64,000 nucleotides of DNA from Streptomyces sp. NBS 14/10 (lineage in GTDB: Bacteria > Actinomycetota > Actinomycetes > Streptomycetales > Streptomycetaceae), in NCBI RefSeq assembly GCF_002224125.1, contig NZ_NCSM01000004.1:124001-188000 (forward strand), read 5' to 3'. The position numbers and the translations under genes were made by a program. Under the pieces are notes generated by a model. It was given only the letters and a program-made list of their open reading frames with translations. It was not told the origin of the DNA and searched no databases. This document shows, piece after piece, positions 1 to 64,000 of the stretch. The first letter of the stretch is position 1. Every line of letters starts with the position of its first letter.

Positions 1-4
1 TCAG

Positions 5-1462
5 GTGCTGGTCCGCCGTGTGTTCCTTCGCCGTGTCGCCCATGACGCCCTTGTCGTCCATCCGCACCAGTGCGTGCTGCTCGGGCTCGCGGGCTCGTTG
101 GCGCTGGCGGCGGGAGGAAGGACCGCCGGTGCGCTGCCCGTGGCGGACGTCCTGGTCCCCGATTCCGGGGGCGCCGCGCTCGGCCTGGTCAGTACGTACT
201 TCGGCCTCGTACTGCTGGTCGGAGCCTGGCTGTTGCTGGGCCGCGCGGTACGCGGCCCCCGGCCGCCGGGCCCGCGCGGCCTGCTGGTGACCCTCGCCGT
301 CTGGGCCGCCCCGCTGCTGGCCGCGCCCCCGCTGTTCAGCCGGGACGTCTACAGCTATCTCGCCCAGGGCGCGATGGTCGACGCGCGCATCGACGTCTAC
401 GTACACGGCCCCGCCCGGCTCGGCGGGCCGCTGGCCGCCGAGGTGGCGCCCCTGTGGCAGCACACCCCCGCCCCCTACGGCCCGGTGTCCCTGGCCTTCG
501 AGACGGCGGTCGTGGGCGCATCCCGTACCGAGGTGTCCGCGGGGGTGTTCGGTATGCGGCTGGTCGCGCTGGTCGGCGTCGCGCTGATGATCCTCGCCCT
601 CCTCGCGCTCGCACGCCGCTGCGGCACCGATCCGGCCGCCGCCCTGTGGCTGGGGGCGCTCAATCCGCTGCTGCTGATCCACCTGGTGGGCGGGGCGCAC
701 AACGACGCCGTGATGATCGGGCTGCTCGGCGCCGGTCTTGTGGCCGCGACCGGCCGGTGGCCCGCGTGCGGCGCCGTGCTGGTCACCCTGGCCGCCCTGG
801 TCAAGGCGCCCGCCGCGCTGGGGCTGCTGGCCGTCGCCGCGCTCTGGGCGGGCCTGCTGAGGGGGAGATGGCGGCGCACCCGGGCCGTGCTGGCCACCGG
901 CGCCCTGGCGCTGGGCACCACGGGCGCGGCGACGGCCGTCGCCGGCACCGGCTATGGCTGGATCGCCGCCCTGACCACCCCGGTCTCCCCGGACAACTGG
1001 GCGCTGACCAGCGCCCTCGGCCGCGCCACCGGCGCCGCCCTGGACGCCCTCGGCAGCGGTCTGGCGCCGCTGGCCACCCCGGCCTGGCATGCGCTCGGCC
1101 TGCTGGCGACTGCCGTCACCGTCGCGGTCGTCTGGCTGCGCGCCTCCCGCTCCCGCCCCGTCTACGCGCTGGGGCTGAGCCTGACGGCGGTAGCGGTGTT
1201 CGGCCCCGCGATCCGCCCCTGGTATCTGCTGTGGGGGCTGTTCCTCATCGCCGCGGCAGCGCCGAGCGGACCGGTGCGCCGGGCGGTCGCCGCCGCGAGC
1301 GGGGTGCTGGCCCTGGCCGTACTGCCCAGCGGATTCGCGCCGGACCGACAGCAACTGACCCTCGCCATATGCGGCGGGGCGCTGGCCCTGCTCACGCTGT
1401 GGTGCGTCAAATCGGCCCCGAGACTCGCCGCAGGCGACCACTGGACGGAGCACCCGGCATGA
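5..1462 (+). CDS. MptB-like polyprenol-phosphomannose-dependent alpha-1,6-mannosyltransferase (GT-C)
   Basis: A polytopic membrane glycosyltransferase of about 485 residues with roughly 12 hydrophobic segments. The segment FSRDVYSYLAQG, followed some 40 residues later by TPAPYGPVSL, is the loop signature of the actinobacterial MptB group of GT-C enzymes, which move mannose from polyprenyl-phosphomannose onto glycan or glycolipid acceptors on the outer face of the membrane; GGAHNDAVMIGL and IRPWYLLWG are further family landmarks. The start is uncertain: GTG at 5 is the first in-frame start inside the window, but the frame is open to the window edge, so the real start may lie upstream. The stop overlaps the next start (ATGA), so the two mannosyltransferases are probably co-translated. 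Family call is good; the acceptor is unknown. Confidence 0.8.
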   Translation: MLVRRVFLRRVAHDALVVHPHQCVLLGLAGSLALAAGGRTAGALPVADVLVPDSGGAALGLVSTYFGLVLLVGAWLLLGRAVRGPRPPGPRGLLVTLAVWAAPLLAAPPLFSRDVYSYLAQGAMVDARIDVYVHGPARLGGPLAAEVAPLWQHTPAPYGPVSLAFETAVVGASRTEVSAGVFGMRLVALVGVALMILALLALARRCGTDPAAALWLGALNPLLLIHLVGGAHNDAVMIGLLGAGLVAATGRWPACGAVLVTLAALVKAPAALGLLAVAALWAGLLRGRWRRTRAVLATGALALGTTGAATAVAGTGYGWIAALTTPVSPDNWALTSALGRATGAALDALGSGLAPLATPAWHALGLLATAVTVAVVWLRASRSRPVYALGLSLTAVAVFGPAIRPWYLLWGLFLIAAAAPSGPVRRAVAAASGVLALAVLPSGFAPDRQQLTLAICGGALALLTLWCVKSAPRLAAGDHWTEHPA

Positions 1463-2709
1463 CGGGCCCCACCACCACACGCGGCCGACTGCTGCTGACG
1501 CTCGGGCTGACCGGGGCCGTGGCGCTCTTCCTGGCCACCGTGCCGCTCCACCGCGACTGGTTCGACCTGAGCGTCTACTACGGCACCGTCGACCACTGGC
1601 TGCACGACGGGGGCCGCATGTACGACTACACGGTGCCCGGCGCGGACGGCACCGCCTACGGCTTCACCTACCCGCCGTTCGCGGCCCTGTGCATGCTGCC
1701 GATGGCCCTGGTGAGCTGGTCGGGCGCGATCACCATCTGCATGCTGCTCAACCTGGCCGCCTCGGCGGTCGTACTGTACTGGCTGACCGGTCCCCTCGTA
1801 CGCCGCCACGCCCGGCACCGGTGGTTTGCCTTCGCCGTGGCGGCCTGCCTGTTCGCCGTGCTGGAGCCGGTCCGGGACACCTTCAGCTTCGGCCAGGTCA
1901 ACCTGGTCCTGCTGGCGCTCGTGCTCTTCGACGCCTGGCTGCTGTCCACCGGCCGCGGCAAGTACGCGGGGTTCGCCATCGGCATCGCCGCCGCGATCAA
2001 GCTCACCCCGGCGATCTTCATCTGCTATCTGGCCGTCACCGGGCGCCGGCGCGCCGCCGGAACGGCCGCGGGCACCGCGGCGGCCGCGACCCTGCTGGCC
2101 GCCTGGGTGGCGCCGACCGCCTCACGGGACTACTGGACCGAGGACCTGTGGGACACCGACCGCATCGGGGTCGCCGCGTATGTCTCCAACCAGTCGTGGC
2201 GCGGAGTGCTGGCCCGGCTCACCGACCCCGTTCCGCCGAGCGGCGCCATCTGGGCGCTGGGGGCGCTCGCCGTCATGGCCCTGTGGGCCCATCGCGTACG
2301 GCGCGCGGCCGCCGCGGGGGACGAGGCGGCGGGGTTCGCGCTGACCGGCGTCGCCGCCTGCCTGGTCAGCCCGGTCACCTGGGTGCACCATCTGGTGTGG
2401 CTGATCCCGGCCCTGACCGTGCTGGTCGACACCGGGCTGCGGTCCGGCACGCCGCCCGCGCGCCGCCGCCGGCTGCTGTCCACCGCGGCCGCGGTGTATG
2501 TGATCCTGTGCAGCAGCGTGGTGTGGCTGTGGCGCTTCCACCCCACCGGCGTGGACGGCTTCCTGGGGAGCAACGCCTACGTATGGATCTGCCTCGGCCT
2601 GCTGCTCGCCCTCCCGGTGCGCGAGCCGGATGTCGCCTTTTCGCCACCGCCGCGCCGACCGGACGTCGCTCCGAGTACGCCTCAACGTCTTCCACGGTGG
2701 ACACGCTGA
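1459..2709 (+). CDS. GT87-family (DUF2029) mannosyltransferase
   Basis: A 416-residue membrane protein with about 9-10 hydrophobic helices. The first external loop has HRDWFDLSVYYGTVDHW and then YGFTYPPFAAL, the Asp-containing loop and YPP motif of GT87 enzymes (PimE-like alpha-1,2-mannosyltransferases using polyprenyl-phosphomannose). FGQVNLVLLALVLFDAWL and IKLTPAIF are also typical, as is SPVTWVHHLVW near the C-terminus. I chose the ATG at 1459 because it overlaps the previous stop by 4 nt and gives the expected family length; the frame is open much further upstream, but that part is antisense-like filler. With the MptB-like neighbour it forms a pair of mannosyl-extension enzymes, possibly for lipomannan-like glycans or glycosylated lipids. 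Confidence 0.83.
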   Translation: MTGPTTTRGRLLLTLGLTGAVALFLATVPLHRDWFDLSVYYGTVDHWLHDGGRMYDYTVPGADGTAYGFTYPPFAALCMLPMALVSWSGAITICMLLNLAASAVVLYWLTGPLVRRHARHRWFAFAVAACLFAVLEPVRDTFSFGQVNLVLLALVLFDAWLLSTGRGKYAGFAIGIAAAIKLTPAIFICYLAVTGRRRAAGTAAGTAAAATLLAAWVAPTASRDYWTEDLWDTDRIGVAAYVSNQSWRGVLARLTDPVPPSGAIWALGALAVMALWAHRVRRAAAAGDEAAGFALTGVAACLVSPVTWVHHLVWLIPALTVLVDTGLRSGTPPARRRRLLSTAAAVYVILCSSVVWLWRFHPTGVDGFLGSNAYVWICLGLLLALPVREPDVAFSPPPRRPDVAPSTPQRLPRWTR

Positions 2710-2754
2710 CCACACCGCCCCGGTCTCTCCGCCCCCGAGCACCTGTGAGCGCAC

Positions 2755-3729
2755 ATGCCCGCGACGATGATGCCCGAGCGGCAGAGCCTCCCCGCCCGCC
2801 GGCGGCTTCCGCTGCGCCAGATCCTGTGCCTGCTGCCGATCGCCGTCGTCGCCGTATGGGTGATCGGGCACTGGTCGCTCATCGGCTCCGGCGCCCGTCA
2901 GCTCCTTGACGCCAACCCCTACTGGCTGCTCGCCGCGGTCGCCACGACCGGTCTGGGCTGGGTCGCCGTGTCGTTCGCCCGGCAGGGCACCGTCCTGGAA
3001 CGGCTGCCTCCGGGGCGGCTGTTCGCCACCCAGTTCGCCGCGGGGGCGGCCAACCACCTTCTGCCGTCGGGGATCGGCGCGAGCGCGGTCAACATCCGCT
3101 TCATGACCGGCTGCGGCCTCCCCGCCGCCCGCTCCTCGGCCGCGCTCGCCCTGTACTTCCTCGCGGAGGCCACCGCCCGCATCGGGCTGCTGCTGGTCCT
3201 CCTGCTCGCCTTCCCCGAAGCGCTCAGGATCGGGCCGCTGCTCCCGGACCGGATCGGGGCGGCGCTGCCGTTGACGGCCGGGGCGGTGGTCTGCGCGCTG
3301 GTGGCCGCGGTTCTGGCGATCCGTCCGGTGCGCCGGATCGTCCGCGCCTTCCTGGTCACCGCGCTCACCGACGCCCGCTCGCTGCACGCCAGGCCGTCCA
3401 GGGCGCTTGCCCTGTGGGGCGGTTCGGTGGCCTTTCCCGTGCTGCAGGCGGCCGGGCTCGCGGCGGTCGCCGTCGCGGTGGAGCTGGACGTGCCGCCCGG
3501 GCATGTCGTACTGGCCTATCTGGCAGCGACGTGTCTGGCCGCGGTCATCCCCTCGCCCGGGGGCATCGGCTCCGTGGACGCCGCGCTGGTCATCGCGCTC
3601 GTCGCGACCGGGGCCCCGGCGGACGCCGCCACCTCCGCGGTGCTCGCCTACCGCTTCATCACGGTGTGGCTCCCGTTGATCCCCGGAGCGCTGGTGCTGG
3701 GAACCCTGGTGCGCTGGAAGATCGTCTAA
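2755..3729 (+). CDS. Flippase-like / lysylphosphatidylglycerol synthase TM-domain protein (UPF0104)
   Basis: A 324-residue integral membrane protein with about 8 predicted helices, matching the size of the stand-alone LPG_synthase_TM (YbhN-like) family. Recognisable parts are FATQFAAGAANHLLPSGIGASAVNIRF (shown here only as landmarks: AANHLLPSGIG, then NIRFM) and IPSPGGIGSVDAALVIAL near the C-terminus, the conserved PSPGGIG turn. No MprF-type soluble aminoacyltransferase domain is attached, so lipid lysinylation is not supported. Members next to glycosyltransferases are thought to move lipid-linked intermediates across the membrane, which fits this neighbourhood, but substrate is inference. 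It begins 45 nt after the GT87 gene and is likely in the same transcript. Confidence 0.72.
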   Translation: MPATMMPERQSLPARRRLPLRQILCLLPIAVVAVWVIGHWSLIGSGARQLLDANPYWLLAAVATTGLGWVAVSFARQGTVLERLPPGRLFATQFAAGAANHLLPSGIGASAVNIRFMTGCGLPAARSSAALALYFLAEATARIGLLLVLLLAFPEALRIGPLLPDRIGAALPLTAGAVVCALVAAVLAIRPVRRIVRAFLVTALTDARSLHARPSRALALWGGSVAFPVLQAAGLAAVAVAVELDVPPGHVVLAYLAATCLAAVIPSPGGIGSVDAALVIALVATGAPADAATSAVLAYRFITVWLPLIPGALVLGTLVRWKIV

Positions 3730-4101
3730 GCGACCGCGGCAACCGCGGCCGGGCCGCCGCTGTGCCGCCCAACTGCCGTCCCCTGATGCTTCGTACATTG
3801 CCTCTCGCCGCCCAAAAGGTGAACACGGCAAATACGAAGGATTAATTCCGGAAGTCGCCCCATCGTTTTGTAAATTCCGCGGACAACGGGGCAACCAATC
3901 AAGGATTCGCGGGGTCAAACAGGCCGAGTGAGCGCGCCGCGCATTCCACTGGGGGGAGTCGTGCGACGTCCATTCGAGCTGCCCGCGTACGCGGCCGTGA
4001 AGTGTGACCCACGCCATGGGAACTCGTCCGCGTCGCCGGACAAGTAATCGGCGTGAAGTCAAAATTCACGCCGCCTATCGGAATTGGATCCTGAAGAATT
4101 C
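3730..4101. other. Intergenic region before yfhO: promoter-rich, hairpin and possible small ORF
   Basis: About 370 bp that are clearly more AT-rich than the neighbouring genes, especially 3810-3900. This composition is what Streptomyces promoter regions look like, so transcription of the YfhO-GT2-GtrA unit probably starts here; I could not fix a single -35/-10 pair. A 7-bp perfect hairpin (GCGTGAA at 4051-4057, TTCACGC at 4065-4071) lies just before the YfhO start. A 28-codon ORF with a purine-rich leader sits at 3961-4047 and is listed separately. Confidence 0.5.
3961..4047 (+). CDS. Possible 28-residue small ORF upstream of yfhO
   Basis: GTG start directly preceded by a run of six G and AG (GGGGGGAGTC), 28 codons, TAA stop. 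The peptide is basic at the N-terminus (MRRPFELPAYAAVKC) with no recognisable domain. It could be a translated leader of the downstream YfhO operon or chance. The G-rich element is the only positive evidence, and its distance to GTG (3 nt) is short for a ribosome-binding site. Confidence 0.2.
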   Translation: MRRPFELPAYAAVKCDPRHGNSSASPDK

Positions 4102-6813
4102 ATGCGATCGCTCATGACCGGCCAACCGGCCCGCACCCGGCCGGACGGCCAGCCGCGCGAAGCCGCCGCGCCGCCCGCGTCCGACGCACCGCCGGTCGCG
4201 CTGCCGGACGCGCTTCCGGACGTCCCGCGCGGCGTCCGCGCCCGGGCCGCCGCGCTCGCCGCCCTGGTCACGGTGGCCGCCTTGTGCCTCGGCGACGCCG
4301 TGGCCCGCAGCTACCCCTTCGGGTTCAGAACCCGCAGCGTGAACGACTTGGGCAATCAGTTCGTGCCCTTCCACGCCCATCTGTGGGACCTGCTGCACGG
4401 CCGCGGGGACGGCGGCCTGTTCCTCAACTGGCAGTCCGGCTACGGCGCCAGCTTCCTGCCCGACCTGGGCACCTACCTCGGCAGCCCGTTCGCGCTGCTC
4501 GTCGCCCTCTTCCCGCGTGACCAGATCGACCTCGCGGTGTACGTGATCACGCTGCTGAAGATGGCCACGGCCGGCGCGGTGATGGCCCAGCTGCTGCTGA
4601 CCTGCCGCCCCGGCCGGTGGTGGGCGGCCGGGGCGCTCGGCGCCTCGTACGCGCTGTGCGGCTGGTCCGTGGCCGAGGCCTCGTACAACCCCATGTGGCT
4701 GGACGGGCTGATCGCGCTGCCGCTGCTCTGCCTGGTCGGCCTCTGGGTGCTGGCGGGGCGGCGGTTCGTCGTGGGCGCGCTGCTGGTCGCGCTCATGTGG
4801 ATCGCCAACTTCTACACCGCGTACATGGCCACCCTCGGCGCCGTACTGCTGCTGCTCACCCGGCTGCTGGTGGCCGCCCCCACCGGCGTCCCCCTGCGGC
4901 AGCGGCTCGGTCCGCTGTGGCGGCCCGTGGCGCGGCTGGCGGGCGTCCTGGCGGTCGGCGTGGGGCTCGCGGCACCCATGGTCTCGGTCATCTACTTCGG
5001 CACCAAACACGCCTACCCGGGCCGGGTCATGGAGTTCACCCCCAAGCCCTGGACGGACGTGCTGGCCCGGCTGCTGCCGGGCACGTACAACTTCAGCAGC
5101 CCCGCCGTCTACGTCGACACGGTGGCGCTGCTGCTCGCCCTGACGCTGCCGTTCAACCCGGCGGTCCCCAAGCGGCTGCGAAGCGGCTGGACGCTGCTGG
5201 TCGCGGCGGTGGCGCTGTCCTTCCAGTGGGGGCCGACCCAGCTGGCCTGGCACGCCTTCAGCGTCCCCAACGGCAGCCAGTACCGGGAGACCTTCGTGCT
5301 GTGCGGGCTGCTGGTGACCGCCGCTTGGCTCTCCTTCGCGCACGGCACACCGGGCCGCCGCCCGCTGCTGGCCGCGGGCGCGCTGCTGGCGGTGATCGCG
5401 GCGGGCGCGTCCCGCGCCACCGAGCTGATGCGCCCCTGGACCTATCCGCTCCTGCTGGCCGGGCTCGCCGCCGTCGCGGTCGCCCTCCTGCTCGCCCGGT
5501 ACGCCCAGCGGCGCCACCGTCCGCTGCTCGCCGCCCTCGCCGTCGTCCTGCTGATCGGCGCCCAGGTGGGCCAGTCCGCGGCCACCATGGCCGTCGCCGA
5601 CCGGCTGCGGCTGGGGCATCTGGACGACTACGCGCCCTGGGGCGAGCGCCAGCAGAAGCAGCAGGAGTTGATCGCGGGCGCGAACGGCTGGCCCCGGTAC
5701 CGTACGGATCCGGGCCGCGAACAGACCGTCGGCAATGACCCGCTGCTGGTCGGCGGGCAGGGCGCGCAGTACTACAGCAGCCTCACCGCCGATGTGTTCA
5801 GCCGCACCCTCACCGCCCTCGGCGGCGGCTGGTACTCGCGCGGCCGGTCCCTGCAGAGCCTGGACAACCCGGTCACCGACGCGATCTTCTCGGTCGGCGC
5901 CCGCGTCCACTCCCCGCCCGATCCGCACCGGGACCCGAACGCGACGATCGACGTCGAGCCGTATGTCACCCGCGCGTCCGTACCGCCCCTGGTCACCGTC
6001 CGGCCCGCCGCCAAGAAGGCGCCCGCGTTCGGCTCCTCGCCGTTCCGCAACCAGGAACTGCTGCTCGGGGCCCGGGTGTACACCATGGCCGACAAGATCG
6101 CGATACGCGGCGCGGACGGCAGCCCGGCCGCCCGCACCCCCGAGCACGGCTACCGACTGCCCCCTGGCCCCACCAAGCACTCCCGCCCGAAGGCGCAGCT
6201 CACCGCCACCTGCCCGGGCGGCTCCCAGGTGTTCCTGTGGGCGCCGCACTACTGGGGGGTCGCCGCGCTGCGCGGCGCCGACCGGCCCCCGGTCGGGTTC
6301 CGGGGCGACAACCCGGTCACCAAGATCGCCCCCATGCAGCCGCTGGGGAAGGCCCCGGCCTCCGGGCGCGTCGAGGTGGAGCTGACCATCCAGAAGGGCG
6401 GCACCGTCCCCGCCGATTCCATCGGCTGCCTGGACACCGGACGGCTGCGCACGGCTGTCGACCGGCTCCGGTCCCACGGCGCCACCTCCGTCCGTGTCTC
6501 CAACAGCGTTACCGACACCGGCATCCGGGCCGAACTGCCCGCCGGCTCCCGCGGCCTCGCCGTGGTCGCCGTCCCGCGGATCGCGGGCTGGCAGTGCGCC
6601 GCGGGCGACGGCGAGCACCGCCCGGCCGACAGCTACCTCGGCCTGATCGCCGTGGAGCTCGACGGCTCCGCCACCTCCATCGACTGCACCTTCCGCCCTC
6701 CCGGCCTGCGCCTCGGCTCCGCCGTGGGAGCCGCCGCACTGCTGGCCCTGACCCTCCCGGCCGCCTTCCGGTTGCTGCGCAACCGACGGGAGAGCCGCCA
6801 TGTCCATCACTGA
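4102..6813 (+). CDS. YfhO-family membrane glycosyltransferase-like protein
   Basis: A protein of about 903 residues with some 12-13 membrane helices in its first 520 residues, an extracytoplasmic domain of roughly 300 residues and one last helix near the C-terminus. The family's early external loop is clear: SVNDLGNQFVPFHAHLWDLL, then LFLNWQSGYGASFLPDLGTY and LGSPFALLVALFP, as in Bacillus YfhO and other GT-C proteins involved in modifying lipoteichoic acid or other envelope polymers. The start is ambiguous among TTG 4084, ATG 4102 and ATG 4114; I used ATG 4102. The stop lies 11 nt inside the next gene, a polyprenyl-phosphate sugar synthase. YfhO with GT2 and GtrA is a recurrent three-component system: the GT2 loads a sugar on polyprenyl phosphate, GtrA flips it, and YfhO transfers it outside. 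Confidence 0.8.
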   Translation: MRSLMTGQPARTRPDGQPREAAAPPASDAPPVALPDALPDVPRGVRARAAALAALVTVAALCLGDAVARSYPFGFRTRSVNDLGNQFVPFHAHLWDLLHGRGDGGLFLNWQSGYGASFLPDLGTYLGSPFALLVALFPRDQIDLAVYVITLLKMATAGAVMAQLLLTCRPGRWWAAGALGASYALCGWSVAEASYNPMWLDGLIALPLLCLVGLWVLAGRRFVVGALLVALMWIANFYTAYMATLGAVLLLLTRLLVAAPTGVPLRQRLGPLWRPVARLAGVLAVGVGLAAPMVSVIYFGTKHAYPGRVMEFTPKPWTDVLARLLPGTYNFSSPAVYVDTVALLLALTLPFNPAVPKRLRSGWTLLVAAVALSFQWGPTQLAWHAFSVPNGSQYRETFVLCGLLVTAAWLSFAHGTPGRRPLLAAGALLAVIAAGASRATELMRPWTYPLLLAGLAAVAVALLLARYAQRRHRPLLAALAVVLLIGAQVGQSAATMAVADRLRLGHLDDYAPWGERQQKQQELIAGANGWPRYRTDPGREQTVGNDPLLVGGQGAQYYSSLTADVFSRTLTALGGGWYSRGRSLQSLDNPVTDAIFSVGARVHSPPDPHRDPNATIDVEPYVTRASVPPLVTVRPAAKKAPAFGSSPFRNQELLLGARVYTMADKIAIRGADGSPAARTPEHGYRLPPGPTKHSRPKAQLTATCPGGSQVFLWAPHYWGVAALRGADRPPVGFRGDNPVTKIAPMQPLGKAPASGRVEVELTIQKGGTVPADSIGCLDTGRLRTAVDRLRSHGATSVRVSNSVTDTGIRAELPAGSRGLAVVAVPRIAGWQCAAGDGEHRPADSYLGLIAVELDGSATSIDCTFRPPGLRLGSAVGAAALLALTLPAAFRLLRNRRESRHVHH

Positions 6814-7831
6814 CGCCCGCGAATTCAGCACGGGGGAGACCATGCTCATTTCCATCGTCGTACCCTGCTACAACGAAGAAGCCGTGATCGATCGCTTTCA
6901 TGAACACCTCACACGAGAACTCAGGGCGATCGATCACGACTGTGAATTCGTTTATGTGGATGATGGCAGCAAGGACCGTACGCTTTCGCTGCTGAAAAAA
7001 CTGGCCGAAACCGATCCCCGGGTCCGCTACGTTTCCTTCAGCCGTAATTTCGGCAAGGAAGCCGCGATGCTGGCCGGGATGCGTTATGCCTCCGGCGACG
7101 CCGTCGTCATCATGGACGCCGATCTCCAGCACCCCCCGGAGCTGGTCAAGCGCATGGTGGAGCTGCATGCCCAGGGCCATGACCAGGTCATCGCCAAGCG
7201 CACCCGCGACGGCGACCGGGTCACCCGGGTCCTCACCGCCCGCGCCTACTACCGGCTCATCAACCGCTTCGTCGATGTGGAGCTGGTCGACGGCGTCGGC
7301 GACTTCCGGCTGCTGTCCCGGCGCGCGGTGGACGCCGTGCTGGAGCTGACCGAGTACAACCGCTTCTCCAAGGGGCTGTTCGCCTGGGTGGGCTTCCCGA
7401 GCGTGACCTTCGAGTACGAGAACGCCGTACGCGAGGAGGGCCGCAGCAAGTGGACCTTCGGCCAGCTGCTCAACTACGGGGCCGACGGGCTGATCTCCTT
7501 CAACAACAAGCCACTGCGTGCCGCGGTCTACCTCGGTCTGCTGCTGGTGTCGGTGGCCGCGCTGTACGCGGCGTGGATCGTGGGCAGCGCGGCGGTCAAC
7601 GGGGTCGACACCCCCGGCTATGTCACCCTGCTCGTCGTCATCACCGCGCTGGCCGGCGTCCAGATGGTCATGGTCGGCGTGATCGGTGAGTACATCGGCC
7701 GTATCTACTATGAGGTCAAGCGGCGCCCACACTTCCTGGTGCAGTCCACCAACGCCGTCCCCGCCGCCACCCCTGCCGCCGCCCCTGCCACCGCCCCGCT
7801 CAAGGACCAGCTGAAGGATTTCGTCCGGTGA
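6800..7831 (+). CDS. GT2 polyprenyl-phosphate glycosyltransferase (GtrB/DPM1-like)
   Basis: Family 2 glycosyltransferase of 343 residues. The N-terminal GT-A domain begins ISIVVPCYNEE, has FVYVDDGSKD, the metal-binding VIMDADLQHPPEL (DxD-type) and VGDFRLLSRRAVD; residues about 245-305 form two membrane helices. This is the layout of GtrB/ArnC-type enzymes that attach glucose or another hexose to undecaprenyl phosphate on the cytoplasmic face. Two starts are plausible: ATG 6800, overlapping the yfhO stop with GGGAG 9 nt upstream, and ATG 6841 right at the conserved MLISIVVPCYNEE with GGGGGAG 3 nt upstream. The first 70 codons use far more A/T-ending codons than the rest. The stop overlaps the GtrA start (GTGA), so the two are coupled. 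Confidence 0.88.
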   Translation: MSITDAREFSTGETMLISIVVPCYNEEAVIDRFHEHLTRELRAIDHDCEFVYVDDGSKDRTLSLLKKLAETDPRVRYVSFSRNFGKEAAMLAGMRYASGDAVVIMDADLQHPPELVKRMVELHAQGHDQVIAKRTRDGDRVTRVLTARAYYRLINRFVDVELVDGVGDFRLLSRRAVDAVLELTEYNRFSKGLFAWVGFPSVTFEYENAVREEGRSKWTFGQLLNYGADGLISFNNKPLRAAVYLGLLLVSVAALYAAWIVGSAAVNGVDTPGYVTLLVVITALAGVQMVMVGVIGEYIGRIYYEVKRRPHFLVQSTNAVPAATPAAAPATAPLKDQLKDFVR

Positions 7832-8685
7832 CCTCTCGTACCAGGCCCGCGCGCCGGGCGATGCTCGGCCAAGCGGTCAGATTCGGCCTGGTGGGCGTCG
7901 TCAACACCGCCACCTACTACGGCATGTACCTGTTGTTCCTGCGCTGGCTGCCCTATCTCGTGGCCCATGTCGCCGCCTTCGCCCTCAGCACCGTCGGCTC
8001 GTTCCTGCTCAACTGCTGGTTCACCTACCGCACCCGCCCCACCTGGCGGAAGTTCCTGCTCTTCCCTCTGACCACGGCCGCCAACTTCGTCATCACCACC
8101 GGCGGGGTCTACGTCCTCGTCGACCTCCTGCACACCGGGGACCGGGCGGCCCCGCTGATGGCCGCCGCGGCGGCCGTGCCGATCACCTTTGTCCTCTCCC
8201 GGACGATCATGCTCGGGCAGGGAGCCCAGGGCTCCCAGGGGCCCGCCGAAAACCCGGTGCGGCGGCGGACGGTGGCCACTACCGTGCCGGGCAGTCACCT
8301 GGACATCGAGCACGGGAGAGGCATGCCGGTCGGAGAAGAGCCGCGCGTATACGAGATCCGCGTGTACGGCTGCGCGGACAGCGGGGAGGCCATCGCGCTG
8401 CAGGGTCCGATCGCCCGCCTGCTGTGTCCGGAGGAATGGCACGACGGGCCGTGCGACGTCCCCTGGGGCTTCACCCTCGACAGCGACCGGCGGGCCGACG
8501 GCGACGAGGCCACGGTGCTGGTGCTCGGCGTCCACACCTCCGGTGCGCGGGCGGCGGAGGTGGCCGACCAGGTGCGCGCCGCCATCGGCGAGAGGGGCCC
8601 GGTCGAGCTGGGGGAGGGCGACCCCGAGCAGTTCGAGACGCTGGTGGAGCAGTACCGGATCGAGAGCGGGGCCCGCGGGGTCTGA
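7828..8685 (+). CDS. GtrA-family flippase with an extra C-terminal soluble domain
   Basis: Residues about 10-135 are a standard four-helix GtrA/DPMS3 domain (AVRFGLVGVVNTATYYGMYL at the start, then GSFLLNCWFTYR, ending VLSRTIML), predicted to flip the polyprenyl-phosphate sugar made by the preceding GT2. Normal GtrA proteins stop here, but this frame continues for about 150 residues: a Gly/Gln-rich linker, then a soluble region beginning MPVGEEPRVYEIRVYGC with a CADSGEAIALQGPIARLLC stretch that I do not recognise. An ATG at 8323 with GGGAG 6 nt upstream could start this region as a separate protein of about 120 residues, so the fusion may in fact be two overlapping products. The last codons lie inside a tandem repeat array. 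Confidence 0.8.
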   Translation: MTSRTRPARRAMLGQAVRFGLVGVVNTATYYGMYLLFLRWLPYLVAHVAAFALSTVGSFLLNCWFTYRTRPTWRKFLLFPLTTAANFVITTGGVYVLVDLLHTGDRAAPLMAAAAAVPITFVLSRTIMLGQGAQGSQGPAENPVRRRTVATTVPGSHLDIEHGRGMPVGEEPRVYEIRVYGCADSGEAIALQGPIARLLCPEEWHDGPCDVPWGFTLDSDRRADGDEATVLVLGVHTSGARAAEVADQVRAAIGERGPVELGEGDPEQFETLVEQYRIESGARGV

Positions 8686-8770
8686 GCGGGCCTTGCAGGG
8701 TTTGAGCAGGCCTTGCGGGGTTTGAGCGGGGCCCGCCGGGGCTGAGCAGGTCTCGCGGGGTCTGAGCGCC
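8671..8770. repeat. Five-copy imperfect 20-bp tandem repeat at the gtrA 3' end
   Basis: Five consecutive 20-bp units begin at 8671, 8691, 8711, 8731 and 8751. Each ends in a variant of GGGGTCTGAGCGGG and carries a TGA at the same phase. The first unit encodes the last residues and the stop of the GtrA-fusion gene; the remaining four are intergenic, between convergent gtrA and the response regulator. The 20-bp period is not a multiple of three, so the array does not extend a protein repeat. Confidence 0.85.
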
Positions 8771-8794
8771 TCCGGTCCGGGCCAGTCGGCCGGG

Positions 8795-9445
8795 TCAGCA
8801 GGTCGGGCCCGCGTCGCGTACCAGCAGGGCGGCCTGGACCCGGTTCGAGCAGCCCAACTTGGCCAGCACCCGGCTCACATACGTCTTGATGGTCTTCTCG
8901 CTCATATGCAACTCCCGGCCGATCTCGGCGTTGGACATGCCCTCGGCCACCAGGCGCAGCACCTGCGCCTCGCGCTCGGTGAGCGCCGTCAGCCGCTCCG
9001 CGGCCTCCCGGCGGCGCCGGGTCGCGACCGGGGTGATCAGGTCCAGCACCGGGCGGGTCACCGCCGGGGACAGATAGGCCTCGCCGCCGTGTGCGGCGCG
9101 CACCGCGCGGATCAACTCGTCGGGCGTGCAGTTCTTCAGCACGAACCCCGCCGCGCCGCTCTGCAGCGCCTGGAGCACATTCGGCTCGGCCCCGAACGCC
9201 GTCAGCACCACCGTGCGCAGCGCGGGCGCCTGCCGCCGCAGCTCCTCCAGCGCGCTCAGCCCGTCCAACAGCGGCATGTTGATGTCGAGCAGGGCCACAT
9301 CCACGCGGTGCGCGACCGCCTCGGCCACGGCCTCCCGGCCGTGCTCCGCCACCGCGACCACCTCGATGTCCGGAGCCGACTCCAGTACGGTGCGGATACC
9401 GGCCCTGATCAGCGGCTCGTCGTCGGCCACCAGCACCCTGATCAC
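8795..9445 (-). CDS. NarL/FixJ-type response regulator
   Basis: 216 residues. The receiver domain (about 1-120) has the acidic pair VLVADDEPLIRAG, phospho-acceptor Asp in VDVALLDINMPLLDG, the Thr/Lys positions in VVLTAF and GFVLKN; a LuxR-type helix-turn-helix occupies about 150-210 (LTEREAQVLRLVAEGMSNAEIG). Starts with GTG one nucleotide after the histidine kinase stop, so the two form an operon and cognate pair. Divergence from an ABC exporter pair suggests that exporter as a target, as in bacitracin- or lantibiotic-sensing modules; this is inference from position. Confidence 0.92.
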   Translation of the reverse strand: MIRVLVADDEPLIRAGIRTVLESAPDIEVVAVAEHGREAVAEAVAHRVDVALLDINMPLLDGLSALEELRRQAPALRTVVLTAFGAEPNVLQALQSGAAGFVLKNCTPDELIRAVRAAHGGEAYLSPAVTRPVLDLITPVATRRRREAAERLTALTEREAQVLRLVAEGMSNAEIGRELHMSEKTIKTYVSRVLAKLGCSNRVQAALLVRDAGPTC

Positions 9446-9446
9446 C

Positions 9447-10727
9447 TCAGCCCACCCCCAGCAGCATGCCGACCGGCAGCACCACGAACATCACGGCGGC
9501 GGTGGCGAAGCCGAGCGCGACGGTGCGCAGGCCCCCGACCCCGGCGACACCCTCATCGCCGTCAAGGTCGCGGTCCGAGACGGTTTTGGTGTCGGCGGCG
9601 GAGTCGGTGTCGGCGGTGTCCGGGGCGGTCGGCACCATCGCCACCAGCCGGAAACCGCCGTCCGACAGCCGGTGATCCACGAACCCGCCGACCTGCCGCA
9701 TCCGTTCGTCAAGACCCCGCAGCCCGTGTCCGCCGCCCGCCGCCTCTCCGAGCTCCACCTCCCCGCCCGCGACCGGGTTGACCACGGTGATCAGCAGCGC
9801 GTCCGGCTCCCAGGTGACGGACACCGTCACCGGGCGGCCCGGGGCGTGCTTGGCCGCGTTGGTCAGCCCCTCCTCGACCACCCGGTACACCGCCTCCCCG
9901 GCCGCCGGGGGCAGCGGGCGGGGCTTCCCGCCGCCGCGCCGCAGCGTCACCGGCACCCCGGCCGCCCGGAACTCCGCCACCACCTCGTCGATCGCCTCCG
10001 CCCCGGGCGCCCGGGCGGCCGTCTCGTCCGTCCCCCGTAGCGCCCCGACCAGTTCGTGCAGCTCATCCATGGCGCCGCGGGCCGTCCCGGCCAACTGCCG
10101 TACGGCCTCCCGCTGCGCCGATGGCAGCTCCGCCACCTCCAGAGCCGCGGCCTGCACCGACACCAGGCTGAGCCGGTGGCCGAGGGAGTCGTGCATGTCC
10201 CGGGCGATCCGCAGCCGTATCCGCAGCCGCTCCCGCTCGGCCAGCAGCTCCCGCTCCCGGCGCAGCCGCCGGTTGCGCCGGCCCAGCTCGGCCACCAGCC
10301 GCCGATGCTGCGCCAGATACCGGCCCACGAGCAGCGGCAACGCCACGAACACCACAAAGATCGAGGCCAGTTGCGGTACGGCGGGCGCATCCGCCGGCCA
10401 GGCCAGGAGCCGTACCGCGAGCCAGCCGAGCACGGCACCCGCCACCTGGGCCGTGTCCCGCCCCATCGGCGCGCGGGAGCCGGCCCCGTAGGCGGCCCAC
10501 AGCAGCAGCACGTACGAGCCTCCGGTCAGCGCGGCCAGCAGCAGGGCCGCCGTGAAGGCCGCCGCCGGGGCCCGCTCGCCCAGCACCACCACACCGGCCA
10601 CGGCCAGCGCGTACGCCACGGCGGCCCAGGGGAGCGGACTGCCGTGGCGCGCGGCCACGAACAGCGCGGTGTCCGCCACGACCACGGCGGCGGCCGGAAG
10701 ACTTCGGCCCAGGGGCAGCAGGCTCAT
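9447..10727 (-). CDS. DesK/NarX-type sensor histidine kinase with an additional C-terminal membrane helix
   Basis: 426 residues. About four to five N-terminal helices (1-150) form a membrane sensor with short loops; then a dimerisation/phosphoacceptor segment with the His in RIARDMHDSLGHRLSLV (about residue 178), and a HATPase_c domain with EGLTNAAKHA and GHGLRGLDERM. After the ATPase domain a charged linker (DSAADTKTVSDRDLDGDEG) leads to a further hydrophobic helix, LRTVALGFATAAVMFVVLP, at the very C-terminus. The gene is followed after 1 nt by its response regulator. Its 5' flank contains a perfect 22-bp tandem duplication. Confidence 0.9.
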   Translation of the reverse strand: MSLLPLGRSLPAAAVVVADTALFVAARHGSPLPWAAVAYALAVAGVVVLGERAPAAAFTAALLLAALTGGSYVLLLWAAYGAGSRAPMGRDTAQVAGAVLGWLAVRLLAWPADAPAVPQLASIFVVFVALPLLVGRYLAQHRRLVAELGRRNRRLRRERELLAERERLRIRLRIARDMHDSLGHRLSLVSVQAAALEVAELPSAQREAVRQLAGTARGAMDELHELVGALRGTDETAARAPGAEAIDEVVAEFRAAGVPVTLRRGGGKPRPLPPAAGEAVYRVVEEGLTNAAKHAPGRPVTVSVTWEPDALLITVVNPVAGGEVELGEAAGGGHGLRGLDERMRQVGGFVDHRLSDGGFRLVAMVPTAPDTADTDSAADTKTVSDRDLDGDEGVAGVGGLRTVALGFATAAVMFVVLPVGMLLGVG

Positions 10728-10728
10728 G

Positions 10729-10772
10729 GCAGCAGGCTAAGGCCTCAACAGCAGCAGGCTAAGGCCTCAACA
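10729..10772. repeat. Perfect 22-bp tandem duplication in the kinase/ABC divergent region
   Basis: Two identical 22-bp units (GCAGCAGGCTAAGGCCTCAA plus CA) lie head to tail at 10729-10750 and 10751-10772, directly upstream of the histidine kinase start codon on the minus strand and about 70 bp before the ABC ATPase start on the plus strand. In this position they lie in the 5' untranslated region of the kinase and may also touch its promoter. Confidence 0.9.
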
Positions 10773-10842
10773 GGGGTGTCGACTTTGGTCCCGACGACGG
10801 GCGACTTTCGCCCACAGCGCGGCACCGGGCCTTGTTCCTAGC

Positions 10843-11763
10843 GTGAGCGGTGTGATCGAAGTGCGCGACCTCAGCAAGAAGTACGGGACCACCACCGCGG
10901 TCGACCGGCTGTCCTTCACCGTGCGGCCCGGCCAGGTGACCGGGTTCCTCGGGCCGAACGGGGCGGGAAAGTCCACCACGATGCGGATGATGCTGGACCT
11001 CGACCGCCCCACCACGGGCCATGTCCTCATCGACGGCGACCGCTATCGGCGCCTGTCCGATCCGCTGCGCCGGGTCGGGGCGCTGCTGGAGGCCAGGGCG
11101 GTGCACGGCGGCCGCAGCGTGTACGACACCCTGCGGTGGCCGGCCCGCAGCAACCGGATCCCCGAGGCGCGGGTGCGCGAGGTGCTGGAGCTGGTCGGGC
11201 TGGCGGGCGTGGCCCACCAGCGGGCCAAGGGCCTCTCACTCGGCATGGCCCAGCGGCTCGGCATCGCCGCCGCGCTGCTCGGCGATCCGCCGGTGCTGCT
11301 GTTCGACGAGCCGATCAACGGCCTCGACCCCGAGGGGATCCTGTGGATCCGCAACCTCATGAAGGACCTGGCCGCGGAGGGCCGGACGGTGTTCGTCTCC
11401 AGCCATCTGATGAGCGAGATGGCGCTCACCGCGGAACACCTCATCGTCATCGGGCGCGGCAGGCTGCTCGCGGACACCACCGTAGCTGCGTTCATCGAGG
11501 CCAACTCCCGCTCCTGTGTGCTGATCCGCACACCCGAGCCGGATCGGATGCGCGCCGCGCTGGCGGGCGTGGGCGTCCGGGTGGAGCGGGCGGCCGACGG
11601 GGCGCTGGAGGCGTACGGGACGCGGGCCGCGGCGGTCGGCGAGCTGGCGGCGGCCCAGGGTCTGACGGTGCACGAGGTGAGCACCCGGCAGGCCTCGCTG
11701 GAAGAGGCGTTCATGCGGCTCACGGGCGAGGCCGCCGAACACCGGGCGGGAGGTGCGCGATGA
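10843..11763 (+). CDS. ABC exporter ATP-binding protein (BcrA-like)
   Basis: 306 residues. Walker A GPNGAGKST (about residue 38), signature LSLGMAQRLGIAAALLG, Walker B LLFDEPINGLDPEG, and a C-terminal extension of about 90 residues ending SLEEAFMRLTGE, all typical of BcrA/DrrA-type exporter ATPases. Note INGLDP where most family members have TNGLDP. The stop overlaps the permease start (ATGA). Divergent from the two-component genes, the pair probably exports a peptide antibiotic or lipid under their control. The GTG is taken as the start because it fits the family N-terminus (VIEVRDLSKKYG). Confidence 0.9.
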   Translation: MSGVIEVRDLSKKYGTTTAVDRLSFTVRPGQVTGFLGPNGAGKSTTMRMMLDLDRPTTGHVLIDGDRYRRLSDPLRRVGALLEARAVHGGRSVYDTLRWPARSNRIPEARVREVLELVGLAGVAHQRAKGLSLGMAQRLGIAAALLGDPPVLLFDEPINGLDPEGILWIRNLMKDLAAEGRTVFVSSHLMSEMALTAEHLIVIGRGRLLADTTVAAFIEANSRSCVLIRTPEPDRMRAALAGVGVRVERAADGALEAYGTRAAAVGELAAAQGLTVHEVSTRQASLEEAFMRLTGEAAEHRAGGAR

Positions 11764-12551
11764 GGGACGCGGCCCGTGTGCGGGCGGCCTTCGCCGCCGA
11801 GTGGATCAAGATCCGTACCGTCCGGTCGACGCTGTGGACCCTGCTGCTGTCCCTCGTCGTCAGCGTCGGCCTCGGCGTCCTCGTCGGCCACTCCATGAGC
11901 GCGAGCTTCGCCGGGATGGACCGGGAACGGCAGGAGAACTTCGACCCCGTCGAGGCGGGCTTCCTCGGCCTGACCGTCGGTCAGATCGCCCTCGTCGTGT
12001 TCGGTGTGCTGCAGATCGGCGCCGAGTACACCAGCGGCACCATCCGCGGCTCGCTTCTCGCGGTGCCGCGCCGGGGGCTGTTCTACGGGGCCAAGGTGGC
12101 GGCCACGATGCTGACCGCGCTGGTGTTCTCGCTGCTCACCGTCTACATCACCTTCTTCGCGGCCCAGTGGGCGCTCGGCCCGCAGGGCGTGTCCCTCGGC
12201 GACCCCGGCGTACTGCGCGCGACCCTCGGCGCCTGGGCGTATCTGACGCTGATGTGCGCGTTCTCGATCGGGGTGGCCACGATGCTGCGCAGTACGGCGC
12301 TCACGCTCGGAATCATGATCCCGCTGCTCTTCCTCAACTCGCAGGGGCTCGGCAATGTGCCGAAGATCCGGACGGTCGCGCAGTTCCTGCCCGACCAGGC
12401 CGGGGCGGTGATGATGCGGGTGGTCACGGTGGACGAGTCGTTCATCACGCACCGGGACTTCGGCCCGGGGACGGCGCTGGTGATCCTGCTGGCCTGGACG
12501 GCTGCGGCGCTCGTCGGGGGCCTCATGGCGCTGCGCCGCCGCGACCCCTGA
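11760..12551 (+). CDS. ABC-2 type exporter permease
   Basis: 263 residues with six hydrophobic helices. EWIKIRTVRSTLWTLLLS at the N-terminus and QIGAEYTSGTIRGSLLAVPRR after the second helix are the conserved landmarks of BcrB/NatB-like permeases that pair with BcrA-type ATPases. It starts with ATGA overlap at the ATPase stop, so the two subunits are translationally coupled. Its stop codon lies inside a short tandem duplication. Confidence 0.88.
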   Translation: MRDAARVRAAFAAEWIKIRTVRSTLWTLLLSLVVSVGLGVLVGHSMSASFAGMDRERQENFDPVEAGFLGLTVGQIALVVFGVLQIGAEYTSGTIRGSLLAVPRRGLFYGAKVAATMLTALVFSLLTVYITFFAAQWALGPQGVSLGDPGVLRATLGAWAYLTLMCAFSIGVATMLRSTALTLGIMIPLLFLNSQGLGNVPKIRTVAQFLPDQAGAVMMRVVTVDESFITHRDFGPGTALVILLAWTAAALVGGLMALRRRDP

Positions 12552-12574
12552 TGCACCGCGACCCTTGATGCGTA
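12541..12574. repeat. 17-bp-period tandem duplication across the ABC permease stop codon
   Basis: GCGACCCCTGATGC (12541-12554) is repeated 17 bp downstream as GCGACCCTTGATGC (12558-12571), 13 of 14 bases identical. The first copy carries the permease TGA stop; the second repeats the TGA at the same position within the unit. Confidence 0.75.
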
Positions 12575-12584
12575 TGATGTGCAA
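12548..12584 (+). promoter_or_regulatory. Promoter of a leaderless GNAT transcript
   Basis: A consensus-like -10 TATGAT (12573-12578) lies 6 nt before a GTG codon at 12585, so transcription would begin at or next to that codon. A weak -35 (CTGATG, 12548-12553) sits 19 bp upstream, within the duplicated segment. This geometry decides the GTG 12585 start over the GTG two codons earlier, which would lie between the -10 and the start site. Confidence 0.5.
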
Positions 12585-13181
12585 GTGCATAGCTACCGCA
12601 TCAGGACGGCCACGCCCGAAGACCTCGACGGTGCCCGGAGCGTGATGCTCGACACCGTGTACCGGGACTTCGATACGGGATATGTGCCGCGCTGGCACGG
12701 CGACATCGTCGATCCGGAGGGCACCTACCTCCGGTCCGCGCGGCACACCCTGCTCGTCGCCGTCGACGAGCGCGACGGGCAGGTCGTCGCCACGGGCGCG
12801 CTCGACGCGCGGGGGCCCGCGCATCCGCCCAACCCCCGTGCCCTCGCCGAGCGTTACCCCTCCGGGCGGACCGCGCAGCTGCGCCGGGTGTACGTACGGC
12901 CCGAACACCGGCGGCGCGGGCTCGCCCGGCGGTTGGTGGGCCGGCTGCTGGACTTCGCGGCGGCGGACGGCGGCTATGGCGCGGTCTATCTGCACACCGA
13001 CCCCGCCGTGCCCGGCGCCGAGGCATTCTGGCGGTCCCTGGGGGAGGTGGTGTGCGACGAGCGAGCGGCGCCCGGCGGTGGGCAGAGCGTCGTGCACTTC
13101 GAGGTGCCCATGCGGGCGGTTCCTCGCGGCGGGGCTAATGGAAATGATAATCATGTAGCCTGTGTGGCGTCCCGCTCGTAA
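12585..13181 (+). CDS. GNAT-family N-acetyltransferase
   Basis: 198 residues. The N-terminal YRIRTATPEDLDGARSVML strand-helix and the acetyl-CoA loop QLRRVYVRPEHRRRGLARRL (Q/R-x-x-G/A pattern at RRRGLA) define the GNAT fold; EAFWRSLGEV near the C-terminus is the usual last helix-strand. Substrate unknown. The last 15 or so codons (NGNDNHVACVASRS) are encoded by what looks like the operator-promoter region of the next operon, so the C-terminus is either a tolerated tail or a sign that an original stop has been lost. Confidence 0.85.
   Translation: MHSYRIRTATPEDLDGARSVMLDTVYRDFDTGYVPRWHGDIVDPEGTYLRSARHTLLVAVDERDGQVVATGALDARGPAHPPNPRALAERYPSGRTAQLRRVYVRPEHRRRGLARRLVGRLLDFAAADGGYGAVYLHTDPAVPGAEAFWRSLGEVVCDERAAPGGGQSVVHFEVPMRAVPRGGANGNDNHVACVASRS
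13139..13161 (+). promoter_or_regulatory. Fur-family (Fur/Zur-like) operator overlapping a -10 element
   Basis: TGGAAATGATAATCATGTA contains the perfect palindrome ATGATAATCAT (13144-13154), identical to the centre of the classical Fur box (GATAATGATAATCATTATC) and similar to actinobacterial Zur sites. A plausible -10 (TAGCCT, 13156-13161) follows directly, so binding would block the promoter. The lipoprotein gene begins about 68 bp downstream. Such AT-rich palindromes are very unusual in this GC-rich DNA. Confidence 0.6.
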
Positions 13182-13228
13182 AACCCGCTCGCACATCCCG
13201 CTCGTTGAACTCGTGGAGAACGAGGACC

Positions 13229-14725
13229 ATGCGCCACGCCCGCCGCCGTCAGCTGGTCTCCGCCCTGCTGCTCGCCCCGCTGCTCTCCGGCTGCTTCGCC
13301 GCCGCCGACAACTCCTCCCGGTCCGGCTCCGGAACCGACACCCGGCTGCGCGTCGCGCTCGCCTTCCCGCCCGCCGAGAACTTCTCGCCGTACGGCAGTG
13401 ACGCCACCCTGCTCAGCCGGCTCGGTGTCACCGAGGGGCTGACGCGGCTGGACGGCAACGGTGCCGCGTCCCCCGCGCTCGCCGAGTCATGGCGTCAGGA
13501 GAACGAGCACACCTGGCTGTTCACCCTGCGCGAGGCCCGGTTCCAGGACGGGACCGACCTCACCCCGGCCGCGGCCGCCACCGCCCTCACCCACGCCGCC
13601 CAGGCCGACCCGGCCCCCGCCGCGCTCTCCGGGGTGAAGCTCACCGCCGAACCCGCCGGGAAGCGGCAGGTCCGCGTCACCACCGCCGACCCCGACCCCG
13701 CGCTGCCGCTGCGGCTCTCCAGCCCGAGCCTGGCCGTGCTGTCCGCCAAGGCGTATCGGGAAGAGGGCACCGTCGATCCGGCGTCCACCGCCACCGGGCC
13801 ATTCGCGCTCACCAAGGTCGGCGGCGGCAACCGGGCCACCCTGAACCGCTTCGACGACTACTGGGGCGGCCGGGCCCGGGCCTCCGGTGTCGACGCGCGG
13901 TTCATCGCCGACGGCACGGCCCGTACCAACGCGCTGCGCACCGGCGAGGTGGACATCGCCGAAGCGGTGCCGGTCGCCCAGACCTCCTCCCTCGACAAGG
14001 GCACCGCCCGCGAACTGGCCACCACCCGCACCACCAGCCTGCTGCTGAACACCCGCTCCGGCCCCTTCAAGGACCCCAAGGCGCGGGCCGCCGCCCGGGC
14101 GGCGGTCGACACCTCGGTTCTCGCCAAGGACGTGTACGAGGGCCACGCCGACCGCGGCCAGGGCGTGTTCGGGCCCGCCCTGACCTGGGCGGCCGGCAAG
14201 CGCGTGGCGCCGGAGGGGCGGGCGCGGGCCGCGCGCGTCCAGGGCACCGCCATCACCCTCGCCACCTACGACAACCGGCCCGAGCTGCCCGAGGTCGCCC
14301 AGGTGCTGCAACAGCAGCTGAAGAAGGCCGGGTTCACGGTCGAGGTGGAGGTGCGCGAGTCCTCGCGGATCGAGGGCGACGCCCTCGCCGGCAAGTTCGA
14401 CGCGTTCCTCGGCGCGCGCAACACCATGCTCGACACCGGCGACCCGGTCTCCGTCCTCGCCAGCGACTTCACCTGCGACGGCAGCTACAACCTGGCGCTG
14501 CTGTGCGACAAGCGCGTCGACCGGGCCGTTGCCGAGGCCGAGTTCGCCGCCGAACCCGCGAAGCGCCAGGACGCCACGATGGCCGCGGAGGCCGAGGTGC
14601 TGCGCACGGACGCGACCGTCCCGCTCGTACACCAGCGGATCGTCCACGGCGTCCGCACCTCGGTCCGCGGCGTGCTCCTCGACCCGTACGAGCGCACCCT
14701 CATCGGCCCCGGGACCCGGCGCTGA
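13229..14725 (+). CDS. Family-5 (peptide/nickel/metallophore) ABC solute-binding lipoprotein
   Basis: 498 residues. Signal peptide MRHARRRQLVSALLLAPLLSGC with lipobox LLSG-C at residue about 22, so membrane-anchored outside the cell. The mature part follows the SBP_bac_5 pattern: FSPYGSDATLLSRLGVTEGL, then SWRQENEHTWLFTLREARFQDG, TGPFALTKVGGGNRATLNRFDDYWGG, and a long C-terminal lobe. I chose ATG 13229 because it gives a clean signal peptide. It lies 70 bp behind a Fur-type operator, and the next two genes are a fused permease and an MFS pump, so a metal or metal-chelate is a better guess than a peptide. No ATPase gene is adjacent. Confidence 0.87.
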   Translation: MRHARRRQLVSALLLAPLLSGCFAAADNSSRSGSGTDTRLRVALAFPPAENFSPYGSDATLLSRLGVTEGLTRLDGNGAASPALAESWRQENEHTWLFTLREARFQDGTDLTPAAAATALTHAAQADPAPAALSGVKLTAEPAGKRQVRVTTADPDPALPLRLSSPSLAVLSAKAYREEGTVDPASTATGPFALTKVGGGNRATLNRFDDYWGGRARASGVDARFIADGTARTNALRTGEVDIAEAVPVAQTSSLDKGTARELATTRTTSLLLNTRSGPFKDPKARAAARAAVDTSVLAKDVYEGHADRGQGVFGPALTWAAGKRVAPEGRARAARVQGTAITLATYDNRPELPEVAQVLQQQLKKAGFTVEVEVRESSRIEGDALAGKFDAFLGARNTMLDTGDPVSVLASDFTCDGSYNLALLCDKRVDRAVAEAEFAAEPAKRQDATMAAEAEVLRTDATVPLVHQRIVHGVRTSVRGVLLDPYERTLIGPGTRR

Positions 14726-14775
14726 GCGCCATACGCCGCGGCGCCCCGGCGGCGGGAGCGCTGTGGCGCGTCACC

Positions 14776-16638
14776 GTGGCCGCGGCCCTGCTGTGCGGCA
14801 TCGGCCTGTTGCCGTGGCTCTCCCGCACCGACCCCGCGCGCACCGTGCTGGAGGCGCGCTCGGCCGAACGCGACCCCGCCCCCGAGGTGCTGGCCGCCAT
14901 ACGTGATGAACTCGGCCTCGACGCCGGGCCCCTGCACCTGCTCGGCCAGTGGCTCGGCGGGCTGCCGCGCGGCGACGTTGGCCACTCCTGGATCTCGGGC
15001 GAGGCCGTACTGCCCGCCGTCACCACGGCCCTCGGCGCCTCGCTGCTGCTCATGGCCGCGGCCCTGGCCGTGGCCATGGTCACCGCCGCCGCGGTGTGCG
15101 CCCGCACCCTGCGGCTGGGTCCTGTCCGGGCGACGCTCGCGGGTCGGCCCGTCGTGTCCGGTGTGCGAGGCGCGGCGCCAGGCGCCGGGGGCTCGCGGAG
15201 GTTCGGGGGACTCCGGAGGTCGTCCGGACAGCACCTGAGGGCGCGGCACACCGGCGGCGTGGCGGCGATGCTCGCCGCGCTGCCCGAGTTCCTGACCGCC
15301 TCCGTCCTGGCCAGCGTGGTCGGGGTGCAACTCGGCTGGCTGCCCGCGCTCGGCTGGTACGGGCCGCGCTGGCTCGTCCTGCCCGCGCTGGCCATCGGCC
15401 TGCCCACCGGGGCGCTGCTCGGCCGGATGCTTGACGACGCGCTGCCCGGCGCCTTCGCCGAGCCCTGGGCGCGGGCCGCCGCCGCCCGGGGCATCCCGGG
15501 CCGGCGCGTCGCCCGGCACGCGCTGCGCCGGTGCGTCCCCGGACTGCTGCCCAACTTCGGGCTCTTCGTGGTCGGCCTCACCGGCGGCGCGGTCGCCGTG
15601 GAGCAGATCTTCGACATCCCCGGGCTCGGCCGGCTCACCCTGGAAGCCGCCGTCGCCCAGGACCTGCCCGTGCTCCAGGCCGGTACGCTCGCCCTGGTGG
15701 CGCTCGCCGCCGCCGTGGGCGGCCTGGTGTGGCTCGCTGGCCGCGCCCTCCTCGGACCCGCGCTGCGCGACGGCGCGCTGGTCACCCTGCACCGGGCCAC
15801 CACCCCGGAGCCCCGTACGCTCCCCCTGCTCTACGGCGCGCTGCTGCTCGGCGTCATCGTCCTCGGCCTGATCCGCGACCCGCTGGCCCTGGACACCGCC
15901 GCCCGGCTGCAACCCCCGTCCTGGGCACACCCGTTCGGCACCGACGCCCTGGGCCGCGACCTCCTGGCCCGGATCGGCCACGGCGCGCTCACCACCCTCG
16001 CCCTCGCGCTCGCGGTCAGCGCGGCCGCGCTGCTCGCCGGAGTGGCGCTCGGGATGGTGCCACGGGTGTCCCAGGCCCTCGTCGACACCGTCAACGCCGT
16101 ACCGGCCGTACTCGCCGGACTCCTCGTCACCGGCGTCACCGGCGGCGGCCCCGCCACGCCCGCGCTCGCCGTGGCCGCGGTCGCCTGGGCCCCGCTGGCC
16201 GCGCACACCTCCGCCCTGCTGCGGCAGGAACTCGCCACCACCCACCTCGCCGCCACCCGCGCGCTCGGCGCCGGACGGCTGCATGTGCTGCGGCGCGCCC
16301 TGCTGCCCGCCGTACTGCCACCGGTGACCCGGCACGCGCTGCTGCGGCTGCCCTCGGTGGCGCTCGCCCTCGCCTCCCTTGGCTTCCTCGGTCTCGGCGC
16401 CCAGCCGCCGTCCCCCGAATGGGGCCTGCTGCTGGCCGAGAACCACCCGTACGCCGAACGCGCCCCCTGGGCGGTGCTGGCCCCCGCCGCGATGCTCGCC
16501 GTCCTCGGAGCGCTGGCGGTCACCGCGGCCGGCGGGGTGCGGTGGCCGTGGGCGTGGTTGTGGCCGGGCCGCGCCCGGCGCGCCGACCAGCGCCGCGGCG
16601 ACCGGGCGCCCTCCGCGCTGCGGGAGCAGGCCCCATGA
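14776..16638 (+). CDS. Fused DppB-DppC type ABC permease
   Basis: About 620 residues comprising two complete permeases in one chain. The first half is DppB-like (short N-terminal helix, DELGLDAGPLHLLGQWLGGL, EAA-type loop ARAAAARGIPGRRVARHALR, then GGAVAVEQIFDIPGLGRL). The second is DppC-like (AHPFGTDALGRDLLARIGHG, then AATRALGAGRLHVLRRALLPAVL and SLGFLGLGAQPPSPEWG). The start is unclear: the frame overlaps the lipoprotein stop as CTGA at 14722, but CTG is a rare start; GTG 14776 is the first conventional one and was used. An insertion of about 45 residues rich in R and G lies between helices of the first half and corresponds to an inverted-repeat-bounded segment. Stop overlaps the MFS start (ATGA). 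Confidence 0.85.
   Translation: MAAALLCGIGLLPWLSRTDPARTVLEARSAERDPAPEVLAAIRDELGLDAGPLHLLGQWLGGLPRGDVGHSWISGEAVLPAVTTALGASLLLMAAALAVAMVTAAAVCARTLRLGPVRATLAGRPVVSGVRGAAPGAGGSRRFGGLRRSSGQHLRARHTGGVAAMLAALPEFLTASVLASVVGVQLGWLPALGWYGPRWLVLPALAIGLPTGALLGRMLDDALPGAFAEPWARAAAARGIPGRRVARHALRRCVPGLLPNFGLFVVGLTGGAVAVEQIFDIPGLGRLTLEAAVAQDLPVLQAGTLALVALAAAVGGLVWLAGRALLGPALRDGALVTLHRATTPEPRTLPLLYGALLLGVIVLGLIRDPLALDTAARLQPPSWAHPFGTDALGRDLLARIGHGALTTLALALAVSAAALLAGVALGMVPRVSQALVDTVNAVPAVLAGLLVTGVTGGGPATPALAVAAVAWAPLAAHTSALLRQELATTHLAATRALGAGRLHVLRRALLPAVLPPVTRHALLRLPSVALALASLGFLGLGAQPPSPEWGLLLAENHPYAERAPWAVLAPAAMLAVLGALAVTAAGGVRWPWAWLWPGRARRADQRRGDRAPSALREQAP
15158..15254. repeat. 97-bp inverted-repeat-bounded insertion within the permease gene
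   Basis: CCGGTGTGC (15158-15166) and GCACACCGG (15246-15254) are perfect 9-bp inverted repeats. Between them are further short palindromes (GGCGCCAGGCGCC-like and CTCCGGAG). The enclosed sequence encodes a low-complexity R/G/S-rich peptide with no counterpart in ordinary DppB proteins, and the reading frame is kept. It looks like a small palindromic (REP/MITE-like) element absorbed into a loop of the permease. Confidence 0.5.
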
Positions 16639-17924
16639 CCAGCACCCGGACGCTCGCCGGGACGGCCCGCCCCTGGCGGCGGCGGGCAGGGCTGTCGACG
16701 CTGCCGCCCCTGCTGCGGCTGCTGATCTGGACCCAGCTCGCCTTCAACATCGGCTTCTACGCGGTCCTGCCCTTCCTCGCCGAACACCTCGGCACCGCCA
16801 TCGGCATGGCCGGCTGGCTGGTCGGCCTGGTGCTCGGCCTGCGCACCTTCAGCCAGCAGGGGCTGTTCGTGGTGGGCGGTGCCCTGGCCGACCGCTACGG
16901 CATCCGGCCGGTGGTGCTGGCGGGCTGCGCACTGCGGATCGTGGGTTTCGCGTGGCTGGGCTGGGCGGAGCGCACCTGGGCGGTGGTCGGCGCGGTGCTG
17001 CTGATCGGCTTCGCGGCCGCGCTGTTCTCGCCCGCCGTCGAGTCCGAGGTGGCCCGCCAGGCGGTGGTCCGGGAGAAGGCGGGCGGCGGACCCCGCACCC
17101 GCGTCCTGGCGCTGTTCTCCGTCGCCGGGCAGGCCGGGGCGTTCATCGGACCACTGCTGGGCGCCCTCCTGCTGGCCGTGGACTTCCGCGCCGTCTGCCT
17201 CGCCGGGGCGGCGGTCTTCGTCCTCGTCCTGGCCGGACATCTGCGGCTGCTGCCCCAGCACATCCCCGGCCGGGTGGCTGTCGTTGAGGGCTCGGATCGC
17301 ACCCGCACCCGGGCCTCGGGCGCGGTACGGGCGCTGCTGCGCAACCGGCGGTTTCTCGCGCTGTGCCTGGCGTACGGCGTTTACTTGCTGGCGTACAACC
17401 AGCTCTACCTGGCCGTGCCCCTGGAAGTGGAGCGCGCGGTGGGCTCGCAGGCCCCGCTGGCCTGGCTGTTCGCGCTCTCCTCGATGCTGGTGGTGACCGC
17501 CCAACTGCCCATCACCCACTGGGCCGCCGCCCGGCTGGACCTGCGCCGCTCCATGGCGGCCGGGCTGCTGCTGCTCTCCGCGGGCTTCGCCGCCGTGGCC
17601 GCCGCCCGCCCCGCCGACTGGACCGGCGCCGCCGGGCTGCTCCCGTCGGCGGCCCTCGTCGTACTGCTCACCCTCGGCCAGATGCTGCTCGCCCCAGCCG
17701 CCCGGGCCTGGGTGCCCGACCTCGCCGACGAGGGCAGGCTCGGCCTCTACACCGGCACCCTGTCGTCCGTCTCCGGCCTGGTCGTCCTGGCCGGCAGCGC
17801 GGCGACCGGCTCGCTGCTCGACGCGGGCCTGCCGGCCGCGGTTCCCTGGCTGGTGCTCACGGCGCTCCCGGTGGCGGCGGTCGCCCTGCTGCCGCGCCAC
17901 CGGGACGCCGGGCCCACCCGGTGA
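16635..17924 (+). CDS. MFS transporter
   Basis: 429 residues with 12 predicted helices. The motif-A loop between helices 2 and 3 reads GGALADRYGIRPVVLAG, and the second half has NRRFLALCLAYGVYLLAYNQLYLAVP. The start overlaps the permease stop as ATGA, so it belongs to the same operon. In opine-metallophore systems such as staphylopine, an MFS exporter of the chelator (CntE) is encoded beside a family-5 binding protein and permeases (CntA-C). The same combination behind a Fur-type operator suggests metallophore export here, although no chelator biosynthesis gene is adjacent. Confidence 0.88.
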   Translation: MTSTRTLAGTARPWRRRAGLSTLPPLLRLLIWTQLAFNIGFYAVLPFLAEHLGTAIGMAGWLVGLVLGLRTFSQQGLFVVGGALADRYGIRPVVLAGCALRIVGFAWLGWAERTWAVVGAVLLIGFAAALFSPAVESEVARQAVVREKAGGGPRTRVLALFSVAGQAGAFIGPLLGALLLAVDFRAVCLAGAAVFVLVLAGHLRLLPQHIPGRVAVVEGSDRTRTRASGAVRALLRNRRFLALCLAYGVYLLAYNQLYLAVPLEVERAVGSQAPLAWLFALSSMLVVTAQLPITHWAAARLDLRRSMAAGLLLLSAGFAAVAAARPADWTGAAGLLPSAALVVLLTLGQMLLAPAARAWVPDLADEGRLGLYTGTLSSVSGLVVLAGSAATGSLLDAGLPAAVPWLVLTALPVAAVALLPRHRDAGPTR

Positions 17925-18009
17925 ACGGTCCACCCGCCGATGGTCCCCCCGGTGAACGTCAGCAGCCGCGTCGGCCATGTCCGAGATGTGGAAACCCGCT
18001 TGGCCCTCC

Positions 18010-18039
18010 TTGACCGGGTGTACGCGCCACTGATTTGAT
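18010..18039 (+). promoter_or_regulatory. Likely promoter of the cysteine leader / ssu operon
   Basis: TTGACC (18010-18015) is followed after 18 bp by TTTGAT (18034-18039). The leader peptide ATG is only 7 nt further on, so the mRNA is probably leaderless or nearly so, as is common for this class of upstream peptide. Confidence 0.45.
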
Positions 18040-18046
18040 CGAGGGC

Positions 18047-18127
18047 ATGAAGCGACAGGACCTCACGCGACGACGCCACGTCGATCTCGCGCGTGTCTCC
18101 AGCGCGTCCTGTCCCTGTCGGGCCTGA
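18047..18127 (+). CDS. Cysteine-containing leader peptide (RRRHVDL...CPCR type)
   Basis: A 26-residue peptide, MKRQDLTRRRHVDLARVSSA followed by SCPCRA, ending in TGA. The RRRHVDL core and terminal Cys residues are the hallmark of the small leader peptides found upstream of sulfur-assimilation genes in Streptomyces and mycobacteria; in mycobacteria such ORFs were shown to act as cysteine-responsive attenuators. Here it precedes ssuE-ssuD by 218 bp. Expected mechanism: ribosomes stall at the Cys codons when cysteine is short, changing downstream RNA structure and raising expression. The peptide is seen directly; the mechanism is by analogy. Confidence 0.85.
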   Translation: MKRQDLTRRRHVDLARVSSASCPCRA

Positions 18128-18213
18128 GCGAGCCCGCCCCCACTCTCTCCGCATCTTCCTCGCGCCGCCTTTGACCCATCCCGGCCGCGCGTGTTCCGGC
18201 TGTGCGTTCTTCC

Positions 18214-18245
18214 GCGCCGCGATGCCACCAGCGTGATCGCGGCGC
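18214..18245 (+). promoter_or_regulatory. Leader-region hairpin, possible attenuator
   Basis: Perfect 10-bp inverted repeat GCGCCGCGAT (18214-18223) / ATCGCGGCGC (18236-18245) with a 12-nt loop, between the leader peptide and ssuE. No U-run follows, so a Rho-dependent or structural mechanism would be needed. The rest of 18128-18344 shows no ORF I would support. Confidence 0.4.
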
Positions 18246-18344
18246 CGCGCCCATACGCCTTGATGCCCCGTCGATTCGCTCCCGCGCCCTGACCGGCCGA
18301 CCGGCCGGACCACCGCAGCGCACCACCTCCCCGAAGGGTCCGCC

Positions 18345-18899
18345 ATGGCCACCGTCCTGTCCGTCTCCGGAAGTCCCTCCGCCACCTCCCGCACCGCCCG
18401 GCTGCTGCGCCACCTGGACGCGCGGCTGGAGCGCCACGGGCACGAGGTGATACCGCTGGACGTCCGTACGCTCCCGGCCACCGCCCTGCTCGGCGCCGAC
18501 TTCGCGCATCCGGCCATCGTCCGGGCCACCGCCCTGTTCGCGCGCGCGGACGGCGTCGTCATCGGTACGCCCATCTACAAGGCCGCCTACTCAGGTCTGC
18601 TCAAGTCCCTGCTCGACCTGCTTCCGCAGTACGCCCTCGAAGGCAAGACCGTGCTCCCGCTGGCCACCGGCGGCACCACCGCACACGTCCTGGCCATCGA
18701 CTACGCACTGCGCCCGGTGCTCAACTCCATGGGCGCCGGACACATCGTCCAGGGCTGGTTCACCCTCGACAAGGACCTCCAGACCGGGCCGGACGGCGCC
18801 CTCACCGTCGCCCCCGGCTCCGCCGAAGCCCTCGCCCAGGTCGTCGACCGGTTCTCCCTCGCACTCGGCGGCACCCCGCTGCTCGCCGCCGCCGGCTGA
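18345..18899 (+). CDS. ssuE: NADPH-dependent FMN reductase SsuE
   Basis: 184-residue flavodoxin-fold FMN reductase: VLSVSGSPSATSRTARLL (phosphate-binding loop), VVIGTPIYKAAYSGLLKSLLDLLP (flavin-binding PxYxxxxSGxLK pattern) and LATGGTTAHVLAIDYALRPVL, all matching SsuE/MsuE. It supplies FMNH2 to the alkanesulfonate monooxygenase encoded 68 bp downstream. Together they release sulfite from alkanesulfonates when sulfate or cysteine is scarce, in agreement with the Cys leader peptide upstream. Confidence 0.92.
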   Translation: MATVLSVSGSPSATSRTARLLRHLDARLERHGHEVIPLDVRTLPATALLGADFAHPAIVRATALFARADGVVIGTPIYKAAYSGLLKSLLDLLPQYALEGKTVLPLATGGTTAHVLAIDYALRPVLNSMGAGHIVQGWFTLDKDLQTGPDGALTVAPGSAEALAQVVDRFSLALGGTPLLAAAG

Positions 18900-18967
18900 C
18901 ACGCCCGAACGGCTCCGGCCCCCCGTTGTTTGTGCCGGCCGCACACCACCTTGAACGGAGTTTCCAC

Positions 18968-20092
18968 GTGAGTCTCGCCTTCCACTGGTTCCTGCCCACC
19001 AACGGCGACAGCCGCCATGTCGTCGGCGGCGGCCACGGCTCCCCGGCCACCGCGACCGGCGGCGACCGGCCGCCGACCGTCAACTACCTCTCCCAGATCG
19101 CCCGTGCCGCCGAGGACCTGGGGTTCGTGGGGGCGCTCACGCCGACCGGCGCCTGGTGCGAGGACGCGTGGCTGACCACGGCCATGGTCAGCCAGCGCAC
19201 CGAGCGGCTGAAGTTCCTGGTCGCCTTCCGGCCCGGCTTCCTGTCGCCCACCTTCGCCGCGCAGATGGCCTCCACCTACCAGCGGCAGACCGGCGGACGG
19301 CTCATGCTCAACGTCGTCACAGGTGGCGAGAGCCGGGAGCAGCGCGCGTACGGCGACTTCCTCGACAAGGACGCCCGGTACGCGCGCACCGGTGAATTCC
19401 TCGGCATCGTCCGGGACCTGTGGGACGGCAAGACCGTGGATCTGGCAGGTGAGCATCTGCGGGTGGAGGACGCCAAGCTGGCCCGGCTGCCCGACCCCGT
19501 CCCACAGGTGTACTTCGGCGGCTCCTCACCCGCGGCGGGAGTGGTGGCGGCCCGGCACGCGGATGTCTACCTCACATGGGGTGAGCCGCCCGGCGCGGTG
19601 GCGGAGAAGATCGCCTGGGTACGGGGGCTGGCGGCGAAGGAGGGGCGGAGCCTGCGTTTCGGCATCCGGCTGCATGTCATCACCCGGGACACCGCGGAGC
19701 AGGCGTGGGCCGAGGCACGGCGGCTGCTGGACGGCTTCGACGAGGCGACCGTACGCGCGGTGCAGGAGGGCCTGGGCCACAGCGAGTCCGAGGGACAGCG
19801 GCGGATGCTCGCCCTGCACGGCGGGGGCCGTGACGGCCTGGAGATCCACCCCAACCTGTGGGCCGGTATCGGGCTGGTACGCGGCGGGGCGGGAACCGCG
19901 CTGGTGGGCAGCCACGCCGAGGTCGCCGACCGGATCGCCGAGTATCACGCGCTGGGCATCGACGAGTTCATCCTGTCCGGATACCCGCACCTGGAAGAGG
20001 CGTACTGGTTCGGCGAGGGCGTGTTGCCGATCCTGCGTGAGCGGGGCCTTTGGAACCACCCCTTCCGTGTCCAGCCCGCCACGCTTGCATGA
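18968..20092 (+). CDS. ssuD: FMNH2-dependent alkanesulfonate monooxygenase SsuD
   Basis: 374 residues, bacterial luciferase-like TIM barrel. FHWFLPTNGDSRH at the N-terminus, ALTPTGAWCEDAWL (active-site Cys position of SsuD), RLMLNVVTGGESREQ and PQVYFGGSS, then HPNLWAGIGLVRGGAGTALVG-type C-terminal motif (here IHPNLWAGIGLVRG). GTG 18968 was chosen since GGAG lies 7 nt upstream and the protein begins at the family N-terminus (SLAFHWFLP). Converts alkanesulfonates to aldehyde plus sulfite using SsuE-reduced FMN. No SsuABC transporter is in the window. The stop codon overlaps the first base pairs of a palindromic operator for the next gene. Confidence 0.93.
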   Translation: MSLAFHWFLPTNGDSRHVVGGGHGSPATATGGDRPPTVNYLSQIARAAEDLGFVGALTPTGAWCEDAWLTTAMVSQRTERLKFLVAFRPGFLSPTFAAQMASTYQRQTGGRLMLNVVTGGESREQRAYGDFLDKDARYARTGEFLGIVRDLWDGKTVDLAGEHLRVEDAKLARLPDPVPQVYFGGSSPAAGVVAARHADVYLTWGEPPGAVAEKIAWVRGLAAKEGRSLRFGIRLHVITRDTAEQAWAEARRLLDGFDEATVRAVQEGLGHSESEGQRRMLALHGGGRDGLEIHPNLWAGIGLVRGGAGTALVGSHAEVADRIAEYHALGIDEFILSGYPHLEEAYWFGEGVLPILRERGLWNHPFRVQPATLA

Positions 20093-20139
20093 GAACCATC
20101 GTTCTCGTAGAGTCGACAGAGGCGAGAACGATGGTTCTC
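20091..20139 (+). promoter_or_regulatory. Duplicated TetR-type operator with promoter between
   Basis: Two near-identical 16-bp palindromes, GAGAACCATCGTTCTC (20091-20106) and GAGAACGATGGTTCTC (20124-20139), are spaced 33 bp centre to centre, about three helical turns; together they also form one large inverted repeat. A promoter with -35 TTGCAT (20086-20091) and -10 TAGAGT (20108-20113) would be covered by the first operator, and the second would lie just downstream of the start site. This is typical of TetR-family repression; no TetR gene is in the window. Confidence 0.8.
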
Positions 20140-20156
20140 TCCCGTGAGGAGCTGAT

Positions 20157-20630
20157 ATGTCCCAGGAATCACGTCCCCCATTTCCTCCCTTCACCAGGGA
20201 ATCCGCCATCGCGAAGGTCCGCGCCGCCGAGGACGGCTGGAACACCCGCGACCCCGAGAAGGTCGCCCTCGCCTACTCGGCGGACTCCCGCTGGAGGAAT
20301 CGCGCGGAGTTCGTCAACGGCCGCGACGAGATCGTCGCCTTCCTCGCCCGCAAGTGGCGCAGGGAGCTGGACTACCGGCTGATCAAGGAGTTGTGGGCGT
20401 TCGACGGCAACCGCATCGCGGTGCGCTTCGCCTACGAGTGCCACGACGACTCGGGCAACTGGTACCGGTCGTACGGCAACGAGAACTGGGAGTTCGACGA
20501 GAACGGGCTGATGACGCACCGCTACGCCTGCATCAACGACCTGCCGATCAAGGAGTCGGAGCGGGTGTTCCACTGGCCGCTGGGACGCCGCCCGGACGAC
20601 CACCCGGGGCTGAGCGACCTCGGTCTGTGA
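20157..20630 (+). CDS. NTF2-like protein, DUF1348 family
   Basis: 157 residues with a SnoaL/NTF2-like cone fold: [47 protein letters not shown], then [23 protein letters not shown] and [19 protein letters not shown] at the C-terminus, all characteristic of DUF1348. Starts at ATG with GAGGAG 6 nt upstream. Function of the family is not established; members are commonly TetR-controlled and linked to xenobiotic stress. The double operator immediately upstream supports tight repression. Confidence 0.88.
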
Positions 20631-20653
20631 GGGCCTTGACCTCGGTCTGTGAG
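20616..20653. repeat. 22-bp-period duplication across the NTF2-like stop codon
   Basis: GACCTCGGTCTGTGAG occurs at 20616-20631, containing the real TGA, and again at 20638-20653. The second copy is intergenic and repeats the stop at the same phase within the unit. Confidence 0.8.
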
Positions 20654-20778
20654 CGCTTTGGCGTGCACTCGACGTGCTGGATGGCCACCGACTAGGCTCG
20701 GGAGTGCGGCATCGCGTGTCGGTCACCGGCTGGGTGAGACATGGAGGTGTCGGGACATGCCTTGTGGAGGCATTCCAT

Positions 20779-21171
20779 ATGTCAGTCGAGTTGAATCACA
20801 CCATCGTGCACTCCCGGGACAAGCGGGAGTCCGCCGAGTTCCTGGCGAACATCCTGGATCTTGAGGTCGGCGCCGAATGGGGCCCGTTCATCCCCGTGGG
20901 CACCAGTAACGGGGTCACCCTGGACTTCGCCACGATCCCGGCCGAGTCCATCACCATGCAGCACTACGCCTTCCTCATCTCCGACGAGGAGTTCGACGCG
21001 GCCTTCGGGCGGATCAAGCAGGCGGGGATCACCTACTACGCCGATCCGCACGGGAAGCAGCCGGGCGAGATCAACCATCACCACGGCGGGCGGGGCCTGT
21101 ACTTCCACGATCCGGCCGGCCACGGCATGGAGATCATCACCCGCCCCTACGACAACCCCGAACAGGGCTGA
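20779..21171 (+). CDS. VOC (glyoxalase/bleomycin-resistance) family protein
   Basis: 130 residues forming two betaalphabetabetabeta modules: LNHTIVHSRDKRESAEFLANIL (metal-ligand His at the first strand) and LYFHDPAGHGMEIITRPY (C-terminal H...E pattern). Start at ATG 20779 with GTGGAGG 8 nt upstream. A metal-dependent small-molecule enzyme or binding protein; substrate not deducible. It converges on the GH3 operon, from which it is separated by a strong terminator. The upstream gap 20631-20778 holds a TAGGCT -10-like element near 20693. Confidence 0.85.
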   Translation: MSVELNHTIVHSRDKRESAEFLANILDLEVGAEWGPFIPVGTSNGVTLDFATIPAESITMQHYAFLISDEEFDAAFGRIKQAGITYYADPHGKQPGEINHHHGGRGLYFHDPAGHGMEIITRPYDNPEQG

Positions 21172-21193
21172 TCGTCGGCATCGTGAGTGACGC

Positions 21194-21222
21194 CACCGGC
21201 CGGGGCCGCGCCCCGGCCGGTG
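21194..21222. terminator. Bidirectional terminator between the VOC gene and the GH3 operon
   Basis: Perfect 13-bp stem CACCGGCCGGGGC / GCCCCGGCCGGTG around a 3-nt loop, placed between two convergent genes. No U-tract on either side, as is usual in Streptomyces. Confidence 0.8.
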
Positions 21223-21234
21223 CCATGCGCGTGT

Positions 21235-21993
21235 TCACCGCGCCGCGCCCACGGTATCCGCGGTCTCCTCGGTGAGGCAGGCATACGCCCGCAGCCGGTC
21301 CGGGTGTTCCCGCTCCGCGCCGACCCGCAGTGCCGCGTACGGACCGGACAGCCCGGCAAGACGTGGCATCTGACGGATGACCAGGGTGTCCCCGGGGGCG
21401 ATCAGGCCGTCCAGGACCGCCTCGACGAGCAGATGGTTGAGGTGCACCAGGCAGTCGGCGACGGTGATTCCGGCCGTGGCCACGTACAGCTCGCGCCGCA
21501 CGGGCGGCCGGTGGCGGGGGCCGATGGCCTCCGGGATCCGGACCGGTGTGTCCGGGCGGGGTGGCAGGCCACGGGAGCCGTCGAAGAGCTTGAGCAGTCT
21601 GCGCAGCCCGGCGGAGGCGCCCGCCGGGGCCGGTCCCGTCCATGCGGCCGAGCCGTCCTCGGCGATGTGGTCGAACCGGACCCGGTCGCCGAGGTTGTCC
21701 GGGTTTCCGGCCAGGAAGATCGTACGGGAGAACGAGCCCCGCCACGCCGCCAGCCGCTCCGGCGCCAGGCCGATGGCGAACTCACAGGTGGCGCGCGCCC
21801 ATTCGGCCAGCTCGAAGCGGCGTACGACGGATACGGCGAGCAGCCCGTCGGTGTCCGCGAACTCCTGGATCCGGGCGTGCACCTCCGACAGGGCGGTGGC
21901 GGTGGACAGGTCCACCTCCTCGGCCAGATCGGGGCGGGCGACCCGGATGCGCCGCACGGCCTCGGCCCGCAGCAGGTCCTGGGAGAGCTTCAC
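21235..21993 (-). CDS. Protein of unknown function, last gene of the GH3 operon
   Basis: 252 residues, soluble, not recognised. Notable stretches are RRFELAEWARATCEFAIGLAP, FSRTIFLAGNPDNLGDRVRFDHI, a run AAWTGPAPAG, and a C-terminal part ITVADCLVHLNHLLVEAVLDG with DTLVIRQMPRLAGLSGPYAALRV. No signal peptide, membrane helix or nucleotide-binding motif is evident. I chose GTG 21993 because it overlaps the preceding stop (GTGA), as at the other junctions of this operon; the much longer open frame upstream is only the antiphase reading of the preceding gene. Strict coupling to the other four genes implies a role in the same pathway. Confidence 0.8.
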   Translation of the reverse strand: MKLSQDLLRAEAVRRIRVARPDLAEEVDLSTATALSEVHARIQEFADTDGLLAVSVVRRFELAEWARATCEFAIGLAPERLAAWRGSFSRTIFLAGNPDNLGDRVRFDHIAEDGSAAWTGPAPAGASAGLRRLLKLFDGSRGLPPRPDTPVRIPEAIGPRHRPPVRRELYVATAGITVADCLVHLNHLLVEAVLDGLIAPGDTLVIRQMPRLAGLSGPYAALRVGAEREHPDRLRAYACLTEETADTVGAAR

Positions 21994-23258
21994 AGGAACA
22001 CCGCCGGCAGCAACTCGTGGACCGGGGCCGGGCGGTGTTTGGCCAGCAGCCCGGAGGTCAGACGGTACGGGTCGACGTACGTGTGGTCGCCGCGTTGCTG
22101 CTCGAGGAAGCCGGTCAGCCCGGCTTCGGCCGCCGCGTCCGCCGGGGCCTCGTACGACGCCAGCATCCGCTCGGCGCGCACCACGCACTGGCGCAGCAGG
22201 TCCGGGCGGAACGACTGCCGGTCGCCCGGCCCGAGCGTGGCGATGAAGTACAGCCGCATGCCGAGCCGCAGCGCCGGTCCCTCGTGGTCGGCGCCCAGGG
22301 CCTCGAGCAGCGCGCCCGCCGAGTGGCCGCGCCAGTCGCCGTGGCGCGCGGACCGGATCCGGCCGTCGATCGGCACCCGCCCCACCGGCACCCGCCGCAC
22401 CACCGGGCCGAGCTCCGACAGCACACGCTGCAGCAGCTGGTAGTCGGGCTCCAGCTCGCGGTCGTAGAGCAGCACCACCTCGTCGTAGCCGGGGACGAGC
22501 GGGACCAGCTCGCGCAGCGCGCACGCCAGGTAGTTGGGCCGCCCCCGCGCCGTGGCGATCTGCCGCAGCGGCAGCCCGTACCGGGTGGCGTCCAGATAGA
22601 CCGGCCCGCCGTACTCGCGCATGTCCAGGCACAGCCCCAGCGGCACCAGGCGGTCGAGCACCTCGTCGAGGGTCATCCCGGGCGGCTGGTGTGCGGTGAG
22701 GCCGGGGTCGTGCATCCCCAGCCGCGCGTACTGCGCCGACCACAGCTCCAGGACCCGGGCGCTGGACGGATGCACCCAGCCGTGGTGTTCGATCGCGTCG
22801 AGGTACGGCCGGAGTGCGGACACCGGGGCCTGGCGGCCGTCGGCGCGGTAGCCGACGTACAGCTCGCCGATCTCCTCCTCGGACAGCTGGGAGTAGTCGG
22901 TGTCACCGAGCGTGTGGTCCAGATACTCCCAGAAGCCGAGGGTCTGGTCGGTGGGGTGGTATGTGGTGGGGCTGTAGCGGTAGGTGACATCGGCCAGCCG
23001 CGCGGTGGCGCGGTACATCACATCGACCCAGAAGAGCCCCTTGAGGTGGCTGGGGGTCAGGGGTTTGCCGGGGGTGACGGTGACCGGTGCGAGCAGCACC
23101 CGGGGCCGACCGTGGCGGGGCGCGGCCGGGGCGTCGGCGCCACCGGGCAGCGGCGCTGGGCCGTCGGGGCCACCGGGGAGCGGCGCCCGGGCGTACGACC
23201 GCCCGGGGTCGCCGCGGTCGCCGCGGAGCAGCGGTATCGGTTCCACGGTCCCCGTCAT
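21990..23258 (-). CDS. Class I aminoacyl-tRNA-synthetase-like (ArgRS-like) protein without tRNA-binding domains
   Basis: 422 residues. No obvious annotation at first sight, but three blocks follow the arginyl-tRNA synthetase core in order: PLTPSHLKGLFWVDVMYRA (compare the HIGH block PLHIGHLRGAVIGDALAR, with TPSH in place of HIGH), GGPVYLDATRYGLPLRQIATARGRPNYLACAL (compare GALWLxxTxFGxxKDRVLVRSDGTPTYLxxDIA), and VRRVPVGRVPIDGRIRSARHGD (compare HVPFGLVxGxDGKxMSTRKG). The first 45 residues are a low-complexity G/P/A-rich tail. It lacks the DALR anticodon-binding domain, so it is unlikely to charge tRNA in the normal way. ATGA overlap with the methyltransferase upstream and GTGA with the gene downstream. 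The fold is inferred from motif order only. Confidence 0.6.
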   Translation of the reverse strand: MTGTVEPIPLLRGDRGDPGRSYARAPLPGGPDGPAPLPGGADAPAAPRHGRPRVLLAPVTVTPGKPLTPSHLKGLFWVDVMYRATARLADVTYRYSPTTYHPTDQTLGFWEYLDHTLGDTDYSQLSEEEIGELYVGYRADGRQAPVSALRPYLDAIEHHGWVHPSSARVLELWSAQYARLGMHDPGLTAHQPPGMTLDEVLDRLVPLGLCLDMREYGGPVYLDATRYGLPLRQIATARGRPNYLACALRELVPLVPGYDEVVLLYDRELEPDYQLLQRVLSELGPVVRRVPVGRVPIDGRIRSARHGDWRGHSAGALLEALGADHEGPALRLGMRLYFIATLGPGDRQSFRPDLLRQCVVRAERMLASYEAPADAAAEAGLTGFLEQQRGDHTYVDPYRLTSGLLAKHRPAPVHELLPAVFL

Positions 23259-24115
23259 GCGGTGCGGCTTCCGTGGACCAGGAACACCCTCTCGGCGCCC
23301 TCGGCCGTGCGCGGTGGCACGGGGTCCCGCCACCGGCCGTAGTGGGCCGACGGCTCCCCGGGCTGCACCGCCTCGACGGTGAAGCCGTGCCGCCCGAACA
23401 GCGCCTCGGGCTGGTCCGTGCCGAACACCCACGGGCAGCCCCAGTCGGCGAACACCTTCAGCAGGCCACGCATGTTCGGCGCGGTCAGCGCCACGTCGTT
23501 GACCACGTCCGCGCCGATGCGGCTGCCGGGTGCCGCCACCGCGGCGACCCGCCGCAGCAACCCCTCGACCTCGGCCTCCGCGAAGTAGTACAGCAGCCCT
23601 TCGAAGAGCCAGGTCGACGGCAGACCGGGGTCGTACCCTGCCTCCAGTAGAGCGTCCTCCCAGCCGGGGGCGAGCAGATCGGCGGGGACCGGGCGGCGGT
23701 CGGCGCCGGGCGTCTCGGCGGCGAGCAGCTTCTCCTTGACCTCCAGGACGGACGGCCGGTCGATCTCGAAGAAGCGGACGTGGTCCGGCCACTCCAGCCG
23801 GTAGGCGCGCGAGTCCATGCCCGCCGGAGCCAGCACGATCTGGGTCATCGAGGGGTCGGCGGCCGCGCTTTGCAGCCAGTCGTCGAAGAACCGGGTGCGG
23901 ATGGGGTTGAAGTCGAAGGTGCTCGGCACCGTGCGCGGGACCTCGCCGTCCGGGAAGGTCGCCGATCTGATCTCGGCCAGCAGTTCGGGGCCCGCGTCGC
24001 CGACGAGCGTTTGCGCGTACGGGTCGTCGTAGAGCCGGTCGTCCCTGCGGCTCTCCCCGGCCCGGAGCGCGGCGGTGAGCAGACAGGTGCGCTCGATGGC
24101 GTCGAGTTGCGTCAT
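23255..24115 (-). CDS. PPM1/LCMT-like SAM-dependent O-methyltransferase
   Basis: 286 residues. YDDPYAQTLVG near the N-terminus, FDFNPIRTRFFDDWL, the SAM loop IVLAPAGMDSRAYRLEWPD, FFEIDRPSVLEVKEKLL and WLFEGLLYYFAEAEVEGLL are diagnostic of the large actinobacterial family of putative methyltransferases related to leucine carboxyl methyltransferase. Such enzymes usually methylate carboxylates or hydroxyls in secondary metabolism. Start at ATG 24115, overlapping the GH3 stop (ATGA). In this operon a carboxyl group activated by GH3 or exposed on its product is a likely target, by inference. Confidence 0.86.
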   Translation of the reverse strand: MTQLDAIERTCLLTAALRAGESRRDDRLYDDPYAQTLVGDAGPELLAEIRSATFPDGEVPRTVPSTFDFNPIRTRFFDDWLQSAAADPSMTQIVLAPAGMDSRAYRLEWPDHVRFFEIDRPSVLEVKEKLLAAETPGADRRPVPADLLAPGWEDALLEAGYDPGLPSTWLFEGLLYYFAEAEVEGLLRRVAAVAAPGSRIGADVVNDVALTAPNMRGLLKVFADWGCPWVFGTDQPEALFGRHGFTVEAVQPGEPSAHYGRWRDPVPPRTAEGAERVFLVHGSRTA

Positions 24116-25854
24116 GATCGATCTCCTTGCCGGGCGGCCGCGCCGGTGAGCTGCCGCCAGTTCTCCGGGTCCGGTCGGAAAAGCCGGTCCTTGACCTGAG
24201 TGGGGCGCACCCCGCGGCCGACCGATTCCTGCCACTCCTCCAGGAAGGCGTCACGGTCGAGCCGGATCAGCTCGGCGGGGCCGAGCCGGCCGGCGTCGCG
24301 GGCCGCGCGGTAGTCGGCCGACTCCTGGGTGAGCTCGGTGTCGAGCGCCGCGGTGAGCCGCCGTGTCTCGTCGGTGCTCCACGCCGACTCGCCGGCCAGG
24401 GCGAACACATAGCGGGGCGGCCGGCCGTCGGGGGTCTCCACATGGCATGCGGCGTTGCGCACGGCGAGGCCGGCGCCGCCCAGCGCGGACTGCAGGGCCC
24501 GGACGACCTGTGCGTCGCGCAGCCGCTCCCCGGCCACGTCGGAGCGGTTCTTGCGGCCCGCGTACGACACCCGCGGCACACCGTCCACGACATCCACCAC
24601 CCGGACCACATCCCCACCCGCATAGCGGTACAGGCCGCCGACATGGCTGTAGATCGCGTGGTACTCCCGGCCCGGCTCCAGCTCGTGCGGTGCGAGCGTC
24701 TCCACATCGGGGCCCAGGTCGCGGTCGGCGTCCACGAACTCGTACACGGAGGCCGTGACGACCAGGCTGCCCGCCGTCGGATGCCGGTCGAGCGCCACGC
24801 CGACCGGGCCCTCGGAGGCCGCCACGGGCGCCGGCAGGGCCGTCACCGAGGGGCCGAACTCCTCGCGGAGCCGGGGCAGATAGAGCGAGGCGAGGCCGGT
24901 GGTCCAGCAGAACAGCAGCCGCATGTTCGGCCAGATGTGGGCGGGCCGTACGGTGCCGAAGTACCGCTCCAGCCGCTCCAGTTCGGCGGCGCGCTCCGGG
25001 TTGGGGGAACGGAACGGATGGCCGCCGAGCGTGCCGTCGCGGACGTCCTTGACGATCCGCGGCCACCACAGCCTCAGCTGGTACGGCACCGCGGCGACCA
25101 TCGCCGGATTGATCCCGATGACACAGCGGACATCGCTTTCGACGGCCATGCGCAGCCGCAGATACATCTTCTCCACATGGTCGTCCGCCGCCACCGGCAC
25201 CGGCAGGGTGGCCCAGGGAGCCGCGGTGCCCGGCTCGGCCGACAGATGCTCGCCGAACATCTTCCCGAAGTCCACCTGGCTGGCGCCGACATGGGGGCGT
25301 CCGGAGGCGGTGGTGGCGGGCGCGACGACGGGGTCGTGCTTGAGGTTGAGCACCGCGTCCGGCCGGGTGAGGACGTCCGGGAAGTGTTCGGCCATCGGGG
25401 CCCAGGCGGCGTAGTAGAAGGGGAAGAAGGTGGTGTGCATGAAGCGCGGGGTGACCGGGATCTTCTTATGCGCTCCGGTGCTGCCGCTGCTGGTGAAGAA
25501 CACCGCGGGCTGGTCGGCGGTCAGGACGTTGGGCTCGCCCTCGGCCATGCGCTCGATCCACGGCGAGAGCGCCGTGTAGTCCTGGACCGGAACCGCCTTG
25601 CGGAGGTCGTCCAGGGTGCGCAGCCGGTCGAAGCCGTGGGCCTTGCCGTAGGCCGTTCCCGCGTTGAACGTCAGCAGGTCGGTGAGGACTTCGCGCTGCC
25701 GCGCCGCCGGGTCCGAGAACGCCCGCCGCAGCCGTTTCCGCTCCTCGAACACCCGGGCCCGGTAGCTGTCGAGCCGGCCCTCGGCGGCCGAAGGCTCAGT
25801 GTTCTGGTCCTCGGCGGCCGGGGCCTCCGCGGCCTGGGGCTCAGCGGTCTTCAT
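24112..25854 (-). CDS. GH3-family acyl-adenylate-forming amido synthetase
   Basis: 580 residues. Clear GH3-domain landmarks: AGTAYGKAHGFDRLRTLDDLRKAVPVQDY, the ATP loop FFTSSGSTGAHKKIPVT, then VVTASVYEFVD, EPGREYHAIYSHVGGLYRYAGGDVVRVV and the C-terminal VKDRLFRPDPENWRQL. In plants GH3 enzymes join jasmonate, indole-acetate or benzoates to amino acids through an acyl-adenylate; bacterial members are known from phytotoxin and other pathways. The N-terminus has an A/E-rich tail. The first 14 nt overlap the kinase gene in another frame, and the stop overlaps the methyltransferase start. It is the best defined catalytic centre of this operon; substrate cannot be read from sequence. Confidence 0.88.
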   Translation of the reverse strand: MKTAEPQAAEAPAAEDQNTEPSAAEGRLDSYRARVFEERKRLRRAFSDPAARQREVLTDLLTFNAGTAYGKAHGFDRLRTLDDLRKAVPVQDYTALSPWIERMAEGEPNVLTADQPAVFFTSSGSTGAHKKIPVTPRFMHTTFFPFYYAAWAPMAEHFPDVLTRPDAVLNLKHDPVVAPATTASGRPHVGASQVDFGKMFGEHLSAEPGTAAPWATLPVPVAADDHVEKMYLRLRMAVESDVRCVIGINPAMVAAVPYQLRLWWPRIVKDVRDGTLGGHPFRSPNPERAAELERLERYFGTVRPAHIWPNMRLLFCWTTGLASLYLPRLREEFGPSVTALPAPVAASEGPVGVALDRHPTAGSLVVTASVYEFVDADRDLGPDVETLAPHELEPGREYHAIYSHVGGLYRYAGGDVVRVVDVVDGVPRVSYAGRKNRSDVAGERLRDAQVVRALQSALGGAGLAVRNAACHVETPDGRPPRYVFALAGESAWSTDETRRLTAALDTELTQESADYRAARDAGRLGPAELIRLDRDAFLEEWQESVGRGVRPTQVKDRLFRPDPENWRQLTGAAARQGDRS

Positions 25855-26494
25855 CTGACAACACCTTTCGTATGGCCTGAGCGGTCTGGGCGATATCGCC
25901 CTGCGCCCGGATCACCGTGACCGGCAGATGGCTGATCTCGTCGAGCATCAGGCGCCGCAGTTTGGTCTGGTAGGCCGCGAAACCCTTGGGGTCGGGGCGG
26001 TCGCCGTAGTACTCCAGCCGGTTGGTGGCCGCGCCGTTGCCGGAGCGGCGCCAGGCCGTGGAGGTGGACACGTCCAGGAACACCACGCGCCGCGGCTGCG
26101 GAAAGGAACGCCACCAGGTGAACATCGGGTTGTCCCGCAGCCCGGCGAGCCGGCACTTGGCCAGGATCTTGTAGTAGTACGAGTCGACGAGTGTGGGGGA
26201 CGACGGGTCGCTCGCCTCGATGCGGTCGCGCAGATGCACCACGGCCGTCTGGAGCAGACTGGCCGTGAATTCCGGCGAGTAGTCCGTCCCCAGGGACGGC
26301 AGCACATCCACCGCCACATCCCTGCGCAACCGGCCGATCAGCGCGTGGGCGGGCTGAAGAAAACGTTCGTCCGTGGAGATGAGCCGCCAGGCCGGGGACG
26401 AGCTGGCGAACTCGGACATCACCGAGGACTTTCCGGCGTAGTCCGGCCCCAGGAGGACGGAGAAACCGGGATGGGTCGTCCGCACGATCGGCAC
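25841..26494 (-). CDS. P-loop nucleotide kinase-like protein (thymidylate-kinase fold)
   Basis: 217 residues. The Walker A motif GPDYAGKSSVM (GxxxxGKS) is at residues about 17-25. A middle lid-like basic region (RRSGNGAATNRLEYYGDRPDPKG) and the VVFLDVSTSTAWRR segment resemble thymidylate kinases (LDVxxxxAxxR). It is the first gene of the five-gene operon and would phosphorylate a nucleotide or small-molecule hydroxyl; alternatively it could serve as an ATP-dependent accessory protein. The end overlaps the GH3 start by 14 nt. Confidence 0.8.
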   Translation of the reverse strand: MPIVRTTHPGFSVLLGPDYAGKSSVMSEFASSSPAWRLISTDERFLQPAHALIGRLRRDVAVDVLPSLGTDYSPEFTASLLQTAVVHLRDRIEASDPSSPTLVDSYYYKILAKCRLAGLRDNPMFTWWRSFPQPRRVVFLDVSTSTAWRRSGNGAATNRLEYYGDRPDPKGFAAYQTKLRRLMLDEISHLPVTVIRAQGDIAQTAQAIRKVLSDEDR

Positions 26495-26902
26495 TCCTTA
26501 CGTAGTTCCGGTGCTCGCCACCGCGGTCCGGGCCGCGGTGGCGGCCCGCCGATCGGCTGCCGGGGGTGCCGTCCCGGCTGGGTGGGGAAAGTCAACATCG
26601 CCGGGATGGGCGTTCGATCAGGAGAAATTGGGATGCGAGCGGGTGTTCGGAAGTCGCGGGCCGGAAAGTGGAGCGGCGGCCACCAGATCGGTGTTGACGT
26701 CGAATAACACGCCGCATGCCAGGGCCCGCTGGACGAAAGTTGATGTCCATATCCTGGTCCGCCTCCCGGCGGGGGCGGGCGGAAGGCCGGAAGACCGGAC
26801 TTTTCCCCGGACTTTTCTTGCCACGCAGAACACTGCGGCCCGTAGGCCACGGCGACTAGAGTGATCGACGAGCGTCGGGGGACAAGGCTCGGAGGCGAAG
26901 GA
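26495..26902. promoter_or_regulatory. Divergent control region between the GH3 operon and its SARP regulator
   Basis: About 400 bp without a supportable gene. It contains a 9-bp inverted repeat (CCACCGCGG 26518-26526 / CCGCGGTGG 26533-26541, 6-nt loop) near the kinase start, and a perfect 10-of-12 tandem direct repeat CCGGACTTTTCC / CCGGACTTTTCT (26795-26818). A -10-like TAGAGT (26857-26862) leads into the regulator, whose ATG has GGAGG 7 nt upstream. SARP proteins bind tandem direct repeats near -35, so the 12-bp repeats are the natural candidate operator, though they lie some 38 bp upstream of this -10. Confidence 0.5.
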
Positions 26903-29068
26903 ATGCGGGGGACGGCCTTTTCGCGCGCGTGCGCGGAGCGGCAGTGGGCACGGCCGGCGGTCTTTCTCATGGTCTACGCGACGGTGGCCGCGCGGCTGGG
27001 GGAGCCGGCGGAGGTGACCGCGCGCCAGTTCCACCGGTGGCGGCAGCCCGGGCCGCCCTGCCCTCAACCCTCCGCACAGCGTGTCCTGGAGGAGATGTTC
27101 GGCACCCCGCTGCACCACCTCGGCTTCGACCTGCCCGAACACCGCCGACGGGACACGGCCGCACCCCCGGTGGCCGCGGCCGAACCGCCCCCGGCCGCCC
27201 TGCGGTTCGCGGTCCTGGGGCCGGTGCGGGTGCGGCGCGGCGACGAGCCACTCGCCGCGGGGCGGCCACAGGAGCGCGCCCTGCTGTGCGCGCTGCTGAT
27301 GCGCCGCGGCCACACGGCCACCGCGCAGGAACTGATGGACGCGGTGTGGGGCGGCAAACCGCCGCGCCGCGCACTCGCGACCCTGCGGACGTACGCCTTC
27401 CAACTGCGCAAGACCCTCGGCCCCCGCGCTCTGGTCTCCGACTCCGGCGGATACGCGCTGCACATGCCGCCCGAGGCGCTGGACCTGGTGGTGTGCGAGG
27501 GCTACGAGGCGCAGGCCAGGATCGCGCGGGCCGCGGGCGAACTGCCGCGCGCCCGGACACTGCTCCACAAGGCCCTGGACCTGTGGGACGGCGAACCGCT
27601 CGGCGGTGTCCCCGGGCCCTACGCCCAGGCACAGCGCGCCCGTCTGACGGAGTGGCGGCTCACCCTGTTACAGACCCGCCTGGAACTCGACCTGGAACTG
27701 GGCCACCACACCGCGGCCATCGCGGAGCTCACCGCGCTGTCCTTCGAATACCCGCTGCGGGAGCGGCTGCGCGCGCTCCAGATGCTCGCGCTGTACCGCG
27801 GCGGCCGACAGGCCGAAGCGCTGCGGGTGTACACCGACACCCGCCGTCTGCTCGCCGAAGAGCTCGGCGTCGACCCCGGCCCCGAGCTGACCGAGCTCTA
27901 CCAGAACGTCCTGTGCGCCTCCCCGGCCCTCGCCCGCCCCACGGCCCCGCGACGGCGCCCGCCCGCCAAGGACACCGTCCCGTACGCCTCACCGCGCCCC
28001 GCACCGCCCCCCGCGCAGCTCCCTGCGGAATCAGCCGACTTCACCGGTCGCGCCGCCCTCGTACACCGGCTGGCCGAGCAACTGCCCCGCGCCCAGGGCG
28101 CGGTGATGCCCGTCCTCGCCGTCCGCGGGCTCGGCGGAGTGGGCAAGACCGCGCTGGCGTTACGCGTCGCCCACACGGTCCGCGGCCACTTCCCCGACGG
28201 ACAGCTCTACGCCGATCTGCTCGGCCACGGCGCCGGTCCTGCCGACCCTGGAGCCGTCCTCGCCGCGTTTCTGCGCGCCTTGGGCGTTCCCGCCGCCGCC
28301 GTCCCCGAAGGAACACCCGAACGGGCCGCGCTCTACCGGTCCACCCTCGCCGGCCGCCGGGTGTTGGTCCTGCTCGACAACGCCCACGACGGACCCCAGA
28401 TCCGCCCCCTGCTCCCCGGCGCCCCCGGCTGCGCCGCCCTGGTCACCAGCCGCGCCCGGCTCGCCGACCTCGACGGCGCCCGCCCGCTGGACCTCGACGT
28501 CATGACCCCGGACGAAGCCCTGACCCTGTTCACCCGCGCCATCGGCGAGGAGCGCGCCGAGGCCGAACCCGTCGCCTGCCGCGAGACCGTTGCCGCCTGC
28601 GGCTTCCTCCCGCTGGCCATCCGTATCGCCGCGGCCCGCCTGTCCGCCCGCCCCGCCTGGACCATCGCCGCCCTGGCCGCCCGGCTGGCGGACGAGCGCG
28701 GCCGGCTGGACGAGTTGCGGATCGGCGACCTCACCGTAGCCTCCTGCTTCGCCTCGGCGTACCGCCGGCTCCGACCCGACCAGGCACGCGCCTTCCGCCT
28801 GCTGGCGCTCGCGGACGGCCCCGACCTGTCCCTGCCCGTGGCCGCCGCGCTGCTCGGCCGCGACCGGCGCGACCCGGACGTCGAACCCCTGCTGGATTCC
28901 CTCGTCGACAGCGGCCTCCTGGAGTCACCCGCCCCTGGCCACTACCGCTACCGCGCCCTGATCCGGCTCTACGCCCGCCGCCGCGCCGACACCGAGGCCG
29001 AGGCCGATGTCGCCGGAGGGGACGGGGGAGATCAGCTCCTCACGGCCACCCCCTTGAAGAACGTGTAG
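26903..29068 (+). CDS. AfsR/SARP-family transcriptional regulator with N-terminal HTH-like and NB-ARC domains
   Basis: 721 residues. Residues about 10-85 resemble the N-terminal DNA-binding tail of Streptomyces XRE-type proteins (RQFHRWRQPGPPCPQPSAQRVLEEMFG). Then an OmpR-like winged helix (LRFAVLGPVRVRRGDE ... ALATLRTYAFQLRKTLG), a bacterial transcriptional activation domain with TPR-like helices, and an NB-ARC ATPase with P-loop GLGGVGKTALALRVAH and LVLLDNAHDGPQIRPLLPG. Two TTA codons (residue 256 at 27668-27670; residue 420 at 28160-28162) make translation dependent on the bldA tRNA. It is divergent from the GH3 operon, which it probably activates. The 3' end overlaps the convergent methyltransferase gene by 37 bp. 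Start ATG 26903 has the only good ribosome-binding site. Confidence 0.88.
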   Translation: MRGTAFSRACAERQWARPAVFLMVYATVAARLGEPAEVTARQFHRWRQPGPPCPQPSAQRVLEEMFGTPLHHLGFDLPEHRRRDTAAPPVAAAEPPPAALRFAVLGPVRVRRGDEPLAAGRPQERALLCALLMRRGHTATAQELMDAVWGGKPPRRALATLRTYAFQLRKTLGPRALVSDSGGYALHMPPEALDLVVCEGYEAQARIARAAGELPRARTLLHKALDLWDGEPLGGVPGPYAQAQRARLTEWRLTLLQTRLELDLELGHHTAAIAELTALSFEYPLRERLRALQMLALYRGGRQAEALRVYTDTRRLLAEELGVDPGPELTELYQNVLCASPALARPTAPRRRPPAKDTVPYASPRPAPPPAQLPAESADFTGRAALVHRLAEQLPRAQGAVMPVLAVRGLGGVGKTALALRVAHTVRGHFPDGQLYADLLGHGAGPADPGAVLAAFLRALGVPAAAVPEGTPERAALYRSTLAGRRVLVLLDNAHDGPQIRPLLPGAPGCAALVTSRARLADLDGARPLDLDVMTPDEALTLFTRAIGEERAEAEPVACRETVAACGFLPLAIRIAAARLSARPAWTIAALAARLADERGRLDELRIGDLTVASCFASAYRRLRPDQARAFRLLALADGPDLSLPVAAALLGRDRRDPDVEPLLDSLVDSGLLESPAPGHYRYRALIRLYARRRADTEAEADVAGGDGGDQLLTATPLKNV

Positions 29069-29901
29069 TGAAACGTCCCGCCGTCGTCCGCCGTCCGGCG
29101 CAGATCGGCGATGCCCCGGTCCCAGTCGCTCCGGGTGATCAGATCCGCGGCCAGCGCGTCGTCGCGGACGGACTCGACCATGGCGATGAAGGTGTTGCGG
29201 GTGAAGCCGTCCACCAGGGCCGGGCGGGTCCGGTCGGCGTAGACGGTCCGCGGGCGGACGACCACGTCCGCGTACCCGGCCTCGGCCAGCAGCGGCTGCA
29301 ACCGCCGGCCGATCAGGGCGTCGCCGCCCGCCGCCGACTGGAGCTGGATCTGGCGGTCGATCGCCGCGTGGGCGTAGAGGCTGGAGGGGTGGAAGAACGC
29401 CGAGCCGTGGTCCCCCTCGATCACGGTGATCGTGCCCCCGGGCCGCAGCACCCGCCGCAGCCCGGCCAACACCCGCCCCGGGGCGCTCAGATGCTCCAGT
29501 ACGAAGCACACGAAGACATGGTCGAACGACGCGTCCGCGAACGGCAGGCCGAAGACATCGGCGTGGCACCACTCCACCCGGGCGTCCGGTGCGTGCGCCG
29601 CCACGTTGGCGCGGGCGCGGGCGAGGGAGGCGGCGGAGACGTCCGCCGCCACGATGTGGGCTCCGGGGCTGGACGCGACCAGATGGACGGTCTGGGCGCC
29701 CACCCCGCAGCCCACTTCCAGCACCCTGCTGCCGGCCGGGTAGGCCGTGTCCGCGTGCAGCAGCGCGGCGAGCGTGTCCGCCTGGTCGCCGAGGCGGCGG
29801 GCCTCGTGGCGCGAGTAGCCGTGTACGTAGCCGGGCGCCGTGCCCGTGCCCGTGCCCGTGTCCGTGCCCGTGTCCGTGCCCGTATTCGTGTCCGTGTGCA
29901 T
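29032..29901 (-). CDS. Class I SAM-dependent methyltransferase
   Basis: 289 residues. Motif I RVLEVGCGVGAQTVHLV, acidic residue in IVAADVSAASLARAR, FDHVFVCFVLEHLSAPGRVL and LRPGGTITVIEGD are classical for UbiE-type methyltransferases. Start at ATG 29901; the N-terminal 20 or so residues (HTDTNTGTDTGTDTGTGTGT) are a Thr-Gly-Asp repeat produced by a hexanucleotide repeat and are surely not part of the fold. It overlaps the SARP gene tail to tail by 37 bp. The MocR gene is divergent, so this could be its target, or it may be a tailoring enzyme for the GH3 pathway. Confidence 0.88.
   Translation of the reverse strand: MHTDTNTGTDTGTDTGTGTGTAPGYVHGYSRHEARRLGDQADTLAALLHADTAYPAGSRVLEVGCGVGAQTVHLVASSPGAHIVAADVSAASLARARANVAAHAPDARVEWCHADVFGLPFADASFDHVFVCFVLEHLSAPGRVLAGLRRVLRPGGTITVIEGDHGSAFFHPSSLYAHAAIDRQIQLQSAAGGDALIGRRLQPLLAEAGYADVVVRPRTVYADRTRPALVDGFTRNTFIAMVESVRDDALAADLITRSDWDRGIADLRRTADDGGTFHYTFFKGVAVRS
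29838..29897. repeat. Hexanucleotide (GTGCCC/GTGTCC) simple repeat
   Basis: About ten contiguous copies of GTGCCC or GTGTCC with one GTATTC variant. On the minus strand they encode the T-G-T-D repeat at the methyltransferase N-terminus. Because the unit is 6 bp, slippage changes peptide length by two residues without a frameshift. Confidence 0.9.
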
Positions 29902-29916
29902 GCCTTTACGGTGTCG

Positions 29917-29970
29917 CCATAATGGCCCGGTGAACAGGTCCAATGAGGGGCCCGCTGACCGGTCCATAAT
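29917..29970 (+). promoter_or_regulatory. MocR promoter region with repeated CCATAAT elements
   Basis: CCATAAT occurs at 29917-29923 and again at 29964-29970, 47 bp apart, in direct orientation. The first contains a -10 (CATAAT) 6 nt before GTG 29930, implying a leaderless MocR transcript; the second lies inside the coding region. MocR regulators often bind direct repeats near their own divergent promoter, so these are candidate sites. Confidence 0.4.
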
Positions 29971-31408
29971 CTCCGGCTCCGACTTCCTTCAGCTGAACAC
30001 CGAGGAGGCCCCGCCGGGCGGCCTCGCCGACTGGCTGGCCCGGCGGCTGCGGGCCGCGATCGCGGACGGACGTCTGCCGGTCGGCAGCAGGCTGCCGGCC
30101 ACCCGTGTGCTGGCCGGGGAGTTGCGGGTGTCCCGTGGCGTTGTCACCGAGGCGTACCGGCGGCTGACCGAGGACGGGCATATCGCCGGGCGCGGGCGGG
30201 GCGGCACGGTCGTGGTCGCCGCCCCGGTGGCGGCGGCGCCACATGCCCGTGAACCAGCGGGTGGCCGCCCGCCGACCGGTGCGCTGTTCGTCGCCGCGCC
30301 CGGTGCGGACATCTTCGACGTGCTGCGCACGGCACCGGCCCGGATCGACCTGTCGCCCGGCCTGCCCGACCTGGCCTCGTTTCCGCGTACCGCGTGGTTG
30401 CGCGCCGAACGCTCCGTACTCACCGGCCTCTCGGCCGCCGACTTCGGATACGGGGATCCCCGCGGGACCCCCGCGCTGCGGCTGGCCGTCGCCAACTGGC
30501 TGGCCCGCAACCGCGGGATCAGGGCGGACCCGGACGATGTCCTCGTCGTGGCCGGTACCGCCCAGGCGCTCGGGCTCATCGGGCAGGTGTTCCGGGCCGC
30601 CGGGATCCACCAGGTGGCCGTGGAGGACCCCGGCTCGCTGGGCGCCCGGCAGCATCTTCGCCACCGCGCGCTGGACACCCCGCCGGTCCCGGTCGACCCC
30701 GAGGGCGTACGCGTCGACGCGCTGCGCGCCACCGGCGCCCCGGCCGTCCTGCTCACCCCGGCACACCAGTTTCCGACCGGGGTGGTGCTCGGCGGCGAGC
30801 GGCGGCGCGAGCTGATGCGGTGGGCCGGCGAGGGCGGGCTGATCGTCGAGGACGACTACGACGCCGAACACCGCTACGACCGGCCACCCGCCCCCGCCCT
30901 GCGGTCGATGCTCGCCGAACACGTCTGCTACGCCGGAAGCGTGTCCAAGCTGCTCGCCCCCGCCCTGAGGGTGGGCTGGGTGCTCGCGCCGCCCCAGTAC
31001 CGGGACGCGCTGGTGGCCGCCAAGCGGTTCGCCGACCTCGGCAACGCCGCGCTGCCCCAGCTGGTGCTGGCCCATCTGATGGAGTCGGGCGAGCTGGAAC
31101 GCCATCTGCGCCAGCTGCGCCGCCGCCACCGTCGCCGCCGGGACGCGATGATCGGCGCCATCCGCACCCAGCTGCCGGGCGCGGTGGTGCACGGCGCCGC
31201 GGCCGGTCTGCATCTGATGGTCACCTTCGACGGCGACTTCTCGGACACCGACCTCGCCGCCGCCGCGCTCGCACACGGCGTGAAGACCCAGCCCCTGTCG
31301 TGGCACAGCATCCGTCCCGGCCGCCCCGGGCTTGTCCTGGGCTACGCCGCGAGCACGCCGACCGCCATCGCGGAGGGCATCGCGCTCATCGGCGAGGCGC
31401 TGCGCTGA
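29930..31408 (+). CDS. MocR-family (GntR-HTH/aminotransferase) transcriptional regulator
   Basis: About 492 residues. A GntR winged helix (about 30-100: RRLRAAIADGRLPVGSRLPATRVLAGELRVSRG-type sequence, key residues GSRLPATR and SRGVVTEAYRRL) is joined to a class I aminotransferase-like domain with VAGTAQALGLIGQ, IVEDDYDAEHRYDR and the PLP-lysine region GSVSKLLAPALRVGWV (Lys in SVSK). This is the PdxR/GabR/MocR architecture, which senses PLP or an amino compound. GTG 29930 is supported by a -10 six bases upstream. No vitamin B6 genes are nearby; the divergent methyltransferase is the only obvious neighbour target. Confidence 0.88.
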   Translation: MNRSNEGPADRSIISGSDFLQLNTEEAPPGGLADWLARRLRAAIADGRLPVGSRLPATRVLAGELRVSRGVVTEAYRRLTEDGHIAGRGRGGTVVVAAPVAAAPHAREPAGGRPPTGALFVAAPGADIFDVLRTAPARIDLSPGLPDLASFPRTAWLRAERSVLTGLSAADFGYGDPRGTPALRLAVANWLARNRGIRADPDDVLVVAGTAQALGLIGQVFRAAGIHQVAVEDPGSLGARQHLRHRALDTPPVPVDPEGVRVDALRATGAPAVLLTPAHQFPTGVVLGGERRRELMRWAGEGGLIVEDDYDAEHRYDRPPAPALRSMLAEHVCYAGSVSKLLAPALRVGWVLAPPQYRDALVAAKRFADLGNAALPQLVLAHLMESGELERHLRQLRRRHRRRRDAMIGAIRTQLPGAVVHGAAAGLHLMVTFDGDFSDTDLAAAALAHGVKTQPLSWHSIRPGRPGLVLGYAASTPTAIAEGIALIGEALR

Positions 31409-31420
31409 TCAGGACTGCAC

Positions 31421-31433
31421 TAGTTTTGGGGGT
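31421..31433 (+). promoter_or_regulatory. -10 element of a leaderless CapA transcript
   Basis: TAGTTT (31421-31426) lies 7 nt before the GTG start at 31434 in a short 25-bp intergenic gap after the MocR stop. This spacing implies that the start codon is the mRNA 5' end and makes GTG 31434 the preferred start. Confidence 0.4.
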
Positions 31434-32573
31434 GTGGGCGGCGATGCGACGACGCTGTTCCTCTGCGGCGATGTGATGCTCGGCCGTGGCGTCGACCAGA
31501 TGCTCCCGCACCCCGGGGATCCGGAGCTGCGGGAGCCGTACATCCGGGACTCCAGGGCGTATGTCGAGCTGACCGAGGAGGCACACGGGCGGGTGCCGCA
31601 CCCGGCGGACTACGCGTGGCCGTGGGGCGACGCGCTGCGGGTGCTGGAGGAGACGGCGCCCGACGCCCGGGTGGTGAACCTGGAGACCAGCGTGACCCGG
31701 AGCGACGAGTTCGCGCCGGGGAAGAGCGTGCACTACCGGATGAGCCCGGCCAATCTGCCCGCTCTGGCCGCGGGCCGGCCCGATGTGTGCGTCCTGGCCA
31801 ACAACCACGTGCTGGACTTCGGCCGGCACGGGCTCGTGGAAACGCTCGACGCTCTGGCCGGGGCCCGGCTGCGGGTGGCGGGCGCGGGGCGGGACGCCGC
31901 CGCGGCGCGGCGGCCCGCGGCCGTTCCGGTCCGCGGCGGCCGACGTGTGCTGGTCTTCTCCTGCGGCACCGGGTCAAGCGGTATCCCGTACGAGTGGGCC
32001 GCCGCCGAGCACGACCCCGGCGTCGACTTCCTCCCCGAGCTGTCGGAGGCCCGCGCGGCCCGGTTCGCCCGCCGGATCCGGCAGCTGAAGCGGCCGGGCG
32101 ATATCGCCGTCGTCTCCATCCACTGGGGCGGCAACTGGGGGTACCGCGTCTCCGACGATCAGATCCGCTTCGCACATGCGCTGGTCGACGGCGGCGCCGA
32201 TGTGGTGCACGGCCACTCCTCGCACCACCCCCGCCCCCTGGAGGTGTACCGCGGCAAGCTCGTCCTCTACGGCTGTGGCGACTTCATCGACGACTACGAG
32301 GGCATCACCGGCTACGAGGAGTACCGGGACGATCTGCGGCTGATGTACTTCGTCGCGGTGGCGCCGGACACCGGTGAGCTCGCCGGGATCCGGATGGTGC
32401 CCATGCGGGCCCGGCGGATGCGGCTGTGCCACGCCACCCCCGGCGACGCCCGCTGGCTGCGTACGGTGCTCGACCGGGTCAGCGCCGACTTCGGCTCCCA
32501 TGTCGTCCTCGACCGGGACGGCGCCCTCTCCCTGGAGCGGACCCTGACGGCCGGCACCGGAACGGAGCGCTGA
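31434..32573 (+). CDS. CapA/PgsA-family metallophosphatase-like protein (cytoplasmic form)
   Basis: 379 residues without signal peptide. TLFLCGDVMLGRGVDQ, VVNLETSVTRSD, VLANNHVLDFGRHGLVETLDAL, VVSIHWGGNWGYRVSDDQ, VVHGHSSHHPRPLEVYRGKLVLYGCGDFIDDY give the full set of CapA/PGA_cap metallophosphoesterase motifs (GD, NLE, NNH, HWG, GHxxH). CapA proteins participate in poly-gamma-glutamate synthesis in Bacillus, but many actinobacterial members are of unknown function. It is followed after 2 nt by a membrane-protein gene. A second, lipoprotein CapA paralogue is at 36874-38031. Confidence 0.87.
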   Translation: MGGDATTLFLCGDVMLGRGVDQMLPHPGDPELREPYIRDSRAYVELTEEAHGRVPHPADYAWPWGDALRVLEETAPDARVVNLETSVTRSDEFAPGKSVHYRMSPANLPALAAGRPDVCVLANNHVLDFGRHGLVETLDALAGARLRVAGAGRDAAAARRPAAVPVRGGRRVLVFSCGTGSSGIPYEWAAAEHDPGVDFLPELSEARAARFARRIRQLKRPGDIAVVSIHWGGNWGYRVSDDQIRFAHALVDGGADVVHGHSSHHPRPLEVYRGKLVLYGCGDFIDDYEGITGYEEYRDDLRLMYFVAVAPDTGELAGIRMVPMRARRMRLCHATPGDARWLRTVLDRVSADFGSHVVLDRDGALSLERTLTAGTGTER

Positions 32574-32575
32574 GC

Positions 32576-33349
32576 ATGAAGATCGACTGGAACCGGCGTA
32601 CCTGCGCCCGGCGCGGCCACGTCACCTACGCGCCGACCGAGGACGAGCTGCGCGAGCGGCTGCGCGCCGCCACCGCGCTGGGCGAGGCCTGGCGCTGTCT
32701 GCGCTGCGGCGACTTCGCCCTCGGCGCGCCGCACGGCTCCGGCCCCGCGGCCGACGCCCCGCTCGTCACGCGCGGCAGGGCGCTGCGGGACCTGATCGTG
32801 ATGCGCTTCATCGCCGCCGAGCGGATCGTGCGCGGGCTGTTCGTGCTGCTGGCCGCCGTCGCGGTGTGGCGGTTCAGCAACAGCCGGGCCGCGGTGCACC
32901 AGCTCTTCCAGGAGGACCTGACCGTCTTCCGGCCGGTCGCGCGCCACTTCCACTACGACCTCGACCACTCGCCGGTGGTCGACACCATCCGCAAGACCTT
33001 CGAGTACCGGCACTCCACCCTCGTGATCGTGGCCGTGGCGCTGGCCGCCTACGCGGCCCTCACCCTCGTCGAGGGCGTGGGGCTGTGGCTGCTCAAGCGG
33101 TGGGCCGAGTATCTGGCGGTGGTGTCCACCGCCGCGTTCCTGCCGCTGGAGATCTACGAGCTGACCGAGAAGATCAGCTGGCTGAAGATCGCCACCTTGG
33201 TGGTCAACATCCTCGCCGTGCTCTACATCCTGTTCTCCAAGCGACTCTTCGGGCTGCGCGGCGGCCGTGCCGCGTTCGAGGCGGAGCGGCACAGCGCCTC
33301 GCTGCTGGAGGTGGAGGCCGCGGCCGATCATCCGGTCATCCGGTCTTGA
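32576..33349 (+). CDS. DUF2127 membrane protein with N-terminal Cys-rich segment
   Basis: 257 residues. An N-terminal soluble segment has CARRGHVTYAPTEDELRERL and AWRCLRCGDFALG (CxxC, a probable small zinc site), followed by four membrane helices in the DUF2127 pattern: RFIAAERIVRGLFVLLAAVAVW, TLVIVAVALAAYAALTLVEGVGLWLLKRWAEYL, LPLEIYELTEKISWLKI, and LVVNILAVLYILFSKRLFGLRGG. Starts at ATG immediately after the CapA stop (TGAGCATG), so the pair is co-transcribed. Function unknown. Confidence 0.82.
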   Translation: MKIDWNRRTCARRGHVTYAPTEDELRERLRAATALGEAWRCLRCGDFALGAPHGSGPAADAPLVTRGRALRDLIVMRFIAAERIVRGLFVLLAAVAVWRFSNSRAAVHQLFQEDLTVFRPVARHFHYDLDHSPVVDTIRKTFEYRHSTLVIVAVALAAYAALTLVEGVGLWLLKRWAEYLAVVSTAAFLPLEIYELTEKISWLKIATLVVNILAVLYILFSKRLFGLRGGRAAFEAERHSASLLEVEAAADHPVIRS

Positions 33350-33438
33350 TCATTCGCCCCGGCCGTGCGGGGGAGTGACGATACGCTCGGGCCGCGGACG
33401 AAACGCTGATGCGAGAACGGCAGGAGCTGGCGCGGGCC

Positions 33439-34377
33439 ATGAACACCGACCTGACCAACACCACATCGAGCAAGATCAACGCGGCCTTGGTGCAGGCCCG
33501 CAGGGCGATCGGCAGTCCGGCGGTCGGCATGGTGCTGACGCTGGTCATCGTCACCGATGAGGCCAACCACTACGACGCCCTCAAGGCCGCGGGCGAGGCC
33601 TCCCAGGAACACCCCTCGCGGATCCTCGTGGTGATCAAGCGGCCCGGCCGCACCCCACGTGAGCGCGGCAGCTCCCGGCTGGACGCCGAGGTGCGTGTCG
33701 GCGGTGGCGACGGCAGCGGCGAGACCGTACTGCTGCGGCTGCGCGGTGAGATCGCCCAGCACCCCGAGTCGGTGGTGCTGCCGCTGCTGCTGCCGGACGC
33801 CCCGGTCGTGGTCTGGTGGCCGGTCGACGCCCCGGACCACCCGGTCAGGGATCCGCTGGGCAGGCTGGCGCAGCGGCGGATCACCGACGCGTACGCGGTC
33901 GAGCGCCCGCTGCGGGAGCTGGCGGCCCGTGCCGCCTCGTACGCGCCCGGCGACACGGACCTGGCCTGGACCCGGCTCACGCCCTGGCGGTCCATGCTGG
34001 CAGCCGCGCTGGATCAGGCGCGGGCCGCGGTGACCTCGGCGGTGGTGGAGAGCGAGGCGGACAATCCGAGCGCCGAGCTGCTGGGGCGCTGGTTCGCGGC
34101 CCGGCTGAGGGTGCCGGTCGAGCAGGTGGTCACCGACGGGCCGGTGGTCACGGGGGTCCGGCTGCGCACCGCCGCCGGGGATATCCATATCGACCGGCCG
34201 GACGGCCCGGTGGCCACGCTGTCCATTCCGGGTCAGCCCGACCGTACCCTTGCGCTGAAGGTGCGCAGCATGGCCGAGCTGATCGCCGAGGAGCTGCGTC
34301 GGCTCGACCCCGACGAGGCGTACGCCGCCGCGCTGCGCGCCACGGTTCCGGCCGCTGGGCCCGGACAGCTCGGCTGA
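33439..34377 (+). CDS. opcA: OpcA (glucose-6-phosphate dehydrogenase assembly protein), stand-alone paralogue
   Basis: 312 residues closely following actinobacterial OpcA: DLTNTTSSKINAALVQARRAIGSPAVGMVLTLVIV (landmarks TTSSKIN and GMVLTLVIVTDE), EHPSRILVVIKR, ESVVLPLLLPDAPVVVWWP, DPLGRLAQRRITDAY, LAWTRLTPWRSMLAAALDQ and SIPGQPDRTLALK. OpcA helps assembly or activation of Zwf and is normally encoded next to tal-zwf; neither is present here, so this is likely a second, solitary copy. ATG 33439 fits the family N-terminus; an ATG 30 nt earlier is possible. Confidence 0.87.
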   Translation: MNTDLTNTTSSKINAALVQARRAIGSPAVGMVLTLVIVTDEANHYDALKAAGEASQEHPSRILVVIKRPGRTPRERGSSRLDAEVRVGGGDGSGETVLLRLRGEIAQHPESVVLPLLLPDAPVVVWWPVDAPDHPVRDPLGRLAQRRITDAYAVERPLRELAARAASYAPGDTDLAWTRLTPWRSMLAAALDQARAAVTSAVVESEADNPSAELLGRWFAARLRVPVEQVVTDGPVVTGVRLRTAAGDIHIDRPDGPVATLSIPGQPDRTLALKVRSMAELIAEELRRLDPDEAYAAALRATVPAAGPGQLG

Positions 34378-34440
34378 CCCGTCCAGGCCGTCCAGGACCC
34401 CTCCCACCAGGCACGACGGCCGATCTGAAACGATGCCCTT

Positions 34441-34461
34441 CCCTCCGCCACGGGCGGGGGG
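34441..34461 (+). terminator. Terminator-like hairpin after opcA
   Basis: CCCTCCGCC / GGCGGGGGG stem of 9 pairs (one T-G wobble) with a 3-nt loop, 64 bp after the opcA stop and upstream of the luciferase-like gene promoter (TATAGT -10 at 34493-34498). Confidence 0.6.
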
Positions 34462-34530
34462 AATAGGGGCGGCAGGTGTCACGTTCCGGGGATATAGTTG
34501 AATCGTAAACATCCTAGGAGGGTGAGACCG

Positions 34531-35628
34531 GTGCAGTTCGGGATTTTCACGGTCGGCGATGTCACGACGGACCCCACCACGGGCCGGGAGCCGACCGAGC
34601 ACGAGCGGATCAAGGCGATGGTCACCATCGCCCAGAAGGCGGAAGAGGTGGGCCTGGACGTCTTCGCGACCGGTGAGCACCACAACCGGCCGTTCGTGCC
34701 CTCGTCCCCGACCACCATGCTGGGCTGGATCGCAGCCCGCACCGAGCGGCTGATCCTGTCCACCTCCACCACGCTGATCACCACCAACGACCCGGTGAAG
34801 ATCGCCGAGGACTACGCGATGCTCCAGCACCTGGCCGACGGCCGGGTGGACCTGATGATGGGCCGCGGCAACACCGGCCCGGTCTACCCGTGGTTCGGGC
34901 AGGACATCCGCCAGGGCATCCCGCTCGCGATCGAGAACTACGCGCTGCTGCGCCGGCTGTGGCGCGAGGACGTCGTCGACTGGGAGGGCAAGTTCCGCAC
35001 CCCGCTGCAGGGCTTCACCTCCACGCCGCGGCCGCTGGACGACGTGCCTCCGTTCGTCTGGCACGGCTCCATACGCTCGCCGGAGATCGCCGAGCAGGCC
35101 GCCTACTACGGTGACGGCTTCTTCGCGAACAACATCTTCTGGCCCAAGCACCACTTCCGGAAGCTGGTGAACCTCTACCGGGAGCGGTACGCGCACTACG
35201 GGCACGGCACGCCGGAGCAGGCCATCGTCGGCCTCGGCGGGCAGGTGTTCATGCGCCGTAACTCGCAGGACGCCGTCCGTGAGTTCCGGCCGTACTTCGA
35301 CAACGCGCCCGTCTACGGCCACGGCCCCTCCCTGGAGGAGTTCACGGCCGAGACGCCGCTGACCGTCGGCAGCCCGCAGGAGGTCGTCGAGAAGACGCTG
35401 ACCTTCCGGGACACCTTCGGCGACTACCAGCGCCAGCTGTTCCTCGTCGACCACGCGGGCCTGCCGCTGAAGACGGTGCTGGAACAGCTCGACCTGCTGG
35501 GCGAGGTGGTCGAGGAGCTGCGCAAGGAGTTCGCCAAGAACCGTCCGGCCGAGGTGCCGGACGGCCCCACCCACGCGTCGCTGGTGGCCCAGCGCGACGC
35601 CAAGGCCCTCGAGGAGGTCGCACAGTGA
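34531..35628 (+). CDS. FMN-dependent luciferase-like monooxygenase (CE1758-type)
   Basis: 365 residues, bacterial luciferase fold. FGIFTVGDVTTDPTTGREPTEHERI, VFATGEHHNRPFVPSSPTTMLGWIA, RLILSTSTTLITTNDPVKIAEDYA, VDLMMGRGNTGPVYPWFG and TVGSPQEVVEKTLTFRDTFGDYQRQLFLVDHAGLP are typical of the FMN-dependent CE1758 group. GTG 34531 has a near-consensus AGGAGGGTG 8 nt upstream. Just before it lies GTTGAATCGTAAAC, a weak palindrome that could be a MarR-type site. Stop overlaps the FMN reductase start (GTGA). Substrate unknown. Confidence 0.9.
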   Translation: MQFGIFTVGDVTTDPTTGREPTEHERIKAMVTIAQKAEEVGLDVFATGEHHNRPFVPSSPTTMLGWIAARTERLILSTSTTLITTNDPVKIAEDYAMLQHLADGRVDLMMGRGNTGPVYPWFGQDIRQGIPLAIENYALLRRLWREDVVDWEGKFRTPLQGFTSTPRPLDDVPPFVWHGSIRSPEIAEQAAYYGDGFFANNIFWPKHHFRKLVNLYRERYAHYGHGTPEQAIVGLGGQVFMRRNSQDAVREFRPYFDNAPVYGHGPSLEEFTAETPLTVGSPQEVVEKTLTFRDTFGDYQRQLFLVDHAGLPLKTVLEQLDLLGEVVEELRKEFAKNRPAEVPDGPTHASLVAQRDAKALEEVAQ

Positions 35629-36296
35629 ACGATGTCGTACGGATTCCGCAGCAGGCCGGCGCCCCGCGGCCGGTGAGGCTCGCGGTCGTATCGGCCGGGC
35701 TGAGCGTGCCCTCGTCCACCCGGCTGCTGGCCGACCGGCTGGCCGAGGCCACCCGGCAGCGGCTGGCGGCGGACGGGCACGAGGTCGAGGTGCACGTGGT
35801 CGAGCTGCGCGACCTGGCCGGTGACATCGCGAACAACATGGTGGCGGGCTTCCCCTCGGGCGCCCTGGAGGAGGCGATCGAGACCGTCACCGGCGCGGAC
35901 GGGCTGATCGCGGTCACCCCGGTCTTCTCGGCCTCCTACAGCGGGCTGTTCAAGTCGTTCTTCGACGTGATCGACAACACCGCCCTGGCCGGCAAGCCGG
36001 TGCTCGCCGCCGCGACCGGCGGCACGGCGCGCCACTCGCTCGCGCTGGAGCACGCGCTGCGGCCGCTGTTCGCCTACCTGCGGGCGATCGTGCTGCCCAC
36101 CGCGGTGTACGCGGCGTCGGAGGACTGGGGCGGCTCCGGCGATCCGCTCACCGACACCCTGCCCACCCGCATCGACCGCGCGGCGGGCGAACTGGCGGAC
36201 CTGGTCGGCGGCCGCCGGGGCGCCGCGGCCCCCGAAGCCGAGGCCGAGACCGTCGTGCCGTTCGAGCAGCAACTGGCCGCTCTGCGGTCCGAATGA
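35625..36296 (+). CDS. NAD(P)H-dependent FMN reductase (CE1759-type)
   Basis: 223 residues. Flavodoxin-like: LAVVSAGLSVPSSTRLLADRL (phosphate loop), LIAVTPVFSASYSGLFKSFFDVID (flavin site), VLAAATGGTARHSLALEHALRPLFAYL, and a C-terminal PFEQQLAAL tail. It is the reductase partner of the preceding monooxygenase, coupled through GTGA. It is a paralogue of the ssuE product elsewhere in the window but belongs to a separate operon. Confidence 0.9.
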   Translation: MNDVVRIPQQAGAPRPVRLAVVSAGLSVPSSTRLLADRLAEATRQRLAADGHEVEVHVVELRDLAGDIANNMVAGFPSGALEEAIETVTGADGLIAVTPVFSASYSGLFKSFFDVIDNTALAGKPVLAAATGGTARHSLALEHALRPLFAYLRAIVLPTAVYAASEDWGGSGDPLTDTLPTRIDRAAGELADLVGGRRGAAAPEAEAETVVPFEQQLAALRSE

Positions 36297-36321
36297 CCGC
36301 TCACCTCAGGAAGGAGCTCAC

Positions 36322-36747
36322 ATGATCGACAACTTCAACAGCTACCAGCCCGACGGTGAGCCCACCGCCGACCGCTGGGTCACCGCGCTGAGCCTGTTCG
36401 ACGACAAGGAGCGCGAGGAGACCACCGCGGAGCGCTGGGAGCGGGCCGGGCTGTACTTCGAGGCGAAGCAGTACGCCGAGGCCGCCCGCCTCCTCGTCCA
36501 GGTCGTCGAGGAGGCCCCGGAGCAGACCGCCCCGCGGCTGCTGCTGGCCCGCGCCTACTACCACTCCGCGCAGCTGGGCCGCGCCGAGGAGCAGCTGCGT
36601 GAGGTGATCGCGCGTGACCCGGTCGAGCACTACGCCCATCTGATGCTGGGCCGTACGCTCCAGCGGCAGGGGCGCGCCGAGGAGGCCGGGCCATGGCTGC
36701 GGATGGCCGAGGCGTTCTCCACGGGCCAGGCGCCCGAGCTGGACTGA
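36322..36747 (+). CDS. Small TPR-repeat protein
   Basis: 141 residues, soluble. Two to three tetratricopeptide-like helical hairpins: AERWERAGLYFEAKQYAEAARLLVQVVEEAP, PRLLLARAYYHSAQLGRAEEQLREVIARDP, and AHLMLGRTLQRQGRAEEAGPWLRMAEAF (residue pattern W/L/G/A/Y/A/P). Strong RBS AAGGAGCTCAC directly before ATG. It follows the FMN reductase by 25 bp and is probably the last gene of that operon; a common conserved streptomycete arrangement. Function likely protein-protein interaction. Confidence 0.87.
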   Translation: MIDNFNSYQPDGEPTADRWVTALSLFDDKEREETTAERWERAGLYFEAKQYAEAARLLVQVVEEAPEQTAPRLLLARAYYHSAQLGRAEEQLREVIARDPVEHYAHLMLGRTLQRQGRAEEAGPWLRMAEAFSTGQAPELD

Positions 36748-36824
36748 CCGGCCTGAGCGGACAGGGCGGCGGCCGGACCTGTGGGTTCGGCCGCCGCGCC
36801 TGACAGGCGGCGCGCCCGGCAGGG

Positions 36825-36863
36825 CGGCGACGGTCCGGGGCCGACGGGCCCCGGCCGTCGCCG
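36825..36863. terminator. Bidirectional terminator between TPR and CapA genes
   Basis: Long hairpin: CGGCGACGG-T-CCGGGGCC (36825-36842) pairs with GGCCCCGG-CCGTCGCCG (36847-36863), 17 pairs with a single bulged T and a 4-nt loop, between two convergent genes. Confidence 0.8.
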
Positions 36864-36873
36864 GGGCGGGGTG

Positions 36874-38031
36874 TCAGCGGCCCATCGTGAGCCCGTCACG
36901 CGCCGCGCCCCTGCTGAGTACGGCGCGGCGGATGGTGTCCAGGGCCTCGGTGTGCCCGCCGGCGCGCGCGAGGTTGACCACCCTGATCGGGTCGTTGTCC
37001 ACGCCGTGGGGGATGAACTCCGCCTTCTTCACGGTCCACGGCTTGTCCGTGGTGGCGGGCGGGGCGAAGGTGAAGCGGGCGGCCGAGCCCATCTGGCCGC
37101 GCGGGTCGTTCATGACGCCCGCGACCTGGTCCCCCATGCCGTAGACGACCCAGGTGTCGTTCATTTTCTCGTACGCCTGGGGTATGTGGGCGTGGGTGCC
37201 GAGGATGAGATCGATGTCGTGGCGCCCGCCGTCCATCGAGGCGGTGAGTTTCTTGGCGACCGAGAGCTGGAGCTGATCCGGCGCTTCCTGCCACTCGGTG
37301 CCCCAGTGCAGGCTCACCACGACCACGTCGGCCCCGGCCCGGCGCGCGGCCCGGGCGTCCTTGACGATCTGCGCCGGGTCGATGAGGTTGACCAGCCACG
37401 GCTGGCCCTTGGGTACGGGGATGCCGTTGGTGCCGTAGCTGTAGGCGAGCTGGGCGACCGTGGCGTCACCGGCCTTCATGAGGGTCGGCATCACGTGCTC
37501 CTCGGCGGAGCGGGCCGATCCGGCGTGTCGCAGCCCGGCGCGGTCCATCGCGTCGAGGGTGCGGGTCACGCCTTCCGCGCCGGCGTCCAGCGTGTGGTTG
37601 GAGGCGGTGGAGCAGGAGTCGTAGCCGAGCTCCTTGGCGGCCTCGGCGACCTCCGGCGGGCTTTTGAAGGTCGGGTAGCCGGTGAACGGCCCGCCCGCGG
37701 CGCCGTAGACCGTCTCCATATGGCATATCGCCAGGTCGGCCCCGGAGACCACGGGCTCGGCCCCGGCGAGCATGGGTCCGAAGTTGTAGCCGTTGCCGCC
37801 CGCGTCCGTACGCGCCTGGCGGATCACCGAGTCATGGATCAGCAGGTCACCGGTGGCCACCAGGGTGAACCCCTTGGTGGGCCCGGGCTTCGCCGCGGCC
37901 GCGGTCCGGGAGGACTTCTCCCCCGATTCGGGGGTGGCGGGTATGCCGGCGGTGCACGCGGTCGCCGCGCCGAACAGCGCGGCGACCACGAGCGCGGTCC
38001 GTTGACGGGGCTCGAGAGACAACAGGCTCAC
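36874..38031 (-). CDS. CapA-family metallophosphatase-like lipoprotein
   Basis: 385 residues. N-terminal signal with ALVVAALFGAATAC as likely lipobox (Cys about residue 24), then a Ser/Ala linker and the CapA domain: LVATGDLLIHDSVIRQ, AICHMETVYG, STASNHTLDAGAEGVTRTLDAM, VVVSLHWGTEWQEAPD, LILGTHAHIPQAYE, WVVYGMGDQVAG. The GTG at 38031 gives a proper signal peptide; longer upstream reading lacks a start with RBS. Function in envelope polymer metabolism is possible; it shares only the domain with the cytoplasmic CapA at 31434. Confidence 0.87.
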   Translation of the reverse strand: MSLLSLEPRQRTALVVAALFGAATACTAGIPATPESGEKSSRTAAAAKPGPTKGFTLVATGDLLIHDSVIRQARTDAGGNGYNFGPMLAGAEPVVSGADLAICHMETVYGAAGGPFTGYPTFKSPPEVAEAAKELGYDSCSTASNHTLDAGAEGVTRTLDAMDRAGLRHAGSARSAEEHVMPTLMKAGDATVAQLAYSYGTNGIPVPKGQPWLVNLIDPAQIVKDARAARRAGADVVVVSLHWGTEWQEAPDQLQLSVAKKLTASMDGGRHDIDLILGTHAHIPQAYEKMNDTWVVYGMGDQVAGVMNDPRGQMGSAARFTFAPPATTDKPWTVKKAEFIPHGVDNDPIRVVNLARAGGHTEALDTIRRAVLSRGAARDGLTMGR

Positions 38032-38396
38032 CTCACGCTCACATGGGCCAAATAGGTGGATAGTCGTATTTATGTGCGTGTGGGAGTCCGTCTGAGTCGC
38101 GACAGCGCCGGGCTTCACCGGAACGGCCGACGAAACGCACCCGATGGGCCCACACCGCTACGCCGCCGGGGCGAGCGCCGCAGTGTGCCGCCGACGTGTC
38201 GCCGAGGCGTGTCGACGGCGTGTCGCCGGGGCGGGGGCGGGACGCGGAGCCGGGTGCGCGGCGGTCGCGGCGGTTCGTTAAGGCCGACAGTTGCCATTGC
38301 AGCGAACTGCCAGGCCATTCGGCCGCATTACGGCCCTACACTCGGGAAACCACACCGGAAATCGGCAGCCTACTTATCGAGGAGGCCAGACCCCTC
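38032..38396. promoter_or_regulatory. Divergent region between capA-like gene and the NRPS
   Basis: 365 bp with no gene I can support. The CapA side (38040-38095) is AT-rich (GTCGTATTTATGTGCG-like) and probably carries its promoter. Toward the NRPS a -10-like TACACT (38337-38342) and a GGAGG (38381-38385) 11 nt before ATG 38397 are seen. I found no iron-box (TTAGGTTAGGCTAACCTAA-type) motif. Confidence 0.45.
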
Positions 38397-41300
38397 ATGC
38401 CCGCCAATGGCCCCGCCCCGGGGATTCCGCTTGCCGCTCAGCGCGAATTCTGGATCGCCCACTCCCTGCGCCCGGACAGCGCCGCCTACAACATCGGCGA
38501 ATATATCGAGATACGCGGCCGACTCCGTTTCGATTTATTCGAGTCCGCCCTGCGCCACGCCTTCGCCGAATGCGCGGCGCTCGCGGTGCGGTTCATCGCG
38601 GACGAGGCCGGTCCGCGCTGGGCCGTCAAGGGACGCGACGACTTCCCGCTCGTCCGCGTCGACCTGACGGCCGAAGCGGACCCGCGCGCCGCCGCCGAGC
38701 GATGGATGGCGGAATTCTTGGCCAGGCCGGTTCCGCTGCCGGACGGTGAGCTGGTCGCCTACGCGGTGATCCAGTTGGCGGACGATCTCTATTACTGGTG
38801 CAGCCGATATCACCACATTCTCGTCGACGGATTCAGCGGACCGCTTATCGCGCACCGAGTGGCGGGGGTCTACTCGGCGCTGGACGCGGGCGAGGAAATA
38901 CCGCCGAGCCCCTTCGGTGATTTCGGCGGACTGCTCGCCGAGGAAGCGGAATACCGCGCTTCGGAGGCGTTCGTCCGGGACCGTGACTACTGGCTCGAGA
39001 AATTACGCGACCTTCCGGAACCCGTTTCCCTGACCCGCCGGCACGCGCCCGCCTCCGGTTTCACCAGGGCCTCGGACCGCCTGTCGCCCCAGGATCTGCT
39101 CGCCCTGGACCGCGTCTGCGAGCGGGCCAGAATCCATCGCTCCGCGATGCTCTTCGCCCTGGCCGCGCTGTATCTGCACCGGATGACCGGGGAGCCGGAA
39201 GTGGTGCTCGGGCTCGTCGTCGCGGCCCGCACCACCCCGGCCGCCAGGATCACCCCCGCCGTCCTGTCCAACGTCCTGCCCGTCCGGCTGTCCCCGCGCC
39301 CGGAGATGACCGTCGAGGAGCTGGCGCGCACCGCCCAGAAGGCGATGCGGTCAGCCCTGGCCCACCAGCGCTACCGCGCGGCCGACATGGCGCGCCTGGT
39401 CTCGCAGGACGACCAGCCCGCCCGGCTGTACTCGATGATCGTCAACATTATGTCGTTCGACTACGACCTGCGGTTCGGCCCGCACCCCGCCGTCGCGCAC
39501 AACCTGTCCACCGGCCCCGTCGAGGACCTGGCGCTCGCCTTCACCGACCACCTGGACGGCCGGGGCCTCACGGTCGACCTGGACGCCAATGCCGCCGTAT
39601 GGGGCGGCGCCGAGGCGCGGGGCCACGGCGCGCGGATCTCCTGCCTGCTGAGGACCGTCGCGGCCGGCGGCAGCGGCATGTCGCTCGCCGAGGTCCCCCT
39701 GCTCTCCGACCGCGAACGGGGCTCCCTGCTGCGCAAGGCCACCGAGGCGGCCGTGGTGGTGCCCGACGCCACGGCGGACGAGCTCTACGAGCGGCAGGCC
39801 CGGCTCCACCCCGACCACCCCGCCGTGCTCTCCGGTTCCGCCGAGCTCTCGTACGCCGAACTCAACACACGGGCCAACCGGCTGGCGCGGGCGCTCATCG
39901 AGCGCGGCGTCGGCCCCGAGACACCGGTCGCGCTCACGCTCCAGCGGTCCGTCGAGTTCGTCGTCGCGGTCCTCGCCGTCTGGAAGGCGGGCGGCGCCTT
40001 TCTGCCGGTCGACCCGCACTATCCGCCCGCGCGCGTCGAGTTCATGCTCTCCGACGCGCGGCCCGCGCTGACGGTGACGACCACGGCCCATGCGCGGACC
40101 GTCGGACACCTGCCGGGCGACCGGCTGCTCCTGGACGCCCCCGAGACCGTCCGCGACCTGGCCGGCCGCGACCCCGCGGACGTACGGGACGAGGAGCGGC
40201 ACGCGCCGCTCGACCCGCGCCACCCCGCGTATGTGGTCTATACGTCCGGGTCCACCGGTACGCCCAAGGGGGTCGTGGTGACCCACGCGGGCCTGCCGAG
40301 CCTGGTGCACACCCAGCGCACCCGGTTCGGCGTCGGGCCCCGCTCCCGGGTCCTGCAGTTCGCCTCGCCGAGCTTCGACTCCGCGGTCTGGGAGCTGACC
40401 GCGGCGCTGCTGTCCGGCGGCTGCCTGGTCATCGGCGCCGACGGCACGCCGCCCGCCGGCCCCGAACTGCCCGAGCTGATCACCGGCCTCGGCGTCACAC
40501 ACGCCGTGCTGCCGCCCGCCGTGCTGGCGAGCCTGGACCGCGGCACCCTCCCGGCCGGGCTCAGGCTGATGTCGGTGGGCGAGGCGCTGCCGCCGGCGCT
40601 GGCGGCCGACTGGGCCGCCGACACCGTCCTGCTCAACGGCTACGGCCCGACCGAGGCCACCATCTGCGCGGCCATGAGCGGCCCGCTCGGCGGCGAGGGC
40701 ACACCCCCGATCGGCAGCTCCGCCGCCAACGCCGCCGCGTACGTACTCGACGCCGCCCTGCGCCCGGTCCCCGTCGGCACGGTCGGCGAACTCTGGCTGA
40801 GCGGGCCCGGGCTGGCCAGGGGCTATCTGAACCGGCCCGGCCAGACCGCGCAGCGGTTCGTCGCCAACCCCTACGGCCCGCCCGGGTCACGGCTGTACCG
40901 CACCGGCGACCTGGTGCGGCGACGCGAGGAGGACCAGCAGTTGGAGTACGTGGGGCGCGCCGACGGACAGGTCAAGGTGCGGGGCCTGCGGATCGAGGTC
41001 GGCGAGATCGAAGCCGTGCTGGCGGGCCATCCGGCGGTCCGGCGGGCCGTGGTGACGGCCGACGAGATCCGCCCCGGCGCCACCCGGCTGCTGGCCCATG
41101 TCCTCCCCGAGCCGGACACCGGCCACGCCACGGCCGCCGCGCTCCCGGCCGAGCTCATGGCCCGAGCCAAGAGCGGGCTGCCGGACTTCATGGTGCCCGC
41201 GCAGATCGTCCTGGTGGACCAGCTGCCGCTGAGCCCCAACGGCAAACTCGACCGGGCCGCGCTCCCGAAGCCCCGGCCGGCCGAGGACACCGGACACCGG

Positions 41301-44300
41301 GCCCCGCGGACCGACCGGGAAGAGCTGTTCCACGAGCTCTTCACCGACATCCTCGGCCTTGACCACGTGGGCGTCGACGAGAGCTTCTTCGCCCTCGGCG
41401 GCGACAGCATCCTCTCCCTCACCCTGGTCAGCCGCGCCCGCGCCGCCGGGCTCGCCATCTCCCCGCGCGAGGTGTTCGAACACCGCTCCGTGGCCGCGCT
41501 GGCGCAGGCCGCCCGCTCCGCGGCGGACACCTCCGACGGCGATGGACCGCACACCACCGACGACAGCGGCGAGCTCTCCCCGACCCCGATCATCCGCTGG
41601 CTGACGGGCCTGGGGCCGGACGCCGTCAAGGAGTTCCACCAGTCGGTGCTGGTGCGGGTGCCCGGCGACCTGCGCCATGACCACCTGGCCGGCGCGCTCG
41701 ACACCCTGCTCGACCGCCATGCCGCGCTTCGCCTCCGGCTGGGCGCAGGGGAGGGCGGCGCCCTGGAGATCGCCCCGCGCGGCGCCGTCCGCGGCCATGA
41801 CTGCCTGACCCGGGTGCCCGTAAAGGATGAAGACCCTAACAACAATGCCACGGCGCGGTGGCGCCGGACCGTCGAGGCGGCCTCGGAGGAGGCGCGCGGC
41901 CAACTCGACCCGGAGAAAGGGGTGTTGCTGCGGGCGGTGTGGTTCGACGCGGGCCCCGAGCGGCCCGGCCGACTGCTGGTGCTGATCCACCACCTCGCGG
42001 TCGACGGGGTCTCCTGGCGCGTACTGCTGCGCGACCTCGCCGACGCCTGGGCCGCGGCCGCCGAGGACCGGCCCCTCGCGACCCCCGGCCCGGTGACCTC
42101 CCTGCGGCGCTGGTCCCGGCTGCTGACCGAGGGCGCACACCACGAGGCCCGGACGGCCGAGCTCCCGCTGTGGGAGAACATCCTCGACGGCGCCGACCCG
42201 CTCCTCGGCCCCCGCCCGCTGGACCCCGTCCGGGACACCGCCACCAGCGCCAGGATGCTGTCGCTCTCCCTGCCGGCCGACGCCACCGCCGCGCTGCTGA
42301 CCTCCGTACCCGAGCGCTATCACACCGGGATCAACGACGTCCTGCTGACCGCGCTCAGCCTCGCCGTGGTCGAGTGGCGGCGGCGCCGCGGCATCGGCGA
42401 CACGGACGATGTGCTGCTGGAACTCGAAGGGCACGGCCGGGAACACCTCGCCGACGGCGTCGACCTCAGCCAGACCGTCGGCTGGTTCACCAGCATGTTC
42501 CCCGCCCGGCTCGCCCCCGGAACACTCGACTGGGCCGAGGTGACGGCCGGTTCCGCGGGGCTCGGCACCGCCGTCAAGACGGTCAAGGAACAGCTCGCGG
42601 CGCTGCCGGACCACGGCATCGGCTACGGCATGCTGCGCCACCTCAACCCCGACGCGGCACACCGGCTCGCCGGACGCACCGGCCCGCAGATCGGCTTCAA
42701 CTACCTCGGCCGGTTCACCGCGTCCGACGGCTCCGACTGGCTGCCCGACCCGGACCCCGACTTCGGAGCGCTGCGCGGCGGCTTCCCGCCCGGTATGCCG
42801 CTGCCGCACACCCTGGCCCTCAACGCGCACACCGAGGACCGCGAGGACGGCCCGCGGCTCACGGCGGTGTGGATCTGGGCGGGTGAACTGCTGGACGAGG
42901 CGGCCGTACAAGAGCTCGCCGACGCGTGGTTCGCCGCGCTCACCGGCCTGGTGGCCCACGCACGGGCCATCGGAAACCTCGCGCACACCGCACACCGCGG
43001 CCACACCCCCTCCGACTTCCCCCTGGTCTCGCTGTCCATGGCCGAGGTGGAGCGGCTGGAGCGGACCGTGCCGGAGCTGGCCGACATCTGGTCGGTGTCC
43101 AGCCTTCAGCAGGGGCTGCTCTTCCACGCCGTGTACGACGACACCGCCCACGACGACTACGTGGTGCGGTTCGGCCTGGACCTGGCGGGCGACGTCGACC
43201 CGGCGCGGCTGCGCACCGCCATCGAGGGGCTGTTCGCCCGCCACCCCGGGCTGCGCGCGTGCTTCGTACGGGAAGGGCTCGCCGAACCGGTGCAGGTGAT
43301 CGCCGCCCAGGTGGCCCCGGAGTGGCGGGAACACGATCTGTCGCGGCTGGACGGGCCCGCGCGCGAGGCCGAACTGGCCCGGCTGCTGGACACCGACAGC
43401 GGGCGGCGCCTCCCCGTGGACACCGCCCCGCTGGCCCGCTGCATGCTGCTGCGGCTCGGAGCGGACAGCTACCGGCTGATCCTCACCAGCCACCATCTGC
43501 TGCTCGACGGCTGGTCGATGGCGCTGCTGTCGCGCGAACTGCTCGCGCTGTACGACGCGGGCAACGACCCGGATGACCCCGCCGCGCTGCCCGCGCCCCG
43601 CCCGTACTCCGCCTATCTGTCCTGGCTGAAGGGGCAGAACACTCAGGCGGGGCTCGACGCCTGGCACACCGCCCTGTCCGGGGTGGCCGGGCCCACCCTC
43701 GCGGCGCGCCCGGACACCCCCGCGACGGCCGCCACCCGGCGGCACGTCCTGGAGCTGACGGCCGAGCAGACCGCCACGCTGACCGCGTACGCCCGCCGCC
43801 ACGGCCTGACGCTGAACACGGTGGTGCAGGGCGCCTGGGCGATCGTGCTCGGCTGGCTGACCGGCCGCGACGACGTGGTCTTCGGCGTCACCGTCTCCGG
43901 CCGCCCGCCCGAGATCGACGGCATCGACACCATGGTCGGGCTGTTCATCAACACCGTGCCCGCCCGGGTCCGGCTGCGCCCGGACGAGACGTTCCCGGAG
44001 CTGCTGACCCGCGTCCAGGACGAACAGGCCCGGCTGCTGGACCACCACCACATCGGCCTCACCGACATCCAGCGCCGCATCGGCACCGGCCGGCTCTTCG
44101 ACACCCTCCTGGTCTACGAGAACTACCCGCACGACCCGGACGCCCTGCGCTCCGCCTCCAAGCGCCTGACCGTCACCGGGGTGCACCCCGAGGACGGCAC
44201 CCACTACCCGCTCAGCGTGGTCGCGCTCCCCGGCGAACGGCTGCGGATCCACGTCAACTACTGCCCGGACACCGTCGGCCGGAGCCGGGCGTCGGCCGCC

Positions 44301-47300
44301 GCCGACGCGCTGGAACGCCTGCTCACCGGGGTGCCCGTCATGCCCGGAGCGGCCGAGGCCCCGGTGGCGCGGCTGCTGACCGCGGCCGCGCCGCAGCCGG
44401 CGCCCGGGGGCGTACGGTGCGAGGAGACCCTGCCGGAGCGGTTCGAGGCACAGGTGCGGACCACCCCGCACAGCATCGCCGTGGTCGACGGCCGGCGCTC
44501 CCTGACGTACGCGCAGCTCAACGACCGCGCCAACCGCCTGGCGCGGCTGCTGACCGGGCACGGCGCCGGGCCGGAGCGGGTGGTGGCGCTGGCGGTCGAC
44601 CGCCGGGCCGAACTGGTCGTGGCGCTGCTGGCCGTCCTCAAGAGCGGCGCGATGTATCTGCCGGTGGACCCCGCCTATCCGCGCGAGCGCGTCGGATTCA
44701 TCCTCGCGGACGCCGCCCCGGTGTGCGTGATCACCACCACCGACACCGCAGCCGCGCTGCCCGACGGCCTCGACGTACCGGTCGTGGAGCTCGACGCGCC
44801 GCAGGTCATGAGCGCCATGCGGGACCTCGCGCCGACCGATCTGACCGACGCGGACCGCGGCGGCCCGCTCACCCCGGCGCACGGCGCCTACATCATCTAC
44901 ACCTCGGGCTCGACCGGGCGGCCCAAGGGCGTGCTGATCCCGCACGAGAACGTCATCCGGCTGTTCACCTCCACCGACCACCTCTTCGGGTTCGGGGCGG
45001 ACGACGTGTGGACGCTGTTCCACTCCTACGCGTTCGACTTCTCGGTGTGGGAGATCTGGGGCCCGCTGCTGTACGGCGGTTCGCTGGTGATCGTGGAGCA
45101 CACCGTCACCCGGTCCCCGGGCGAATTCCTGGAGCTGCTGGTCGAACAGGGCGTCACCGTGCTCAACCAGACCCCGTCGGCCTTCTACCAACTCCTCGGC
45201 GCCGACCGCGACCGCCCGGAGCTGGGCGCACGGCTCGCCCTGCGGTATGTGGTGTTCGGCGGCGAACGGCTCGACGTCTCCCGCCTCGAGGACTGGTACA
45301 CCAGGCACCCTGAGGACGCGCCGCGGCTGGTCAACATGTACGGCATCACCGAGACGACCGTGCACGTCACCCACACCGAACTGGTCCGCGCCGACGCGGT
45401 GCGGGACGCCTCGGTCAGCCCCATCGGGCGGCAGATCCCCGATCTGCGGCTGTATGTCCTCGACCATCTGCTGCGCCCGGTGCCCCCGGGCTCCGTAGGC
45501 GAGCTGTACGTGGCCGGACCCGGCCTGGCCCGCGGCTACGCGGGGCGGCCCGCGCTGACCGCCGAGCGGTTCGTCGCCGACCCGTTCGGCGCCCCCGGCG
45601 AGCGCATGTACCGCACCGGAGACCTGGCCCGCCAGGGCGGCGACAGCGGGCTGGAGTACGTCGGACGGGCCGACGGCCAGGTCAAGCTGCGGGGCTTCCG
45701 GATCGAGGTCGGCGAGATCGAATCCGCGCTCACGGCCCTCGACCAGGTGGCGCGGGCGGCCGTGGTGCTGCGCGAGGACCGGCCCGGCAGACCGGCGCTG
45801 GTCGGCTATCTGGTGGCCGAGCCCGGCGCAGCACTGCCCGGGGCCGCCGAACTGGCGGCGCTCGCGGCGGCCCGGCTGCCGGTCCATATGGTGCCCTCCG
45901 CGTTCGTGGAGATGCCCGAACTTCCGCTGACGGTCAACGGCAAACTGGACCGCGCCGCCCTCCCTGCCCCCGACTTCACGGCCGCCTCGACCGCGGCCCG
46001 GCCGCGCACCCCCGTGGAGGAGACCCTGTGCTCGCTGATGAGCGAGGCGCTGGGGGTGGACAGCGTCGGCGTGGACGACGACTTCTTCCTGATGGGCGGC
46101 GACTCCATCGTCTCCATGCGCTTCGCCGATATGGCACGCCACGCCGGTCTGGCGCTGCGGCCCAGGGATGTGGCGGAGGGCCGTACGGTCGCGGCGCTGG
46201 CCGCGATCGCCGAGCGGAGCGCGCCGCGCCGGGGGCCGGCCGGAGAGGGCCGCCACCGGGACGGCGGCGGCGCGGGCGACGGGGCGGGCGACGGAGTGGG
46301 CGAGCTCCCGGCGACGCCGATCATCAGGCGCATGTGGGACGTCGACGGGCCGATCGACGCGTACCACCTCTCCATGGCGGTCCGCGTCCCGGCGGATGCG
46401 CGCGCCGAGCATCTGACCGCCGCCCTCCAGGCGCTCGTCGACCGCCATGACGCGCTGCGGATGCGGCAGCAGGACGACCAGGGGCGGCGGGCGCTGGAGA
46501 TCGCGGAGCCCGGCTCGGCCCGGGTGGCCGACTGCTTCACCCACCAGATCATCCAGGTCGCCGACGAGGCGGAGTGGCCCCCGGCGCTGGCCGAGGCGTC
46601 CTTCCGCCACCAGGCGCGGCTCGACCCCGCGTCCGGCCGCACCCTCCAGGCCATCTGGCTGGACCCCGGTCCTGAGCGGCCCGGCCGGCTGCTGATCCTG
46701 CTGCACCACCTCGTGGTCGACGGGGTCTCCTGGCGGTTCCTGCTGCCGGACCTGGCCCGCGCGTACGAGGCGGTCGCCGTCGGCCGGCGGCCGGATCTGC
46801 GGGCACCGGCGACCTCCTACCGCAGGTGGGCACGGCACCTGGTCGAGGAGGCCGTGGAGCCCGCGCGCGAGAAGGAACTGGAGATGTGGACGAGGATGTT
46901 CGAGCCGCAGCGGCCCACGCTGGGCACCCGGCGGCTCGACCCGCGGACCGACACCCTGGCCTCGGCGCGGATGGCGCTCTTCGACCTCCCGGAGGAGGAC
47001 ACGGCGACGCTGCTCGCGGTGCCCGGCGCGCTGGGCGTGGACCTGCGCGATGTGCTGTACGCGTCGTTCGCCGTCGCCTACGCGCGCTGGCGGGGCGACG
47101 AGGGTACCGGCGTGCTGGTGGACCTCCAGGCGCACGGCCGTGAATTCCTGGCCGACGGGGTCGATCCGTCGTCCACCGTCGGATGGTTCACCGCGCAGTT
47201 CCCGCTCATCCTGGATCCGGGGGAGATCTCCGAGGAACAACTCGACGCCTCCGGCGCCGCGTTGACCGAGGGCGCCGCGCGGGTGGGGGCCCAGCTCGCG

Positions 47301-47690
47301 GCCCTGCCCGACAACGGCATCGGGTACGGCCTGCTGCGCTATCTCAACCCGCGTACCGCTCCGCAGCTGGCCGCGCTCGGCGATCCGCAGATCTCTGTCA
47401 ACTACCTGGGCCGGTTCCAGGTCGGCGAGCGCTCGGCCCACTGGACCCCCACCGGCGAGGCGGGGTCGGCGATGGGCGGCGGGGCGGACGCCGGGGCTCC
47501 GCTGGAGCGCACCCTCACCCTCACGGTCGCGGTCGAGGACCGCGAGCGGGGCGTGCGGCTGGCGGCGCGGTGGATCTGGCCGTCGGGCGTCCTCGAGGAC
47601 GACCACGTCGCCGAGCTCGCCCGGGGGTGGTTCGATGTGCTCAGTCGCTACGCCGGGCACACCAGGGCGGCGCGTACCCAGGCTCCCTGA
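38397..47690 (+). CDS. Two-module nonribosomal peptide synthetase C-A-T-E-C-A-T-E, no release domain
   Basis: About 3097 residues. Domains: C1 10-440 (HHILVDG near 139), A1 455-955 ([29 protein letters not shown]), carrier T1 (LGGDSILS, Ser 1004), E1 1060-1530 ([11 protein letters not shown]), C2 1540-1980 (HHLLLDGWS), A2 2010-2515, T2 (MGGDSIVS, Ser 2570), E2 2635-end ([11 protein letters not shown]). By hand alignment to GrsA the A2 code is D-F-W-N-V-G-M-V-H-K, a threonine code; A1 reads D-S-W-V-M-V-G-I-C-K, which I cannot assign. Both residues would be epimerised to D. There is no thioesterase, terminal C or reductase, and no MbtH, Sfp or partner NRPS gene nearby, so the dipeptide must be handed to a distant protein. 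Two TTA codons (residues 47 and 203) imply bldA control. It resembles the first two modules of coelichelin-type synthetases. Confidence 0.9.
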
Positions 47691-47732
47691 TGGCGGTGAC
47701 CGCTCCCCGTCCGCCTGGTCCGTGCGGACCGT

Positions 47733-48812
47733 TCAGATCCACGGGACGAGCGGAACGGCTCCGGGGCGGCGGGCCGCCAGATGCATCAAGCTGATCGGGG
47801 AACGGACGACCTGCTCCTTGACGCGGGCGGCGGCCCGGCCCGTGAGCACCAGCTCGCGGGGCGTGTCGTCCGCCCGCACCGCCTGGACCAGCCCGTCCCG
47901 GCGGCCCAGGCTCACGCACTGGATCAGGAACCGGAAGCGCAGCGCCCGCGGTTCGCGCCCATGGGCCTCGTCGGTGAGGGAGGTGGCCGCGTGCGAGCCG
48001 GTGGGCAGGGCGGTGGCGCAGGCCATGCGCAGCGTCCCGGCGGCCGGCGAGGAGGCCGCGGCGCAGTCCCCGGCCGCGTAGATCTCCGGATGGGAGGTGG
48101 AGCGCAGGGCGGCGTCGACGCGGATCCGGCCGGCCGTATCGAGATCGAGGCCGGCCCGCGCGGCGAGCTCGGTGTTCGCGGTCATGGACGCGGCCCAGAC
48201 GACCGCGTCGGCGCCCACCTCCTCGGGGGCGGCCACCCGGCGGCCTTCCTCGACGCGGACGCCCCGCACGGTCAGGGCGGCGCGGACATGGGCCCGGCCC
48301 TTGGCGGACAGGCTGCCGCCGATCTCGCCGCCGGTGAGCAGGCGCACCCGCCACGCGGGGTGCGCCTCGGCGATCTCGGCGGCGGTCTCGATACCGGTGA
48401 GGCCACCGCCGACGACCGCGAGCTCACCGGGGTCGTCGAGCAGCCGTTTGTGCAGTTCGGCGGTGGTCTCCAGGGTGAAGGCGCGCTCGCCGGGGGCCAC
48501 GGTGCGGCTGCCGAGCGCGTACACCAGGCGGTCGTACGGGAGGCCGCGGCCGTCGTCCGTGGTGACCAGCCGGGCCTCGGGATCGAGGCCCGTGGCGCGG
48601 GCCACGAGGTGTGTGACTGTGGTGCCGCGCAGCAACTCCCGCAGCGGATGGGTCACATCCGGGCGCCCGGCGGCGTGTTCATGCAGCCGGACGCGTTCGG
48701 TGAAGCGGGGGTTGGGGTCGACCAGGGTCACCCGCGCGTGCGGCGCCAGCCGCAGGGCGGCCATCAGCCCCGCATAGCCCGCGCCCAGCACCAGGACCTC
48801 GCGCTGTTCCAT
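47733..48812 (-). CDS. NAD(P)/FAD-dependent oxidoreductase (NDH-2-like)
   Basis: 359 residues. N-terminal FAD loop EVLVLGAGYAGLMAALRL, second dinucleotide loop LAVVGGGLTGIETAAEIAE, and C-terminal ATG-type motif HPEIYAAGDCAAA. YDRLVYALGSRT and RFRFLIQCVSLGRRDGLVQ match the type-II NADH dehydrogenase/pyridine nucleotide-disulfide family common in Streptomyces. ATG 48812 has AAGGAGG 7 nt upstream. It converges on the NRPS with 42 bp between the stops; a role with the NRPS is possible but not indicated. Confidence 0.9.
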   Translation of the reverse strand: MEQREVLVLGAGYAGLMAALRLAPHARVTLVDPNPRFTERVRLHEHAAGRPDVTHPLRELLRGTTVTHLVARATGLDPEARLVTTDDGRGLPYDRLVYALGSRTVAPGERAFTLETTAELHKRLLDDPGELAVVGGGLTGIETAAEIAEAHPAWRVRLLTGGEIGGSLSAKGRAHVRAALTVRGVRVEEGRRVAAPEEVGADAVVWAASMTANTELAARAGLDLDTAGRIRVDAALRSTSHPEIYAAGDCAAASSPAAGTLRMACATALPTGSHAATSLTDEAHGREPRALRFRFLIQCVSLGRRDGLVQAVRADDTPRELVLTGRAAARVKEQVVRSPISLMHLAARRPGAVPLVPWI

Positions 48813-49025
48813 CTCGTGGCCTCCTTGTGAGGGGGTGTCACTGGGGAGACGGCATGGTGTCCCGGAGTGTGACATGAGGGGAGGGCGAAGACGTCGTGCA
48901 TACGAATCTGCTCCAGCCCTCGGCGAGCGGCCCCGATGTCGGATAAAATCAATCAAAGTCGATCAAATAGGACTCCTTGCAGTGATGACAACGGGGCCCG
49001 CATCTCCGCCGGGCCACCGGGACGG
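48813..49025. promoter_or_regulatory. Divergent promoter region, oxidoreductase / clpC-like
   Basis: 213 bp. A distinctly AT-rich core at 48938-48970 contains ATCAA repeated (AATCAATCAAAGTCGATCAAAT), which is unusual for this genome and is probably the promoter/operator of the ClpC-like gene. It does not match HspR (CTTGAGT-N7-ACTCAAG) or CIRCE. No gene is supported here; an ATG at 48936 would extend the ClpC protein but lacks an RBS. Confidence 0.4.
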
Positions 49026-51572
49026 ATGCCTATGAACAGCGGGTACGAGGGATCGGAAGAATTCGGTCCGGACCCCCTCGGAGACTTTCTCGCACGCTTC
49101 CTCGGCGTCGGACCGGCCGGGCAGCGCCCCGGCTCCCGGCACGTCGACTTCGGCCGCCTGATGAGCGAGCCCGCGCGGCAGCTCGTCTCCTCCGCGGCCT
49201 CGTACGCCGCCGACCGCGGATCCACCGACCTCGACACCGAACACCTGCTCCGCGCGGCGCTCACCGCCGAGCCGACCCGCACCATGGTCGTCCGGGCCGG
49301 GGCCGACCCCGAAGCCCTCGTCGCCGAGATCGACCGGCAGACGGGGGAGGGGCCGCCGCGCGGCTCGGTCGCGGTCACGCCCGCCGTCAAGCGCGCGCTG
49401 CTCGACGCCCACGAGATCGCCCGGTCCTCCGGCTCCTCGTACATCGGCCCCGAGCACGTACTGATCGCGCTCGCCGCCAACCACGACTCCACGGCCGGGC
49501 AGCTGCTGCACGCGGCCCGGTTCGAGCCCCGCCCCGGCCCGCCCGGCGGCCTCGCGGCGGCCCCCGGCGCCGCCGAACCCCGTCCAGGACCCAACCGGCG
49601 GGAGACGCCCAACCTGGACAAGTTCGGCCGCGACCTGACCGAGATGGCCCGCGAGGGCCGGATCGACCCGGTCATCGGGCGCGACGAGGAGATCGAGCAG
49701 ACCATCGAGGTGCTGGCCCGCCGGGGCAAGAACAACCCCGTCCTCATCGGCGAGGCCGGCGTGGGCAAGACCGCCGTCGTCGAAGGGCTGGCCCAGCGCA
49801 TCGCCGAGGCCGACGTCCCCGACATCCTGCTCGCCCGGCGCGTCCTCCAGCTCGACTTCGCGGGCGTCGTGGCCGGCACCCGCTACCGCGGCGACTTCGA
49901 GGAGCGGCTGACCGGCATCATCGACGAGATCCGCGCCCACTCCGAGGAACTGATCGTCTTCATCGACGAGCTGCACACCGTCGTGGGCACCGGCGGCTCC
50001 GAAGGCGGCCCGATGGACGCCAGCAACATCCTCAAGCCCGCCCTGGCCCGCGGTGAACTGCATGTCATCGGCGCCAGCACCCTCCAGGAGTACCGCCGCA
50101 ACATCGAGAAGGACGCGGCCCTCGCCCGCCGCTTCCAGCCGATCATGGTGCCCGAGCCCGTCCCCTCCGACGCGCTGGAGATCCTGCGCGGGCTGCGCGA
50201 CCGCTACGAGGCCCACCACCAGGTCCGCTACACCGACCAGGCGCTGCTGGCGGCCGTCGAGCTCTCCGACCGCTATCTCACCGACCGCTTCCTGCCCGAC
50301 AAGGCCATCGACCTGATGGACCAGGCCGGCGCCCGCGTACGGCTGCGCTCCAGCACCAGGGGCACCGACATCCGGGCGCTGGAACGCGAGGTCGAACAGC
50401 TCACCCGGGACAAGGACCAGGCCGTCGCCGCCGAGCAGTACGAGCGGGCCACCTCGCTGCGCGACCGGATCGGCGAGCTGAACCGGCGCGTCGAGGAGGG
50501 CTCCGGCAAACAGCACCCGGCCAGCCGGGTCGCCGAGGTCACCGTCGAGGACATCGCCGATATCGTCTCCCGGCAGACCGGCATCCCCATCAGCAGCCTC
50601 ACCCAGGAGGAGCGGGACCGCCTGCTCGGTCTCGAGGAGCATCTGCACAAGCGGGTGATCGGCCAGGAGGAGGCCGTCTCCGCCGTCGCCGACTCCGTAC
50701 TGCGCTCCCGCGCCGGCCTCGCCGACCCGGGCCGCCCCATCGGCAGCTTCCTGTTCCTCGGCCCCACCGGCGTCGGCAAGACCGAACTGGCCCGCGCCCT
50801 GGCCGAAGCGCTCTTCGGCAGCGAGGACCGCATGGTCCGCCTGGACATGAGCGAATACCAGGAGAAGCACACCGTCAGCCGGCTGATCGGCGCCCCGCCC
50901 GGCTACGTCGGCCACGAGGAGGCCGGGCAGCTCACCGAGGCGGTGCGCCGGCAGCCGTACTCGCTGCTGCTCCTCGACGAGGTCGAAAAGGGCCACGCCG
51001 ACGTCTTCAACATCCTGCTGCAGGTGCTCGACGACGGACGGCTCACCGACGCCCAGGGCCGCACCATCGACTTCAAGAACACCGTCATCGTCATGACCAG
51101 CAACCTCGGCTCCGAGGAGATCGCCGGGCGCGGTGCGGTCATGGGCTTCGGCGGTGGCGCGGAAGCCGACGAGGACGCGCGCCGCGAGCGGGTGCTGCGC
51201 CCGCTGCGCGAGCACTTCCGGCCCGAATTCCTCAACCGCATCGACGAGATCGTCATCTTCCGGCGGCTCGCCGACGAACAGCTGCGGCAGATCACCGATG
51301 TGCTCCTGGAGGAGACCCGGCGCCGGCTGCGCGCCCAGGACGTGCCCGTCGACTTCACCCCCGCCGCCGTCGACTGGCTGGCCCACCACGGCTACCAGCC
51401 CGAGTACGGCGCCCGGCCGCTGCGCCGGACCATCCAGCGGGAAGTCGACAACCCACTGTCCCGGATGCTGCTCAACGGCAAGCTCCAGCCGCACAGCCAT
51501 GTGGAAGTCGATGTGGAGGAAGGGAAGCTGACCTTCCGCAAGGAGCAGAACCCCAGCACCGCACTCGGCTGA
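49026..51572 (+). CDS. ClpC-like AAA+ unfoldase with diverged N-domain
   Basis: About 848 residues. The N-domain (35-170) keeps two Clp_N repeats (SSAASYAADRGSTDLDTEHLL, ALLDAHEIARSSGSSYIGPEHVLIAL). D1: Walker A GEAGVGKTAVVEGLA, FIDELHTVVGTG; middle region with a UVR-like EQYERATSLRDRIGELN; D2: Walker A GPTGVGKTELARALAEALFG, LLLLDEVEKGH, C-terminal RPLRRTIQREVDNPLSRMLL. A non-canonical G/P/F-rich N-terminus distinguishes this group of Streptomyces paralogues from essential ClpC1. It presumably feeds ClpP but may act alone. Starts ATG 49026 or 49032 are equivalent; no clear RBS. Confidence 0.9.
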   Translation: MPMNSGYEGSEEFGPDPLGDFLARFLGVGPAGQRPGSRHVDFGRLMSEPARQLVSSAASYAADRGSTDLDTEHLLRAALTAEPTRTMVVRAGADPEALVAEIDRQTGEGPPRGSVAVTPAVKRALLDAHEIARSSGSSYIGPEHVLIALAANHDSTAGQLLHAARFEPRPGPPGGLAAAPGAAEPRPGPNRRETPNLDKFGRDLTEMAREGRIDPVIGRDEEIEQTIEVLARRGKNNPVLIGEAGVGKTAVVEGLAQRIAEADVPDILLARRVLQLDFAGVVAGTRYRGDFEERLTGIIDEIRAHSEELIVFIDELHTVVGTGGSEGGPMDASNILKPALARGELHVIGASTLQEYRRNIEKDAALARRFQPIMVPEPVPSDALEILRGLRDRYEAHHQVRYTDQALLAAVELSDRYLTDRFLPDKAIDLMDQAGARVRLRSSTRGTDIRALEREVEQLTRDKDQAVAAEQYERATSLRDRIGELNRRVEEGSGKQHPASRVAEVTVEDIADIVSRQTGIPISSLTQEERDRLLGLEEHLHKRVIGQEEAVSAVADSVLRSRAGLADPGRPIGSFLFLGPTGVGKTELARALAEALFGSEDRMVRLDMSEYQEKHTVSRLIGAPPGYVGHEEAGQLTEAVRRQPYSLLLLDEVEKGHADVFNILLQVLDDGRLTDAQGRTIDFKNTVIVMTSNLGSEEIAGRGAVMGFGGGAEADEDARRERVLRPLREHFRPEFLNRIDEIVIFRRLADEQLRQITDVLLEETRRRLRAQDVPVDFTPAAVDWLAHHGYQPEYGARPLRRTIQREVDNPLSRMLLNGKLQPHSHVEVDVEEGKLTFRKEQNPSTALG

Positions 51573-51593
51573 CAACGGTCTGGTGAACACTGG

Positions 51594-51624
51594 TTGCCGA
51601 GCTCGCGAGCGGGCGCGATAGCGT
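51594..51624 (+). promoter_or_regulatory. Putative promoter of the AMP-ligase gene
   Basis: TTGCCG (51594-51599) and TAGCGT (51619-51624) spaced 19 bp, with the perfect 10-bp palindrome GCTCGCGAGC (51601-51610) between them, which could be an operator. Confidence 0.4.
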
Positions 51625-51695
51625 GTACAAGCCAACGGGGACACCACCGCCCCTGGCACTTGGATTCCGCTCGCCCGCATGCACGAGGAGCCCAC

Positions 51696-53333
51696 TTGAC
51701 CAGCCCGGAACAGCGCATGGCCGACCTGCTCAAGACCTTCGGAGATCCGGCGGCGTGCACCGCCCATCTGCTGTGCGACCGGCACCCGGCCGACGCCGTC
51801 GCCTTCACGGTGGTCGGCGCCGACCTGGGCGGGCACGACATGACCTACGGCGAACTCCGCGAGTCCTCCGCGCGGATGGCGAGCGCCCTGGCGGCCCTCG
51901 GGGTGGGCCCCGGCGACCGGGTCGCCACCCTGATGAGCAAGTCCGCCGAACTCCTCGTCGCGACACTCGCGATCTGGCGGATCGGCGCCGTCCAGGTGCC
52001 CCTGTTCACGGCGTTCGCGCCCCCGGCCATCGCCCTGCGGGTCACCGGCAACGGCACCAAGGTCGTGATCACGGACGCCGGGCAGCGCCCCAAGCTGGCC
52101 GCGGGCCCCGACCTCCCCACCGACCAGCCGTGGCGGATCATCACCACCGGGCCCACCGAGGAAGGCGACCTGTCGTTCGCCGAGCTGCTCGCGGGACACC
52201 CGCCGCTGGACGAGGCGGCCGTCCTCGGCGGGGACGCCACCATCGTGGAGCTGTTCACCTCCGGCACCCAAGGCCCGCCCAAGGCCGTGCCCATCCCGCT
52301 GCGCGCGGTCGCGGGATTCGCCATGTACCAGGAGTTCGGCCTCGACCACCGGCCCACCGATGTGTTCTGGAACGCCGCCGACCCGGGCTGGGCCTACGGG
52401 CTGTACTACGCGATCATCGCCCCGCTCGCCCTCGGCCTGCGCAGCCTGCTGTACAACAGCCTGTTCTCCGCCGAGGGGACCTGGGCGGTGCTGTCCCGCT
52501 TCAACGTCACCAACTTCGCCGCCGGCCCCACCGTCTACCGCAAGCTGCGCGGCACACCCGCCCCCGACGGTGTGCGGCTGCGCTGCGCCTCCGCGGCCGG
52601 TGAGCCGCTGCCGGCCGACGTGGTCAGCTGGGCGGAGCGGACACTCGGCATCCCGGTGCGCGACCACTACGGCTCCACCGAACTGGGCATGGCCATCGCC
52701 AACGCCTGGCACCCCGCGCTGCGCACCGACCTCAAGCCCGGCTCCATGGGCCTGCCCCTGCCCGGCTGGAGCGTGACCGTCCTGCGCGAGGACACCAACT
52801 CCGCCGTCGCCGAGCCCGGTATGCCCGGCCGGGTGGCGATGGACATCACCAAGAGCCCGCTGATGTGGTTCCAGGGCTACCGCGACGCCCCGGAGCGCAC
52901 CGCCGAGAAGTTCAGCCCCGACGGACACTGGTTCTACTCCGGCGACACCGCCTCCCGGGACGAGGACGGCCACCTGTTCTTCTCCGGGCGCAGCGACGAT
53001 GTGATCCTGATGGCCGGGTACCGCATCGGCCCGTTCGAGGTGGAGAGCGTGCTGCTGGAACACGAGGCGGTGGCGGAGGCGGCCGCGGTCGGCATCCTCC
53101 ACGAGGAACACGGCGAGGTGATGGAGGCATTCGTGGTGCTGCACGCGGGGGCGTCGTCGCCTGCGGACCCCGACGCCCTCGCCGCCGAGCTCCAGCAGCT
53201 GGTCAAGGACCGGCTGGCCAAGCATGCCTACCCGCGGAGCGTGCACTTCGTCACCGAGCTGCCCAAGACCTCGAGCGGCAAGACCCAGCGTTTCCTGCTG
53301 CGCCCGCGCCAGGTCAGCTCCCGCGCTCGCTGA
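51696..53333 (+). CDS. AMP-dependent acyl-CoA synthetase (acetyl-CoA synthetase-like)
   Basis: About 545 residues. ANL-superfamily motifs: ELFTSGTQGPPKAVPIPLRA (P-loop-like A3, with TSGTQG), VRDHYGSTELGMAIANAWH (A5), WFYSGDTASRDEDGHLFFSGRSDDVILMAGYRIGPFEVES (A7-A8) and the catalytic lysine in ELPKTSSGKTQRFLLR (A10). The A8 hinge and overall length fit medium-chain or short-chain fatty acyl-CoA ligases. The start is TTG 51696 with GAGGAG 5 nt upstream; ATG 51717 is the alternative. Downstream is an unrelated LacI regulator. Confidence 0.88.
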   Translation: MTSPEQRMADLLKTFGDPAACTAHLLCDRHPADAVAFTVVGADLGGHDMTYGELRESSARMASALAALGVGPGDRVATLMSKSAELLVATLAIWRIGAVQVPLFTAFAPPAIALRVTGNGTKVVITDAGQRPKLAAGPDLPTDQPWRIITTGPTEEGDLSFAELLAGHPPLDEAAVLGGDATIVELFTSGTQGPPKAVPIPLRAVAGFAMYQEFGLDHRPTDVFWNAADPGWAYGLYYAIIAPLALGLRSLLYNSLFSAEGTWAVLSRFNVTNFAAGPTVYRKLRGTPAPDGVRLRCASAAGEPLPADVVSWAERTLGIPVRDHYGSTELGMAIANAWHPALRTDLKPGSMGLPLPGWSVTVLREDTNSAVAEPGMPGRVAMDITKSPLMWFQGYRDAPERTAEKFSPDGHWFYSGDTASRDEDGHLFFSGRSDDVILMAGYRIGPFEVESVLLEHEAVAEAAAVGILHEEHGEVMEAFVVLHAGASSPADPDALAAELQQLVKDRLAKHAYPRSVHFVTELPKTSSGKTQRFLLRPRQVSSRAR

Positions 53334-53395
53334 GCCGGGCCCGGGAGGGCCCCCGCTCGGCTATCGTGAACGGTTACGCGGTGGGCTGGGGGCAC

Positions 53396-53417
53396 CTCCC
53401 AGCGGTAGCTGGGGGAG
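53396..53417. repeat. Palindromic intergenic repeat (CTCCCAGCGGTAGCTGGGGGAG type)
   Basis: Stem CCTCCCAGC/GCTGGGGGAG with loop GGTA. I recognise this hairpin as a sequence that recurs in intergenic regions of many Streptomyces genomes, often near gene ends. Here it sits between the ligase stop and the LacI start and could serve as terminator for the ligase. Confidence 0.6.
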
Positions 53418-53449
53418 AACCGAGCCCTCAAAAAGGGGATTAGGCCTAC

Positions 53450-54568
53450 GTGAACGAGGCAGCTGAGGCAACCGGCGCGGGCAAGGCGGGCAAGCGGGCG
53501 GCGGAGTCCACCGCGGGCAGGGACGTGTCCACGGTCAGGGACGTCGCCAAGCGCGCCGGGGTGTCCGCGTCCACCGTCTCCCGCGTCATGGGCGGCACCT
53601 ATCCGGTGGCCGCGGCCACCCGGGCCAGGGTGGTCAAGGCGATGCGCGAACTGGACTACGTGGTCAACGCGCACGCCCGCGCGCTCGGCGGGTCCACCAA
53701 CAAGACGGTGGCGTTCGTCGTGGACGATGTGACCGGCCCCTTCTACGCGCATATCGCGCGCGGCGTGGAGGAGCAGGCGTCCGCCGAGGGGCGGCTGTGC
53801 ATGCTGTGCACCACGCACGGCGATCCGCAGCGCGTCCTCGCCGTGGTGGAGATGATGCGTGAGCAGCGGGCCGATGCGGTGATCGTGGTCGGCGGGGCCT
53901 GGGAGGACAAGGCGTACCAGGACCGTATGGCCCACTTCGCGCACGCCCTGGACCGGGTGGGCTCGCGTCTGGTGCTGGTCGGCAGGCCGCCGCTGGGCGA
54001 GGGCGTACCGGCCACCGTCGTGGACTACGACAACGAGGCCGGCGCCTTCGCGATGACCACCCACCTGCTCAGTGCCGGACACCGGCGCATCGCGTATCTG
54101 GCCCGGGTGCCGGGCCTGTCCACCAGCACCCAGCGCATCAGCGGCTTCACCCGGGCCCATGAGCTGATGGGCCTGAGTCCGGACCCGGCCCTGATCCTGG
54201 ACGGAAACTTCACCCGCGCCCACGGGTATCGCGCCGCCCGGGAGCTGCTGGCCTCCGGGGCCGAGTTCAGCGCGGTGTTCGCGGGCACCGACATGGTGGC
54301 GGCGGGGGCGCTGCAGGCGCTGCGCGAGGGCGGCCTACGGGTGCCCGAGGACGTCTCGGTGGCCGGGTACGACGACATTCCGGTGGCGATCGACGTCTAC
54401 CCGGCGCTGACCACCGTGCACGTACCGCATGAGGAGCTGGGCCGCACCGCCGTGCGGCTGGCCCTGCACCGCGAGGAACTGCCCGAGAGCCAGCACCAGG
54501 TGCTCGGCACGCATATCGTCATCCGCGCGTCGACCAGGGCCCCCGGCCGTTCCCCGGAAAACCGCTAG
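53450..54568 (+). CDS. LacI-family transcriptional regulator
   Basis: 372 residues. HTH VRDVAKRAGVSASTVSRVMGG preceded by a flexible A/G-rich tail of about 25 residues; hinge ALGGSTNKTVAFVVDDVTGPFYA; effector domain ending GYDDIPVAIDVYPALTTVHVPHEELGRTA. These features are typical of carbohydrate-responsive repressors. It is directly upstream of ThuA and an alginate-lyase-family gene with a 12-bp palindrome between, so it most probably represses these two. GTG start, no better alternative seen. Confidence 0.9.
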   Translation: MNEAAEATGAGKAGKRAAESTAGRDVSTVRDVAKRAGVSASTVSRVMGGTYPVAAATRARVVKAMRELDYVVNAHARALGGSTNKTVAFVVDDVTGPFYAHIARGVEEQASAEGRLCMLCTTHGDPQRVLAVVEMMREQRADAVIVVGGAWEDKAYQDRMAHFAHALDRVGSRLVLVGRPPLGEGVPATVVDYDNEAGAFAMTTHLLSAGHRRIAYLARVPGLSTSTQRISGFTRAHELMGLSPDPALILDGNFTRAHGYRAARELLASGAEFSAVFAGTDMVAAGALQALREGGLRVPEDVSVAGYDDIPVAIDVYPALTTVHVPHEELGRTAVRLALHREELPESQHQVLGTHIVIRASTRAPGRSPENR

Positions 54569-54622
54569 AAAACGGTCTCTGCCGAACGGCCTTCGCGTGC
54601 GACGGTCGTCGGCTGAGGTTAT

Positions 54623-54634
54623 CGAAAATTTTCG
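54623..54634 (+). promoter_or_regulatory. Likely LacI-family operator
   Basis: CGAAAATTTTCG, a perfect 12-bp palindrome with central symmetry, about 100 bp upstream of the ThuA start and 55 bp after the LacI stop. AT-rich palindromes of this kind are typical targets of LacI-family proteins in Streptomyces, and it stands out from the GC-rich background. Confidence 0.6.
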
Positions 54635-54732
54635 CGTCTGGTAGCGACGGAAGACGGCGCGGTGCCGCATGCCCATGATGGATACCGGTTTCCCTGGGTT
54701 CCCCCACCGCACGCCTTCTTGGAGCGACCACC

Positions 54733-55401
54733 ATGGCGCAGAGCCGGCCGAGGTTCCTCGTCTACACCCGCACCACCGCCTACCGGCACGAGTCCATCCC
54801 CGAGGGCGTCCGCGCCTTCCATGAGCTCGGCGCCGAGCATGGCTTCGACGTGGAGGCGACGGAGGACCCGAGGGCCCTCGAGCGCGGCCTCGACCGCTTC
54901 GCTGCCGTGGTGTTCCTGTCCACCAGCGGTGATGTGCTCACCCCCGGGGGACGGGAGGCGCTGCGGTCTCACCTGCGGGGCGGCGGCGGGTTCATGGGCG
55001 TGCACGCCGCAGCGTGCACCGAGTACGGCTGGCCGTACTACGGCGAGCTGCTTCGGGCCCGCTTCGACCGCCACCCCGCACTGCAGCCGGGCGTCCTCAC
55101 CATCGAGGACCGGGACCACCCGGCGACCGGCCATCTGGGCGCCACCTGGGCGTTCACCGACGAGTGGTACGACTTCCGGGCCAGTCCGCGCGGTGCGGTG
55201 CGGGTGCTGGCCTCCGCCGACGAGACCTCGTACGAGGGCGGGGGGATGGGGGCCGACCATCCGCTCGTCTGGTGTCATGAGCATGATGGTGCGCGGGTCT
55301 TCTACACCGCGCTCGGACACACCTGTGAGGCGTACGACGATCCCGCCTTCCGGGCCCACCTCCTCGGCGGGCTCCGCCACGTGGCGCGATCACAGCACTG
55401 A
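54733..55401 (+). CDS. ThuA-domain protein
   Basis: 222 residues. FLVYTRTTAYRHESIPEGVRAF, FAAVVFLSTSGDVLTPGGREALRSHLRGGGGFMGVHAA, and VFYTALGHTCEAYDDPAFRAHLLGGLRHVA are the classical blocks of the ThuA (trehalose-utilisation-like, glutamine-amidotransferase fold) family, often linked to sugar or polyuronate degradation. ATG start with GGAG 8 nt upstream. Located between a LacI repressor and an alginate-lyase-family protein, it likely acts on a sugar derived from that polysaccharide. Confidence 0.88.
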   Translation: MAQSRPRFLVYTRTTAYRHESIPEGVRAFHELGAEHGFDVEATEDPRALERGLDRFAAVVFLSTSGDVLTPGGREALRSHLRGGGGFMGVHAAACTEYGWPYYGELLRARFDRHPALQPGVLTIEDRDHPATGHLGATWAFTDEWYDFRASPRGAVRVLASADETSYEGGGMGADHPLVWCHEHDGARVFYTALGHTCEAYDDPAFRAHLLGGLRHVARSQH

Positions 55402-55462
55402 CCACATCCCGCACCACCCCCACACCCCCCCCACGACCCCCCACGATGGGAGTGACTTCTCG

Positions 55463-56692
55463 ATGAGCCGCGAGAACACACATAAGCTCAGCCGACGCGG
55501 AGTGCTGAAGGCCGCCGGAGGGTTCGCCCTCGCGGGCGCCGCCGGCGGCATCACCACCGCCGTCACCGCGGGCTCCGCCGGCGCCGCCCCGGCCACCTTC
55601 ACCCACCCGGGCATGCTGCACGCCTACGGCGAGCTCAACCGGGCCAAGGTACGGGTGACCGCCGGGAACGACCCGTGGCTGTCCGGCTGGAACCGACTGA
55701 TCGCCAACTCGCACGCCCAGTCAGGCTGGAAGGCCAACCCGCAGGCCACCGTCATCCGCGGCGGCACCGGCGAGAACTACGGCATCCTCTACAACGACAT
55801 CCACGCCGCCTACCAGAACGCCCTGCGCTGGAAGATCGCCGGAACCACCGCCCACGGCGACACCGCCCGCGACATCCTCAACGCCTGGTCCGCCAAGCTC
55901 ACCACGGTCACCGGAAACGCCGACCGGTTCCTGGCCGCCGGGATCTACGGCTACCAGTTCGCCAACGCCGCCGAGCTGATGCGGGGTTACTCCGGCTTCG
56001 ACCTCGACCGGTTCAAGAGGATGATGCTCAACGTCTTCTACCCGCTGAACAACCAGTTCCTCACCGGTCACAACGACGCCTGCATCACCAACTACTGGGC
56101 CAACTGGGACCTGTGCAACATGAACTCGATCCTGGCCATCGGCATCCTGTGTGATGACGGGGCCAAGTACGACCAGGCCGTGAACTATTTCAAGAACGGC
56201 GCGGGCAACGGCTCCATCAAGCACGCCGTCCCGTTCCTGCACGACAGCCAGGGCCTCGCCCAGTGGCAGGAGTCCGGCCGCGACCAGGGCCACACCATGA
56301 TGGGCATGGGCCAGATGGGCGCCTTCTGCGAGATGGCCTGGTCGCAGGGCGAGGACCTGTACGGCTACGACAGCAACCGCTTCATGAAGGCCGCCCAGTA
56401 CGTCGCCAAGTACAACCTCGGCCAGGACGTCCCCTTCACCACCTACACCTGGGGCACCGGCCAGAACTGCGCCCAGCAGTCCCACACCGTGATCTCCTCC
56501 GCGAGCCGCGGCCAGCTGCGGCCGGTGTGGGACATCCTGCACTACCACTACGCCAGGCGCCGGGGCCTGTCCGTGCCGTACATCACGGCCATGGCGGAGA
56601 AGGTCCGCCCCGAGGGCGGCGGTGGAGACTACGGCTCCACGAGCGGTGGCTTCGACCAGCTGGGCTTCGGAACCCTGCTGTACGCCAAGTAG
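55463..56692 (+). CDS. Tat-exported alginate-lyase-family (PL5-like alpha/alpha toroid) protein
   Basis: 409 residues. Twin-arginine signal KLSRRGVLKAAGGFALAGAA with AxA cleavage site near residue 40. The mature region shows an alginate_lyase-type helical toroid: WKANPQATVIRGGTGENYG, AAYQNALRWKIAGTTAHGDTA, TGHNDACITNYWANWDLCNMNSILAIGIL and ESGRDQGHTMMGMGQMGAFCEMAWSQG. The N-x-N-W and S/ES-GRDQGH blocks are those of the secreted actinobacterial polysaccharide lyases. Substrate may be alginate or another uronate polymer. The upstream 60 bp is C/A-rich and has no promoter, so it is probably co-transcribed with the ThuA gene. Confidence 0.86.
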   Translation: MSRENTHKLSRRGVLKAAGGFALAGAAGGITTAVTAGSAGAAPATFTHPGMLHAYGELNRAKVRVTAGNDPWLSGWNRLIANSHAQSGWKANPQATVIRGGTGENYGILYNDIHAAYQNALRWKIAGTTAHGDTARDILNAWSAKLTTVTGNADRFLAAGIYGYQFANAAELMRGYSGFDLDRFKRMMLNVFYPLNNQFLTGHNDACITNYWANWDLCNMNSILAIGILCDDGAKYDQAVNYFKNGAGNGSIKHAVPFLHDSQGLAQWQESGRDQGHTMMGMGQMGAFCEMAWSQGEDLYGYDSNRFMKAAQYVAKYNLGQDVPFTTYTWGTGQNCAQQSHTVISSASRGQLRPVWDILHYHYARRRGLSVPYITAMAEKVRPEGGGGDYGSTSGGFDQLGFGTLLYAK

Positions 56693-56725
56693 GCCTTTTA
56701 GAGCGGTACGAAGGTCTTCGTTCGA

Positions 56726-56793
56726 CGCCGGTCATCCTGAGGCCCCGCAGTTGTTACAGCTCCAACCGCCGTTGGGCCCCTGGATGACCGGCG
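56726..56793. repeat. 12-bp perfect inverted repeat embedded in the zinc-ribbon ORF
   Basis: CGCCGGTCATCC (56726-56737) and GGATGACCGGCG (56782-56793), spacer 44 nt. The first arm covers the stop and the last codon of the zinc-ribbon microprotein; the second encodes its central GAPVIQ residues. A folded mRNA could hide the stop region. Confidence 0.7.
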
Positions 56794-56815
56794 CTCCGCA
56801 CTGACTGCAGTTCAC
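56732..56815 (-). CDS. 27-residue zinc-ribbon microprotein
   Basis: A tiny ORF on the minus strand: MNCSQCGAPVIQGPNGGWSC continuing NNCGASG, i.e. CxxC - 13 residues - CxxC, an apparently complete zinc-ribbon knuckle. GTG start is preceded at 6 nt by AGGGGGG, a plausible ribosome-binding site, and an in-frame TGA lies five codons before it, so the start is fixed. It lies between the convergent alginate-lyase-like gene and the phosphatase gene, which is on the same strand downstream. The pattern of Cys spacing, the central Trp and the Asn/Gly turns argue for real coding. Function unknown: nucleic-acid or protein binding. Confidence 0.65.
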   Translation of the reverse strand: MNCSQCGAPVIQGPNGGWSCNNCGASG

Positions 56816-56881
56816 AACGGCCCCCCTGTCTCAGCTTTTACCCAAGAAGACGCCATAACTCTGCCTCAGGCTGCTCGCATT

Positions 56882-59476
56882 TCAGGCGGAGAACGAAAGG
56901 GCGCCGTTCTCGCGGCTCGGCGGAAGGCTCTGCTCGGCCCAGATGACCTTGCCGTGCGGAGTCTGCCGGGTGCCCCAGCGCTGGGTGAGCTGGGCGACGA
57001 GCAGCAGTCCGCGCCCGCCCTCGTCGAAGCTGCGGGCCCGGCGCATATGCGGGGCGGTGCTGCTGGCGTCGGAGACCTCGCAGATCAGCCCGGCGTCATG
57101 GATCAGCCGCAGCTGGATGGGGCTGCTGGCATGGCGGATGGCGTTGGTGACCAGCTCGCTCACCACGAGCTCGGTGGTGAAGATCGCCTCCTCAAGTCCC
57201 CAGGCCGTCAGCTGCCGGGAGGTCCAGCGGCGCGCCTCGGCGACGGTCGCCGCGGTGGCCGGCACGTCCCGGGTGGCCACGCTGGCCGCGTCCAGGGTGC
57301 GGGTCCGGGCGATCAGCAGGGCGATGTCGTCACTGCCCCGCTCCGGGGTGAGGACGTCCAGTACGGACTGGCACATCTGTTCGGCCGACTCGCCGGGCTC
57401 GGTCAGTGCCCGGCACAGCAGCGCCAGCCCCTCGTCGGGGTCGCGGGCGGCGGACCGCAGCAGCCCGTCCGTGTACAGCACGAGCGTGCTGTTCTCCGGG
57501 AGCTCCATATCGACGGTCTCGAACGGCAGGCCCCCCACGCCCAGCGGCGGCCCCGGGGGCACCCGCGGCAGCGTGACCGCCCCGCCGGGGGTGACCACGA
57601 CGGGCGCGGGATGGCCGGCGCTGGCGAAGGAGGCCGTGCGGGTGATCGGGTCGTACACCCCGTACAGGCAGGTGGCGCCCAGCTCGCCGGTGCTCTCCTT
57701 CCGCTCCTCGGCCACGAGATCGCCCGTCTGGGGACGCGGCTCCGTCTCGCCGGTACGGGGCTCGGTCTCGCCGGTGTGGAATTCCTCCTCGTCCAGGCGG
57801 AGCACCAGATCGTCCAGGTGGGTGAGCAGCTCGTCCGGGGGCAGACCGATGTCGGCCAGCGTACGAACCGCCGTCCGCAGCCGCCCCATGGTCGCCACGG
57901 CGTGCACCCCGTGCCCCACGACATCGCCCACGACCAGGGCGATCCGGGCCCCCGAGAGCCTGATGACGTCGAACCAGTCGCCCCCGACCCCCGCCGCGGT
58001 GCGCGCCGGAAGGTAGCGGGAGGCGATCGACGCGGCCATCTGCCGCATCCCCGTGCGCGGCAGCATGCTGCGCTGGATGGCCAGCGAGACGGCGCGCTCA
58101 CGCGTGTAGCGGCGGGCGTTGTCCACGCACACCGCGGCCCGCGCCGTGATCTCCTCGGCCAGCAGCAGATCGTCGTCGTCGAACGGATCCCGTGTCCGGT
58201 GGCGGTAGAACATCGCCACCCCCAGGGTGGTGCCCCGGGCGATCAGCGGCACCGCCATCACCGAGTGGATCCCGTACCGGTGCACCGATTCGCCACGGCG
58301 GGGGACCTCCCGGGTCCAGCGCCGGATCTCCTCGTCCCGGGTCGAGTGCCGCACACCGCGGCCCGCCGCCAGGGCCTTGGCGGGAGGCGAGTACTCCGGC
58401 CAGGAATCCGCGCCTCCGGCCACCAGCGACGCCTCCGGGCAGTCCTCCAGGACGGACTGCTGCGCGATACGGCGGAAGTCCACGGCCCGGCTCGCCGGGC
58501 TCACCATCGGCTCCTGCCCGTGGTAGATCGCGTCCAGCAGATCGACGGTGACGAAGTCGGCGAACCGGTCGACCGCCACATCCGCCAGCTCCTGCGCCGT
58601 CCGGCTCACGTCCAAGGTGGTGCCGATCCGGACGCTGGCCTCGTTGACGATCGTCAGCCGGCGCCGGGCCCGGTGCTGTTCGGTGTAGTCGAACACCACC
58701 GCCGACAGGCCCCGCACCACGCCCATCGCGTCCTTCACGGGGATCAGATAGACGGCCCAGGCGGGCTTGCTCGGCTCATCCGACAAGGGGTCGAAGCCCT
58801 CGTGGCGGATCGCTTCTCCGGTGCGGATGACCTGCTCCTGGAGCAGGTCGATCTCCTGGACGATGGGCCGGGAGTCCATCTCGCGCAGGCGCAGCCCGCG
58901 CATCTGAGCCACCGACTGGCCCATGAGATGGGTCATGGCCACGTTCGCGCCCACCAGCCGCGCCCGGGTGTTGTAGATCGCCACGGGAATCGGCATCTGG
59001 GCCAGCGTCCAGTTCTCCAGCAGCCGCTCCTCCTCGGACAGCTCCTCCTCGGGCCACCCCGGGGCGCCGGGCTCCGGGCCGGGCCGGCCGGGCCGGGCCT
59101 CGGCTGCCGTACCCGCCACCACGAGCCAGCGCATCCCGCCGCGGGCGTCGGTCAGCGGATGTGCCTGGACCGCCAGCTGTACGCGGTGCCCGCCCTGGTG
59201 CCTGGCCTTGATCGGGCCGCTCCAGCCGTCGCCCGGCTGCGCGCGCAGATAGCTCCGGGCCGAGGCGGGGAGCTCCCCGGCGAGGAGGTCCAGCACCGGA
59301 TGGCCCAGCATGTCGCCGGGCTGATACCCGAGCAGCCGCGCCGCATCGGGCCCCCAGGCCGTGATGTACCCGCGGGCATCGACCTCGATCGCCGCCGAGA
59401 GCGGCGCGACCTGCTGATGCCCGAACTCCTCGGCCCTGCCGTGGGACCTCGCGGAATCTTGCTTGCGCATCGGCAT
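56882..59476 (-). CDS. PAS-PAS-GAF-SpoIIE (PP2C)-HATPase multidomain phosphatase
   Basis: About 864 residues. PAS 35-135 (AIEVDARGYITAWGPDAARLLGY), second PAS 165-285 (NTRARLVGANVAMTHLMG, VVFDYTEQHRAR), GAF 300-480 (VDRFADFVTVDLLD ... SVMAVPLIARGTTLGVAMFYR), SpoIIE/PP2C 490-730 (AAGVGGDWFDVIRLSGARIALVVGDVVGHG; metal-binding Asp residues in GGDWFD, DVVGHG, LYTDGL and GSDDIALL) and a C-terminal anti-sigma-factor-like HATPase (ELVVSELVTNAIRHA ... DEGGRGLLLVAQL). Such proteins dephosphorylate anti-anti-sigma factors and probably rephosphorylate via the kinase module, tuning stress sigma factors. A perfect internal repeat of TGETEPR lies in the PP2C insertion. Start ATG 59476 or 59470. Confidence 0.92.
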   Translation of the reverse strand: MPMRKQDSARSHGRAEEFGHQQVAPLSAAIEVDARGYITAWGPDAARLLGYQPGDMLGHPVLDLLAGELPASARSYLRAQPGDGWSGPIKARHQGGHRVQLAVQAHPLTDARGGMRWLVVAGTAAEARPGRPGPEPGAPGWPEEELSEEERLLENWTLAQMPIPVAIYNTRARLVGANVAMTHLMGQSVAQMRGLRLREMDSRPIVQEIDLLQEQVIRTGEAIRHEGFDPLSDEPSKPAWAVYLIPVKDAMGVVRGLSAVVFDYTEQHRARRRLTIVNEASVRIGTTLDVSRTAQELADVAVDRFADFVTVDLLDAIYHGQEPMVSPASRAVDFRRIAQQSVLEDCPEASLVAGGADSWPEYSPPAKALAAGRGVRHSTRDEEIRRWTREVPRRGESVHRYGIHSVMAVPLIARGTTLGVAMFYRHRTRDPFDDDDLLLAEEITARAAVCVDNARRYTRERAVSLAIQRSMLPRTGMRQMAASIASRYLPARTAAGVGGDWFDVIRLSGARIALVVGDVVGHGVHAVATMGRLRTAVRTLADIGLPPDELLTHLDDLVLRLDEEEFHTGETEPRTGETEPRPQTGDLVAEERKESTGELGATCLYGVYDPITRTASFASAGHPAPVVVTPGGAVTLPRVPPGPPLGVGGLPFETVDMELPENSTLVLYTDGLLRSAARDPDEGLALLCRALTEPGESAEQMCQSVLDVLTPERGSDDIALLIARTRTLDAASVATRDVPATAATVAEARRWTSRQLTAWGLEEAIFTTELVVSELVTNAIRHASSPIQLRLIHDAGLICEVSDASSTAPHMRRARSFDEGGRGLLLVAQLTQRWGTRQTPHGKVIWAEQSLPPSRENGALSFSA

Positions 59477-59551
59477 CTGCCTCGCCGGGCCGTATCCGAA
59501 TGCCCGGGCTCGGGGCCCGGACGTCACGGCCCCTCTCCAGGATCATCCCCG

Positions 59552-59582
59552 GGCCCGGGCCCGCTCAATCGGGCCCCGGGCC
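59552..59582 (-). terminator. Terminator-like hairpin downstream of the ATP-grasp genes
   Basis: GGCCCGGGCCC / GGGCCCCGGGCC stem (6 plus 5 pairs around one bulged C) with an 8-nt loop, 60-90 bp beyond the last ATP-grasp stop and before the phosphatase start region. Confidence 0.55.
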
Positions 59583-59639
59583 GTGGTCCGGGCCGGGATC
59601 TGCGGACGGCGGTCCGGTCCGGGATCGGCCCGCGATGCC

Positions 59640-60464
59640 TCAGCTGTGCGGGACGGCGCCCCGCTCGGCGGTGCGCAGTGCCAGCTCGGCCAGCGCCTCG
59701 GGGGCGCCGGCCTGGCCGCGTATCCCCGGAAAGGCGTTGATGTCCACGATCAGCGGCGCCCCGTCGCCCGCGTCGATCACATCCACGCCGTACACCCGCA
59801 GTCCGAAGACCGAGCCGACCCGCAGCGCCAGCCGCGCCCAGCCGTCCGGCAGGTCCCCGGGCGCCGGCGAGCGCGCCGGGCCGCGGTCGGGGTCCGCCAG
59901 CTCCGACCGGCGTACGGCCGCGAAGACCCGGCCCTCGATCACCCACAGCTTGTGGTCCCAGCCGCTGTTCTCGGTGAACGGCTGCACCACCACCGGCTCG
60001 CCCGACCAGACGGCGCCAAGGGCGCGCAGCCCGGCGGCGTCGTCGAGCCGGGCCACCAGATCGTGCCGTCGGCTGTGCCGGCTCTTGATCACCACCGGAT
60101 ACGCGAGCTCTTCGCCGCCGAGCCGGGCGAGGGCCGGTACGGTCCGGGTGCGCGCGAAGGGCAGCCCGGCCCGGAGCGCGAGGTCGGCCATCGCCGTCCG
60201 GTCCTGGCACAGCTCGGTCGGCCCCACCGCGTTCAGCACCGGAGCGCCACGCTCTTCGAGATAGCGGGCCAGGCCGAGCGCGCGGGGCGTGTGCGCCTTC
60301 AGCAGATAGACATCGGCGAGCGTCCCGAAGGAGTCCGGATCCTCCGGTGCGCCGTCCCAGCCGCCCGGATCCACCGCCTCCACCTGGTGCCGGGGCGTCA
60401 GCAGCGCGGTCGTAGCGGCCAGCAGCGGGTGCTCGGGCTCCGGGGTGATCAGACCGATCCTCAT
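59640..60464 (-). CDS. RimK-like ATP-grasp ligase 2
   Basis: 274 residues. Typical ATP-grasp pieces: PYPVVIKSRHSRRHDLVARL-type substrate loop (here YPVVIKSRHS), VVQPFTENSGWDHKLWVIEG, VYGVDVIDAGDGAPLIVDINAFPGIRG (the DxNxFPG metal/ATP motif). Overlaps the preceding ATP-grasp gene by 4 nt (ATGA) and shares its domain organisation, so the two likely act successively or as a heterodimer. They form carboxylate-amine bonds via acyl phosphates; substrate cannot be inferred. Confidence 0.85.
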   Translation of the reverse strand: MRIGLITPEPEHPLLAATTALLTPRHQVEAVDPGGWDGAPEDPDSFGTLADVYLLKAHTPRALGLARYLEERGAPVLNAVGPTELCQDRTAMADLALRAGLPFARTRTVPALARLGGEELAYPVVIKSRHSRRHDLVARLDDAAGLRALGAVWSGEPVVVQPFTENSGWDHKLWVIEGRVFAAVRRSELADPDRGPARSPAPGDLPDGWARLALRVGSVFGLRVYGVDVIDAGDGAPLIVDINAFPGIRGQAGAPEALAELALRTAERGAVPHS

Positions 60465-61384
60465 CGGCTCTCGCCGGTGCCCGCGGGGACCTGTTCCGCC
60501 ACCCGCGCCCGCTGCCAGGCGGGCACCACGGCCGCCCCTGCCGTCGCCCCTGCCGTCGCCTCCGCCCCGCTCGGGCCCCGGCGGGCCAGCTCCAGGACGG
60601 CCCGCCCCACCCGCGCCGCGGCGTCCGGCACCTGACGGAAGCTCGGGAAGTCGTTCACATCGACGATCACCGGGCCGTCCGGGCCCAGCAGCACATCGAC
60701 GCCGTACAGATCCAGGCCGTAGACCGCCCCGGCCTCGGCGACGATCCGGCCCACCTCGGCGGACAGCGCCACCCGCCGCTCGCGCACCGGCTCCCCGGGG
60801 TGCAGCGGCGAGCTCCGCTCGGTCGCGTACAGCTCGCCGCCCACGCAGTAGACCTTGAGGTCGACCCCGGAGTTGGCCACATAGGGCTGGGCTATCAGCA
60901 TCCCTTCCCCCGCCAGCTCCGTCCGCAGCCCGGCCAGCCGGTCGGGGGAGGACACCAGCCGCACCGCCCGCCCCGAGCTGCCGTCGGCGGGCTTGACCAC
61001 CAGCGGGAACTCCGCCTCCGGTATCTCCGCCAGCGACTCGGGCCGGGCCGCCGCGTAGGTCCGCGGCATCGGCAGCCCCCGGGCGGTGCCGATCGCCGCC
61101 GCCAGCACCTTGTCCCGCACCCCGCGGATCGACCGGGCGTCATTGACCGTCGTCAGCCCCACGGCCGCCGCGGCCTCGAGCAACGTCAGGCCCGGGCCCC
61201 CGGAGACGGTTTTGAGCACCCAGGCGTCATGGCTGCCCGCCCCGACCGCCTCCGACACACTCACCAAGGAGCTCCCCGGCCACACCACATCCACCCGGTG
61301 TCCCCAGGCGGTGAGCTGTCGGATCACCTCCAACGGCATGCCGTCGTAGCGGTAGTGCTCCTCCACCAGAAAGCAGAGCCTCAT
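60461..61384 (-). CDS. RimK-like ATP-grasp ligase 1
   Basis: 307 residues. LCFLVEEHYRYDGMPLEVIRQL at the N-terminus, RSIRGVRDKVLAAAIGTARGLPMPRTY, FPLVVKPADGSSGRAVRLV (ATP loop), IAQPYVANSGVDLKVYCVGGELYATERSS and YGVDVLLGPDGPVIVDVNDFPSFRQVP. Catalytic pattern as in RimK and related ligases. First gene of the two-gene unit. No RiPP precursor-like small ORF with repeated acidic or TxxxD motifs was seen around it. Confidence 0.86.
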   Translation of the reverse strand: MRLCFLVEEHYRYDGMPLEVIRQLTAWGHRVDVVWPGSSLVSVSEAVGAGSHDAWVLKTVSGGPGLTLLEAAAAVGLTTVNDARSIRGVRDKVLAAAIGTARGLPMPRTYAAARPESLAEIPEAEFPLVVKPADGSSGRAVRLVSSPDRLAGLRTELAGEGMLIAQPYVANSGVDLKVYCVGGELYATERSSPLHPGEPVRERRVALSAEVGRIVAEAGAVYGLDLYGVDVLLGPDGPVIVDVNDFPSFRQVPDAAARVGRAVLELARRGPSGAEATAGATAGAAVVPAWQRARVAEQVPAGTGESR

Positions 61385-61420
61385 GGACCTTCCCTGTCAC
61401 GCCGGACGTTCGCCGACCCG

Positions 61421-61462
61421 TCCGGCGCGCCATAACGTCTCAGCATGTCATGGCGCGCCGGA
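61421..61462. promoter_or_regulatory. 13-bp perfect inverted repeat upstream of the ATP-grasp genes
   Basis: TCCGGCGCGCCAT (61421-61433) and ATGGCGCGCCGGA (61450-61462), 16-nt spacer, in the 111-bp gap between the ABC permease stop and the ATP-grasp start (both minus strand). It can be an operator for the ATP-grasp unit or a terminator for the ABC genes; lack of a U-run favours neither. Confidence 0.6.
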
Positions 61463-61495
61463 GCACTCGCGGGCGGGAACGGAACCGGCGGTGCG

Positions 61496-62338
61496 TCAGG
61501 AGACGATGTCCTTGCGGCTGAACCCGCGGAAGGCCAGCGCGATCAGCACAACGGCGTATGCGACGGACACCGACACGCCCTGCACCATGCCGCTCCACTC
61601 GGCATGTGGCTGAAGCGCGTCGAGCCACGCGAACTGCCAGTGCGCGGGAAGGAAGTCGCGCCAGGAGCCGAGCGCGGTGACCGCGTCCAGGACATTGCCC
61701 ACGATGGTCAGCCCGACCGCCCCGCCCACCGCGCCCAGCGGGGCGTCGGTGACGGTGGAGAGCCAGAACGCCAGCGCCGCGGTGACCAGTTGGGACAGGA
61801 AGATATACGCGACCACGATGGCGAGCCGGCCCAGCGCCTCACCCGTGGCCAGCGACCCGCCCGTGGGGATCCGCAGCGGCTCCCATCCGTACGCCACCGT
61901 CCCCACCACCAGTGCCACCAGTGGCAGTAGCACGATCGCGGCCGCGCTGAACCCGAGCGCCACGGCGAGCTTGCTCAGCAGCAGCCGGGTCCTGGGCACG
62001 GGCGCGGCCAGCAGATAGCGCAGCGAGGACCAGTTGGCCTCGGCCGCGACGGTGTCCCCGCAGAACAAGGCCACCGGCACGACCAGCAGGAAGGCGGCCG
62101 AGACGAACAGCGCCGTCGCGGTGAAGTTGGCCCCGGAAGCCGTCGCGGTGACCATCAGCGTGGTCCGGTTCTCGCGCCCTTCCGGGGTGCCGCCCAGCGC
62201 GAAGGCCGCGACGAGTACGAGCGGCAGCGCGGCCAGCACCGTCGCCATCACCATGGTCCGGCGCCGGCGCAGCTGCCGGACCGCCTCGACCCGCAGGGGC
62301 AGGGTACGGCCCGGCCGGTGGCCGGGCGCCGCCTCCAT
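61496..62338 (-). CDS. ABC-2 type transporter permease
   Basis: 280 residues (from ATG 62338) with six helices: TMVMATVLAALPLVLVAAFALGG, FVSAAFLLVVPVALFCGDTVAAEANWSSLRYLLAAPVPRTRLLLSKLA, and the remaining helices with LGRLAIVVAYIFLSQLVTAALAFW. The loop SSLRYLLAAPVPRTRLL is the usual ABC-2 landmark. Two starts compete: ATG 62338 (or GTG 62341) with GGGAGGGAGGGGG upstream, and ATG 62467, which overlaps the ATPase stop as ATGA but adds a 43-residue basic N-terminal tail encoded by an inverted-repeat segment. I favour 62338. Partner of the following ATPase fusion. Confidence 0.85.
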   Translation of the reverse strand: MEAAPGHRPGRTLPLRVEAVRQLRRRRTMVMATVLAALPLVLVAAFALGGTPEGRENRTTLMVTATASGANFTATALFVSAAFLLVVPVALFCGDTVAAEANWSSLRYLLAAPVPRTRLLLSKLAVALGFSAAAIVLLPLVALVVGTVAYGWEPLRIPTGGSLATGEALGRLAIVVAYIFLSQLVTAALAFWLSTVTDAPLGAVGGAVGLTIVGNVLDAVTALGSWRDFLPAHWQFAWLDALQPHAEWSGMVQGVSVSVAYAVVLIALAFRGFSRKDIVS

Positions 62339-62365
62339 CACAGAACCCCCTCCCTCCCGCTCAGG

Positions 62366-62457
62366 CTTGGCGCGCTTCCACGCGTCGGCTTCCCTCGTCA
62401 CTGCTCGCTCCTGCGTCGCTGCGCGGCTCCTCAGTCCAGCCCACGCAGCGCGCCAAG
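62366..62457. repeat. 92-bp inverted-repeat-bounded segment between ABC subunit genes
   Basis: CTTGGCGCGCT (62366-62376) and AGCGCGCCAAG (62447-62457) are perfect 11-bp inverted repeats. The interior is C/T-rich on the plus strand and open in the permease frame on the minus strand, giving an Arg/Ala-rich tail. Resembles a small non-autonomous palindromic element inserted at the junction of two coupled genes. Confidence 0.55.
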
Positions 62458-62463
62458 ACACGC

Positions 62464-64000
62464 TCATGAGGCCCCTCCGATCAGGGTCAAGAACGCATCC
62501 TCCAGGCGCCGGTTGGGCCCGAAGCTGGTCACCGGGATCTCCAGCCGCATCAGCTCCGTGAGCAGCTGCGCGGGGCCGGTGCCGTCGAGGTGCACCAGCA
62601 GTCCGTCGCCGGTACGCGCGGCGGAGGCGACCCCCGGCAGCGCGCCCACCTTCTCCACCAGGGCGTCGCTCAGCTCGCCCTCGTGGCCGACCAGCAGACT
62701 GCTTCCGGTGCCGGCGATCTCCTCGACCGGGCCCGCCTCGACGAGCCGGCCGCGGTCCATGACCACCAGATGGGTGCAGGACTGCTCGACCTCCGCGAGC
62801 AGATGGCTGGAGACGATCACGGTGCGGCCGGCCGCCGCGTACCGGATCATCACCTCGCGCATCTCGCGGATCTGCGGCGGGTCGAGCCCGTTGGTCGGCT
62901 CGTCCAGGATCAGCAGATCCGGCAGGCCCAGCATGGCCTGGGCGATGGCCAGTCGCTGGCGCATGCCCTGGGAGTACGTGCGCACCGCGCGCTCCAGCGC
63001 GTCGCCGAGCCCCGCGATCTCCAGCGCTTCGTCCAGATGGGCGTCCTCGGCCGGGCGGCCGGTGGCCCGCCAGTACAGCTCCAGGTTGGCCCGGCCGGTC
63101 AGATGCGGCAGAAAACCGGCCCCTTCGACGAAGGCGCCCACACGGGACAGCACCGAGGCGCCGGGCCTGATGGCGTGTCCGAACACGCGGATCTCACCGC
63201 TGTCGGGAGCGATCAGCCCCATCAGCATCCGCAACGTGGTGGTCTTGCCCGCGCCATTGGGCCCGAGCAGCCCGAGGACCTGTCCCTTCTCCACGGTGAA
63301 CGAGAGGTCCTTGACCGCGTACCGGTCGACCGACTTCGCGTACCGCTTGCTCAGCCCAGTGATCCGCAGCGGCACCTCGGCCAGCTCGGGGTCGGGTGCC
63401 GGGGCGGCCGTACGCCGCTTGCCGGTCAGCAGCAGGGCCGCCGCCACCACGGTGGCCATCAGCGGCAGCCCCCACACCCACCAGGGCAGCGGGGCGGACT
63501 GGGTACGTACGTCAGGCGCGGTGGGGACCGTCAGGCCGCCGTCCGCGAGGGAGACGGTGTACGTGGCGGGCTCGGCCGGCGAGGCGTAGCCGAGGTCGGT
63601 CGCGGCCAGCACCAGCCGCAGCCGGTGGCCCGGCTCCACCTCGTGGTCGACGGCGGGCAGCCGCAGTTCGACGGTCCGGCCCCGCTCGGCGCCGGTGACC
63701 CGCACGGGCGAGACCAGCTGTGAGGGCAGCACCTGCCTCCCGTCGGGCCCCACGTCGTACACCTTCGCGAACAGCACCGCGTCGGGCGCGTCCGCCTTCA
63801 CCCGCACCTTGACCGTGGGCGAGCCGGTGATGCGCAGCGACTGGCGCAGCGGCGCCGAGTCGAAACGGGCGTACTGCCCGGGGAAGTCGAGGGAGACCCC
63901 GACGCCCAGGGAGGAGGCTTGGGAGAGTCCCGCGATACCGGGTACGGAGGAGACGCCCGACGGCCCTCCGCCGGGCGGGTTGGCGAACGACTGCTCACCG
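62464..64000 (-). CDS. CocE/X-Pro-peptidase C-terminal domain - TM - ABC ATPase fusion (5' end beyond window)
   Basis: At least 512 residues visible; the frame is open to the window edge, so the N-terminus (probably an alpha/beta-hydrolase) is missing. The visible start (LGVGVSLDFPGQYARFDSAP, then SLRITGSPTVKVRVKADAPDAVLFAKVYDV) is the jelly-roll C-terminal domain of CocE/NonD hydrolases; one membrane helix follows (WWVWGLPLMATVVAAALLLTG); the rest is a BcrA-like ATPase with Walker A GPNGAGKTT, signature YSQGMRQRLAIAQA and Walker B LLILDEPTNGLD. The coupled downstream gene encodes the permease. A secreted esterase/peptidase and exporter on one chain suggests processing of exported substrates. 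Confidence 0.85.
   Translation of the reverse strand, partial: GEQSFANPPGGGPSGVSSVPGIAGLSQASSLGVGVSLDFPGQYARFDSAPLRQSLRITGSPTVKVRVKADAPDAVLFAKVYDVGPDGRQVLPSQLVSPVRVTGAERGRTVELRLPAVDHEVEPGHRLRLVLAATDLGYASPAEPATYTVSLADGGLTVPTAPDVRTQSAPLPWWVWGLPLMATVVAAALLLTGKRRTAAPAPDPELAEVPLRITGLSKRYAKSVDRYAVKDLSFTVEKGQVLGLLGPNGAGKTTTLRMLMGLIAPDSGEIRVFGHAIRPGASVLSRVGAFVEGAGFLPHLTGRANLELYWRATGRPAEDAHLDEALEIAGLGDALERAVRTYSQGMRQRLAIAQAMLGLPDLLILDEPTNGLDPPQIREMREVMIRYAAAGRTVIVSSHLLAEVEQSCTHLVVMDRGRLVEAGPVEEIAGTGSSLLVGHEGELSDALVEKVGALPGVASAARTGDGLLVHLDGTGPAQLLTELMRLEIPVTSFGPNRRLEDAFLTLIGGAS

Follow-up and report, generated by a model that had tools for sequence, protein, structure and literature searches.

Five conserved overlapping Streptomyces genes that pair a GH3 protein with an ArgRS relative and probably make a small natural product

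The DNA analysed here, called the window below, is a 64,000-nucleotide stretch of the Streptomyces sp. NBS 14/10 genome. Five overlapping minus-strand genes run from position 26485 to 21235 and encode, in this order, a kinase, a GH3 protein, an LCM-type methyltransferase, an ArgRS-like protein, and a DUF6182 protein (Table 1). The original prediction, made from the letters alone, had these genes overlapping at every junction, and our check of the open reading frames verified both the frames and the overlaps, which are 14, 4, 4, and 4 nt along the operon. The same five genes with the identical four overlaps are found in S. milbemycinicus (locus L030) and S. sparsogenes (L031). All five are under purifying selection, with nonsynonymous/synonymous ratios of 0.07–0.25 in comparison with L030 and 0.17–0.34 in comparison with L031. 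The 12.1 Mb genome of the window has a single DUF6182 match and a single GH3 match, both in the operon. The kinase more likely starts at GTG 26485, which has AAGGAG 8 nt before it, than at GTG 26494, since the latter falls inside this ribosome-binding site; the 14-nt overlap is unaffected by the choice.

Table 1. Features of the operon and its flanks (positions in the window)
Feature	Position	Strand	Remarks
P-loop kinase (214 aa)	25841..26485	-	thymidylate-kinase-like at long range; alternative, less likely start GTG 26494
GH3-type acyl-adenylate ligase (580 aa)	24112..25854	-	PF03321/PF23571/PF23572, PDB matches, motifs
LCM/PPM1-family SAM methyltransferase (286 aa)	23255..24115	-	PF04072, TIGR00027, PDB
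ArgRS-like class I adenylating enzyme (422 aa)	21990..23258	-	no Pfam match; arginine-recognising Asp absent
DUF6182 protein (252 aa)	21235..21993	-	PF19680; invariant H187-x3-E191
Candidate terminator	21194..21222	-	perfect 13-bp hairpin, no T-run; after last gene
SARP/AfsR-type regulator, divergent	26861..29068	+	BTAD + NB-ARC; start 26861 or 26903
Direct repeat of AAAGTCCG, period 12	26796..26815	-	divergent intergenic region; putative SARP-type operator; 3-species alignment

The hairpin beyond the last gene has a G+C stem and a 3-nt loop, and lies between the operon and a convergent glyoxalase-like gene that ends at 21171. The 69-nt stretch that contains it folds at -40 kcal/mol (z -2.5; equalled by 4 of 200 shuffles). 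In a scan of positions 20500–27500 neither a T-tailed terminator nor a sigma-70-type promoter turned up, and of the "strong terminator" first described there the perfect stem stands but a T-run is missing. On the other side, the divergent gene taken for a SARP regulator is one by its profile matches (BTAD 149 bits, NB-ARC 41 bits, and Trans_reg_C 29.5 bits against a cut-off of 26.2). In L031 the SARP and more neighbours on both sides are likewise present, as judged by sequence, and a SARP was recognised beside the gene set only in the window, L031, L041, and L180. The kinase-SARP intergenic region is conserved in three species, including the repeat of AAAGTCCG, which is possibly the operator of a SARP-type regulator. 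Beyond the SARP lies another methyltransferase gene (29032–29901), distinct from the second methyltransferase of the nine-gene form described below, and an NRPS is present in the window about 12 kb from the operon.

The GH3 protein scores above the curated cut-off (PF03321 169 bits, GH3_M 49, and GH3_C 43, against 23.6), and its ten matches in the PDB are every one a plant GH3 (best E 4e-21). Three nucleotide-binding motifs have been described for plant GH3 proteins and OlsH (PMC12493201). All three are in the window protein (SSGSTGAHKK, VAASEG, and GLYRYAGGD), so that both its GH3 identity and its nucleotide-binding residues hold up; a pattern search gave motif I in 25 of 26 relatives and motifs II and III in 20 each. 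The PPM1-like O-methyltransferase is confirmed as a member of the LCM family, with profile scores past the cut-off (PF04072 154 bits, TIGR00027 215 bits) and mycobacterial ML2640 and Rv0731c as its closest proteins in the PDB. Nothing above cut-off was found in Pfam or NCBIfam for the kinase or the ArgRS-like protein. The kinase residues G13, D15, G18, K19, S20, and D101 are invariant in 20 of 20 sequences. The longest PDB matches of the kinase profile are thymidylate kinases (E about 0.01), the Thymidylate_kin profile is not among the profile matches of the window kinase, and the protein is related to the kinase of loci that carry an HMG-CoA reductase gene (the third form below; hhalign 88% probability, E 3e-6). 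Apart from this weak likeness to thymidylate kinases, nothing points to the nucleoside product that had been put forward as one option.

The last gene, at first listed as unrecognised, encodes a DUF6182 protein that covers 242 of 242 positions of PF19680 and scores above its cut-off (359.5 bits). Apart from the start, twelve residues are the same in 32 of 32 sequences, Trp84, Trp118, His187, Glu191, and Arg223 among them, and these hint at an active site; His187 and Glu191 lie on one helix of the predicted model (pLDDT 76), for which no clear fold match was found. DUF6182 is the constant companion of the ArgRS-like protein, and both are present in 31 of the 31 loci L030–L060.

The resemblance of that companion to ArgRS, first read from motifs, is borne out by its predicted fold, which is class I and nearest to ArgRS (mean pLDDT 61, from an alignment of 12 sequences only). 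The model aligns from ArgRS residue about 115 onward, and its C-terminal part is shorter and in large part below pLDDT 50. Fold, the Lys before the HIGH motif, the second HIGH His, and Tyr243 are common to the two, but the ArgRS-like protein differs in the absence of the arginine-binding Asp and the first HIGH His and of any significant sequence-profile match. At position 247, where 27 of 27 ArgRS have the Asp of the Y-x3-D motif that we take to be the arginine-recognising residue, the 32 ArgRS-like proteins have A (21), I (6), T (2), L (2), or M (1), and arginine recognition by this residue seems to have been lost. In the H-x-G-H of the HIGH motif the first His is present in 0 of 32 and the second in 32 of 32, and the KMSKS-type Lys of actinobacterial ArgRS is Ser in 31 of 32; catalysis is not assured because of the loss of this first His and the Lys replacement. 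The sequence relation is hardly detectable: the tRNA-synt_1d profile matched 0 of 24 ArgRS-like members (threshold E 10, with filters that remove most weak matches), profile comparison of the family with actinobacterial ArgRS gave no signal, pairwise Z values between them averaged 1.3 (best 3.5), and the best PDB sequence match, an ArgRS, is not significant (E 0.55). The ArgRS-like proteins have about 370–420 aa, compared with 595 aa in the host ArgRS; for the motif and profile work the loci of the ArgRS comparison set were filtered by length, and 27 of 29 were kept.

DUF6182 scores above cut-off in 27 of 392 Streptomyces genomes (28 including one weak match), and in all 27 an ArgRS-like gene lies at most five genes away; 25 of these also have GH3. 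A phylum-wide sample of 396 genomes has DUF6182 in two, both Streptomyces and one of them the window's own, and a scan of named genomes for the ArgRS-like protein gave 11 loci, in Streptomyces, Kitasatospora, Actinophytocola, and one unplaced actinobacterium. GH3 in turn occurs in 36 of the 392 Streptomyces genomes (35 over cut-off), 25 of them with DUF6182. The eleven without it comprise G016, whose GH3 match is weak, G150, in which GH3, methyltransferase, and ArgRS-like genes lie close to a contig end, and nine others; the GH3 genes of seven of these nine and the second GH3 of G145, eight in all, belong to a different gene set. DUF6182 and GH3 are on separate contigs in G152, and GH3 is split over two contigs in G168. 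The gene set is thus conserved and co-inherited; independent scattering of the five genes, which would have spoken against the original prediction, is not what these genomes show, since the ArgRS-like gene is near all 27 DUF6182 genes and the GH3 genes inspected elsewhere are part of another set. Distances of the five proteins correlate in all ten pairs (r 0.72–0.93, the observed value being equalled by 0 of 999 permutations), a correlation to which shared descent alone contributes. Genes in the relatives were called with our own predictor, which sets the first residue to Met, so gene starts there are approximate.

Several architectures are found. The five-gene form is present in the window, L030, L031, L034, L038, and L060, and with another gene order in L041. 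The nine-gene form adds a FAD_binding_3-type flavoprotein between the methyltransferase and the ArgRS-like gene and, downstream, a LysR-substrate-domain protein of about 210 aa, an alpha/beta hydrolase, and a second methyltransferase. All four extra genes occur in 14 of the 31 loci; 12 of these have all nine genes, and the other two, L037 and L054, are truncated. An intermediate set is found in L051; none of the four is among the genes adjoining the window operon, where the core five stand in the same order. The third form (L042, L044–L048) has ArgRS-like, DUF6182, and GH3 genes with a thymidylate-kinase-like protein and an HMG-CoA reductase that bears a long C-terminal extension, and no LCM gene; in L046 and L048 lasso-peptide-type genes are adjacent (the asparagine-synthase domain was matched, the others named from sequence). 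In the fourth form (L049, L050) kinase, DUF6182, and ArgRS-like genes stand with AfsA-domain and ketosynthase genes, and in L043 ArgRS-like, DUF6182, kinase, and GH3 genes lie beside an NRPS-like gene, so named from its sequence. The LCM gene is missing from nine of the 31 loci (L042–L050), and GH3 from the tabulated set in five. In two of these five the locus is cut (L036 lies at a contig end and opens with its ArgRS-like gene, and L037 begins inside GH3), in L048 tblastn found GH3 in the same place (L025), and for L049 and L050 the whole genomes (G013 and G108) gave no GH3 match. The five genes are thus not indispensable to each other, as L049 and L050 lack GH3 and L042–L050 lack LCM.

The gene set, its co-inheritance, the selection on it, the motifs, and the predicted ArgRS-like fold are direct results; the operon is real and conserved, and its ArgRS-like enzyme is more interesting than GH3. 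The pairing of GH3 with an ArgRS relative apparently without the arginine-recognising residue leads us to think that the operon probably provides an uncharacterised route to a small natural product. Our preferred reading, on which we would put about even money, is that of a functioning biosynthetic operon, associated with a SARP and devoid of a PKS, NRPS, or terpene core, in which two AMP-forming ligases conjugate small acids. Against it weigh the low pLDDT of the ArgRS-like model, the barely detectable sequence relation to ArgRS, the changed HIGH and KMSKS-type residues, the missing fold match for DUF6182, the loci that do without GH3 or LCM, and the small number of loci with a recognised SARP. 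Two different ATP-dependent enzymes of this kind would join small acids to amines or hydroxyls: GH3 would turn a carboxylic acid into an acyl-AMP for transfer to an amine, and the ArgRS-like protein with DUF6182 would join a second acid to a small acceptor. The kinase may phosphorylate a hydroxyl of an intermediate, and the LCM enzyme would methylate a carboxylate to give a methyl ester. We infer these reactions, their order, the classes of acid and acceptor, independence of tRNA, SARP control, and a product that would be an amide or ester conjugate.

A cassette of this kind is already in print yet unexplained. A 2021 paper on the rubiginone cluster of Streptomyces sp. CB02414 tabulates within it an unexplained nine-ORF segment, rubM2-rubP4, coding for a hypothetical protein (209 aa), GH3 (567), a methyltransferase (291), an oxidoreductase (488), two hypothetical proteins (373 and 254), a Lys-family regulator (212), a hydrolase (260), and a methyltransferase (288) (PMC8487521). 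By size, order, and annotation in that table this corresponds to the nine-gene form, and the window operon has five of its nine genes. The paper finds the same organisation in S. hundungensis (DWB77_01891-01899), outside any recognisable antiSMASH cluster, and proposes insertion via horizontal transfer or transposition (PMC8487521). The original prediction that genome mining would probably miss such a set thereby has printed support. Its "new" holds only in part, since the 2021 paper already shows the nine-gene form, left unexplained within the rubiginone cluster. The location of the segment in that cluster would suit a cassette that tailors adjacent scaffolds (angucycline, lasso peptide, NRPS) or provides their precursors rather than one with its own pathway, as would the adjoining lasso-peptide-type genes in L046 and L048, the NRPS-like gene in L043 (these partly named from sequence), and the NRPS of the window at about 12 kb. 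However, the neighbours vary between loci, and in the available text the rubiginone pathway account names none of the nine genes and the listed inactivations (orf3/orf4, rubF1/F2, rubN1, rubN2, and rubM4) include none of them (PMC8487521). We consider a tailoring role unlikely and prefer an operon with its own pathway.

The concatenated tree contains 22 loci of 23 full sets; L182, whose ArgRS-like protein is identical to that of L033, was dropped, and the near-identical L034 and L181 were both retained. The five-gene loci L034/L181 and L038 are nested in nine-gene clades with support of 0.99–1.00. The simplest reading is that these branches lost the four accessory genes independently, and gene loss appears to have produced the five-gene form two or more times. 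Loss in L038 is supported by a flavoprotein-like scar: residues 1–28 of its ArgRS-like protein can be aligned to the flavoprotein N-terminus with a score of 73, compared with 59 for the best of 300 shuffles and 21–40 for eight other N-termini used as a control. The position of the window clade has support of 0.10. For at least two lineages the shorter set looks like what remains of a nine-gene cassette, and the window's own lineage is possibly a further case. Such a reduced set could also be a decaying remnant with no product, as the window operon is without the four genes, L038 bears the deletion scar, and a search of the rest of the genome for two of the four gave only remote relatives, with 31% identity at best for the flavoprotein and E 3e-4 for the LysR-sensor-like protein. 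Decay is quite improbable, however, given five intact genes with ratios of 0.07–0.34, overlaps kept in three species, and retention of the same five genes in the separate branches L034/L181 and L038, and we keep to the reading of a working operon.

More tentatively, the ArgRS-like and DUF6182 proteins may form a previously undescribed two-protein, tRNA-independent ligase that arose from ArgRS through lost arginine recognition, comparable to the MetRS-like/cupin pair that serves hydrazine biosynthesis. It would be the constant core of a cluster family, joined by GH3 and LCM, by GH3 and HMG-CoA reductase, or by AfsA and ketosynthases. That the pair instead works through tRNA, charging or using an aminoacyl-tRNA donor with DUF6182 as a peptidyl-tRNA-hydrolase-like partner, seems to us very unlikely. 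Antibiotic genes can have a resistant copy of an aminoacyl-tRNA synthetase next to them, and immunity copies normally resemble functional enzymes. A self-immunity ArgRS copy against an ArgRS-directed product would have a precedent in the resistant LeuRS beside the antibiotic genes of agrocin 84 (PMC5059758) and would agree with the ArgRS-like predicted fold, but the arginine-recognising Asp and the first HIGH His are both absent in all 32 proteins, which are also far shorter than the host ArgRS and barely related to it in sequence, making this highly improbable.

If the two-protein ligase is real, an ArgRS-derived lineage joins the tRNA-synthetase relatives recruited to small-molecule biosynthesis, DUF6182 gains a function, and the pair becomes a search rule for clusters that may escape rules based on core enzymes. 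The DUF6182 set is present in about 7% of the sampled Streptomyces genomes, so this unseen chemistry may be common, and the five-gene form is of a size that suits direct heterologous expression.

Among known systems, OlsH of Singulisphaera is a GH3-like N-acyl-ornithine synthetase and thus a bacterial GH3 that makes an N-acyl amino acid (PMC12493201). The window protein is likewise a bacterial GH3 and has the nucleotide-binding motifs in common with it, ATP-dependent amide formation being the activity of OlsH; it scores 70 bits with the OlsH model, compared with a cut-off of 620, its neighbourhood differs, and the substrates presumably differ. MshC, the cysteine:GlcN-Ins ligase of mycothiol biosynthesis, forms its amide through cysteinyl-AMP, and MshC and PanC are class I synthetase folds that make amides from an acyl-AMP and amines (PMC6594144). 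The ArgRS-like protein resembles MshC in its class I fold and length of about 400 aa, and the two align over 300 residues. Length and alignment would suit a class I fold that lacks the full anticodon-binding part, as in an MshC-type tRNA-independent ligase, but much of the C-terminal model is below pLDDT 50. MshC groups with CysRS, unlike the ArgRS-like protein, which is nearest to ArgRS, and cysteine ligation is not expected. In PyrN/Spb40/Tri28 a MetRS-like protein is paired with a cupin, and PyrN acts without tRNA on a small acceptor (PMC8664883). That type is MetRS-like, has a cupin partner, and makes an N-N bond, whereas the pair described here is ArgRS-like with DUF6182; both have a tRNA-synthetase-like enzyme with a partner protein, tRNA-free action being that of PyrN.

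tRNA genes lie close to four of the 31 cassettes that carry the ArgRS-like gene and DUF6182 (listed in the table), and the GH3 gene of one of these, L054, is cut near the tRNA-Arg gene, so that the sequence suggests integration-type mobility at this locus. The same genome (G168) has a second, fragmentary DUF6182 on a different contig. A search of 72,556 plasmid records gave a single match, a distant ArgRS-like homologue (42%) at 873481-874539 of NZ_CP109493.1, a Streptomyces plasmid of 1.04 Mb that is classed as mobilizable.

Features in the window and in the cassettes of relatives
Feature	Position	Strand	Remark
tRNA-Arg	L054 5083-5158		
tRNA-Arg	L057 2706-2779		
tRNA-Glu	L060 15440-15514		
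tRNA-Trp	L039 14991-15064		
Direct repeat of AAAGTCCG, period 12	window 26796-26815		SARP-operon intergenic region
NRPS, 3097 aa	window 38397-47690	+	four condensation stretches, two adenylation domains
284-296 aa protein family	L049 10290-11180; L050 10356-11210		

The period-12 repeat between the SARP gene and the operon is conserved across three species. The window's NRPS gene lies about 12 kb from the operon, and no connection between the two was found.

Eight Streptomyces regions (L172-L179) share another conserved GH3 gene set, distinct from that of the window, and their GH3 proteins are 27-32% identical to the window's. By names assigned from sequence only, GH3 is accompanied in all eight by three further proteins, one alpha/beta-hydrolase-like (~292 aa), one enolase-like (~390 aa) and one conserved protein of ~300 aa; seven also have two small putative regulators, and TetR genes often accompany the set.

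In the fourth cassette form, which lacks GH3, the L049 member of the 284-296 aa family has a histidine-triad-like motif, H-F-H-V-W, close to its end and no match in a Pfam search; its gene adjoins AfsA-domain and ketosynthase genes. The HMG-CoA reductase of the third form (L042, L044-L048) has a C-terminal extension of ~390 aa. In the one copy searched against Pfam (L042), matches were confined to the reductase part, with none in the extension. The extension contains the motif H-N-D-[FL]-N-P-R-N, which resembles that of aminoglycoside-phosphotransferase-type kinases.
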